Positions 1 to 36,551 of a stretch of 36,551 nt of DNA are shown here, piece after piece. How positions within the stretch are numbered: position 1 is the first letter of the stretch; each line of letters begins with the position of its first letter. The stretch is from positions 1-36,551 of the forward strand of contig SVGR01000011.1 in the NCBI GenBank assembly GCA_015056265.1, in the 5' to 3' direction. The notes beneath the pieces are model-generated. The model did not search any database and was not told where the DNA came from. It worked only from the letters and a program-made list of their open reading frames with translations. The stretch comes from Clostridiales bacterium. GTDB taxonomy: Bacteria; Bacillota; Clostridia; Christensenellales; Aristaeellaceae. A program made the position numbers and the translations under genes.

Positions 1-537
1 CCGGGGATCCACCGGGAACATGGCAATATCCATGGGCAGCTGTTCCAGCGGCGCCACTGCCCGGTAATAATCCCGTTCCGCCTGAGCAATTTCCCGCAGG
101 CTGCTTTCCTCCCGCCAGTGCCACAGGTTCAGATCCCCGGCGTGGAAAACGTGCAGATCATCCACCGTCACATAAAAGGATACCCCTTTATCGGTGGAGG
201 AAAAGGCCTGGACGGTGGTATTGCCCAGGGTAAGGCTCTCCCCGGGGGCAATACGCTTGCCCCGCTTGCCGATGGGCAGATCATCGGAAACAATATAGGT
301 GATAGGCAGCTTGGAAAAATTCCAACTGTAAATGATTTCGTCAAAATGATCCTCATGATCATGGGAAACAAAAACCAGCACCTGCTTGAAGCCCTCAAAA
401 TCCTTATCGGTGAGCCAGGCGCCCTTGGGCAGGGCATTATTCTCTCCCCGCCAGTAATCGAATACCAATAATGTTTCGCCCACGGCTACCGTGAGCCCCG
501 AATGGTGAAAAAAAGTTACCGTTGCAGCACCGGCCAT
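1..537 (-). CDS. MBL-fold metal-dependent hydrolase (3' end cut by window)
   Basis: A reading frame runs from ATG at 537 to the left edge without a stop, giving 179 residues of a metallo-beta-lactamase-fold protein. The start follows a strong GCAGGAGG ribosome site at 543-550. The N-terminal strand ends in FFHHSG, and the metal motif SHDHEDHFD lies near residue 54, the HxHxDH signature of the superfamily. A later GDLNLWHW resembles the second metal-binding strand. The short beta-strand start and a single early HxHxDH suggest the UlaG-like branch rather than a true beta-lactamase, but the substrate cannot be told. It lies 16 bases after the phosphodiesterase gene and is probably the last visible gene of the xpaC-telA operon. 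Confidence 0.85.
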   Translation of the reverse strand, partial: MAGAATVTFFHHSGLTVAVGETLLVFDYWRGENNALPKGAWLTDKDFEGFKQVLVFVSHDHEDHFDEIIYSWNFSKLPITYIVSDDLPIGKRGKRIAPGESLTLGNTTVQAFSSTDKGVSFYVTVDDLHVFHAGDLNLWHWREESSLREIAQAERDYYRAVAPLEQLPMDIAMFPVDPR

Positions 538-553
538 ATGAACCTCCTGCGCT

Positions 554-1753
554 TTATGCGTTGCTTTTGTGAATATGGGGATCCTGTATAAGTGTACCCT
601 GGGCCTGGGGCAGCGAAACACCTATAAGATGGGCCAGGGTGGGGGCGATATCGACAAGCCGGGCGCTTTCCATCATCCCGGGATCAATTCCCGGGCCGGA
701 AAGCAGCAGCAGGGTACGGGCCTGGGGACAATCCAGGGAAAAGCCATGCTCCCCAAGCGTTTCCTCTTCCCGGTCAATGAAGCAGAAGCCGTCCCTGGCA
801 TGTACGGCGAGTTTTACATCCTCCGGGGCATTCAGGCGGCGAAGGGCGGCGTCATCCAGGATTGTATCAATCCCCCAGGCTTCACGGTTTTCTTCCATGA
901 TTGCCTGCGCCCTTTTCAGATCATCCCCGAAGATATAGGCCCCCATGCCCAGGGTCTGGGCCCGGGCGCCGCAGGCATTTTTCAGCATCTGATCCAGCAG
1001 AATGCCCTGAGGGGCATCCTTCTGCCCGTGATCGCTGACGATGCAAAAGAGCGTGTCGGAAAGCAGCCCCGCCTTTTCCACCGCCGCAATGATCCGGCCC
1101 ACCCGGCCGTCCAGCCGCTCCATGGCGGCGTGGGCCGCATCGCTTTCCACCCCGTGCCAGTGCCGCATGGCGTCCAGATCCACCAGATGCACCGTCAGCA
1201 CATCCGGGGGGCGACGGGAAGCATACAGCTTTTCACACAGCAAGGCGGCATAATCATCCAGATGGGGTTGGCGGATGGATTTGCGCTTTTTTCCGTGGAG
1301 AGCCTCCATTTTCAGCAGCCACAGGGGGGAGGCATACCGTATCATTTTCAGGGCGGCATTTTCCCCGGGCAGGGGCAGCACCTCCGGAAAATTGCGGCGG
1401 ATGCATTTTGCCTTGCCCGTTACCGGCCACAGGATGGAGGCCACATTCAGCCCCTTTTCCCGGGCGGCCTGGTGGAGGGTTTTCACCTTGATATCTCCCA
1501 TCTCCCAGAACCACCTGCGCATTTCCTTTTCGGTGTCCGGCTGAAACGGCTGATTATGGCCGATGCCGTGGCGGGAAGGGAAGCAGCCGGTGATGAGGGA
1601 AACGTGAATGGGATAGGTGATGGTAGGGTAAATGGTGGATACATTATTGCAGTAGAGCCCCTGCTGACGCAGTTTTTTCAGGTGAGGCATGCCCATCAGC
1701 TTTTCCAGATCCGGCTGGGCTGCCGCATCCAGGGAAATCATGCACAGCCGCAT
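554..1753 (-). CDS. Type I phosphodiesterase / nucleotide pyrophosphatase family protein
   Basis: 399 residues of the alkaline-phosphatase superfamily, NPP branch. Visible two-metal motifs are an N-terminal Asp (MISLD, D9), a candidate nucleophile Thr in YPTITYPIH (T46), SRHGIGHN, a metal Asp/His pair in HLVDLDAMRHWHG, VSDHGQ and GEHGFSLD. These match the NPP order, so it should hydrolyse a phosphodiester or pyrophosphate bond; the substrate is unknown. No signal peptide or membrane segment is visible, so a cytoplasmic enzyme is likely. It lies 79 bases after telA and 16 bases before the MBL-fold gene on the same strand. The gap to telA contains a GC-rich hairpin without a T-run, so read-through is likely. 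Confidence 0.9.
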   Translation of the reverse strand: MRLCMISLDAAAQPDLEKLMGMPHLKKLRQQGLYCNNVSTIYPTITYPIHVSLITGCFPSRHGIGHNQPFQPDTEKEMRRWFWEMGDIKVKTLHQAAREKGLNVASILWPVTGKAKCIRRNFPEVLPLPGENAALKMIRYASPLWLLKMEALHGKKRKSIRQPHLDDYAALLCEKLYASRRPPDVLTVHLVDLDAMRHWHGVESDAAHAAMERLDGRVGRIIAAVEKAGLLSDTLFCIVSDHGQKDAPQGILLDQMLKNACGARAQTLGMGAYIFGDDLKRAQAIMEENREAWGIDTILDDAALRRLNAPEDVKLAVHARDGFCFIDREEETLGEHGFSLDCPQARTLLLLSGPGIDPGMMESARLVDIAPTLAHLIGVSLPQAQGTLIQDPHIHKSNA

Positions 1754-1832
1754 ATTCCTTTTTCCTTCCGTATCAATGGTTCCGGCCCCCGAGGATGCGA
1801 GGGCCGGCGGTGGATGCGGGGGAAAATTCCCC

Positions 1833-2993
1833 TCAGCCGTGGAGCAATTTTTCTTTCAGATCCTTTTCCATCACGGCCAGCTGCTTTTCCGCTTCGATGC
1901 GCTTCTGACGGCCTTCCTGCTGGATGCGGGTAACTTCGGTGATGGTATCGATGAGGGATTGATTGGTCTGCACCAGGGTTTCCATATCGATGATGCCCCG
2001 TTCCGCCTCCCGGGCGGTTTCTACGGTGCCCATCTTCAGGGTTTCGGCATTGCGCTTGAGCAGATCGTTGGTCATATCCGTCACTGCCCGCTGGGCCTGC
2101 ATGGCCTGCTGGGAATGATGCAGCCCCAGGGCCAGCACCATCTGATTTTTCCACAGGGGCAGGGTATTGACCAGGGTGGACTGAATGCGCTCCACCAGCA
2201 GGGCGTTATTATTCTGCAGCAAACGGATCTGAGGCGCCATCTGCATGGATACCTGGCGGGAGAGCTTGAGATCGTGGATTTTCTTTTCAAACCGATCGCA
2301 CTGGGCGGCCAGATCGTTGGCGGCCTGGGCGTCCATGGCGTCGCCGGAGGCGGCGGCCTTTTCCTGGAGAGCGGCCAGATCGGTATTCCGCACCTCCTTC
2401 AGCCTTTCTTCCCCGGCCACGATATACATGGTCAGCTCATGAAAATAGGAAAGATTCATGTCGTAGAGCCGATTGAACATGGCCACGTCTTTGAGCAGCT
2501 GCACCTGATGATCCTCCAGGCTGCCGGCGATCACCCCCACGTTGGCGGATACGTCGTCATATTTGGCCTTCAGGGTTTTGATTTGCTTTTTGGCGCTGTA
2601 AAACAGGCCGCGGAGCCCCTTGGGCTTTTCGCCGGATGCGCTGAAATCATTCAGTTCGCCGATCAGATTGGTGAGCATATCCCCCACATCCCCCGCGGCG
2701 CCGGACTGCACATTGCTCAGCACCGTATCAGCGAAGGTGGAAATCTTTTTCTGGGCGTCGGCGCCATAGAGCATTACGTGATCGGGGTTGGTCAGATCAA
2801 TGGTCTTGGCAAATGCCATCACCTGGGTTTTTTCTTCCGCCGTCAGGGTATCATCCAGGGCAGAAACGGCCTCCCCGGCGTCGGGGGCGGCAGGGGTGGT
2901 TTCGATCATTTCCACCGCTTTTTCCAGGATGGCTTTATCCTCCAGTTCCGGGTGCAGGGTGAGAACAGGCGCAGCATGATTCATTTCCGACAT
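1833..2993 (-). CDS. telA: TelA-family (toxic anion resistance) protein
   Basis: 386 residues, the normal size for the TelA/KlaA family (toxic anion resistance, PF05816). The protein is helical and rich in Glu, Lys, Gln and Ala. It shows the conserved central stretch around KPKGLRGLF and the C-terminal repeats about MAPQIRLLQNNNALLVERIQ and LPLWKNQMVLALGL typical of the family. No membrane segment is seen. The family is linked to tellurite and cell-envelope stress, but its biochemical role is not settled. It starts 37 bases after xpaC, the usual partner in Firmicutes, so the two are almost certainly co-transcribed. The start at 2993 is the first Met of the conserved frame. Confidence 0.93.
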   Translation of the reverse strand: MSEMNHAAPVLTLHPELEDKAILEKAVEMIETTPAAPDAGEAVSALDDTLTAEEKTQVMAFAKTIDLTNPDHVMLYGADAQKKISTFADTVLSNVQSGAAGDVGDMLTNLIGELNDFSASGEKPKGLRGLFYSAKKQIKTLKAKYDDVSANVGVIAGSLEDHQVQLLKDVAMFNRLYDMNLSYFHELTMYIVAGEERLKEVRNTDLAALQEKAAASGDAMDAQAANDLAAQCDRFEKKIHDLKLSRQVSMQMAPQIRLLQNNNALLVERIQSTLVNTLPLWKNQMVLALGLHHSQQAMQAQRAVTDMTNDLLKRNAETLKMGTVETAREAERGIIDMETLVQTNQSLIDTITEVTRIQQEGRQKRIEAEKQLAVMEKDLKEKLLHG

Positions 2994-3030
2994 GGTTCAT
3001 TCCCCTTTCAAACTTATGCAAAGATTCGTT

Positions 3031-3693
3031 TTACGGTTCCACGGGGCCGCCGCCCAGCAAACCATCCTGGCGCAGCATGGCCTCCAGTACGTCGATATCG
3101 GTGGAAATATCCAGATAATCCTCCTGATGGAGGGTGGAAAGCTGCTTTTCAAAGGCCCTTACCACCGCATCCATGGCGGTGCGGATTTGATCCCGGGTGG
3201 CGTTTGCCGCCTCTCCCTCTACGGCCCGCTCCTCCATCCGGCGGAAGGCTTCCAGCATTTTCAGGGTGGTGGGCATGTAATAATCCATGAATCGGCGCAG
3301 CTGATAGGCCTTTTGGGGCTGCTCCGCCACCGTTTCAAAAATTCTTTCCGCCGTATCGGAAATGCTGTCGATCTGGGCGGAGAGGGGGGCGTCCGCAATC
3401 AGATCATTTTCCTTGCGGATGCGGGAGAGCATCTCCTGCCCCCGGCTGATCAGACCATCAGCGGTCTGATCCCCGGTCTTGGGCAGTTTGCGCTGGACGG
3501 GGGCCGTTTGGGAAGTATCCAGCCCCTGGGCCATCACGCCCACAACCCATCCGGCCAGCAGGGCCAGCAGCCCGGCGATAAGAAAATGATGCCATTTGCT
3601 CAGCCCGAAAATCAAAAAGAACAGCAAAATCACTGCCCCGGCGGCGATGATGCCGGGCAGTATGCCTTTTTTTGCCTTTTGTTTGCCTTGCAA
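3031..3693 (-). CDS. xpaC: XpaC-type membrane protein, TelA partner
   Basis: 220 residues. A short basic N-terminus is followed by two adjacent hydrophobic segments (about residues 12-30 and 36-55), then a soluble helical domain. This is the layout of the XpaC family, named in Bacillus for 5-bromo-4-chloroindolyl phosphate hydrolysis and usually encoded beside TelA. Its molecular function is unclear; it probably anchors TelA at the membrane (inference from linkage). The start used is TTG at 3693, with AAAGGAGGG about 10 bases upstream; no better-placed ATG exists. It is the first gene of the minus-strand operon behind the promoter at 3798-3826. Confidence 0.88.
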   Translation of the reverse strand: MQGKQKAKKGILPGIIAAGAVILLFFLIFGLSKWHHFLIAGLLALLAGWVVGVMAQGLDTSQTAPVQRKLPKTGDQTADGLISRGQEMLSRIRKENDLIADAPLSAQIDSISDTAERIFETVAEQPQKAYQLRRFMDYYMPTTLKMLEAFRRMEERAVEGEAANATRDQIRTAMDAVVRAFEKQLSTLHQEDYLDISTDIDVLEAMLRQDGLLGGGPVEP

Positions 3694-3797
3694 AGGAATG
3701 ATCCCTCCTTTATTCCCGCTTGCGGGCGGATATTGACGGGCAGCAGAAAATCCCCTGCTTATCCCCGATGATTTTCAACTTTTGTATATCCGTAAAG

Positions 3798-3826
3798 AGT
3801 ATAACATATTTTCATTCCTATTTCAA
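3798..3826 (-). promoter_or_regulatory. Sigma-A promoter of the xpaC-telA operon
   Basis: On the minus strand, TTGAAA (3826-3821) is separated by 17 bases from TATACT (3803-3798). An extended -10 TGT sits directly upstream of the -10. Transcription would start near 3790 and give a leader of about 100 bases before xpaC. Confidence 0.75.
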
Positions 3827-3921
3827 TGCAATTCCGTAAAGGGCGGTGACGGGGAAAATCAGGGCGTCCAATCATAAAAATGGACGGCGGAAAGAAAAAT
3901 TTTTTTGTTTTTCGTTTTCTG

Positions 3922-3948
3922 GCAGGAATTTTCTCATTTTCGTCGAAT
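3922..3948 (+). promoter_or_regulatory. Sigma-H promoter upstream of hpf
   Basis: GCAGGAATT (3922-3930), 11 bases, then GTCGAAT (3942-3948). This fits every defined position of the Bacillus sigma-H consensus (RnAGGAWWW, 11-12 bases, RnnGAAT). In Bacillus subtilis the hpf orthologue yvyD is known to be sigma-H and sigma-B dependent, which supports the call. The leader would be about 120 bases and contains the hairpin CCGGCG-GG-CGCCGG at 3982-3995. Confidence 0.72.
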
Positions 3949-4075
3949 GAATGAAATACAAAGGAAACAAAATGAAAATAACCGGCGGGCGCCGGCGGCA
4001 GGGGGACCTGTCCACCGAAGGAATGGAGCATCCCTTCATTTTTTCGGAACCTGAAAATCAGAAAGGAGAAAGCTT

Positions 4076-4615
4076 ATGAAAACCAACATCACCGCCAAAA
4101 ACATGGTTGTTACCCCCGGCATTACCAACCGGATCACCAAAAAAACCGCCACCATGGAACGGTATTTAAAGCCCGATACCGAAATGTTTGTGCGCCTGCG
4201 CAGAGAGCGGGATGAGCGCATTTGCGAAATCACCGTGCCCATTAACGGCGTCACCCTGCGGGCCGAATCTTCCAGCAAGGACAACCTATTCATGTCCATT
4301 GACAGCGCCCTGGCCAAGCTGGAACGCCAGATTCTGCGCCATCGCACCAAGCTGGAAAAGCGGCTGCGTGAGGACGCCTATCGGGATGAAACCCCCGAAT
4401 TTATCGAAGATATCGCCGCCTATGGCACAGAGGCCCGCAAGGTGGTGCGTACCAAGGTCTTCCCTGTCCGCCCCATGGCCGTGGAAGACGCCATTTTGCA
4501 GATGGAACTGCTGGGCCACAGCTTCTTCGTATTCGTCAATATCGAAACGGAACGCACCAATGTGCTTTATCTGCGCAAAGACGGAAACCTGGGCCTGATG
4601 GTGCCCGAAACTTAA
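4076..4615 (+). CDS. hpf: Ribosome hibernation promoting factor, long form
   Basis: 179 residues, the length of long-form HPF. The N-terminal ~100 residues form the beta-alpha-beta ribosome-binding domain that occupies the mRNA/tRNA channel of the 30S subunit. A linker follows, and the last ~60 residues (from about VVRTKVFPVRPM through FVNIETERTNVLYLRKDG) are the dimerisation domain that joins two 70S ribosomes into 100S particles. The ATG at 4076 has AGAAAGGAGA upstream. The gene stands alone between divergent xpaC and trkA, and the sigma-H promoter at 3922 suggests induction at the transition to stationary phase or sporulation. Confidence 0.96.
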   Translation: MKTNITAKNMVVTPGITNRITKKTATMERYLKPDTEMFVRLRRERDERICEITVPINGVTLRAESSSKDNLFMSIDSALAKLERQILRHRTKLEKRLREDAYRDETPEFIEDIAAYGTEARKVVRTKVFPVRPMAVEDAILQMELLGHSFFVFVNIETERTNVLYLRKDGNLGLMVPET

Positions 4616-4650
4616 TCTTATTTTATCGCTTATTCCCATTTATTGATCTT

Positions 4651-4710
4651 TTCGGGAGGGTCGATATGGGGGCGGACGCGCCCCCTCCGGCTCTCCCTTT
4701 GATTTTTCTT
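4651..4710 (+). terminator. Probable hpf terminator
   Basis: A GC-rich fold follows hpf: an inner stem around ggggcg-gacg-cgcccc, flanked by outer gggagg/ctccc arms, then the T-rich stretch tttgatttttcttt. The stem is imperfect, so the call is moderate. It lies directly before the trkA promoter. Confidence 0.45.
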
Positions 4711-4737
4711 TGCAAAATGAGGAAAGAATGGTATAAT
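4710..4737 (+). promoter_or_regulatory. trkA-trkH promoter with possible operator
   Basis: TTGCAA (4710-4715), 16-base spacer, TATAAT (4732-4737) with an extended -10 TGG at 4729-4731. Directly downstream, at the expected start site, is a short inverted repeat (gatag, six bases, ctatc; 4738-4753) that could be an operator. Confidence 0.72.
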
Positions 4738-4772
4738 GATAGGGCAATCTATCCTGATTGACGGAGGAGTTC

Positions 4773-6140
4773 ATGCAGATTTTAATTATTGGCGGCGGGA
4801 AGCTGGGCATGTCCCTGGCCCGGAGCCTGATTAATGAGGGCCACGATATTACCCTGGTGGACCGAAGCGAAGAAGTGGTGCAGAAAGGCGCCGATACCCT
4901 GGATGCTCTATTCATCCGGGGGAATGGGGTGAGCATCGATACACTGGAGGAAGCAGAAGCGCAGCATGCGGATATTGTTATCGCCGTGACCGGCGGGGAT
5001 GAGATCAATATGCTGTGCTGTTTGCTTGCCAAAAAACTGGGGGCCCAATATGCCATTGCCCGCATCCGGGATCCGGAATACCTGCCCGGCCTGCCCTTTT
5101 TACAGAAGGAAATGTTCATCGATTATGTGGTGAATCCGGAGCGGGCAACCGCCCGGGAAATCAGCCGGATGCTGCGCTTCCCCTTTGCCGGAAATATCGA
5201 AACCTTCGCCCGGGGCCGGGTGGAAATGGTGGATTTCCGGGCTGCGGAGGGGGATCCGGTGGTGGATGTGCCCCTCAGAGAAATTTATAAGAAAAATCGA
5301 CATCTGCCCCAAGTGCTCTTTGCTGCAGTAGAGCGGGAAAGTAAGCTACTCATCCCCAAGGGCGATTTTGTCATTCAGCCTGGGGATCGGGTGCATGTGG
5401 TATCCGACGTAGAAACAATAACCAAATTTTTCCATCACATTGGGAAACATGCCGAAGCCGTTCGTTCCGTATTGCTGATGGGGGGCAGCCGTATCGCCTA
5501 TTATCTGGCGTCCACCCTGCTGAACATGCATATCAAGGTATCCATTATTGAAATGAATGCGGATAAGGCCCGGTTCCTGGCCGAGGAATTGCCGGGTGCT
5601 ACCATTATTCAGGGGGACGGCACCGATCAGGAGCTGCTCGCCAGCGAAGGGCTTGTCGATTTCCACGGTTTTGTGGGGCTTTCCAATCGGGATGAGGAAA
5701 ATCTGATGACCGGCTTCTATGCGGTGCAGCAGGGGGTCAGCAAGGTGATTGTTAAATCCAGCCGGGAAAATTATTCCGCCATCATGCATAATATGGGGCT
5801 GGATTCCATCATCAACACCCTGACCGTGGCCTGCAACAGCATCCTGCGCACCGTCCGTGCCCGGGCCAGCCGATCGTTTGCCGCTGTGCAGAGAATGTAT
5901 CGGCTGGTGGATGGCCAGGCGGAGGCACTGGAATTCATCGCCAGTGTTGATGAAGCCTATATCCATGTGCCCCTGAAGGATTTGCATATTGCTGCTGATT
6001 GCCTGATTGCGGTGATTGTGCGCAACGGACAGGTGAAGGTTCCCTTTGGTAATGATACCATTGAGGCGGGGGATCACGTGGTGGTTATCAGTCGCCGTTC
6101 CGGCCTCAGCGCCCTGAATGAGGTAGTGAGAAAGGATTAA
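4773..6140 (+). CDS. trkA: Trk potassium uptake protein TrkA (two RCK domains)
   Basis: 455 residues, a normal full-length TrkA. It is the cytoplasmic nucleotide-sensing ring subunit that gates the TrkH potassium channel. There are two tandem RCK modules. The first begins with the Rossmann motif ILIIGGGKLG and an acidic residue ending strand 2 (LVDRS). The second begins near residue 230 with VLLMGGSRIA and has IIEMNADKA. Each is followed by a TrkA-C subdomain ending in DRVHVVSD and DHVVVIS respectively. The ATG at 4773 is preferred because GGAGG (4763-4767) lies just upstream; an in-frame TTG at 4758 would overlap that site. trkH follows after three bases. Confidence 0.96.
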   Translation: MQILIIGGGKLGMSLARSLINEGHDITLVDRSEEVVQKGADTLDALFIRGNGVSIDTLEEAEAQHADIVIAVTGGDEINMLCCLLAKKLGAQYAIARIRDPEYLPGLPFLQKEMFIDYVVNPERATAREISRMLRFPFAGNIETFARGRVEMVDFRAAEGDPVVDVPLREIYKKNRHLPQVLFAAVERESKLLIPKGDFVIQPGDRVHVVSDVETITKFFHHIGKHAEAVRSVLLMGGSRIAYYLASTLLNMHIKVSIIEMNADKARFLAEELPGATIIQGDGTDQELLASEGLVDFHGFVGLSNRDEENLMTGFYAVQQGVSKVIVKSSRENYSAIMHNMGLDSIINTLTVACNSILRTVRARASRSFAAVQRMYRLVDGQAEALEFIASVDEAYIHVPLKDLHIAADCLIAVIVRNGQVKVPFGNDTIEAGDHVVVISRRSGLSALNEVVRKD

Positions 6141-6143
6141 CAA

Positions 6144-7589
6144 GTGAATTACAGGCTGGTTTTCCGGCTGATTGGCCGGTTATTGCTGATGGAGGCGGCG
6201 CTGATGCTGCCATCTTTGCTGGTATCCGTGCTTCATGGGGGCGGGGATACCATGGCGTTTGTTTATGCGATCCTGATTACCTGCGTGTGCGGGGCGCTCC
6301 CGGCGTTTCTGCTCAAGCCCAAGCAAACGGATCTGAATCCCCGGGACGGCATGGTGGTGGCAGGGATCAGCTGGGCGGTATTTTCCTTTTTCGGATGCCT
6401 GCCCTTTGTGCTGTCCGGCGCCATTCCTCATTTTGCCGATGCGTATTTTGAGACGGTATCGGGGTTCACCACCACCGGCGCCACCATCCTCACCAATATA
6501 GAGGCGCTGCCCAAGGGCATTCTGTTCTGGCGCAGCTTCACCCATTGGATCGGGGGCATGGGTGTGCTGGTATTTACACTGGCGGTGCTGCCCAAGCTAT
6601 CGGGGCGAAGTTCACACCTTGCCCGGGCGGAAAGCCCCGGCCCCACCTTTACCAAGCTGCTGCCGCGGATGGGTGATACGGCAAAAATCCTCTACGGGCT
6701 GTATATTGTGCTGTCTGTGGTGATGTTTTTGTGCCTGCTGGGCGCCGGGATGAATGTCTATGACGCCCTGATCCACACATTCGGCACCGCCGGCACCGGC
6801 GGATTTTCCAACTACAATGCCAGTGTAGCCGCCTTCAACAGCCCGTTGATTGAGTGGATCATTGCTTTGTTTATGATGCTCTTTGGCGTCAATTTTGCAG
6901 TATATTTCCACCTGATCCGCAGGGAACTGGGCCAGATTGGCAAAAACGAAGAATTGTGGGTGTATCTGGCGGTGGTGCTGGCGGCAACGCTGGCGATTAC
7001 CATTGCAATTCTGCCCCAGTACGGCAATTTCTTCACCGCTCTGCGCTACGGCTTTTTCCAGACTGCATCCATCATTTCCACCACCGGATTTGCCACGGCG
7101 GATTTCAATCTATGGCCGGTTTTTGCTCAGTCGGTACTGGTCTTGATGACTTTTACCGGGGCCTGCGCCGGCTCCACCGGCGGTGGATTCAAGATCAGCC
7201 GGTTGGTGCTGCTGACAAAATCCGGTTTCCGGGATTTCAAGCATACCCTGCAGCCCCGGAAGGTGGCGGTGGTGCGCATTGAGGGAAAGGCGGTGCAGGA
7301 AGGAACGCTGTCCACCCTGGGCGTGTATATGTTCCTGTATGTTTTATGCTTAATTGTGGGCACATTGTGGGTAGCGGCAGAGGCGCCGGATTTTACCACG
7401 GCCTTTACCACCTCCCTCACTTGCCTGAACAACGTGGGGCCTGGGCTGGGCGCCGTGGGCCCGGTGAATAATTTTTCCTTCTATTCGCCGGCCACCAAAT
7501 GGTTCCTGTCGCTGCAGATGCTGGCGGGACGTTTGGAAATCTACCCCATCCTGGCGCTGTTGGCCCCCAGCGTATGGAAGAAAAACTGA
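6144..7589 (+). CDS. trkH: Trk potassium uptake channel subunit TrkH
   Basis: 481 residues, an integral membrane protein of the TrkH/KtrB superfamily. It is the potassium-translocating subunit partnering TrkA. The four pseudo-repeats each show a pore loop with a filter Gly: TVSGFTTTGA, TFGTAGTGGFSN, SIISTTGFATAD and LNNVGPGLGAVG. A conserved GGMGVLVF follows the first pore. Start is GTG at 6144, three bases after the trkA stop, with the AAAGGA ribosome site inside the trkA end, which indicates translational coupling. The hairpin at 7602 ends the operon. Confidence 0.96.
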   Translation: MNYRLVFRLIGRLLLMEAALMLPSLLVSVLHGGGDTMAFVYAILITCVCGALPAFLLKPKQTDLNPRDGMVVAGISWAVFSFFGCLPFVLSGAIPHFADAYFETVSGFTTTGATILTNIEALPKGILFWRSFTHWIGGMGVLVFTLAVLPKLSGRSSHLARAESPGPTFTKLLPRMGDTAKILYGLYIVLSVVMFLCLLGAGMNVYDALIHTFGTAGTGGFSNYNASVAAFNSPLIEWIIALFMMLFGVNFAVYFHLIRRELGQIGKNEELWVYLAVVLAATLAITIAILPQYGNFFTALRYGFFQTASIISTTGFATADFNLWPVFAQSVLVLMTFTGACAGSTGGGFKISRLVLLTKSGFRDFKHTLQPRKVAVVRIEGKAVQEGTLSTLGVYMFLYVLCLIVGTLWVAAEAPDFTTAFTTSLTCLNNVGPGLGAVGPVNNFSFYSPATKWFLSLQMLAGRLEIYPILALLAPSVWKKN

Positions 7590-7601
7590 TGCATCAAGTC
7601 A

Positions 7602-7625
7602 AGCCGCCTTCGGGCGGCTTTTTTT
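7602..7625 (+). terminator. Terminator of trkA-trkH
   Basis: Perfect stem aagccgcc-ttcg-ggcggctt (7602-7621) with a stable UUCG tetraloop, followed by a T-run. A classic intrinsic terminator 12 bases after the trkH stop. Confidence 0.92.
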
Positions 7626-7648
7626 GACAGGCTGGCGGTCATTTGTGT

Positions 7649-7664
7649 TGTTTCACGTGAAACA
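7649..7664. promoter_or_regulatory. parS site 1 (ParB/Spo0J binding site)
   Basis: TGTTTCACGTGAAACA, a perfect 16-bp palindrome identical to the Firmicutes parS consensus. It lies between the trkH terminator and the BNR protein gene. ParB binds here, loads as a CTP-dependent clamp and recruits SMC for origin segregation. Confidence 0.93.
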
Positions 7665-7683
7665 CAGGGGAAAATACTTATAT

Positions 7684-7712
7684 TTGAAATTTATCCGGTA
7701 CTGTGATAAGAT
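7684..7712 (+). promoter_or_regulatory. Possible promoter of the BNR protein gene
   Basis: TTGAAA (7684-7689), 17 bases, TAAGAT (7707-7712). The -10 is only a 4/6 match, so this is tentative. It begins 20 bases after parS site 1. Confidence 0.4.
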
Positions 7713-7746
7713 GGAACCAAAAGAGCGTCCGAAAGGAGCAAAATCA

Positions 7747-8862
7747 ATGATTCGTTATCCTCAATTGGCTTGCCGCGAAAAATTGCCCACGATGCAGACG
7801 ACGCTTTCCACCCCGCATCCGGGGATGGAGTATACCCATCATCCCTCCATATGCAATTTTCAGGGGCGGTTTTATGCTATCTGGTCAGCCGGATTTATTG
7901 GCGAGGATGAAATCGGACAGCACGTGATGATTGCTTCCTCTGATGACGGGCTGCATTGGGAAGCGCCCCGGGCACTGGTCACCCCTGCCGACGTTCATTC
8001 CCCGCAGGGGTTGTTGTTCGCCGGCGGGCTGTATTGCCATGCGGGGCAAATGGCGGCCTATTTCGCCCATGTGGTTGATGACGTGCAATTGGGTCTGGCG
8101 GAGGGGGCCATCCGCTACCGGGACATTTATTGGGCCTATCGGATCACGAAGGACGGAAGAACCTGGTCAGAACCCATAAAAACAAACCTGGCCTTTGTGC
8201 CCAATCACGGGCCACAGGCGACCTCCACCGGCCGGCTTATCACCGCCGGGAACATCATGTTTCCCTACAGCGATGACCCAACCGGCACCGGCCTTTTTCA
8301 TCCCGCCGGAATTTATGGGGATTTTTTCTGTCCCGGTGAGGAGCGGGACGATCCGGACATCATTCATGCCGCTACGCCGGCCCGGGGATGGGATTGCAAT
8401 CTGATCTGCGAAGGATCCTTCTTTGAAACGGATGATGGGACGCTTCACATGCTGCTGCGGAGCAATTCGGGCTGTCTGTGGATGGCGGAAAGCCAGGACA
8501 ACGGCGCCACCTGGTCGGAACCCACCCCCACGGAGTTTCCCGATGAGGGCAGCAAATTTCACTGCGGACGGCTGCCGGACGGGCGGTTTTATGTTGTGAA
8601 CAACGGAACGCCCGGCGGGCCGGTCATCCGGCATCAGCTGATTCTCAGCTTATCCCAAGACGGTGAATGCTTTGATCAGCAGTATATTCTGCGGGATGAA
8701 CCCCGCCCCCCGCAGTTTACCGCGGGCAGGTGGAAGGGGGGCGCCTACGCCTATCCCCACACCCTGGTGCACGATGGAAAAATGTATATTATTTATTCGG
8801 TAAATAAAGAGCAAATTGAAGTATCCACCCTGGATTTGGAGGATATTCCGGAGGGCAAGTGA
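7747..8862 (+). CDS. BNR/Asp-box beta-propeller protein, sialidase-like
   Basis: 371 residues of the sialidase/neuraminidase beta-propeller superfamily. Asp boxes (SxDxGxxW/F type) are seen at about residues 64 (SSDDGLHW), 134 (TKDGRTW), 249 (SQDNGATW) and 301 (LSQDGECF). The conserved feature HHPSICNFQGRFYAIWS resembles uncharacterised exo-sialidase-like families. No signal peptide is visible, so it is probably intracellular; true sialidase activity is not established. The ATG at 7747 has GAAAGGAGC seven bases upstream; in-frame codons back to 7624 would cross parS site 1 and lack a ribosome site. It is monocistronic, with its own terminator, and sits between two parS sites. Confidence 0.82.
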   Translation: MIRYPQLACREKLPTMQTTLSTPHPGMEYTHHPSICNFQGRFYAIWSAGFIGEDEIGQHVMIASSDDGLHWEAPRALVTPADVHSPQGLLFAGGLYCHAGQMAAYFAHVVDDVQLGLAEGAIRYRDIYWAYRITKDGRTWSEPIKTNLAFVPNHGPQATSTGRLITAGNIMFPYSDDPTGTGLFHPAGIYGDFFCPGEERDDPDIIHAATPARGWDCNLICEGSFFETDDGTLHMLLRSNSGCLWMAESQDNGATWSEPTPTEFPDEGSKFHCGRLPDGRFYVVNNGTPGGPVIRHQLILSLSQDGECFDQQYILRDEPRPPQFTAGRWKGGAYAYPHTLVHDGKMYIIYSVNKEQIEVSTLDLEDIPEGK

Positions 8863-8879
8863 GGCTAATATCAAAAATG

Positions 8880-8901
8880 AACCGCTGAAAGGCGGTTTTT
8901 T
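8880..8901 (+). terminator. Terminator of the BNR protein gene
   Basis: Stem aaccgc (8880-8885) and gcggtt (8892-8897) with a six-base loop and a T-run, 17 bases after the stop codon. Confidence 0.85.
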
Positions 8902-8932
8902 CATGGGAAATTGGTGAATTCATCCGCTATTT

Positions 8933-8948
8933 TGTTTCACGTGAAACA
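8933..8948. promoter_or_regulatory. parS site 2
   Basis: A second perfect TGTTTCACGTGAAACA, identical to site 1 and 1284 bp from it. It lies upstream of recF, about 30 bases before a TTGACA box (8980-8985). Confidence 0.93.
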
Positions 8949-9043
8949 TTTTGAAGGGGAAGGAACGCTGAATTACTGTTTGACATCCGCCGGGTTTTGT
9001 GGCAAACTGTAAGATATGAAGAAATGCGGAAGGGGGTGGGCGA

Positions 9044-10135
9044 ATGCGGATTGAGGGCCTGCGGCTGCACGATTTTCGGGGATACAGGCAGGTGTTGCTG
9101 ACCCCGCCGGAGGGCGTAACCGTGCTGGTGGGCGAAAACGGCGCAGGGAAAACCAATCTGCTGGAAGCGGTGCATCTTTGCTGTCTGGGCCGCAGTCATC
9201 GCACATCCCAGGATAAAGAAATGATCCGCAAGGATCAGGAAACCGCCGCCGTGCAGCTGACGGTTCAGCAGCGGGACGGAAGGCACGAGGTGGGCGTGCG
9301 CCTGTTTGAAAATGCCCGGCGGAAGAAAATTGTCTACGTGAACGGCAAAACCGCCTCCCGGGTGGGGGAACTGATGGGCCATGCCACTTGTGTGATCTTT
9401 TCCCCGGAGGATCTATCCCTGGTGAAGGATGGACCCCAGGTTCGGCGCCGATTCCTGGATATGCTGCTTTCTCAGCAGCAGCGGGCGTATTTTTATGCGC
9501 TGCAGACCTATATGACAGCCCTGAAGCAGCGGAACGCCCTGCTGAAAACGGGGGATTATCGGCAATTGTCCGCTTGGGATGAACAATTGGCCCTCTCCGC
9601 CGCCCCTGTGATCCGGCTGCGCAGGGCCGCCTGCCAATCGCTGCAGGATTTTGCGGCAAAGCATTATTATTATATTGGTGGCCGGGAGCAGGAAGCCTTC
9701 TCCATGGCTTATGAGAGTCCCCTGCTGGAAAGCGCCGATCCGGCGGAAGATATGATGAAGGGGCTGGTTGCTTGCCGGGGTGAGGATATGCGCCGGATGA
9801 CCACCTGCTTCGGGCCTCACCGGGATGACGTGGCCCTGTATCTGCAGGGAGAGCCCATGAAGGCCTTTGCCTCCCAGGGGCAGATGCGCACGGCAGCCCT
9901 GTCCCTGAAGCTAGCGGCATTTGATTTATTGGAAAAGGCCCAGGGGGAGCCGCCGCTGCTGCTGTTGGATGACGTGCTCAGCGAATTGGACCCTGAACGG
10001 CGCAAGCGGCTGATTGCCCGGATCGGCAGGGCCCAGGCGCTGCTCACCTGCACTGCACGGGAGGATTTCATCGGCGCCCGGCCCGCCTGTGTGCTACGGG
10101 TGCAGAACGGAGAAATTGCAGAGGATCGGGAATGA
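9044..10135 (+). CDS. recF: DNA replication and repair protein RecF
   Basis: 363 residues, a normal RecF. It is an SMC-like ATPase that loads RecA at gaps with RecO and RecR. The Walker A GENGAGKT is at residues 30-37, the signature-like SQGQMRTAALSLK near 280, and Walker B LLLLDDVLSELD near 305-316. The N-terminal MRIEGLRLHDFRGY is typical. The ATG at 9044 follows GGAAGGGGG. A TTGACA at 8980-8985 may be the -35, but the matching -10 is weak. recF normally sits with dnaA, dnaN and gyrB near the origin; none of these is in the window, and the neighbours are a BNR protein and DUF378. Parallel parS sites flank it at 8933 and 10332. Confidence 0.97.
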   Translation: MRIEGLRLHDFRGYRQVLLTPPEGVTVLVGENGAGKTNLLEAVHLCCLGRSHRTSQDKEMIRKDQETAAVQLTVQQRDGRHEVGVRLFENARRKKIVYVNGKTASRVGELMGHATCVIFSPEDLSLVKDGPQVRRRFLDMLLSQQQRAYFYALQTYMTALKQRNALLKTGDYRQLSAWDEQLALSAAPVIRLRRAACQSLQDFAAKHYYYIGGREQEAFSMAYESPLLESADPAEDMMKGLVACRGEDMRRMTTCFGPHRDDVALYLQGEPMKAFASQGQMRTAALSLKLAAFDLLEKAQGEPPLLLLDDVLSELDPERRKRLIARIGRAQALLTCTAREDFIGARPACVLRVQNGEIAEDRE

Positions 10136-10144
10136 AAAATCTAT

Positions 10145-10177
10145 CGCTCGCAGGGACTTCCTGTCGGGCGTTTTTTT
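10145..10177 (+). terminator. Terminator of recF
   Basis: Stem cgctcg-cagg paired with cctg-tcgggcg around the loop gactt, with one bulge and one G-T pair, followed by seven T. It starts nine bases after the recF stop. Confidence 0.85.
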
Positions 10178-10331
10178 ATTTTATGAGCAAAAAATGCGAC
10201 GTCAAAGATTTCGATTCTAAGCCGTTTTTGCCGAAACGTTTGACCGGAAACCTTCCAAAGAATATAAAAATTGCTTAGAATGGACGAATGTGTTTTTTGG
10301 CGCTCAATTAACAGAAAAATGCAAACAAAAA

Positions 10332-10347
10332 TGTTTCACGTGGAACA
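10332..10347. promoter_or_regulatory. parS site 3
   Basis: TGTTTCACGTGGAACA. Read on the other strand it is TGTTCCACGTGAAACA, a known functional variant of the Bacillus parS site. It lies 1399 bp from site 2, in the gap after recF. Confidence 0.88.
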
Positions 10348-10392
10348 ATTTTCGACAAGGGACGACGGGACGCGAAACATTTTTTGCCTTGC

Positions 10393-10422
10393 GGATAAAA
10401 GCCGCTAAATGGGGCCACACTA
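10393..10422 (+). promoter_or_regulatory. Possible sigma-F/G-type promoter for DUF378 gene
   Basis: GGATA (10393-10397), 15 bases, GGCCACACTA (10413-10422). The -10 fits the sigma-F pattern GGnnAnAHTR, while the -35 deviates at one base from GYWTA. No good sigma-A promoter is visible in the same gap. Tentative. Confidence 0.3.
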
Positions 10423-10452
10423 TCCTTGAACATCAGGAAGGAGGAATGAAAC

Positions 10453-10659
10453 GTGGTATTGGATAAAATTGCGCTGCTGCTCACCATCATCGGGGCCATC
10501 AACTGGGGACTGATCGGAATCTTTCAATTCGATCTGGTGTCCTATATCTTCGGCGGTCAGGGGGCCCTGTTCAGCCGGATTATCTACACCCTGGTGGGCG
10601 CTGCCGGGCTGTGGTGCATTTCGCTGCTGTTCAGGGACAGCGATGTTGTAAAAGAATAA
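10453..10659 (+). CDS. DUF378 family small membrane protein
   Basis: 68 residues with two transmembrane helices: about residues 3-25, containing the family motif LLLTIIGAINWGLIGIFQFDLV, and about 40-60, ending in a charged tail. This is the DUF378 (YuzA-like) family, function unknown. GTG start at 10453 with GGAAGGAGG upstream at 10436-10444. It is monocistronic, with a clear terminator. Confidence 0.88.
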   Translation: MVLDKIALLLTIIGAINWGLIGIFQFDLVSYIFGGQGALFSRIIYTLVGAAGLWCISLLFRDSDVVKE

Positions 10660-10675
10660 GCTCTTTCAGGAACGG

Positions 10676-10704
10676 GCCGCTGCCGATGAAGCAGCGGCTT
10701 TTTA
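10676..10704 (+). terminator. Terminator of the DUF378 gene
   Basis: Perfect stem gccgctgc (10676-10683) and gcagcggc (10691-10698), seven-base loop, then a T-run. Confidence 0.9.
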
Positions 10705-10752
10705 TATGCCGTCAGAAGCACAGGAAAAACAAAAAAAGAGAGATTTCCGTGC

Positions 10753-10781
10753 TTGTTTCCCGGTTTCAGCCGTGTTATAAT
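10753..10781 (+). promoter_or_regulatory. Promoter of the DUF1846 gene
   Basis: TTGTTT (10753-10758), 17-base spacer, TATAAT (10776-10781) with an extended -10 TGT at 10773-10775. It lies 38 bases before the ATG at 10819. Confidence 0.78.
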
Positions 10782-10818
10782 AATTTGGTATGGGTAATTT
10801 ACGCAGGGGGAATGAGAA

Positions 10819-12300
10819 ATGCGCACCGGATTTGATCATGACAAGTATACCGCCATGCAGTCGGAGCATATTCGCAACCGCATCGCCCAGTTTGGCGGAA
10901 AGCTGTACCTGGAATTGGGGGGAAAGCTATTTGACGATAATCACGCTTCCCGGGTGCTGCCCGGCTTCCGGCCTGACAGCAAGGTGCAGATGCTGATGAC
11001 CCTGAAGGATCAGGCGGAACTGGTAATGGCCATCAATGCCGATGATATTGAAAACAACAAGGTGCGCGGGGATCTGGGCATCACGTATGACGCCGACGTG
11101 CTGCGCCTGATCGACGCCTTCCGTGCCATCGGCATGTATGTGGGTTGTGTGGTGCTTACCCGCTGGCGGGATCAGCCTGCCGCCGTCCATTTCAAGCAGC
11201 GGCTGGAAACGCTGGGCATCCGGGTGTACCGGCACTTCCCCATTGAAGGGTATCCCTACAACGTGAAACATATCATCAGCGAACAGGGATTCGGCAAGGA
11301 TGAATACGTGGAAACCACCCGCCCCCTGGTGCTGGTTACCGCCCCCGGCCCCGGCAGCGGAAAAATGGCCGTATGCCTGAGCCAGCTGTATCAGGATCAT
11401 ATCCGGGGCATCCAGGCCGGATATGCCAAGTTTGAGACCTTCCCCATCTGGAATCTGCCCCTGAAGCATCCGGTGAACGTGGCCTATGAGGCGGCCACCG
11501 CCGATCTGGACGATGTGAACATGATCGACCCCTTCCATTTGGAAGCCTACGGCCAGACCACCGTCAATTACAACCGAGACGTGGAGATTTTCCCGGTTCT
11601 CAGCGCCATTTTTGAAAAGATTTATGGATCCTCCCCCTATGCATCCCCCACCGACATGGGGGTGAACATGGTGGGCAACTGCATTGTGGATGATGAGGCA
11701 TGCAGCGCCGCCGCCAAGCAGGAAATTATCCGCCGGTATTATGCCGCCAGGTGCGCCCTGCTCCAGGGCCGCGCCACTGAGGCGGAAGTGGAAAAGCTGC
11801 TGTTCATGCTGCAGAAAATGGGCCTTTCCGACGAGGATCGCCCCGTTATTGCCGCCGCCCGCAGCCGTGCGGAAGAAACCGGCGCCCCTGCCCTGGCCAT
11901 GGAATTGCCCGATGGACGCATCGTCACCGGAAAGACGTCCAATCTGCTGGGGCCCTCCGCGGCGTTGCTGCTCAATGCGCTCAAGGCTCTGGGGAACATC
12001 GAAAAGGGCGCCCATCTGATCTCCCCCACGGTAATCGGGCCCATTCAATCCCTGAAATGCGATTATCTGGGCAATCATAATCCCCGGCTGCATACGGATG
12101 AAGTGCTGCTGGCCCTGTCCATCTGCGCCGCCGCCGATCCGGACGCCGCCCGGGCCATGGAGCAATTGCATGCCCTCAAGGGATGCGAAGTGCATTCCAC
12201 CGTCATTTTGCCCCATGTGGACGATAATATTTTCAAGCGGCTGAAGGTGAATATCACCTGCGATCCCCAGTATCAGACCCATAAACTATATCACAAGTAA
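10819..12300 (+). CDS. DUF1846 domain-containing protein
   Basis: 493 residues, full length for the DUF1846 family found widely in Firmicutes. The conserved N-terminal GFDHDKYTAMQSEHI, the YLELGGKLFDDNHASRVLPGF stretch and the TAPGPGSGKMAVCLSQLYQD motif are all clear. The last resembles a P-loop-like nucleotide site, though the family's biochemistry is not established. The C-terminal ~100 residues carry the conserved GPSAALLLNALK and PTVIGPIQSLK. Cytoplasmic; no signal or membrane segments. The orphan ABC permease starts 29 bases downstream and is probably co-transcribed. Confidence 0.92.
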   Translation: MRTGFDHDKYTAMQSEHIRNRIAQFGGKLYLELGGKLFDDNHASRVLPGFRPDSKVQMLMTLKDQAELVMAINADDIENNKVRGDLGITYDADVLRLIDAFRAIGMYVGCVVLTRWRDQPAAVHFKQRLETLGIRVYRHFPIEGYPYNVKHIISEQGFGKDEYVETTRPLVLVTAPGPGSGKMAVCLSQLYQDHIRGIQAGYAKFETFPIWNLPLKHPVNVAYEAATADLDDVNMIDPFHLEAYGQTTVNYNRDVEIFPVLSAIFEKIYGSSPYASPTDMGVNMVGNCIVDDEACSAAAKQEIIRRYYAARCALLQGRATEAEVEKLLFMLQKMGLSDEDRPVIAAARSRAEETGAPALAMELPDGRIVTGKTSNLLGPSAALLLNALKALGNIEKGAHLISPTVIGPIQSLKCDYLGNHNPRLHTDEVLLALSICAAADPDAARAMEQLHALKGCEVHSTVILPHVDDNIFKRLKVNITCDPQYQTHKLYHK

Positions 12301-12329
12301 TCCGGGACCATCATAAAGGAGATCTTTTC

Positions 12330-13169
12330 TTGGAAACCATCTATCAAATTATGGATTTTTTGCTGCCATTTGAGTGCTTCGAGATGAAGCTGATGAAGCA
12401 CGCACTGTTGGCGATTCTGCTTTTGACGCCGCTGCTTTCCTTGCTGGGCACCATGGCGGTGAACCGGCGGATGGCCTTTTTCTCCGATGCCCTGGGCCAC
12501 AGCGCCCTGGCGGGGGTGGGGCTGGGGATGCTGCTGGGGGTCCAGAGCGAGATGATCAGTATGATCGTCTTCGGTATCCTGTGGGCAGTGGCTATCAGCC
12601 GCATCAACCGCACCGGCGGCGCATCCGCCGATACCATCATCAGCGTGTTTTCCTCCACGGGAATAGCGGTGGGGCTGCTGATTCTATCCCGAAACGGCGG
12701 CTTTTCCAAGTATTCGGCGCTGCTGGCGGGGGACGTGCTGGCCATCACACCTGAGGAACTGGGCTATCTTTTGCTGGCGCTGCCCCTGGGGGTGGGCGCA
12801 TGGGCCTTATTGTACAACCGGCTGCTGCTGACGGCGGTGAATCCCGCCCTGGCCCAGAGCCGGGGCCTGCGCACCCGGGGCATCGAATACGCTTTTGTTT
12901 CCCTGGTGGCGGTGGCGGTGATGCTGTCCATCAAGTGGGTGGGGGTGCTGCTGATCAATGCGCTGCTGATTTTGCCTGCTGCGGCCGCCCGGAATTTTTC
13001 CCGCACCGCCCGGCAGCATGCCCTCTTCAGCGTGCTCATCGGCCTTCTTTCGGGGGTGGGCGGACTGATTGCCGCTTATTATCTGGATACCGGCGTGGGT
13101 GCTGCCGTGGTGCTTTGCGCCGCCGTATGCTATATCGTTTCTCTTCCCTTCCGCGGACGTACCCGATAA
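12330..13169 (+). CDS. Metal-type ABC transporter permease (ZnuB/MntB family)
   Basis: 279 residues, hydrophobic, with about eight membrane helices; ABC-3 family permease, normally for zinc, manganese or iron. Visible family features are NRRMAFFSDALGHSALAGVGLG after the second helix, and SIKWVGVLLINALLILPAAAARN, the coupling region near the C-terminus. Start is TTG at 12330 with AAAGGAG at 12315-12321; an ATG at 12351 is the alternative. No ATPase or binding-protein gene lies on either side, so it is an orphan here. The partner genes must be elsewhere, or it has a different role. Confidence 0.85.
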   Translation: METIYQIMDFLLPFECFEMKLMKHALLAILLLTPLLSLLGTMAVNRRMAFFSDALGHSALAGVGLGMLLGVQSEMISMIVFGILWAVAISRINRTGGASADTIISVFSSTGIAVGLLILSRNGGFSKYSALLAGDVLAITPEELGYLLLALPLGVGAWALLYNRLLLTAVNPALAQSRGLRTRGIEYAFVSLVAVAVMLSIKWVGVLLINALLILPAAAARNFSRTARQHALFSVLIGLLSGVGGLIAAYYLDTGVGAAVVLCAAVCYIVSLPFRGRTR

Positions 13170-13204
13170 AACACAGAAAAAACCAATAAATCAGAATTTT
13201 TGAT

Positions 13205-13232
13205 AAAAAAGGCTTGACATCAAGCCTTTTTT
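13205..13232 (+). terminator. Terminator of the DUF1846-permease unit
   Basis: Perfect stem aaaaaaggcttg (13205-13216), loop acat, caagcctttttt (13221-13232). The A-run and T-run make it bidirectional in form, but it follows the permease. Confidence 0.9.
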
Positions 13233-13279
13233 GTGAAATTATACAGATATTGGCTTAATGAAGAAAAGGGGGCGATAGA

Positions 13280-14146
13280 ATGATCCCGGATTTTGACGGA
13301 CTGCGGGAGGTGGTGCATTTTCCTGCCAACATCACCTTGATGTGCTACCGCAATCAGGAGGCGGAGGATTATCCCTCCCATTGGCATTCGGATATTGAAG
13401 TGATCATGCCTCTGGAAAATGAATATACGGTGCAGATTGACCATCGGGATTATGTGCTGAAGGAAGGCGATATTCTTTTCATCCCTCCGGGAGTGATCCA
13501 TGAATTATTCGCCCCTGCCCAGGGCAGCCGTATGATCATCCAGATCAGTTATGCTTTGATCAGCGCAATGAATGGATTTTATGAAACGCTGCATCATTTT
13601 TATCCCTGCCTGTTCCTGCCGGTCCGCAGTGAAGATACGCTGGTGGAGCAGCTGCGGTTTATCCTGATGGGGATTGACGAGGAATTTCGGGTTCGCGGTC
13701 CCTTCCATGGCGATATGCTGGAGGCCTATGCCCGCCAATTTCTGGTGTTGCTGGCCCGGAATGGGGATGCTTACGGCACCCGGCAGAGCTATCGGCGATA
13801 TACAAAATCGGTGGATGGATTTTTGCGGGTATGCGATTATATCAATCGGCACTGCATTGAATCGCTCACTATTTCTCAGCTGGCAGAGGTAGCCGGCTAT
13901 TCCAAATCGCATTTTTTGAGGATGTTCAAAGAATTTTCCAATATTTCCTGCGGGGAATATATCCAGCGCCAGCGGGTGGCCCTGGCCAGGAAATTGCTGG
14001 CTGATCCGGAAAGAAGCATCACCGAGATCGTTACCCATGCCGGATTTGGATCGGTGGCGTCATTTAACCGGGTATTCAAGGAGCAAATGGATTGCACCCC
14101 CACCCAGTATCGCAAAATGCTTCGCAGCCAAAATCGCAATATATGA
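13280..14146 (+). CDS. AraC-family transcriptional regulator with cupin sensor domain
   Basis: 288 residues. The N-terminal half is a cupin-type ligand-binding domain: HWHSDIEVIMPLE near residue 35 and DILFIPPGVIHE near residue 70. The C-terminal ~100 residues are a double helix-turn-helix AraC domain: first HTH LTISQLAEVAGYSKSHFLRMFK, then ITEIVTHAGFGSVASFNRVFK and the family end CTPTQYRKML. ATG at 13280 after AAAAGGGGG. It is directly upstream of the GH67 and GH3 genes on the same strand, so it is likely their sugar-responsive activator (inference). Confidence 0.93.
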   Translation: MIPDFDGLREVVHFPANITLMCYRNQEAEDYPSHWHSDIEVIMPLENEYTVQIDHRDYVLKEGDILFIPPGVIHELFAPAQGSRMIIQISYALISAMNGFYETLHHFYPCLFLPVRSEDTLVEQLRFILMGIDEEFRVRGPFHGDMLEAYARQFLVLLARNGDAYGTRQSYRRYTKSVDGFLRVCDYINRHCIESLTISQLAEVAGYSKSHFLRMFKEFSNISCGEYIQRQRVALARKLLADPERSITEIVTHAGFGSVASFNRVFKEQMDCTPTQYRKMLRSQNRNI

Positions 14147-14168
14147 TGAATTATGGGCATGAAATAAG

Positions 14169-14197
14169 TTGTAATTTATCATATCTGTGCTTATAAT
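14169..14197 (+). promoter_or_regulatory. Promoter of the GH67-GH3 operon
   Basis: TTGTAA (14169-14174), 17-base spacer, TATAAT (14192-14197), in an A+T-rich gap. A ten-base palindrome ATACATGTAT (14208-14217) lies just past the -10 and might be a regulator site. Confidence 0.7.
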
Positions 14198-14255
14198 ATA
14201 TATATAAATACATGTATATACATCACGACCCATGCAAGGAGCTTTTTGTGTTAAA

Positions 14256-16100
14256 ATGAATGCTGAATTATGCTGGCTGCCGTTTTTCGGAGAAGCGCTT
14301 CCCCAGGGGAGGGATCCTCTTGCTGTTGCCCGGGAGGAGATGGCCCTGGGGATGGCCTCCCTGGCGGGAGCATCCTGCCGGCTTGCATGCGTTCCCGGGG
14401 GCGGGGATGGATTTGAGATTATAAAGGATGAGCAAGGATACCTGGTAAGGGGCGGCGAAACGGGCGTGCTTTATGGGACGTACCGGCTGCTCACCGCCCT
14501 GCAGGCCGGGGAATGCCCCCTGACGGCCTGGACGGATCCGGCCTTCCCCTTGCGGATGCTGAATCATTGGGATAACATGGACGGCACTGTGGAGCGGGGA
14601 TACGCAGGTCAATCCCTTTTTTATAAGAACGGAAAATTCGATTATGATGCGGATCGCATCCGCTTTTACGGGCGAATGCTGGCCAGCGTCGGCGTCAATG
14701 CCGTCAGCATCAATAATGTAAACGTGCATGCCCCCGCCGATAAGCTGGTGACGGCGGAGCTGCTGCCGGAAGTGAAAAAGATCGCCGATCTTCTGCGGCC
14801 CTTCGGGGTGCGGCTGATCATTGCCGTGGATTATGCCCTGCCCGTCACTATGGGGCTGGATACGGCTGATCCATTGGATCAGCGTGTACAGGATTTCTGG
14901 AAGAAGCAATGCGATGAAGTATATGCCTATGTACCCGATCTTTGCGGTTTCCTGGTAAAGGCGGACAGTGAATACCGTCCCGGCCCCTATAAATACGGTC
15001 GGGATCATGCCCAGGGGGCCAATATGCTGGCCCGGGCGCTGAAGCCTCATGGGGGCATGCTGATCTGGCGGTGCTTTGTATACAATTGCCGGCAGGATTG
15101 GCGGGATCATACCACCGACCGGCCCAAGGCTGCTTACGATAATTATGCCCATCTGGACGGACAATTTGACGAAAACGTGATCCTGCAGATCAAAAACGGC
15201 CCCTATGATTTTCAGGTGAGGGAGCCCGTTTCGCCCCTGTTCTACGCCATGGAGCGCACCGAAAAGGCCATCGAATTCCAATTGGCCCAGGAATATACCG
15301 GTCATCAGATCGATCTGTACTATATGCCGCCCATCTGGAAGGATATCCTTGCCGATCTGCGCCGGATGCCCCGGCATATCTGCGCTGTCACCAATCTGGG
15401 GGATGACGCAAACTGGACGGGGCATCCCCTGGCCCAGGCCAATCTGTATACCTACGGGCGTATGGCCTGGGAGGGAAAGGCCTTGGATGGGGATAAGGAG
15501 GCCGAACGCTGGATCGCCCTTACCTTTGGCCGGGATTTTCCGGAAAAAGACAGGCTGAAGGCCATGCTTGCGGCTTCTCAAGGCATATATGAAAAATACA
15601 CCTCTCCTTTGGGGCTGTGCTGGATGGTGAAGCCCCATCTGCACTACGGCCCCGACCCGGAAGGATATGAATTTTCCCTGTGGGGCACCTTCCACCGGGC
15701 CAATCACCAGGCTGTGGGCATCGACAGGACAGACAAGGGGACCGGTTTTGCCGATCAATATCCCGCGGATATGGCGGCTGTATACAAAAATACAGATACC
15801 TGTCCGGAAAAGCTGCTGCTTTTCTTCCATCGTCTGCGGTATGATTTCAAAATGCGGGATGGACGGACGCTGCTGCAGCGCATCTATGACGATCATTTTG
15901 AGGGGGCTGAGGGCGCGGAACAGCTGCTGGCTCAATGGCGTGCCATGGAAGGCCTGATGCCCCGGGATATCTATGAAAACGCTCTGAACCGCTTCGAAAA
16001 ACAGGCTCTCAACGCCCGGGAGTGGCGGGACATCATCAACACCTATTTCTATCGCTTCACCGGCATTCCGGACGCCCACGGCCGGAAGATTTATGATTGA
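14256..16100 (+). CDS. aguA: Alpha-glucuronidase, GH67 family
   Basis: 614 residues. GH67 enzymes remove (methyl)glucuronic acid from the non-reducing end of xylo-oligosaccharides released from glucuronoxylan. Family motifs are LNHWDNMDGTVERGYAGQS, SVGVNAVSINNVNVH and VKADSEYRPGPYKYGRDHA. Catalytic residues correspond to E239 (ADSEYRPGP, acid), D318 (GPYDFQ) and E346 (AQEYTG). Their spacing of 79 and 28 residues equals that of the Geobacillus enzyme (E285, D364, E392). No signal peptide, so intracellular. The ATG at 14256 gives the family-like N-terminus; the ribosome site AAGGAG (14236-14241) is rather distant, and an ATG at 14232 has no site. Confidence 0.95.
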   Translation: MNAELCWLPFFGEALPQGRDPLAVAREEMALGMASLAGASCRLACVPGGGDGFEIIKDEQGYLVRGGETGVLYGTYRLLTALQAGECPLTAWTDPAFPLRMLNHWDNMDGTVERGYAGQSLFYKNGKFDYDADRIRFYGRMLASVGVNAVSINNVNVHAPADKLVTAELLPEVKKIADLLRPFGVRLIIAVDYALPVTMGLDTADPLDQRVQDFWKKQCDEVYAYVPDLCGFLVKADSEYRPGPYKYGRDHAQGANMLARALKPHGGMLIWRCFVYNCRQDWRDHTTDRPKAAYDNYAHLDGQFDENVILQIKNGPYDFQVREPVSPLFYAMERTEKAIEFQLAQEYTGHQIDLYYMPPIWKDILADLRRMPRHICAVTNLGDDANWTGHPLAQANLYTYGRMAWEGKALDGDKEAERWIALTFGRDFPEKDRLKAMLAASQGIYEKYTSPLGLCWMVKPHLHYGPDPEGYEFSLWGTFHRANHQAVGIDRTDKGTGFADQYPADMAAVYKNTDTCPEKLLLFFHRLRYDFKMRDGRTLLQRIYDDHFEGAEGAEQLLAQWRAMEGLMPRDIYENALNRFEKQALNAREWRDIINTYFYRFTGIPDAHGRKIYD

Positions 16101-16118
16101 TAAAGGAGGGTTTTTATC

Positions 16119-18197
16119 ATGATGGATCATAAAACCGCGATGGCAAAAGCCGCAGATCTGGTTTCCCAGATGACCCTGGAAGAGAAGGCCGGCCAGCTGC
16201 GCTATGACGCCCCCGCCATTCCCCGGCTTGGCATCCCTTCCTACAATTGGTGGAATGAGGGGCTGCACGGGGTGGCCCGGGCCGGAACGGCCACCGTTTT
16301 CCCCCAGGCCATCGGTATGGCCGCCATGTTTGACGGTCAGCTGCTTTATGAAATTGCCCAGGTGATCGCTCATGAAGGCCGGGCCAAGTATAACGCTGCC
16401 TCCGCCCACGGCGACCGGGATATTTATAAAGGCCTCACCTTCTGGAGCCCCAACATCAATATTTTCCGGGATCCCCGCTGGGGCCGGGGCCATGAAACCT
16501 ATGGCGAAGACCCCTTCCTCACTTCCCGGCTGGGGGTGGCGTTTGTAAAGGGTTTGCAGGGGGACGGGGAATACATGAAAGCCGCCGCCTGCGCCAAGCA
16601 CTTCGCCGTTCATTCCGGCCCCGAGGCGCTGCGCCATCATTTTGACGCCGTGGCCAATGAAAAGGATCTGTGGGAAACCTATCTGCCCGCCTTTGAAGCG
16701 CTGGTGAAGGAAGCGGATGTGGAGGCCGTCATGGGCGCCTACAACCGCACCAACGGGGAGCCCTGCTGCGGAAGCCGTACCCTGCTGAAGGAAATTTTGC
16801 GGGAAAAGTGGGGCTTTGAGGGTCACGTGGTCAGCGACTGCTGGGCCATCCGGGATTTCCACGAAAACCACAAGGTTACCGATACCGCCCCCCAGTCCGC
16901 CGCCCTGGCCATGGAAAACGGCTGCGATGTGAACTGCGGCAACACCTACATCCACATGCTGGCCGCCGTGCAGGAAGGACTGGTGACTGAGGAGCAGATC
17001 ACCCTGGCCTGCACCCGGCTGATGGCCACCCGGATCCGGCTGGGATTGCTGGGGGCAGAGGATTGCCCCTACGACAGCATTTCCCTGCTGGAAAATGATA
17101 CGGATGAGCATGACGCCCTGGCCCTGAAGGCGGCGGAAAAGAGCATGACGCTGCTGAAGAACGACGGCATTCTGCCGCTGGATCCCGAAAAAGTGAAGAC
17201 CATCGCCGTGATCGGCCCCAATGCCGACAGCAAGCTGTGCCTGGAGGGCAATTACAACGGCACCTCCTCCCGGTACGTCACCTTCCTTGCCGGGCTGCGG
17301 AAAGCCTGCCGTGAAGCGGGCATCCGGCTGCTGTTTGCCCCCGGCTCCATGCTGTTCAAGGATAAGAGCGAGGTGCTCTCCCAGCGGAAGGACGATCGGC
17401 TTTCCGAGGCCGTGGCCATCGCCGAAATGGCCGATGTGGTCATCGCCTGCATGGGCCTGGACGCCACCATGGAGGGCGAAGAGGGCGATACCGGCAACCA
17501 GTATTTCTCCGGCGACAAGAACGATCTGGAGCTGCCCGCCGCCCAGAAGCGGCTGCTGAATGCGGTGATCGCTACCGGTACCCCCGTGGTTACTGTGGTG
17601 GCTGCCGGCAGCGCCCTGCGGGTGGAAGAGGGCAATGCGATCCTGTGGGCCTGGTATCCCGGCCAGGCCGGCGGTACGGCCCTGGCCAATCTGGTATTCG
17701 GCAAGGTTTCTCCTTCCGGCCGCCTGCCCCTCACCTTCTATCACGGCATAGATGATCTGCCCGATTTCACCGACTATGCCATGAAGAACCGCACCTATCG
17801 GTATTTTGAGGGCACGCCGCTGTATCCCTTTGGTTTTGGTCTTTCCTACACCGCATTTGAATATGCCGACGCAGCCTATGCCGACGGCGTCGTCACCGTT
17901 ACCGTAAAAAATACGGGCAAAATGGACGCCGAAGAGGTGGCCCAGGTGTATATCGCTTGCGACAGCGCATTTGCGCCCCTGCATCCCGTCCTTTGCGGGT
18001 TCAAGCGGGTGTCCGTCCCCGCCGGGGAAGCGGTGCAGGTGACGATTCCCCTGTCCAAGCACGCCTTTACCGTGGTAAACGATCAGGGCGAAAGAATCCC
18101 CTGCGAAAAGGCAAAGGTTTTTATTGGCGGCAGCCAGCCCGACGCCCTCAGCGCAAAGCTGATGGGCAGAGAATGCCTGGCCCTGAACATTGGTTAA
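16119..18197 (+). CDS. GH3 family beta-glycosidase (beta-xylosidase-like)
   Basis: 692 residues, full-length GH3. An N-terminal TIM-barrel domain has the substrate-binding KHFAVHSGPE and the nucleophile Asp in VVSDCWAI (D240). The second alpha/beta domain begins near residue 340 (KSMTLLKNDGILPLD) with an acid/base candidate Glu in MEGEEGD. A fibronectin-III-like domain covers the last ~80 residues. The start IPRLGIPSYNWWNEGLHG is typical of the beta-xylosidase/glucosidase clade of Clostridia. No signal peptide. It lies 18 bases after GH67 with AAAGGAGGG, so the two form an operon. Together they would trim imported aldouronic acids to xylose. Beta-glucosidase activity cannot be excluded. Confidence 0.93.
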   Translation: MMDHKTAMAKAADLVSQMTLEEKAGQLRYDAPAIPRLGIPSYNWWNEGLHGVARAGTATVFPQAIGMAAMFDGQLLYEIAQVIAHEGRAKYNAASAHGDRDIYKGLTFWSPNINIFRDPRWGRGHETYGEDPFLTSRLGVAFVKGLQGDGEYMKAAACAKHFAVHSGPEALRHHFDAVANEKDLWETYLPAFEALVKEADVEAVMGAYNRTNGEPCCGSRTLLKEILREKWGFEGHVVSDCWAIRDFHENHKVTDTAPQSAALAMENGCDVNCGNTYIHMLAAVQEGLVTEEQITLACTRLMATRIRLGLLGAEDCPYDSISLLENDTDEHDALALKAAEKSMTLLKNDGILPLDPEKVKTIAVIGPNADSKLCLEGNYNGTSSRYVTFLAGLRKACREAGIRLLFAPGSMLFKDKSEVLSQRKDDRLSEAVAIAEMADVVIACMGLDATMEGEEGDTGNQYFSGDKNDLELPAAQKRLLNAVIATGTPVVTVVAAGSALRVEEGNAILWAWYPGQAGGTALANLVFGKVSPSGRLPLTFYHGIDDLPDFTDYAMKNRTYRYFEGTPLYPFGFGLSYTAFEYADAAYADGVVTVTVKNTGKMDAEEVAQVYIACDSAFAPLHPVLCGFKRVSVPAGEAVQVTIPLSKHAFTVVNDQGERIPCEKAKVFIGGSQPDALSAKLMGRECLALNIG

Positions 18198-18226
18198 ACG
18201 GCGAAATATGAAATGAATAAAAAAGC

Positions 18227-18263
18227 GGCTTCCCGGTTCCTTATGGCGCCGGGAAGCCTTTTT
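18227..18263 (+). terminator. Terminator of the GH67-GH3 operon
   Basis: Stem ggcttcccgg (18227-18236) and ccgggaagcc (18249-18258), twelve-base loop, T-run to 18263. Confidence 0.85.
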
Positions 18264-18324
18264 ATGCGGAATTGAAAGGGGATCGGGTGCGGCACGTAGG
18301 GGACGGAGGAGGATTGAACAGAAA

Positions 18325-18358
18325 AAGGGCTTTCCGGCGTTGGTGCCGGAAGGCCCTT
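18325..18358 (-). terminator. Terminator of the SH3-domain gene (bidirectional form)
   Basis: Near-perfect 14-base stem aagggctttccggc / gccggaaggccctt with loop gttggt. On the minus strand it is followed by a T-run (complement of gaaaaa) about 40 bases after the stop at 18399. A second, back-to-back terminator with the GH3 one. Confidence 0.8.
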
Positions 18359-18398
18359 TATTGCGAGACAAATGGGAAAAGGAAAAGAGGGAAATGTA

Positions 18399-19676
18399 TC
18401 AGTAATCCGCTCCGTAGGGGAACACGGCCACAATTTCATCCTCGATGTAGATGAAGGTGTACAGGGTGCTGCCGTCAAGGGCATATTGGTTATAAAATTC
18501 GTGGATATTATAGGCGCGGAAGCAATTGGCCTTGGTGCCGTAATACAGCAGGCTGTTGGGGGTAAGGGCGTAATTATAGCGGTTGCGGTCCACGGTGGCA
18601 TTGGTATAAGTAGACAGATTACCGCTGCCATAATCCTCACCATTATACTTGATGGTGACCAGGTCGGCGTCGATATACCATTTATCATTCTTCAGGGTGA
18701 TGCTGTTGATAAAGCCGGCAGATACCCGGGTGCGTTTTTCGCTGGGGCGGCGCTGGAGGAAGACGGTATAGGTCTGGGATGCGCTGCCGCTCTGCACCCG
18801 GATGGTAACGGCCTGGGGCTCATCGGTCATATTGAACACCTGGGATGCGCTGCCGGAGCGGACGTACTGGCCGTTTACGGTGATGGTGGCGTTGGCGTCA
18901 TAAGCGTAGGGGGTGAGGGTGACCCGGGATACCCAATCCGCCACGGTGAGCAGATAGCTGGTCTGATAGGGATTGAAGGAAGCGGGGGCCATAATGCCGG
19001 TGTTGGGGCAGTTATGGGACAGACCGCTGAGCAGCGCAGCGCCGGAATAAGAGGGATTGACGGTGGGATAGACGACGGGGGGATAATAGGGGGTGACGGC
19101 GGGCCGGGGCGTGGCAGTGGGCCGGGGCGTGGGGGTGGCGGTGGGATCCAGGGACAGGCTGCGGCTGCTGACGAAGCCCCGCATTCTGCTGGAGGTGCCC
19201 AGCAATTCCACATAAGTCCAGCCGTTGCCCATGGTGGCCAGGGCGGTGACAGCCTGACCCTTGGCGATGGTATAGACAGATTTGTTGTTGATCACCGGGT
19301 CATCGGTGAGATAGCATTTTTCCATGGCGTACATGGTGATGCCGGAAAAATTCAGGGTGGGAACGGTGCCTTTCTGATTGGTGAGGCCGCTCATGGCGTC
19401 GCGGGTGATATAGCCGATGCGGTAGCCGCCGTCGGTCATGCCGTAACCGATGAGAATCCAATCTCCTTCCACGCCGTAAATGCGGGCGCTGCCGCCGCCG
19501 TAGGTGGCCTTGCCGGAATTGGCGCGCCAATAATATTCGCCGGGGCCGGAATAAACGGGATAGCTGCGGCCGAAATTACCGGAGGCATAGGTATCCAGAT
19601 CGGCCAGGGCATGGGCAGATACGGCCGCGGGCAGCAGCAGGGCCAGAGCCAGCATCAGGCTGAGAAACTTTTTCAT
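18399..19676 (-). CDS. Secreted protein with SH3-like repeats and cadherin-like domain
   Basis: 425 residues. A clear signal peptide is present (basic MKK, hydrophobic stretch, AHALA cleavage region near 24). Two SH3-like segments follow, about residues 30-100 and 105-175, ending in GYITRDA and RGFVSSRSL. A Thr/Pro-rich linker (about 178-208, PTATPTPRP pattern) comes next. A cadherin-like beta-sandwich domain spans about 215-305 (LSGLSH, FNPYQTSYLLTV, QTYTVFLQR). A C-terminal domain of about 115 residues rich in Tyr and Asn is not recognised. The build suggests a cell-wall-associated protein that binds peptidoglycan through its SH3 domains. ATG at 19676, preceded by GAAGGAC. Single gene with its own terminator; function unknown. 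Confidence 0.85.
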   Translation of the reverse strand: MKKFLSLMLALALLLPAAVSAHALADLDTYASGNFGRSYPVYSGPGEYYWRANSGKATYGGGSARIYGVEGDWILIGYGMTDGGYRIGYITRDAMSGLTNQKGTVPTLNFSGITMYAMEKCYLTDDPVINNKSVYTIAKGQAVTALATMGNGWTYVELLGTSSRMRGFVSSRSLSLDPTATPTPRPTATPRPAVTPYYPPVVYPTVNPSYSGAALLSGLSHNCPNTGIMAPASFNPYQTSYLLTVADWVSRVTLTPYAYDANATITVNGQYVRSGSASQVFNMTDEPQAVTIRVQSGSASQTYTVFLQRRPSEKRTRVSAGFINSITLKNDKWYIDADLVTIKYNGEDYGSGNLSTYTNATVDRNRYNYALTPNSLLYYGTKANCFRAYNIHEFYNQYALDGSTLYTFIYIEDEIVAVFPYGADY

Positions 19677-19770
19677 GGTACAGTCCTTCTTTCCTTCCCT
19701 TAATGAGGTACTTACATAATAATAGACGATTTAATTTCCATTTTTGTTCCAAATTAAAAGATAATTTTTT

Positions 19771-19800
19771 ATAAAAACGGCAGGGTATTTACAATCCCTG
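19771..19800 (-). terminator. Possible terminator overlapping the mltG stop codon
   Basis: On the minus strand CAGGG and CCCTG (19800-19796 and 19785-19781) form a short stem that spans the mltG stop at 19789, followed by CCG and a T-run. The stem is short, so only moderate support. Confidence 0.45.
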
Positions 19801-20994
19801 TTCCCGGTCCCAGGCCTGCCACAGGGGGGCATAGATACTGACGGCCATTTCATGCTCCTGCAGGGTTTTGCTGAAATGCAGCTCTCCCGTACCCGGATCC
19901 TTGGAGCAGAAATAGAGATATTTTTCGGCGATGAATTGCTCATCGGGATAGAGGGCCGCCTGGATAGCCGCCGCCGAGGGGGAGCAGATGGGCCCGGGGG
20001 GCAAGCCTTTATGGGTATAGGAATTGAAGGGGGAATTGACGTTCAGATCGGCGCTGTTCAAGCTCATACGCTTGACGCCGGTGGCGTATTTGATGGTTAC
20101 GTCGCTGCCCAAGGCCATATTGGTCTTCAGCCGGTTATGGAACACGGCGGAAACCCGGGCGAAATCGGGGGTTTTGGCCTCTTTTTCGATCATGGAGGCC
20201 AGGGTAATCACCTGATCCATGGTCATGCCCAGCTCCGCCGCCCGGTCATGCCAGGCATTTTTGAATACCGCCTCCGTCTGGGAGAGCAGCTTTTTGACGA
20301 TATCCGCCGCGGTGGCGTTGGTGTAGATTTCGTAGGTATCGGGGGCCAGATACCCCTCCAGCACATACAGCCGATCCCCCACGTTTGGGGTTTTGAGCAC
20401 ATCGGCCACATAGTAATAGGCGGCGTAATCCTGGCCGCCCCGGCAGAGGGCGAGAAAATCCTCCGCACGGGGAACGACCCCCTCCCGCACCAGATAATCG
20501 GCCATATCGGCGATGGTCCAGCCGGGGATGATGGTAATATTCCGGGTGATGGGGGTGCCGTCGCCGGTGGTGAGTAATTCCAGGATTTCCCGGGCGCTCA
20601 TGGTGCGGTTCACCTGGTATTCGCCCGCCTGGATTTTCTGGCCATAGCCCAGAAAATCGGCGTAGTATTTGAATACGGTGCGGTTGCGGATCAGCCCCTG
20701 GCTTTCCAGATTGTTGGACACCCGGGTGAGGCTGGATCCCGATTCCACGGTGAAAGCAACGGGGGCGGGATTGGCAGGATCAATGGGGGCGAAGAAACTG
20801 CGGTCCACCCAGTTGACCAGGGCCATTGCCACCCCCGCTACCACCACCGCCACGCACAGGCCAATCATTATCGGCCGGATAAAATGCCACAGCCAGCTGT
20901 ACCAGAACAGGCCGTATTCTCTTTCCTCGTGCAGGCTTTCCTGGGTGTAATCTTGTTTGGGTCGTTTATTTTTCAAGGGGTCCTCCCTGCTCAC
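19789..20994 (-). CDS. mltG: Endolytic transglycosylase MltG (YceG-like)
   Basis: 401 residues. A cytoplasmic N-terminal tail of about 40 residues precedes one membrane helix (about 40-62), then a LysM-like segment and the MltG/YceG domain. Key motifs are VLEGYLAPDTYEIY, SMIEKEAKTP (E270/E272 region, catalytic Glu of the family), FHNRLKTNMALGSDVTIKYA, SPFNSYTHKGLPPGPICSPS and LYFCSKD near the end. It cleaves nascent glycan strands at the membrane and sets their length. It overlaps ylbF by four bases (ATGA), so translation is coupled. Confidence 0.96.
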   Translation of the reverse strand: MSREDPLKNKRPKQDYTQESLHEEREYGLFWYSWLWHFIRPIMIGLCVAVVVAGVAMALVNWVDRSFFAPIDPANPAPVAFTVESGSSLTRVSNNLESQGLIRNRTVFKYYADFLGYGQKIQAGEYQVNRTMSAREILELLTTGDGTPITRNITIIPGWTIADMADYLVREGVVPRAEDFLALCRGGQDYAAYYYVADVLKTPNVGDRLYVLEGYLAPDTYEIYTNATAADIVKKLLSQTEAVFKNAWHDRAAELGMTMDQVITLASMIEKEAKTPDFARVSAVFHNRLKTNMALGSDVTIKYATGVKRMSLNSADLNVNSPFNSYTHKGLPPGPICSPSAAAIQAALYPDEQFIAEKYLYFCSKDPGTGELHFSKTLQEHEMAVSIYAPLWQAWDREQGL

Positions 20995-21335
20995 TGGGGA
21001 TGGGGCAGATCCATGCCCGCCGCCCGGGTGAGCCTTTCAAAAATTTCGGCCATCATTTTTTGCAGCTGCATTTCGGCCATCAGAAAGGCAGCCGTTCTGT
21101 TATCGGAAAAGAGCAGCATGCTCAGCTGCTGAAAGCGCTGGGCGGCGTCCCCGTCCGGGGATTTGCCAGAGAGCATGCCCATCTGCAGGGCGGTCTGCAT
21201 CCGGTGGTATTCCTGCAGCAGGCCCATGATGCCGCTATCCCCTTCCAGATCCTCCTTGGCCTTTGCATAGGCCAGATATTCGGGGCTTTGCTGAATGGCA
21301 GCCTCCAGGGCCTTCACCGCATCCATTGCCTGCAT
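20991..21335 (-). CDS. ylbF: YlbF family regulator
   Basis: 114 residues of the YlbF/YmcA (DUF964) helical family. In Bacillus, YlbF with YmcA and YaaT forms the Y-complex that modulates RNase Y and affects competence, sporulation and biofilm formation. Typical features are the short helical start, AAIQQSPEYLAYAKAKEDLE, and LLQEYHRMQTALQ in the second half. The ATG at 21335 is chosen because GGCAGGAGG lies just upstream; the frame stays open to 21635 but passes through the promoter. The stop overlaps the mltG start. Confidence 0.88.
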   Translation of the reverse strand: MQAMDAVKALEAAIQQSPEYLAYAKAKEDLEGDSGIMGLLQEYHRMQTALQMGMLSGKSPDGDAAQRFQQLSMLLFSDNRTAAFLMAEMQLQKMMAEIFERLTRAAGMDLPHPQ

Positions 21336-21393
21336 AGTATTTCCTCCTGCCCATTGAACGATGCACAGGGAAAAAATCATCCCTGCTTTCCCT

Positions 21394-21422
21394 ATTATAC
21401 CAGCAAATGCCCGTCTTGAAAA
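21394..21422 (-). promoter_or_regulatory. Promoter of ylbF-mltG
   Basis: On the minus strand TTTTCA (21422-21417), 17-base spacer, TATAAT (21399-21394) with extended -10 TGG. The leader is about 50 bases. Confidence 0.7.
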
Positions 21423-21433
21423 GGGGCGCGGGC

Positions 21434-21463
21434 GTATGGAAGGAAGGGAAAAGGGCAATGCTA
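21434..21463 (+). promoter_or_regulatory. Sigma-G-like promoter of the gerA operon
   Basis: GTATG (21434-21438), 18-base spacer, AATGCTA (21457-21463). This matches the sigma-G pattern GYATR-N18-CATnnTA at all but one base. GerA-type operons are sigma-G dependent in Bacillus. The ATG is 32 bases downstream. Confidence 0.5.
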
Positions 21464-21494
21464 TGGGCAGTTTCCAGGGAAAGGGAGGAAGGAT

Positions 21495-23021
21495 ATGGGC
21501 AATCAGCCATGGGTGCCCCAGGCGGCGGGAAAACTGACGGGGAAATACAGCCGGGATTTCCCCATGATTTCCGGGGCTGCCCACGCAAAAGAAAGCGAGG
21601 ATGTGGTGTGCCGGGAATTTGAACTGCTTTCCCATCAGGCGGCGCTTTTCTATCTGGATGGGATGGTGAACGATGAAAAGGTGCAGCGTTTCATCCTGCA
21701 GCCCGCCCTTTCGGCGCCGCCCCTTCCCCCAGGCCGGGATCTATTCCTGCATTTGAATGAGCGTGTGCTGCCCGTTTCCTCCCTTTCGGCGGAAGGGGAA
21801 CTGGCACAAATCCTTACCCGACTGTTCAGCGGGGATGCGGTGCTGATCTGCGATGGGCTGGATAAGGCCCTGATTGCGGATATGAAGGGCTTTATCAAGC
21901 GCATTCCGGGCCAGCCCGTGAACGAAAAAGTGGTGGTGGGGCCCCATGAGGGATTCAATGAATCGCTGCGGGATAATGTGGTGCTGCTTCGTCGGATGAT
22001 GCGCACCCCCGCCCTCATCAGCGAGGCCGTGCAGGTGGGCAACAAAATCCCCACCCGGCTGTGCCTGATGTATCTGGACGGGGTGGCAAGGCAGGAAACG
22101 GTGGAGGAAATCCGCAGGCGGATCCGGGGATGCAATGTGGATTATGTGGAAGGGGCGGGGATGCTGGAGCAATTAATCGAGGACCGACCCTTTGCCCTGC
22201 CGCCCCAGATGCTGTCCACGGAACGGCCCGACCGGGCGGTGAGCTTTTTGATGGAGGGGCAGGTGGTGATCCTGATGGAAAATTCTCCCCAGGCGCTGGC
22301 GGCGCCCATCAGCTTCTTTCATCTGTTCCACGCCCCGGACGATACCCATATGCGATGGCAGTACGGGGCGTTTTTGCGTGTGCTGCGGCTGGCGGGGCTG
22401 CTGATTGCGCTGCTGCTGCCGGCGGTGTTCATTGCCCTTTCTATGTATCATCCGGAGGGCATGTCCCTGCCCCTGCTCACATCGGTGCTGGAAACCCAGG
22501 CCAGGGTGCCCCTTTCCCTGTTTACCAGCATGCTGCTGATGCTGACGGTATTCAGCCTGATTAACGAGGCGGGGGTGCGGGTGCCGGGGGCGCTGGGGGG
22601 CACGCTGTCCATTGCGGGGGGATTAATCCTGGGCCAGGCGGCGGTGCAGGCTGATCTGTTCAGCCCGCTGGTGATCATTGTGGTGGCGGTGAGTGGTCTG
22701 GGCAGCTATGGGGTGCCCACCTATTCGCTTACATTGTCCCTGCGGATCGCCCAGCTATTTTTGGTGCTGGCAGCGGGGGCGGCAGGGTTCCCGGGGTTGA
22801 TCATCGGGCTGTTTTTCCTGCTGATCCGGCTTTGCTCCCTCACCAGTCTGGGCCAGCCCTATCTTTTGCCCTATACCCCCGAGGCCCCGGCCAATCCCGA
22901 TCTGGCGCTGCGCATGCCCATTTTTCGCCAGCGGCTGCGGGGCGCCCTGGCCAATCCCTTTCATTTGCGCCGGGCGCAGGGCCCTATGCGGGCCTGGGAA
23001 CGGAAAAAGGAGGATAAATGA
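21495..23021 (+). CDS. gerAA: Spore germination receptor subunit A (GerA/GerKA family)
   Basis: 508 residues. The N-terminal ~290 residues are soluble (VVCREFELL, LFLHLNERVLPVSSL, VLICDG, GPHEGFNESLRDNVVLLRRMMRTP and the LCLMYLDGVA stretch, all diagnostic). The C-terminal half has about five membrane helices, from LRLAGLLIALLLPAVFIALS. The A subunit sits in the spore inner membrane and forms the germinant receptor with B and C. ATG at 21495 after GGAAGG. It is the first gene of a three-gene operon; its stop overlaps the next start by four bases (ATGA). Confidence 0.95.
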   Translation: MGNQPWVPQAAGKLTGKYSRDFPMISGAAHAKESEDVVCREFELLSHQAALFYLDGMVNDEKVQRFILQPALSAPPLPPGRDLFLHLNERVLPVSSLSAEGELAQILTRLFSGDAVLICDGLDKALIADMKGFIKRIPGQPVNEKVVVGPHEGFNESLRDNVVLLRRMMRTPALISEAVQVGNKIPTRLCLMYLDGVARQETVEEIRRRIRGCNVDYVEGAGMLEQLIEDRPFALPPQMLSTERPDRAVSFLMEGQVVILMENSPQALAAPISFFHLFHAPDDTHMRWQYGAFLRVLRLAGLLIALLLPAVFIALSMYHPEGMSLPLLTSVLETQARVPLSLFTSMLLMLTVFSLINEAGVRVPGALGGTLSIAGGLILGQAAVQADLFSPLVIIVVAVSGLGSYGVPTYSLTLSLRIAQLFLVLAAGAAGFPGLIIGLFFLLIRLCSLTSLGQPYLLPYTPEAPANPDLALRMPIFRQRLRGALANPFHLRRAQGPMRAWERKKEDK

Positions 23022-24142
23022 ACGGATCGGTTTTTCAGACAGGGACTGCGGTCCACGATCTTTCGTCCCTGTACCGCCAGGAGAAGCAAGCCCTGGCCCG
23101 GAACGAATGGGGGCTGACGGCCCTGAGTGTGGGCGGGCAGGCGGTGATTGGCACGGCCTTCTATCTGTATGCTCATGTGAGCACCCCGGGGTATATATCC
23201 ATTCTGCTGCTGATTCCGGCGGGACTGCTGCTGGCGTCATTTTCCCTGTGGCTGCTGAAGCGGGCAGGGGGCGGGCCGGCGCTGCTGCTGGCGGGAAATG
23301 CCGCGGGCAGGGGGGCGGCGCTGGTGCTGGGCGTTACTTGCTTTCTGGACGCCCAGATGGCGGCCTGGGCCTTGTGCGCCCTGGTCGGGGAGGCGCTGCC
23401 CCAGATGAGCCCCTTGCTTCCCTTGCTGGGGGCGGCATTGATGACGGGGGCGGCCCTTCAGGAGGGCGGCGGCCTGCGCCGTTTGGCACGGTTGCTTCGG
23501 GCGCTGGTGCCCGGGGCTATTGGCCTGTGCGCCCTGACCGCCCTGCCCCATGGCAGCCCCCGTTATTTGGCCCCCTGGATGGGCTATGGGATCCCTTCCA
23601 TCTTGCAGGGGGTGCTGTGGATGGGAGGATGCTTATCCGGGCTATGCTACCCGGCGCTGATGCCCGATGAGAAAATGGGGGGCGCGTTGCTCATCGGGGG
23701 CGGAAGGATGGCCCGCCGGGCGGCATGGGGGGCGCTGCTTTTTGCGGCGGCTTACGCCCTGATCAGCGCCTGGCTGCTGCCGGTATACGGCCTTGCCCGG
23801 CCAGAGAGCCTGGGCTGGCGGATGATGCTGTTTTCCAAGGTGAGCGCGTCCTCCGTTGCATGGGCGCTGTGTCTGGGCGGGCTTACATTTTTGCTGCTCG
23901 CCGCCTTCGGGGCGGGGGTACAGCGATCGGGGAGGATGTTGTCCTTTGCGGCGGGGAAGCAGGGGTGTCTTCAATGGCTGATGTGGGGGCTGCCGCTGCT
24001 TGCCGTTCCGGCTGCGGCGCTGCAGACGGTGCCGGTGGAAAAGGCGCTTCGGCTTCTTTTACCCCTTCGGTTGCCGATGGCGGCGGGAATAATGGGAATA
24101 TTGGCCCTGGGGGCGATCAGAAAAAGGGGGAAAAAGCCATGA
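23018..24142 (+). CDS. gerAB: Spore germination receptor subunit B (GerAB/GerKB-like permease)
   Basis: 374 residues, very hydrophobic with about ten membrane helices, of the amino-acid-permease-like GerAB family that binds the germinant. Sequence similarity to the family is weaker than for the A subunit: the protein is rich in Gly, Ala and Leu, and I see few conserved motifs. The position between gerAA and gerAC, the size and the topology make the call firm. Start ATG at 23018 overlaps the gerAA stop, and the stop overlaps the gerAC start (ATGA both times), so all three are translationally coupled. Confidence 0.85.
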   Translation: MNGSVFQTGTAVHDLSSLYRQEKQALARNEWGLTALSVGGQAVIGTAFYLYAHVSTPGYISILLLIPAGLLLASFSLWLLKRAGGGPALLLAGNAAGRGAALVLGVTCFLDAQMAAWALCALVGEALPQMSPLLPLLGAALMTGAALQEGGGLRRLARLLRALVPGAIGLCALTALPHGSPRYLAPWMGYGIPSILQGVLWMGGCLSGLCYPALMPDEKMGGALLIGGGRMARRAAWGALLFAAAYALISAWLLPVYGLARPESLGWRMMLFSKVSASSVAWALCLGGLTFLLLAAFGAGVQRSGRMLSFAAGKQGCLQWLMWGLPLLAVPAAALQTVPVEKALRLLLPLRLPMAAGIMGILALGAIRKRGKKP

Positions 24143-25278
24143 GGCGGGCAGGGCTTTTACTGCTGCTGCTTTTTTGTCTGCTGCTATGCGGCTGCAGCGG
24201 CAGGGAGCTGGAGGAGCAGCTGCTGGTGATTATTCTGGGCATTGACAAAACGGAGACGGGAGAAACGCGCGTGTCCGTAAAGGTGCCCAGCAATTCTGCA
24301 TCCTCCGGGGGCGAGGCCCAGCAGGGGGGCGATCAGATGGGGTATCTTTTGCTGGAGGCTACCGGCCCCGACTTCACCCGCACCATGAATCTTTTGCAGG
24401 CTACCACTCCCCGCACCCTGAATTTCAGCCAGGTCAGGGAGGTGGTGATTGGGGAGACGGCGGCGTCCGGGGATGACTTTGCAAAGATCCTGCAGTCCGT
24501 TTATGCCCTGCCCAGGATGCGGGCCCAGGCGGCGCTGATTATCTGCCGGGATCAGGCCTACGAGCTGGTGAAGGCCCAGCGGCCTTACGTGGGCATGCGG
24601 CTGAGCCGCTATGTGGATACCACATTGAAAAACTATGCCGGGAAAGGGTTTGTGCCGGATACCACATTGGGCGAGGCCTTCCGTGATCTGGGATACGGCT
24701 TTCAGGATGCGCTTTTGATTTATGGGGCGGTGAATGATTTTTCCGCCCCCCAAAGCGGCGGCCCCGCCAATCCCCTGGACGGCCAAGCGGGCAATCTGCC
24801 AAGAAAGAGCGCCAACCCCGTGGAAATGCTGGGGGCTGCCGCCACCGACGGCACCCGGGTCAGCGGCACGATTACCGGATATGAGATGGGACTGGTGCAT
24901 CTGGTTCGCGGGGACGCCAAAGCATTGGATGTACAGCCGGAGGGAGAGCCCGCCACCCCGGTGTTTGCCCGGACCCCCGCTTCCCTCTCGGTGGATCTTT
25001 CCTGTTCTCCGGCGGTGCTGCGGATTGATCTTGTCTGCGAGGGCAGATATTTTCCCGGCTTTTATCCGGATGAGGAAAAGCTGAGGGAGAAAATTGAAGG
25101 GGATTTATATGGGCTGATGGCACGGCTGCAGGCCCTTTCCTGCGACGGGTTGGGATTTGGTAATCTGGCGGCGGGGCAGTGCCTGACGGTGCAGCAGTGG
25201 GAGGCCCTTTCCTTCCGGGATGTGTATCGGCGGGCGCGGGTGGAAATTACCATCCGTTTGCAGATGAGAGAATATTGA
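24139..25278 (+). CDS. gerAC: Spore germination lipoprotein subunit C (Ger(x)C family)
   Basis: 379 residues. The N-terminal signal MRRAGLLLLLLFCLLLCGC ends in a lipobox (LCGC) with Cys19 as the lipidated residue. The Ger(x)C domain follows: ELEEQLLVIILGIDKT, TLNFSQVREVVIGE, ALPRMRAQAALIICR and a C-terminal ERxCI-like domain that ends in ARVEITIRLQ. It is anchored on the outer face of the spore inner membrane. ATG at 24139 overlaps the gerAB stop; the frame is open upstream to 23725, but that part only shadows gerAB. Confidence 0.93.
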   Translation: MRRAGLLLLLLFCLLLCGCSGRELEEQLLVIILGIDKTETGETRVSVKVPSNSASSGGEAQQGGDQMGYLLLEATGPDFTRTMNLLQATTPRTLNFSQVREVVIGETAASGDDFAKILQSVYALPRMRAQAALIICRDQAYELVKAQRPYVGMRLSRYVDTTLKNYAGKGFVPDTTLGEAFRDLGYGFQDALLIYGAVNDFSAPQSGGPANPLDGQAGNLPRKSANPVEMLGAAATDGTRVSGTITGYEMGLVHLVRGDAKALDVQPEGEPATPVFARTPASLSVDLSCSPAVLRIDLVCEGRYFPGFYPDEEKLREKIEGDLYGLMARLQALSCDGLGFGNLAAGQCLTVQQWEALSFRDVYRRARVEITIRLQMREY

Positions 25279-25286
25279 AAGGAGCA

Positions 25287-25315
25287 TTGACGAGGGAAAA
25301 AAACGCCGATATAAT
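25287..25315 (+). promoter_or_regulatory. Strong promoter of the MFS transporter gene
   Basis: TTGACG (25287-25292), 17-base spacer, TATAAT (25310-25315), eight bases after the gerAC stop. This rules out the ATG at 25314 as start codon, since it lies inside the -10. Confidence 0.85.
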
Positions 25316-25361
25316 GGAGGGGGTATCCCCATCAACTGACACGGCTGAAAGGACGGCACAA

Positions 25362-26756
25362 ATGAGAAGCCTGAAAGATATGATCCGCCATTCTCCGGTG
25401 AACCTTTTATATGATGAGGCACGGCTGCCCCATCTGATTCGCCGCAGCCTGAATATGATTCTGCTGGCTAATATTTTCGGTAATCTATTCGGCATCATCT
25501 GCGGCGGCGGCACCACCGCCATGATTGGCCTGGCCAATGAACTGGGGGCGGGGGATTTTGCTTTCGGTATCTTAAACGGCATCCCTCAGGCGGCGGCCCT
25601 GTTGCAGATTCCCTTTTCCATGCTGGTCAGCCGCACCCAGAAACGCAAGAAATATATGCTCACTCTGGGCGTATTTTCCCGGGCACTGTGGCTGCTTTTC
25701 GGCTTTATTCCCCTGATTTTTCCCCAGTCCCAGGGCAGCTTGGGCCTGTGGTCCCTGATTTTCCTGCTGGGTATTTCTTCCTGTGTGGGATCGGTGATCA
25801 ACGTATGCTGGTTCCCCTGGTTTTCCGATTTGGCGCCCATCGGCATCCGCGGCCGGTGGCTGTCCTTCCGGGATACGGTGATGGCCGGGGTGAACTTTAT
25901 CTTCGGCCTGGGCGTGGCCACCCTGCTGGATACCCTGCCCCCGGAAAGCCGGTATATCGTGATTTTCCTGATGGGCGGCACGGTGGGCGTCCTGGATATG
26001 GTGTGCTTTGGCTTCTGCAAGGAAACCTATTCCACCCCGCCGCGGAAGATGAAATTCTTTGCCATCTTCAAGGAAGTGTGGAAAAACAAGCCCTTCATGC
26101 GGCTGGTAATCATGTGGACGGCCTGGTGCTTTACCGCCAACCTCTGCGGCGCTTATCTGGGCCGTTACGCCATGAATGAAATGGGGCTGAGCTTCACCCA
26201 GGTGATGATTTTCGGCACCATGTCCGCCTCCATCGGCACCATGCTGGTGATGACCCAGTGGGGCAAGGCGCTGAACCGTTTCGGCTGCCGCAGCGTAATG
26301 CTGGTGGCGGGCATCGGCGCCGCCGTTACCCCCATCTTCTTCCTGCTGTCCACCCCCGGCAGCGTGCTGCCCATGTTCCTGCATAATTTCATCGGCGCTC
26401 TGTTCTGGAGCGGTACCAACCTTTCCGCCAACAGCATGCAATTGTCCTATTCCCCCGACGATGCACGCCCCTCCTATATCGCTGTTTTCGCCTGCATTAC
26501 CGCCCTGGTGGGCACCGCCCTTGGCACCATGACCGGCGGCGCATTGCTGGAAATGTGGGATCAGGCGGGATGGTTCGCCGGTGGCTTTGATAAGTATATG
26601 GCGCTGATTACCCTGTCTGTGGTGCTGCGGCTGGGGATTACGCTGCTGCTGGTGCCCTCTATGGAAAACGACCGGGAGGGAACCCCTGGCCAGCTGGTGC
26701 GGGCGTTCGTGGGCTGCTTCCGCCGCTTCCGCATCTCTTTCCGCCGCCGCGCTTGA
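25362..26756 (+). CDS. Major facilitator superfamily transporter
   Basis: 464 residues with about twelve membrane helices in two halves. The loop between helices 2 and 3 carries SRTQKRKKYM, the MFS motif A region; a second basic loop is near ETYSTPPRKMKFF. The C-terminal tail is short and basic. It resembles uncharacterised MFS proteins of Clostridia; the substrate is unknown. ATG at 25362 has AAAGGA eight bases upstream. It has its own promoter and so is separate from the germination operon. No terminator follows directly; the next hairpins are in the repeat block downstream. Confidence 0.88.
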   Translation: MRSLKDMIRHSPVNLLYDEARLPHLIRRSLNMILLANIFGNLFGIICGGGTTAMIGLANELGAGDFAFGILNGIPQAAALLQIPFSMLVSRTQKRKKYMLTLGVFSRALWLLFGFIPLIFPQSQGSLGLWSLIFLLGISSCVGSVINVCWFPWFSDLAPIGIRGRWLSFRDTVMAGVNFIFGLGVATLLDTLPPESRYIVIFLMGGTVGVLDMVCFGFCKETYSTPPRKMKFFAIFKEVWKNKPFMRLVIMWTAWCFTANLCGAYLGRYAMNEMGLSFTQVMIFGTMSASIGTMLVMTQWGKALNRFGCRSVMLVAGIGAAVTPIFFLLSTPGSVLPMFLHNFIGALFWSGTNLSANSMQLSYSPDDARPSYIAVFACITALVGTALGTMTGGALLEMWDQAGWFAGGFDKYMALITLSVVLRLGITLLLVPSMENDREGTPGQLVRAFVGCFRRFRISFRRRA

Positions 26757-26821
26757 GCGGGGGAGGAGAGAAACGGCCTCCGGCGGGCAGGGGAATGATT
26801 CCCCTGCACCCCCACCTCACG

Positions 26822-26864
26822 ATTTGACTTGGACTTATTCCAATCGGCTTGTGTGCGTGTGGAA
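26822..26864 (+). repeat. Direct repeat copy 1 (43 bp)
   Basis: Starts atttgacttggactt and ends gtgtgcgtgtggaa; 39 of 43 bases match the second copy 145 bp downstream. All four differences are transitions. Outside the repeat, the spacing and flanks differ. Confidence 0.85.
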
Positions 26865-26910
26865 CGAGGGGAACGTGCGGGGGTTCTGCGCTTAACCGAG
26901 AGATTGCGGT

Positions 26911-26959
26911 GGCTCTGCGCCCCCAAGCCCCCCACCAGGGGCAATGCCCCTGGACCCAT
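26911..26959 (-). repeat. Inverted copy of the GGTCCAGGG element
   Basis: Read on the minus strand it begins ATGGGTCCAGGGGCATTGC and continues CCCTGGTGGGGGG. About 38 of 49 bases match the plus-strand segment at 27311-27360. The centre is the palindrome at 26935-26953 (ccagggg..cccctgg). Substitutions inside the palindrome are compensated (ggggca/tgcccc here, gggaca/cgtccc in the other copy). Confidence 0.75.
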
Positions 26960-26966
26960 TTTCACT

Positions 26967-27009
26967 ATTTGACTTGGACTTGTTTCAATTGGCTTGCGTG
27001 CGTGTGGAA
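26967..27009 (+). repeat. Direct repeat copy 2 (43 bp)
   Basis: Second copy of the 43-base repeat, directly after the inverted GGTCCAGGG element. Confidence 0.85.
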
Positions 27010-27148
27010 GGTGAGGGACGAGTGGGGCGCGGCAAATGCTTCCCCGCATGAGAACGGCTGTCCCTTTTTCAGCGGGTTCCACCAGTTGGACAAAAGACCC
27101 GGAACGAAGAACTGATTCCTTCTTCCTCCACGGGCAGAAAGAAAACGT

Positions 27149-27195
27149 AAAAAAGCGCCGGCAGAGAAAGCTTGCTTTCTCGTCCGGCGTTTTTT
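27149..27195. terminator. Bidirectional terminator between MFS and DUF4091 genes
   Basis: Long imperfect stem: aaaaaa-gcgccgg and agaaag pair with ctttct and ccggcg-tttttt around loop cttg. The A-run before and T-run after make it work on both strands, suitable for two convergent units. Confidence 0.85.
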
Positions 27196-27310
27196 CGTTT
27201 TCCCGGATGCCATGCATCCGGCAGGCGGCATGCTGCCGCCCTGCCCGTGGTGCATACAATCCCCGCCCTTCGCCGGATGATTCTATGCATTTACGATTGT
27301 TATTCCGAAG

Positions 27311-27360
27311 ATGGGTCCAGGGACAGCGTCCCTGGTGCGGGGGGCAGGGGCCGCAGAGGC
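27311..27360 (+). repeat. Plus-strand copy of the GGTCCAGGG element
   Basis: Begins atgggtccagggacagcgtc and contains the palindrome ccagggac-agc-gtccctgg (27317-27335). Inverted relative to the copy at 26911-26959, and followed by the stem ggcaggggcc / ggcccctgcc at 27343-27367. Confidence 0.75.
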
Positions 27361-27411
27361 CCCTGCCTCGTATTCCGACTGCGGAGGCCCCTGCCTTGTA
27401 ACCTGATCGTA

Positions 27412-29043
27412 TCACTCCAGCGCCCGGGCGATGGCGGCATTGATGCGCTGGCGGAGGGCCAGCAGTTTTTCGCCGGAAGCGGGGTAGGATTCCAGGGTAA
27501 CTTCCCCGTCTGCGTCCAGGATAGCCAGGGCTTTTTCCCGGCCTGCCAGGGCTTCCAGGGCGGAGAGGGCGCGCAGATCCTGCATGGCCCCATGGAGAGC
27601 GGTGAGGCGCAGGGATTCCTCCGGCACGCCCCCGGGCCCGGGGTACACCAGGAAGGGATCGCCTGCCGGCAGCCCGCCGCCGGCCTCGGTATCCAGATAG
27701 GGGTTGAGGGGGGCGATGGAATGGGTGGTGTTATAGAAATTATAGCCCCAGTGCAAAAAACCCTGCCAGCCGTATTTCCAGGCCTGCAGCCCCAGGGCGC
27801 GTACCCGGGCCAGGGGCATCTGAAGGAAGCGGTTGGTCATCACCTGAGTGGGGACGCAGCAGTAATATCCCCACAGGGGCGATACATGCTGCGTGCAGAA
27901 ATCCGCCATGCGGACGATGTAGACCACCGGTGGATTGATGCGGCAGGCCCGGTAAATATCATAATCAGAGATGGCATCCATGATGGGGAAGCCGCAGAGC
28001 AGATGCTCTACCGTTTCCTTAGCGGCCAGATAGCTTTCCAGGTGCTGCTGTGAGGGCTCGTCAGAGATGTGGAAATAGCATTGATCCGCCACGCCCCATT
28101 CCCGCAGCCTTTCCGTCAATTGAGGCAGGTAGGCGTGCAAAAATCGGGTGTATTCGCCCCCTACCGCTGGAGTATCCCAGCCAAAGAGCCGCTGATAAGC
28201 CCCATCCTTTGTGCCCATGATCTTGGGGGCCGCTTTTGCGCCCCATTGGGTGAAGAAATGGGCAAATTCAAACCACCGGAAGCCTTTATTCTGTGCCAGG
28301 CGGATCCATTTTTCCAGTTTATCAAAGCCGAAGCGGTATTGGCCGTTCGTCACTTCCACATCCACCAGCTGCACGGTGGTGCGTTCGCCCCCCACCAGGG
28401 TATCCAGGGGCGGGGTGAAATGGGGAGTGAGGATCATGGTCATACCGCGTTTTGCCGCTGTTTCCATAAAATTGCCGATGATTTGCCAATGGGCATCCGA
28501 GAACACGGGCACATGATAATAATCCGCCAGGCAATCGGCATGGAACCATTCGGTGTGGATCAATTGCTGCGGGGGCAATTGGGCGGGGATCACATGGATA
28601 TTCGTTTCCGGGGCGGCCAGGGGATTTTCATCCATATCGGAAAGAAGCACCCGGACGGGATGGGAGCCGCCGGGCGCATCCGGGGCCAGGGTCAGTTCAA
28701 TAAAGAGGCTGTGCCATTGGCCGGGGAAGCAGGATAGGGCCCCTTTGCCCAGTTCCTGGAGCACATCCGGATACATGCCCGCTGCCAGGGACAGATAATT
28801 TTCATCGCTGTTTTCCGGGGTGCGGGGCAGCCGGGCGGGCACCGCCTCCACCCTACGCAGGGTGACGGATGCGGGTAGGGCCGTTTCCACCCGGGGATGG
28901 ATGTATTGCTGAACGTCGCAGCGGATAGCCAGCTGAAAGGCAATGGTTTCCCCCTGCAGGGCGGAAAGCGGGGGCAGGGGGGCGTCCGTTCCCCTGCCGT
29001 CGGGGAAGATTTTTTCCAGGGCGGATACCAAACGAATGTCCAT
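27412..29043 (-). CDS. DUF4091 domain protein, GH123-like glycoside hydrolase candidate
   Basis: 543 residues. The N-terminal ~150 residues form a beta-rich domain, followed by a TIM-barrel-like region (HTEWFHADCLADYY, AAKRGMTMILTPHFTPP, FRWFEFAHFFTQWG) and a C-terminal DUF4091 segment (LQAWKYGWQGFLHWGYNFY, DPFLVYPG). The motif HISDEP holds an Asp-Glu pair (D328-E329), matching the catalytic Asp-Glu of GH123 N-acetyl-beta-galactosaminidases, so hydrolysis of an N-acetylhexosamine glycoside is possible (inference). No signal peptide. ATG at 29043, preceded by AGGAGCC. It lies 22 bases after addA on the same strand and is probably co-transcribed with it. Confidence 0.85.
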   Translation of the reverse strand: MDIRLVSALEKIFPDGRGTDAPLPPLSALQGETIAFQLAIRCDVQQYIHPRVETALPASVTLRRVEAVPARLPRTPENSDENYLSLAAGMYPDVLQELGKGALSCFPGQWHSLFIELTLAPDAPGGSHPVRVLLSDMDENPLAAPETNIHVIPAQLPPQQLIHTEWFHADCLADYYHVPVFSDAHWQIIGNFMETAAKRGMTMILTPHFTPPLDTLVGGERTTVQLVDVEVTNGQYRFGFDKLEKWIRLAQNKGFRWFEFAHFFTQWGAKAAPKIMGTKDGAYQRLFGWDTPAVGGEYTRFLHAYLPQLTERLREWGVADQCYFHISDEPSQQHLESYLAAKETVEHLLCGFPIMDAISDYDIYRACRINPPVVYIVRMADFCTQHVSPLWGYYCCVPTQVMTNRFLQMPLARVRALGLQAWKYGWQGFLHWGYNFYNTTHSIAPLNPYLDTEAGGGLPAGDPFLVYPGPGGVPEESLRLTALHGAMQDLRALSALEALAGREKALAILDADGEVTLESYPASGEKLLALRQRINAAIARALE

Positions 29044-29065
29044 GGGCAGGCTCCTTTCGGGATCA

Positions 29066-32000
29066 TTATTCTCTGAGGGATACAGGGATGGCGCAGGCCC
29101 TTCGCAGACCGAAAATCACCGCTTCCTTTACCGGCGCGCCGGTGATTTGGGCGAGCGCACGGGCATACCAGCGGATCTGGCCCTGATAGCGGGCAAGCAG
29201 TGTTTCTTCATCGGCCAGATCGGTTTTATAATCTACCAGCACCCAACCGTCCCCCTCCATAAAGCACAGATCGATGACGCCCTGCACCAGGCTGAACTGA
29301 TCATAGCGCAGATTGAAGGCCCACTCCCGGTGGATCTCCCGGGCGGCCAGGGCGCGTTTCCCCAGGGGAGAGGTGAAAAATCCCCGCAGCCATTGGCGCT
29401 GCACCTGCTCCGCTTCCGCTTCGGTAAGCAGCCCCCTTTGCTGCAATTGGGCAAGGGCGGCCGCCCACCGACCGGCTGCAGCCAGCCCATAATCCATCAG
29501 CCCCATCACCCGATGGGTGATAACCCCCCGCTGCACGGCGGAAATCTGATCCTGCTGCAGGAAAGCGGGCAGGGGCACATCCGGGGGCAGAATGCGCTTA
29601 TCCTGGGGGGATTCCCAATCGTCCCCTTCCCTCTTCAGGGATTTGGCCAGGGCGGTGACGGAGGTTTTGAGCGGGGGCATGGGCTGGATTTTCCGCTGCA
29701 GCCGGGTCTTCACCCGTTCATCTCCCGGCCCTTCGGCGAAGGCGGGAAGGGCGATCACCCGGTGAGGGGCGGGGGTGGAAAGATCCTCGGCGGGCTGGAA
29801 TGCCATGCGCCAGATGCTGCCGTTATCTGCCATGCTCTGCCCGGTGCGGAAGCCGCCCAGGCTTTGCATCACCCAATCCAGCATGCAGGATGCGGCGCCG
29901 GCCGCCCAGGCGGTGGCGGGACGGGCCCATTTTTCCAGGGAGGCGGACAAACGCCGGGGGCTGCCCACCAAAATGAGCCGCTCCCGGGCCCGGGTCATGC
30001 CTACGTAGAGCAGCCGCGCCTCCTCCGCACGGGCTTCCCTTTCGTTCACGCCCCGCAGGGCTTGCATGGCGCAGGTATCCCGGGAAATGCGCTTTTCCCC
30101 ATCGATGAACTGCATGGCCAGGCCGTGCTCCCCGTGGATGCGCATCAGGCTTTCTTCCTTACCGCCCTTGCGGAAGGGACGGGCCAGCTCCAGCAGGAAA
30201 ACCACGGGAAATTCCAGGCCCTTGGATTTGTGCATAGTAAGAATGCGCACCACATCTTCATTTTCGCCCAGGGTTTTGGCGGAGGCGGCGTCATCGGCGG
30301 CCCGGAGCCGTCCAGTATCCTGCAAAAAGGCGGACAGCCCCTGCCGGGCAGCCTCTCCCTGGGCACGTTGTGCCAGCAGCCGCAGGTTGGCCTGCCTAAG
30401 TTCCCCATCCTCCATGGCCCCGGCCTGCATATACAGCCCGCTTTCCGTCAGCACCCGCCAGATCAGCTGATCCAGGGGCAGATTGCGGGAAAGGAAGCGC
30501 CAGTGATCCAATTGCCGCCACACCTGCCGGGCCTGATCCCCCAGGGGGCCCTCCTTTTCGGTGACGGCAAGAAAGGCCTGGTGGAAAGGCGTGCCCGGCG
30601 CCCGCTCCACCAGACGAATGCGGGCCAGGGTTTCCTCATCAAAGCCAAAGCAGGGACAGCGCAGGGCGGAAAGCAGGGGCAGATCCTGCAGCGGGTTATC
30701 AATCACCTGCAAAAGCTGCAGAAACTCCGCCACCTCCGGCAGATCGAAATACTGGGCGTCGGCGTCGCTGTAAACGGGAATGCCCTCCACTTGCAGCGCT
30801 CTTGCAATATAGGGCGCCCGGCCGGAGGCATAGCGCACCAACAGCGCTATATCCCGGTACCGAAGGGGACGGGATGTATCGCCCTCATGAACCTGGGCGG
30901 TGCGGATCAATTCCTTGATTTTCTTTGCCACAAAGGCCGCTTCATACCGATAGCCCTGGGAAAGTTCGCCCTCATCTTCTCCTTCTTCCTCTGCCTGGGG
31001 ACGGATAAGGTGAATTTCCACCGGGGCGCCGAAGGGGTGATTGCCGCCGGGGCGGAGCATGGCGGCCTCATCGTATTCGATTTCCGTTTCCTTTTCCCGC
31101 ATGGCGTGGCGGAACACCTGGTTTACAGCCGCCAGCACATTTTCATGGGAACGGAAATTCTGCTGCAGTAGAATTTTGCGGCAGGGGGCGTCCTCCAGCA
31201 GGGAATAATCCTGATATTTGCGCAGAAATAGGGTAGGATCGGCCTGGCGGAAGCGATAAATGCTCTGCTTTACGTCCCCCACCATGAAGAGGGTATTATT
31301 CATGCCCTGATGCAGGGCGTTTACGATGGCCTCCTGAATGGCGGATACATCCTGATATTCATCCACAAACAGGGCGTCAAATTCTTCCGCCACTTGCCTG
31401 CGTATCGCCTCCTGGGAGAGGGCCTTCAGCGTCAGATGTTCCAGATCGCTGTAATCCAGGTAGTTTTTCTTTTGCTTCAGGGAAAAATACAGCCCTGCCA
31501 TTTTTTCCGTCAGGCCGCACAGCGCTTTCAGGGCCGGGAGGGTGTGGATCATATCCCCTTCTGCCCTTGCTTCATTTTGCGCAAGCATTCCCCGGGCGGC
31601 CTTGATGCGGTTCTTCCATTCCTCACGGAGGGCCTTATATTTCATCGCCACCTCCGGGCTCTCGTCGGGTGCGGCTTTTTTCGTGCTCAGCCGGGCAAAG
31701 CTGGTATCGCATGCCGCAAGCCTTCCCTCCCGAGCGGCCTCCAGCAGGGTATGGGTGAGGCCGATATCCGCATCCAGGGCGGGCAGGTAGCGTTCAGGCC
31801 CGCCGGGCTGATTGAGCAGCGCCTCCATGGCGGGCAATAGCTCCCGGGCGCCTTCCAATTGCCGGGCGCACAGATCCTGCAGCAAGGGCTGCCAATGGGA
31901 GAGGGCGGCGGCGTCATCGCCGGTGTGATCTTTCGCCCATTGCCAGGGATCCGCCCGGGCCATGAGAAATTCGTACAGCTGACCCATGAGAAAAAGGATC

Positions 32001-32473
32001 TGTTCCTGTTCCAACTGCAAAAACAGGGCCTGCTCATCCTTCGTTGGATCGGCGAGGGCCTCTTCCAGGGCCTGATCCATGGCCTGGGCCTTCAGCTTTT
32101 CCAATTGCCCCTCGTCCCCGATGCGGGCCATGGGGTCCACCCCGGCGGCCTGGAAGTGCTTTTTGATCACCCGGCTGCAGAAAACGTGTAATGTACAGAT
32201 GGCGGCCCGGTTCACCCGCAAGGCCTGGCGGCGCAGGTGGGCGCTGTCCGCCCCTTCTTTGGAAAGCCGGGCGGCAATGCGTTCCCGCATTTCCCCGGCG
32301 GCGGCCCGGGTGAAGGTGACGATCAGCATACGGTCGATGCGGCCCCCCTCCCGGAGCAGGGAAATCACCCGCTCCACCAGCACCGCGGTTTTTCCCGATC
32401 CTGCCGCGGCGCTTACCAGCACGCTGTGATTGCGGGCGTCGATGGCCGCCTGCTGCCCAGCTGTCCAACGCAT
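29066..32473 (-). CDS. addA: ATP-dependent helicase/nuclease subunit A (AddA)
   Basis: 1135 residues, slightly shorter than Bacillus AddA (about 1230). It is a UvrD-type superfamily 1 helicase: Q motif WTAGQQAAI, Walker A AAAGSGKT (residues 22-29), motif II LFVDEYQDVS, NFRSHENVL, and LTMHKSKGLEFPVVF followed by LLYVGMTRARERL. It is fused to a C-terminal PD-(D/E)xK nuclease: GVIDL (D1068) and VDYKTD (D1081, K1083). With AddB it resects double-strand breaks and loads RecA. AddB is usually just upstream, but here the upstream neighbour is the divergent mreB-type gene. ATG at 32473 after CCGGAGG. Confidence 0.97.
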   Translation of the reverse strand: MRWTAGQQAAIDARNHSVLVSAAAGSGKTAVLVERVISLLREGGRIDRMLIVTFTRAAAGEMRERIAARLSKEGADSAHLRRQALRVNRAAICTLHVFCSRVIKKHFQAAGVDPMARIGDEGQLEKLKAQAMDQALEEALADPTKDEQALFLQLEQEQILFLMGQLYEFLMARADPWQWAKDHTGDDAAALSHWQPLLQDLCARQLEGARELLPAMEALLNQPGGPERYLPALDADIGLTHTLLEAAREGRLAACDTSFARLSTKKAAPDESPEVAMKYKALREEWKNRIKAARGMLAQNEARAEGDMIHTLPALKALCGLTEKMAGLYFSLKQKKNYLDYSDLEHLTLKALSQEAIRRQVAEEFDALFVDEYQDVSAIQEAIVNALHQGMNNTLFMVGDVKQSIYRFRQADPTLFLRKYQDYSLLEDAPCRKILLQQNFRSHENVLAAVNQVFRHAMREKETEIEYDEAAMLRPGGNHPFGAPVEIHLIRPQAEEEGEDEGELSQGYRYEAAFVAKKIKELIRTAQVHEGDTSRPLRYRDIALLVRYASGRAPYIARALQVEGIPVYSDADAQYFDLPEVAEFLQLLQVIDNPLQDLPLLSALRCPCFGFDEETLARIRLVERAPGTPFHQAFLAVTEKEGPLGDQARQVWRQLDHWRFLSRNLPLDQLIWRVLTESGLYMQAGAMEDGELRQANLRLLAQRAQGEAARQGLSAFLQDTGRLRAADDAASAKTLGENEDVVRILTMHKSKGLEFPVVFLLELARPFRKGGKEESLMRIHGEHGLAMQFIDGEKRISRDTCAMQALRGVNEREARAEEARLLYVGMTRARERLILVGSPRRLSASLEKWARPATAWAAGAASCMLDWVMQSLGGFRTGQSMADNGSIWRMAFQPAEDLSTPAPHRVIALPAFAEGPGDERVKTRLQRKIQPMPPLKTSVTALAKSLKREGDDWESPQDKRILPPDVPLPAFLQQDQISAVQRGVITHRVMGLMDYGLAAAGRWAAALAQLQQRGLLTEAEAEQVQRQWLRGFFTSPLGKRALAAREIHREWAFNLRYDQFSLVQGVIDLCFMEGDGWVLVDYKTDLADEETLLARYQGQIRWYARALAQITGAPVKEAVIFGLRRACAIPVSLRE

Positions 32474-32532
32474 ATTATTTCCTCCGGTATGTATTCATTG
32501 CCTCTATCCGGGGCACATTGAATGTGTATACT

Positions 32533-32562
32533 ATTTTACCCCATCCGCCCCATCCTTGGCAA
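32533..32562 (-). promoter_or_regulatory. addA promoter
   Basis: Minus strand: TTGCCA (32562-32557), 18-base spacer, TAAAAT (32538-32533). The start-site region carries TATACACATTC (32530-32520). Confidence 0.7.
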
Positions 32563-32599
32563 GTACAAAACCGTCGGAAAAGGGCGGGAATGGCCGGAC

Positions 32600-32628
32600 T
32601 TGCCAAGATGGGAAAAAAGTGGTATGAT
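32600..32628 (+). promoter_or_regulatory. Sigma-A promoter of the mreB-type gene
   Basis: TTGCCA (32600-32605), 17-base spacer, TATGAT (32623-32628) with extended -10 TGG. The start-site region carries TATACACATTC (32631-32641). Confidence 0.75.
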
Positions 32629-32746
32629 GATATACACATTCGATTCCTTTTTCTTGAAAAATGATGAAAAAGTGGCGAATGGGAGTTCATTTTCCCCTTT
32701 TTTTCCTCATGAAAGTGGAGAAATTAATCCATTTGTCGGGAAAAAA

Positions 32747-32773
32747 AGAGGAATTTGCCAGATTGTGTCGAAT
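32747..32773 (+). promoter_or_regulatory. Sigma-H promoter of the mreB-type gene
   Basis: AGAGGAATT (32747-32755), 11 bases, GTCGAAT (32767-32773). It fits the sigma-H consensus RnAGGAWWW-N11-RnnGAAT at every defined base and shares the AGGAATT, spacer length and GTCGAAT with the hpf promoter at 3922. Confidence 0.68.
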
Positions 32774-32812
32774 AATACGGCGAAATACCCAGTAAAAGAG
32801 GAGAAACTGTTC

Positions 32813-33832
32813 ATGGCATCTGTTCTGGATATCGGCGTGGATCTTGGCACGGCCAGCGTGGTGATTTACGGGAAGGGCAAGGGCGTGGTGCTCAATGAGC
32901 CGGCTGTCATTGCCTATGACCGGGATACCCGCAATGTGCTGGCCATCGGGGAGGAGGCCCGCAGGATGCTGGGGCGCACCCCCGGCAACATCGTGGCCAT
33001 CCGCCCCTTGGGGGACGGCATGATTGCCGATTTTGAATTGGTCAGCGCCATGCTTCGTTATTTTGTTACCAAGGCTGTGGGCAAGCGGCTGCTCAGCGGC
33101 CCCCGGGTGCTGATTTCCGTGCCTGCCGGGGTGAATGAAGTGGAGCGGCACAGCATCGCCACCAGCCTGTTTGAGGCGGGCGCCCGGCGCACTCAGCTGA
33201 TGGAGCGGCCCATTGCCGCCGCTATCGGTGCGGGCCTGCCCATCAAGGAAACCTACGGGCAGATGATCTGCGATATTGGCGGCGGGGTGACGGATATCGC
33301 GGTGATGAGCCTGGGGCGCATCGTGGTGCGGGAAACCATCAAGACTGGCGGCGACGCCTTTGACGACGCCATCATCCGCTATATCCGCCGCAAGCATAAC
33401 CTGCTCGTCGGCCCCATGACGGCGGAGGATCTGAAAATCAATATCGGCTCTGCCCTGCAGCGCAATGATCAGTTCTATATGGAAGTGACGGGCCGCAATC
33501 TGATTTCCGGGCTGCCCCGGGTGATGCGCATCACCAGCGATGAAGTGACCGAGGCCCTGGATGAACCGCTGCACACCCTGCTGGAGGCCATTCACGGCGT
33601 ATTGGAGCATACCCCGGCAGAGTTGGTGGCCGATATTTTTGAATCGGGCATTGTGCTCAGCGGCGGCGGGGCCAAGCTGGCCGGCCTGTGCGAAGCGGTG
33701 GCCATGTCCCTGAAGGTGGATTGCTTTCTGGCGGAAGAACCCCAGGAATGCGTAGCCCGGGGATGCGGACTGACGCTGGAAAACATGAGCGAATACGGCC
33801 AGCTGCTGGGCGATAAGCGCAAGCATGCCTGA
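32813..33832 (+). CDS. mreB: MreB/Mbl family bacterial actin
   Basis: 339 residues, the usual size for MreB-family proteins. It forms membrane-bound filaments that guide the elongation machinery. Actin-fold motifs are phosphate-1 DIGVDLGTASVVIY (residues 5-18), connect-1, phosphate-2 ICDIGGGVTDIAVMSLG (near 155), and adenosine motif GIVLSGGGAKLAGL (near 285). No mreC/mreD follow, which suggests an Mbl- or MreBH-type paralogue rather than the mreBCD copy. ATG at 32813 with AAGAGGAGA upstream; the frame is open back to 32522, but that part crosses both promoters. No clear terminator directly after it. Confidence 0.92.
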   Translation: MASVLDIGVDLGTASVVIYGKGKGVVLNEPAVIAYDRDTRNVLAIGEEARRMLGRTPGNIVAIRPLGDGMIADFELVSAMLRYFVTKAVGKRLLSGPRVLISVPAGVNEVERHSIATSLFEAGARRTQLMERPIAAAIGAGLPIKETYGQMICDIGGGVTDIAVMSLGRIVVRETIKTGGDAFDDAIIRYIRRKHNLLVGPMTAEDLKINIGSALQRNDQFYMEVTGRNLISGLPRVMRITSDEVTEALDEPLHTLLEAIHGVLEHTPAELVADIFESGIVLSGGGAKLAGLCEAVAMSLKVDCFLAEEPQECVARGCGLTLENMSEYGQLLGDKRKHA

Positions 33833-34180
33833 CAAATATATATCCCGTTCACCGAAAACGGCCCATCAAAATGCTTTTTCATTGGCGGGTAAGTATGGAA
33901 AGGAAGGCTTTCTCTTTCCAATTGCATCATGGGTGCGGCTGGTCTAAGGATCGAATAGATTGCACCCAATCATTGAGCCCCACCATGCACAATGCGTGTA
34001 TGGTGGGGCCATTTTGTTTCATATCGCGATACATCGACTGGTAATCGCCGATCGCCAGGCCGCTTTTCCGGGGGCGGAAGGGCGGTTCGGTAGGATTATC
34101 AAATTGCGTCTTCTTCCGGCTGTGCTCCGGGCATGGCAGACATTTTTCCCTCATACTCTGAAGGGAGGGGGCGAAGAAAT
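33833..34180. other. Intergenic region mreB-type gene to SpoVB-type gene
   Basis: 348 bases without a convincing gene. A weak hairpin ccgtt-caccgaa-aacgg follows mreB at about 33845; a stronger hairpin sits at 33977-34009. A ten-base palindrome TATCGCGATA lies near 34022. No clear promoter for the SpoVB-type gene was found. Confidence 0.6.
33977..34009 (+). terminator. Hairpin terminator after the mreB-type gene
   Basis: Perfect ten-base stem gccccaccat (33977-33986) and atggtggggc (34000-34009), then cattttgttt. It is 145 bases after the stop codon; the T-run is interrupted. Confidence 0.6.
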
Positions 34181-35494
34181 GTGAAGAAGCGGGGATTGAA
34201 GGGCCAGGCGCTGATCGGAACGGCGTCATCGGCGGCGGTCAGGGGAATGGGATTTGTGCTGCGGCTTGTGGTGGCGCGTCTGCTGGGGGCAGAGGCGGCG
34301 GGGGTGATGGAATTGACGGGCGGGGCACACATGCTGGCCCTGACGCCGGCAGCGGCAGGGTTGCCCGGAGCGGTGAGCCGCCTGACCGCCAAAGCAAAGG
34401 AAAACGAGCAGCGGGATTTGATTCTCTGCGCCGCCCGGCAATTGGCAGTGCGCAGCGCGCTGATCATGGGGGGCGCTTTTTTGCTATTATCGCCCCTCAT
34501 TGCCCGGCTGCTGGGGGACGTGCGCACACTGCCGGGGCTTGCGGTATTTTCCCCCTGCATTTTATTCATTGGCGTAGCGGGGGTATATAAGGGGGCCGCC
34601 TATGGCCGGGGGGATCCCTGGCCCGCCGCCCTGGAGGAAGTGAGCGAGCAGGCGGTGCGTGTTCTTGCCACGGCGGCGCTGCTGATGCTGCTGCCTGCGC
34701 TTACCATCCCCTACCGGGCGGCGATGCCGGCCCTGGCCACGGTGCTGGGGGAAGGGGCGGGCATGGCGTTGATGCTGGGAATGGGGGGAAGGCTTTCCTC
34801 CTTCCGTGGGGACGAACGGCTGCCCGGCCTGCGCCGGCAGATCCGACGGCTGGCCTTGCCGCTGATGCTGAATCGGCTGAGCCACGCGGGGATGCGGATG
34901 CTGTGCGGGGTGATTATTCCCCTGCGGCTGATGGCGGCGGGCCTGAGCCAGGGGGAGGCGGTGAGCCGCCTGGGCATGCTCAACGGCATGGTGACGCCCC
35001 TCATGCTGCTGCCGGGGCTTTTTTGCGGGGCATTGGCCACGGTAGGCGGGCCGGCCCTGGCGCGCTGTGAAACCTTACGGGGGCAAAGGCGGCTGATGAT
35101 GAAGCTGGGGGCGGGGGCGGGGGCCGCCGGGTATCCCTGCGCCGTGGCCCTCTATGCCCTGGCGCCCTGGATCGCCCGGCAGTTTTACCGTTTGCCGGAG
35201 CTGTCCCCCCTGATCCGTTCCCTTTGCCCCCTTGCAGTGATTCTGCCCCTGGAGCAGGTGATCGGGGGAATGCTGACGGGGCTGGGGATGCAGAAAAAGG
35301 GATTGCAGGCGTCGCTGCTGGGGGCGGCGATAACCCTGATGTGCACCTGGATCCTTGCCGCAAATCCCCATCTGCACATTTACGGAGCGGGATATGCCTC
35401 TATTCTGGGCCACGGCACATCCCTGATGGCGGCGGTGATTTTCCTGATAATGCGAGAAAAGGGCGAGCAAAAGCCGCTCCCGGCGAAAGGCTGA
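34181..35494 (+). CDS. SpoVB/MurJ-type polysaccharide flippase (MOP superfamily)
   Basis: 437 residues with about twelve to fourteen membrane helices. The N-terminus KKRGLKGQALIGTASSAAVRG, followed by LLGAEAAGVMEL, is the characteristic start of SpoVB-like and polysaccharide-export flippases. LPGAVSRLTAK, the GVYKGAAYGRGDPWPAALEEVSEQ region and GYASILGHG near the end also fit. It probably flips a lipid-linked precursor across the membrane; in spore-formers SpoVB acts in cortex synthesis. Start GTG at 34181 is chosen because GGGAGGGGG precedes it and the protein then starts like the family; an ATG at 34133 lacks a ribosome site. Identity with SpoVB itself rather than a paralogue is not certain. 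Confidence 0.87.
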   Translation: MKKRGLKGQALIGTASSAAVRGMGFVLRLVVARLLGAEAAGVMELTGGAHMLALTPAAAGLPGAVSRLTAKAKENEQRDLILCAARQLAVRSALIMGGAFLLLSPLIARLLGDVRTLPGLAVFSPCILFIGVAGVYKGAAYGRGDPWPAALEEVSEQAVRVLATAALLMLLPALTIPYRAAMPALATVLGEGAGMALMLGMGGRLSSFRGDERLPGLRRQIRRLALPLMLNRLSHAGMRMLCGVIIPLRLMAAGLSQGEAVSRLGMLNGMVTPLMLLPGLFCGALATVGGPALARCETLRGQRRLMMKLGAGAGAAGYPCAVALYALAPWIARQFYRLPELSPLIRSLCPLAVILPLEQVIGGMLTGLGMQKKGLQASLLGAAITLMCTWILAANPHLHIYGAGYASILGHGTSLMAAVIFLIMREKGEQKPLPAKG

Positions 35495-35501
35495 GAGCGG
35501 C
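35473..35501. terminator. Hairpin between convergent genes
   Basis: Stem gccgctc (35473-35479) and gagcggc (35495-35501) with a 15-base loop; it includes the stop of the flippase gene and lies next to the prfC stop at 35509. T-rich sequence on both sides is weak, so a shared terminator is only moderately supported. Confidence 0.45.
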
Positions 35502-35508
35502 GTACATC

Positions 35509-36551
35509 TTATTTTTCGATTTTTCTGGGTGCGATTTCGGAAAGCACCAGATTCTTGTTCTTTTCCCCGGCCAGACGGATGGACCAATCGTTTTCGAAGA
35601 AGAGCACGGGGTTTTCCTCGGCGTCGAAGCCCCGGTGGGTGGTGGAGGTGAGCTGCAGATCCTCTACAGGGATTTCCGTCTCTTCCACCCAGCGGACGAA
35701 GCGGTAGGAAAGCCGATCCATCAAAAGATCCACGCCGTATTCGCTCTTGAGACGATAGGTGAGCACGTCAAACTGAAGCTCGCCCACCACGCCCACGATG
35801 AATTCCTCCATGCCGGTCTCATTGCGGCGGAAGGTTTGGATGGCGCCTTCCTCCGCCAACTGGTTGATGCCTTTTACGAACTGCTTCCGTTTCATGGAAT
35901 CCAGGGGCCGCACCCGGGCAAAACGTTCGGGGGCAAAAACGGGAATCTTTTCAAATTTGATCTTCCGGCCTACGCACAGGGTGTCCCCCAGGCGATACAC
36001 GCCGGGATCGAAGAGGCCGATGATATCCCCGGGATAGGCGTTTTCCACGCCCTCCCGCTCATCCGCCATGAATTGCTGGGGCTGTTTCACCTGCATTTCC
36101 TTGCCGGTGCCGGAATGCCACACCGTCATGCCCTTTTCGAAGGTGCCGGATACCACCCTGAGGAAGGCCAGCCGGTCCCGATGGGCGGGGTTCATATTGG
36201 CCTGAATCTTGAAAATGAAGCCGGAGAAGCGTTCATCCTCGGGATCGATCATGCCCTGATCGCTTTCCCGGGGAAGGGGGGGCTGGGTATAGCGCAGGAA
36301 GCGGTAGAGGAAGGGCTCCACGCCGAAATTGGTAACGGCGCTGCCAAAGAACATGGGGGTCAGTTCGCCCCTTCGCACGGCGTCCAGGTCGAAGGCGTCT
36401 CCCGCCTCGTCCAGCAGTTCAATTTCATCCGCCAGTCGGTTGCGGTAATGCTTATCCAGCGCCGTTTCAAAGGCAGGATCATCCACGGAAATGACCGTCT
36501 TTCCCGCCTTGGTTTTGCCGTGATCGCCGCCGAAATACAATTCCACCGTCT
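35509..36551 (-). CDS. prfC: Peptide chain release factor 3 (5' end cut by window)
   Basis: The C-terminal 347 residues of RF3; the reading frame is open to the right edge, so the N-terminal GTPase motifs lie outside. RF3 is a GTPase that recycles RF1/RF2 from terminated ribosomes. Seen are the end of the G domain (GELTPMFFGSAVTNFGVEPFL), domain II with the RF3 signature FIFKIQANMNPAHRDRLAFLR, SGTFEKGM and AYPGDIIGL, and the C-terminal domain with GVVGELQFDVLTYRL and EYGVD. A GTG at 36546 is in frame but lies inside the domain and is not the start. Convergent with the flippase gene, 14 bases apart. Confidence 0.96.
   Translation of the reverse strand, partial: TVELYFGGDHGKTKAGKTVISVDDPAFETALDKHYRNRLADEIELLDEAGDAFDLDAVRRGELTPMFFGSAVTNFGVEPFLYRFLRYTQPPLPRESDQGMIDPEDERFSGFIFKIQANMNPAHRDRLAFLRVVSGTFEKGMTVWHSGTGKEMQVKQPQQFMADEREGVENAYPGDIIGLFDPGVYRLGDTLCVGRKIKFEKIPVFAPERFARVRPLDSMKRKQFVKGINQLAEEGAIQTFRRNETGMEEFIVGVVGELQFDVLTYRLKSEYGVDLLMDRLSYRFVRWVEETEIPVEDLQLTSTTHRGFDAEENPVLFFENDWSIRLAGEKNKNLVLSEIAPRKIEK

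Follow-up and report, generated by a model that had tools for sequence, protein, structure and literature searches.

Three palindromic sites flanking recF in this stretch of DNA from a rumen bacterium are in all likelihood genuine chromosomal parS sites, and the zone that they form is likewise assigned with high confidence to the origin region, to which oriC, dnaN and recF also belong. The parS cluster itself is of an already known type, while the retention of oriC, dnaN, recF and parS without dnaA is a new variant of the origin. The elements that characterize chromosomal parS occur together here, namely a 16-bp palindrome, a ParB with parS-type residues, and ParA and SMC encoded in the same genome. 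Clustering in the origin region is evident from GC skew in three near-complete relatives (G141, G180 and G077) and from DnaA boxes at dnaN in 10 contigs of the genus, and extends to the genome under study only through synteny with the relative G001.

parS sites around recF

The window, which is the whole analysed stretch of 36,551 bases, was scanned with the pattern TGTTTCACGTGAAACA, which we take to be the 16-bp palindrome of B. subtilis/Caulobacter-type chromosomal parS. Copies without mismatch are located at 7649-7664 (site 1) and 8933-8948 (site 2), and a variant with one mismatch to the pattern, TGTTTCACGTGGAACA, at 10332-10347 (site 3). No other position in the window matches with three or fewer mismatches. 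The spacing is 1284 bp between sites 1 and 2 and 1399 bp between sites 2 and 3, and all three sites are intergenic, in three consecutive gaps flanking recF, which confirms the arrangement of two perfect copies and one variant about 1.3-1.4 kb apart that a sequence-only reading had described. Its claim that such a density does not arise by chance is also borne out, as shuffled versions of the window contain a mean of 0.04 matches and none of 100 reaches three. The draft genome (2,363,515 bases in 176 contigs, completeness 77.65%) yielded no additional site with two or fewer mismatches and no match to the reversed control pattern, so that the sites are clustered rather than scattered. The doublets of several relatives, in which a second copy lies 37-47 bp away, were not found at the window sites; within 120 bp, the best parS-like neighbours have at least 5 mismatches, shifted overlaps excepted.

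Site 1 lies between the end of a TrkH cation transporter gene (6144-7589, plus strand, PF02386) and the start of a gene for a BNR-repeat (sialidase-like) protein (7747-8862, plus strand), site 2 between the end of the latter and the start of recF (9044-10135, plus strand, TIGR00611, 344 bits), and site 3 between the end of recF and the start of a gene for a DUF378 small protein (10453-10659, plus strand, PF04070), beyond which a DUF1846 protein is encoded (10819-12300, plus strand). Read mechanically at its longest, the BNR frame begins at TTG 7624 and would span site 1; a start at ATG 7747, with AAAGGAG upstream, fits better. No counterpart of this protein was matched in the searched stretches of relatives (E up to 1e-15). 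Farther along, an AddA-like helicase/nuclease, presumably AddA by name, is encoded on the minus strand (29066-32473, Pfam UvrD and PDDEXK), and its counterpart often adjoins parS in other genera of the family.

The proposal that each site stands near a terminator holds clearly at site 1, where an intrinsic-terminator-like hairpin with a T-run (7601-7620, plus strand, terminator scan) stops 28 bp before the palindrome, and less so at site 2, where a weaker hairpin follows the BNR gene (8880-8897; minus strand in the scan, with a plus-strand T-run visible in the sequence); it fails at site 3, immediately before which the scan contains no plus-strand terminator. An enrichment of terminators in the window was rejected (7 terminator-like sites versus 4.5 ± 2.1 expected).

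Conservation among relatives and a possible operator role

With at most one mismatch, parS occurs in 28/28 genomes of the same genus, 7/7 others of the same family and 16/24 of the same order, and is absent at this threshold from 8 of the 24 order-level relatives, whereas the reversed control yields 0 matches in all 60 genomes, including the one under study. The genus carries 2-4 sites per genome. The high identity within the aligned parS sites is partly circular, as the sites were picked by pattern; non-circular support comes from flanks at chance level and from the constant position of parS before recF.

Site 2, situated 95 bp 5' of the recF start codon, corresponds to this conserved site. 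It lies 31 bp 5' of the -35-like box of a putative recF promoter at 8980-9008 on the plus strand (TTGACA, a 17-nt spacer and CAAACT in TGTGGCAAACT), and TTGAC together with TGGCAAACT precedes recF in 19/19 aligned sequences (the genome itself and 18 genus relatives). That alignment leaves out 8 loci with a cut recF, whose parS positions were obtained from separate scans, and the G005 site was taken from L040, a contig whose recF coordinates equal those of G005:C271.

Such a placement raises the alternative that the palindromes are operators through which ParB or another factor represses or tunes recF, or addA elsewhere, thereby linking repair genes to the partition complex. Consistent with this, parS stands 58-103 bp 5' of recF, directly before the conserved promoter-like motifs, in 23 of the 28 testable genomes of the genus (own genome included), and 16-530 bp before the start of an addA-like match in 12 of 17 genomes examined from other genera; furthermore, P. 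aeruginosa ParB represses promoters beside the intergenic parS3 and parS4 (PMC5521831). Against it, G012 and G016 lack a parS with at most one mismatch before recF, neither recF nor addA was matched in the stretch examined around parS in G164, G193, G067, G194 and G033, and common descent from a dnaN-recF-parS-addA arrangement, which is present in G141, G180 and G076, explains the neighbourhood without regulation. An operator function is considered unlikely, and repression could all the same act on top of partition.

Position of the replication origin

The assignment to the origin region is based on G141, G180 and G077, in which the sign of the GC skew turns from minus to plus at dnaN-recF, next to clusters of DnaA boxes and within 25 kb of parS, and in which the parS zone is roughly opposite the switch from positive to negative. 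Across the parS/recF stretch, the skew runs -0.092, +0.005, +0.118 in G141 and -0.103, +0.018, +0.133 in G180. The 24 samples of G077 besides the one straddling the flip fit a single origin at about 63 kb, at dnaN-recF, although one of these sign-consistent samples (3,800,001) is near zero. Signs against the simple two-arm pattern occur in 2 of the 8 G141 samples at or beyond 1.72 Mb and in a single G180 sample (at 1.40 Mb, some 93 kb from dnaA, +0.026). A location near the terminus, which would have spoken against the sequence-only reading, is contradicted by these skew minima; the origin-proximal placement that it proposed stands directly for the three relatives and, through them, by extension for the window. 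DnaA-box clusters beside dnaN/recF are present in these three genomes, in G076 and G190, on the genome's own contig C98 and in 9 genus relatives, and exceed 30/30 order-1 Markov randomisations of their stretch.

The window itself was rejected as the carrier of oriC, as it has no DnaA-box cluster: it contains no exact TTATNCACA box in 36.5 kb, at most 2 boxes (up to one mismatch) per 600 bp, and a box density in its first 20 kb that is reached by 25/30 randomisations. It also lacks dnaN, and its only skew turn, near 4 kb, is weak. Genes in the window diverge at about 3.7-4.07 kb, and the skew is flat to the left. By comparison, contig C98 carries dnaN as well as a skew turn and 7 DnaA-like boxes within 600 bp, and oriC of this genome is probably located there, beside dnaN.

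This division among contigs (dnaN, DnaA boxes and skew turn on C98; dnaA and parAB on C170) would also be expected if the window were not close to the origin and parS had drifted with recF elsewhere in this species. Such a drift is improbable. Of the 24 genus genomes in which dnaN was found, 10 have it on one contig with parS-recF, and parS is there 1.2-35.8 kb away from the dnaN-side boxes. A close relative, G001, unites DNA resembling the window and DNA resembling C98 on its contig C52, which is collinear with window positions 4763-18179, matches the right end of C98 with its dnaN, and carries the site 3 variant at the corresponding place (C52:23664). From these relatives, the distance between the window and its own oriC would be short. 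Among short genus contigs, the skew minimum coincides with the boxes in G022 and G023 and roughly in G001, G021 and the genome's own C98; no clear minimum at the boxes is seen in the contigs of G006, G009, G013, G024, G025 and G028, and the boxes of G009 are weak (2 in 600 bp).

Displacement of dnaA

In G141 and G180, which belong to one genus, the skew minimum and dnaA are 1.21 and 1.28 Mb apart, which puts dnaA at about 75% of the origin-to-terminus distance; in G077 they are 46 kb apart. The suggestion to plot parS against dnaA as a check on the origin would thus have been misleading. In the genome under study, dnaA, dnaN and recF are on separate contigs (C170, C98 and C68), and the classic dnaA-oriC-dnaN-recF adjacency is absent, while the order-level relative G036 retains a classic dnaA-dnaN origin. 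Across the genus, the recF contig holds dnaN in 10/24 genomes and dnaA in 0/27, and none of the 22 genomes in which both genes were found has dnaA and dnaN on one contig. Similarly, the recF-side parS shares a contig with parB in 0/28 and with dnaA in 0/27 genomes, and parB is close to dnaA in 16/27; in G141 and G180, 40 samples of 20 kb gave no match to parB.

The dnaA region was rejected as an origin in G141 and G180 (20-kb stretch) and in G002 (40-kb stretch), where one overall skew sign runs through dnaA; in G006, G007, G013 and G020, the skew around dnaA has no clear pattern. Just 5' of dnaA, the G141, G180 and G002 stretches contain 1-3 exact DnaA boxes, which probably serve autoregulation. 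The upstream boxes of G180 (4 in 600 bp, exceeding 30/30 randomisations) are real, but they are not at a lasting skew switch, as the skew turns weakly positive in one sample some 93 kb from dnaA and then negative again. Elsewhere, randomisations matched the boxes 5' of dnaA in 1/30 cases for G002 (observed 4), 5/30 for G141 and 7/30 for C170. In the titles and abstract beginnings of the open-licence papers searched, no account of parS beside recF combined with a displaced dnaA was found for this group, which is weak evidence.

Partition proteins

A ParB gene, whose absence would have argued against the sites, is present at C170:1537-2385 and encodes the domains ParB_N, HTH_ParB and ParB_C. Its product has R173 and G201 (Caulobacter numbering) along with Q162, G170, K171, S172, N178 and R204, in agreement with the parS-contact residues of ParB (PMC7383237). 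The ParA gene adjoins it on C170, and SMC is encoded on C103 with a score above the profile cut-off.

A second ParB/Noc-type protein, encoded on C101, has K, K and R at positions 179, 184 and 201 as in Noc, and V at 173 instead of the Noc Q. We take the Noc-binding site (NBS) consensus to be ATTTCCCGGGAAAT; the window, C170, 20 kb of C101 and C98 contain no site that agrees with it in over 12 of its 14 bases. That this paralogue rather than ParB binds the palindromes is highly improbable, since the three window sites match parS and not NBS, as which they were rejected, and since the Noc-like residues are those of C101 whereas R173 and G201 of C170 are ParB-like.

By analogy with known ParB-family biochemistry, the C170 ParB would close as a clamp on each chromosomal parS site and slide to adjacent DNA; the ParB-parS complex would be moved by ParA and would load SMC, whereby the newly replicated origin region would be separated first. 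In such a scheme, parS would have remained in an origin region in which dnaA and, in this genus, also parB are not found.

Relation to known systems and significance

Chromosomal ParABS systems comprise origin-near parS, a ParA-ParB pair and SMC (PMC7333895). The system of this lineage resembles the B. subtilis/Caulobacter type in all of these components and differs in having only 2-4 sites per genome in the genus and in the position of parS beside recF, off the parB and dnaA contigs. In P. aeruginosa, parS1 and parS2 are inside the recF gene in the origin region, and dnaA-dnaN-recF-gyrB form one operon (PMC5521831). The present sites are similar to parS1-4 of that species in their association with recF in the origin region, but they are intergenic and dnaA is elsewhere. 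Unlike known dnaA-distant origins, oriC here stays at dnaN-recF near parS, with dnaA up to 1.28 Mb off.

Bacterial origins are commonly placed by first locating dnaA, which Ori-Finder 2022 uses as the default principal indicator gene, adjusted by lineage (PMC10225481). Here, dnaA alone would misplace the origin, by more than 1 Mb in two genomes, and the correct position is obtained from parS together with dnaN-recF. The autorepressor model of initiation control has been judged workable if the operon is near oriC (PMC5835720); a lineage whose dnaA is not close to oriC is a natural test of this question. A more speculative and rather doubtful extension is that initiator gene and origin are uncoupled in much of the family, with oriC, dnaN, recF and parS remaining joined or close to one another and dnaA at another place. 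If true, dnaA copy number would rise late in replication and not just after initiation, implying a different timing logic of initiation control, and through parS at the recF/addA promoter the partition complex could in addition register or control the expression of repair genes.

parS sites at recF and their conservation

The window, which is all of contig C68 in a draft genome of 2,363,515 b (176 contigs, 77.65% complete, 5.13% contamination), carries parS sites in three successive gaps around recF. Two match TGTTTCACGTGAAACA exactly, at 7649 between the TrkH and BNR-repeat protein genes and at 8933 between the BNR-repeat gene and recF, while the third, at 10332 between recF and the DUF378 gene, matches TGTTTCACGTGAAACA with one mismatch. 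A shuffled window is expected to give 0.04 matches at ≤3 mismatches, and no further parS at ≤2 mismatches was found in the draft genome; the triplet described by the sequence-only reading is thus upheld. Of 56 distinct parS contexts at ≤1 mismatch collected from the own and genus loci, 46 match perfectly and five, in either orientation, are the site-3 variant.

In a survey of 60 genomes, the own included, parS at ≤1 mismatch is present in 52, with 1-4 sites per genome: the own, all 28 others of the genus, all seven others of the same family and 16 of 24 of the same order. The reversed pattern, used as control, has no match in any of the 60. Positions relative to recF were counted in 28 of the 29 genus genomes (own included), G018, with recF split between contigs, being left out. 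In 23 of the 28 parS ends 58-103 bp upstream of the recF start, and in 26 it lies ≤400 bp upstream; G012 and G016 have it only at or beyond the recF 3' end. Among 19 for which sequences were checked, parS lies ≤260 bp before recF in 18. A TTGAC / TGGCAAACT element precedes recF in all 19 aligned sequences; parS stands immediately upstream of this element. The 16-bp core of parS is kept while its flanks are no more alike than expected by chance (identity 0.25-0.30 across 40 bp per side), a conservation that is partly circular because the sites were picked by the pattern itself. Tandem doublets or triplets spaced 37-47 bp start to start occur in ten relatives (G003, G006, G013, G019, G023, G024, G025, G027, G028 and G031); the window sites have no tandem partner of this kind. 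G009 has two full-length recF genes, on C34 and C226 (81% and 79% identical to the window recF), each with its own parS, and is probably a mixed draft genome.

Outside the genus, in 12 of 17 genomes (nine genera), parS precedes the start of an AddA-like helicase-nuclease match by 16-530 bp, and no AddA-like match was found in the stretch around parS in G164, G193, G067, G194 and G033. The genes dnaN-recF-parS-addA form one run in G141, G180 and G076. This run is probably the earlier arrangement, and both the recF-parS pairing of the genus and the parS-addA pairing of other genera are likely to derive from it. The window's own AddA-like gene (29066-32473) has no parS beside it, unlike its counterparts in other genera, which are frequent neighbours of parS.

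Position of the replication origin

The origin was located by GC skew sampled in 20-kb stretches of three near-complete genomes from other genera of the family: G141 (C1, 3,260,197 b), G180 (C1, 3,406,483 b) and G077 (C3, 3,971,881 b). Skew in G141 is negative in all ten samples between 172 kb and 1.57 Mb, near zero at 1.664-1.684 Mb and positive in six of eight samples from 1.72 Mb on. The local minimum, at 1,668,750, is followed by a DnaA-box cluster from about 1,670,728 (seven in 600 bp), then dnaN and recF, with parS at 1,673,354 and 1,674,111. The gene order is the same in G180, where the local minimum is at 2,591,000 and parS at 2,593,162; one side is negative except for one discordant sample at 1.40 Mb, and the other is positive. 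G077 shows a single clean flip at about 63 kb, at dnaN-recF, with parS at 87 kb. The skew minimum at dnaN-recF, with parS nearby in all three, bears out the origin-proximal placement that had been proposed for the window sites; both the earlier observation and its interpretation are correct.

Unexpectedly, dnaA, the usual landmark, is absent from this origin. It lies 1.21 Mb from the minimum in G141, 1.28 Mb in G180 and about 46 kb in G077, in each case within a 20-kb stretch of overall negative skew. In G141 and G180 dnaA stands 74-75% of the way from the minimum to the opposite point, and roughly at that opposite point skew returns from positive to negative; these two belong to one genus, and their displacement is probably a single event. 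One to three exact DnaA boxes lie immediately upstream of displaced dnaA (4072 in locus L009, 9707 in L058, 10721-10811 in L083), as expected for autoregulation. Since dnaA adjoins dnaN in G029, G033 and G193, its displacement is not universal, and the order-level relative G036 has a classic dnaA-dnaN arrangement at a local skew minimum; its parS is 31 kb off, beside parB. DnaA-box groups lie directly beside or around parS at 28823-28999 of G122:C30 and 1468-1670 of G183:C40, with no dnaN match found in the stretch around them.

Among the 29 genomes of the window's genus, dnaA was found in 27 and parB (matches at ≥69% identity) in 28, never on the contig of recF; parB lies ≤5 kb from dnaA in 16 of the 27, and in the remaining 11 the two are on different contigs. 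For dnaN, found in 24 genomes, the contig is shared with recF in ten (G001, G006, G009, G013, G021, G022, G023, G024, G025 and G028) and with dnaA in none of the 22 with both genes found. Nine of those ten dnaN-recF contigs have 5-7 boxes in 600 bp at dnaN (G009 has just two), and in all ten the boxes are 1.2-35.8 kb away from the closest parS. In G002, contig ends separate dnaA from the closest parS by 72 kb or more, assuming correct assembly, and cumulative skew climbs through dnaA.

In the own genome, dnaN is on contig C98 (7385-8503, minus strand), accompanied by a skew turn and, starting at 8589, seven DnaA boxes within 600 bp. Contig C52 of G001 is collinear with window positions 4763-18179 and also matches the right end and the dnaN of C98. 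Because this contig joins these segments, the window parS zone and the own oriC are most likely separated by tens of kilobases. Several genus contigs share a dispersed repeat (about 90-230 bp, 75-86% identical), which occurs at 26773-27250 of the window, 6810-7193 of C98 and 22943-23189 of G001:C52.

Other genes in the window

Three genes at 554-4076 (phosphodiesterase, TelA and a PF10112 protein) point leftward, away from a rightward series whose first member is an S30AE/HPF gene at 4076; skew climbs to the right of this point and is flat on its other side. Sugar hydrolase genes at 14232-18197 and 27412-29043 (GH67, GH123 and, below the curated cut-off, a beta-xylosidase-like protein) are fitting for a plant-fibre gut bacterium. 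Genes for spore germination (GerA/GerAC) and for a SpoVB-like protein that scores under the curated cut-off lie at 21495-25278 and 34133-35494.

Segregation proteins and a possible effect on recF

In the ParABS system, as outlined in PMC7333895, ParB that has nucleated at parS spreads from there, recruits SMC and is moved by ParA. Contig C170 (11,379 b) holds parA (2420-3178) and parB (1537-2385), both on the minus strand, together with dnaA on the plus strand (frame opening at 4095 and ending at 5513). By sequence comparison this ParB has R173, G201 and all six shared contact residues; PMC7383237 describes the first two as conserved in every extant ParB orthologue. An SMC gene above the curated cut-off is on C103. 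A Noc-like ParB paralogue on C101 (11510-12631), a different contig from parAB, has the Noc-type K179, K184 and R201, with V, not Q, at 173. G049, G057 and G059 have a second ParB-type match close to parB.

The three window sites, within 2.7 kb, would act as a single compact loading zone. As parS abuts the promoter-like element of recF, ParB could plausibly affect transcription of that gene to some degree. In Pseudomonas aeruginosa, ParB is reported to repress promoters adjoining the intergenic parS3/parS4, and parS1/parS2 are placed within recF (PMC5521831), whereas the window sites lie in the gaps around it. In Caulobacter, a hot spot for extra-parS insertion is reported to span recF and gyrB (PMC5815017). 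Given these precedents, parS beside recF is to be expected for an origin-near gene.

Significance

Origins away from dnaA are a kind already known, since oriC has been noted as not always near dnaA (PMC10225481). A search of open-licence literature listings returned no description of a dnaA lying up to 1.28 Mb away from an oriC that stays with dnaN, recF and parS. The displacement of dnaA bears on models of initiation that want dnaA near oriC (PMC5835720).
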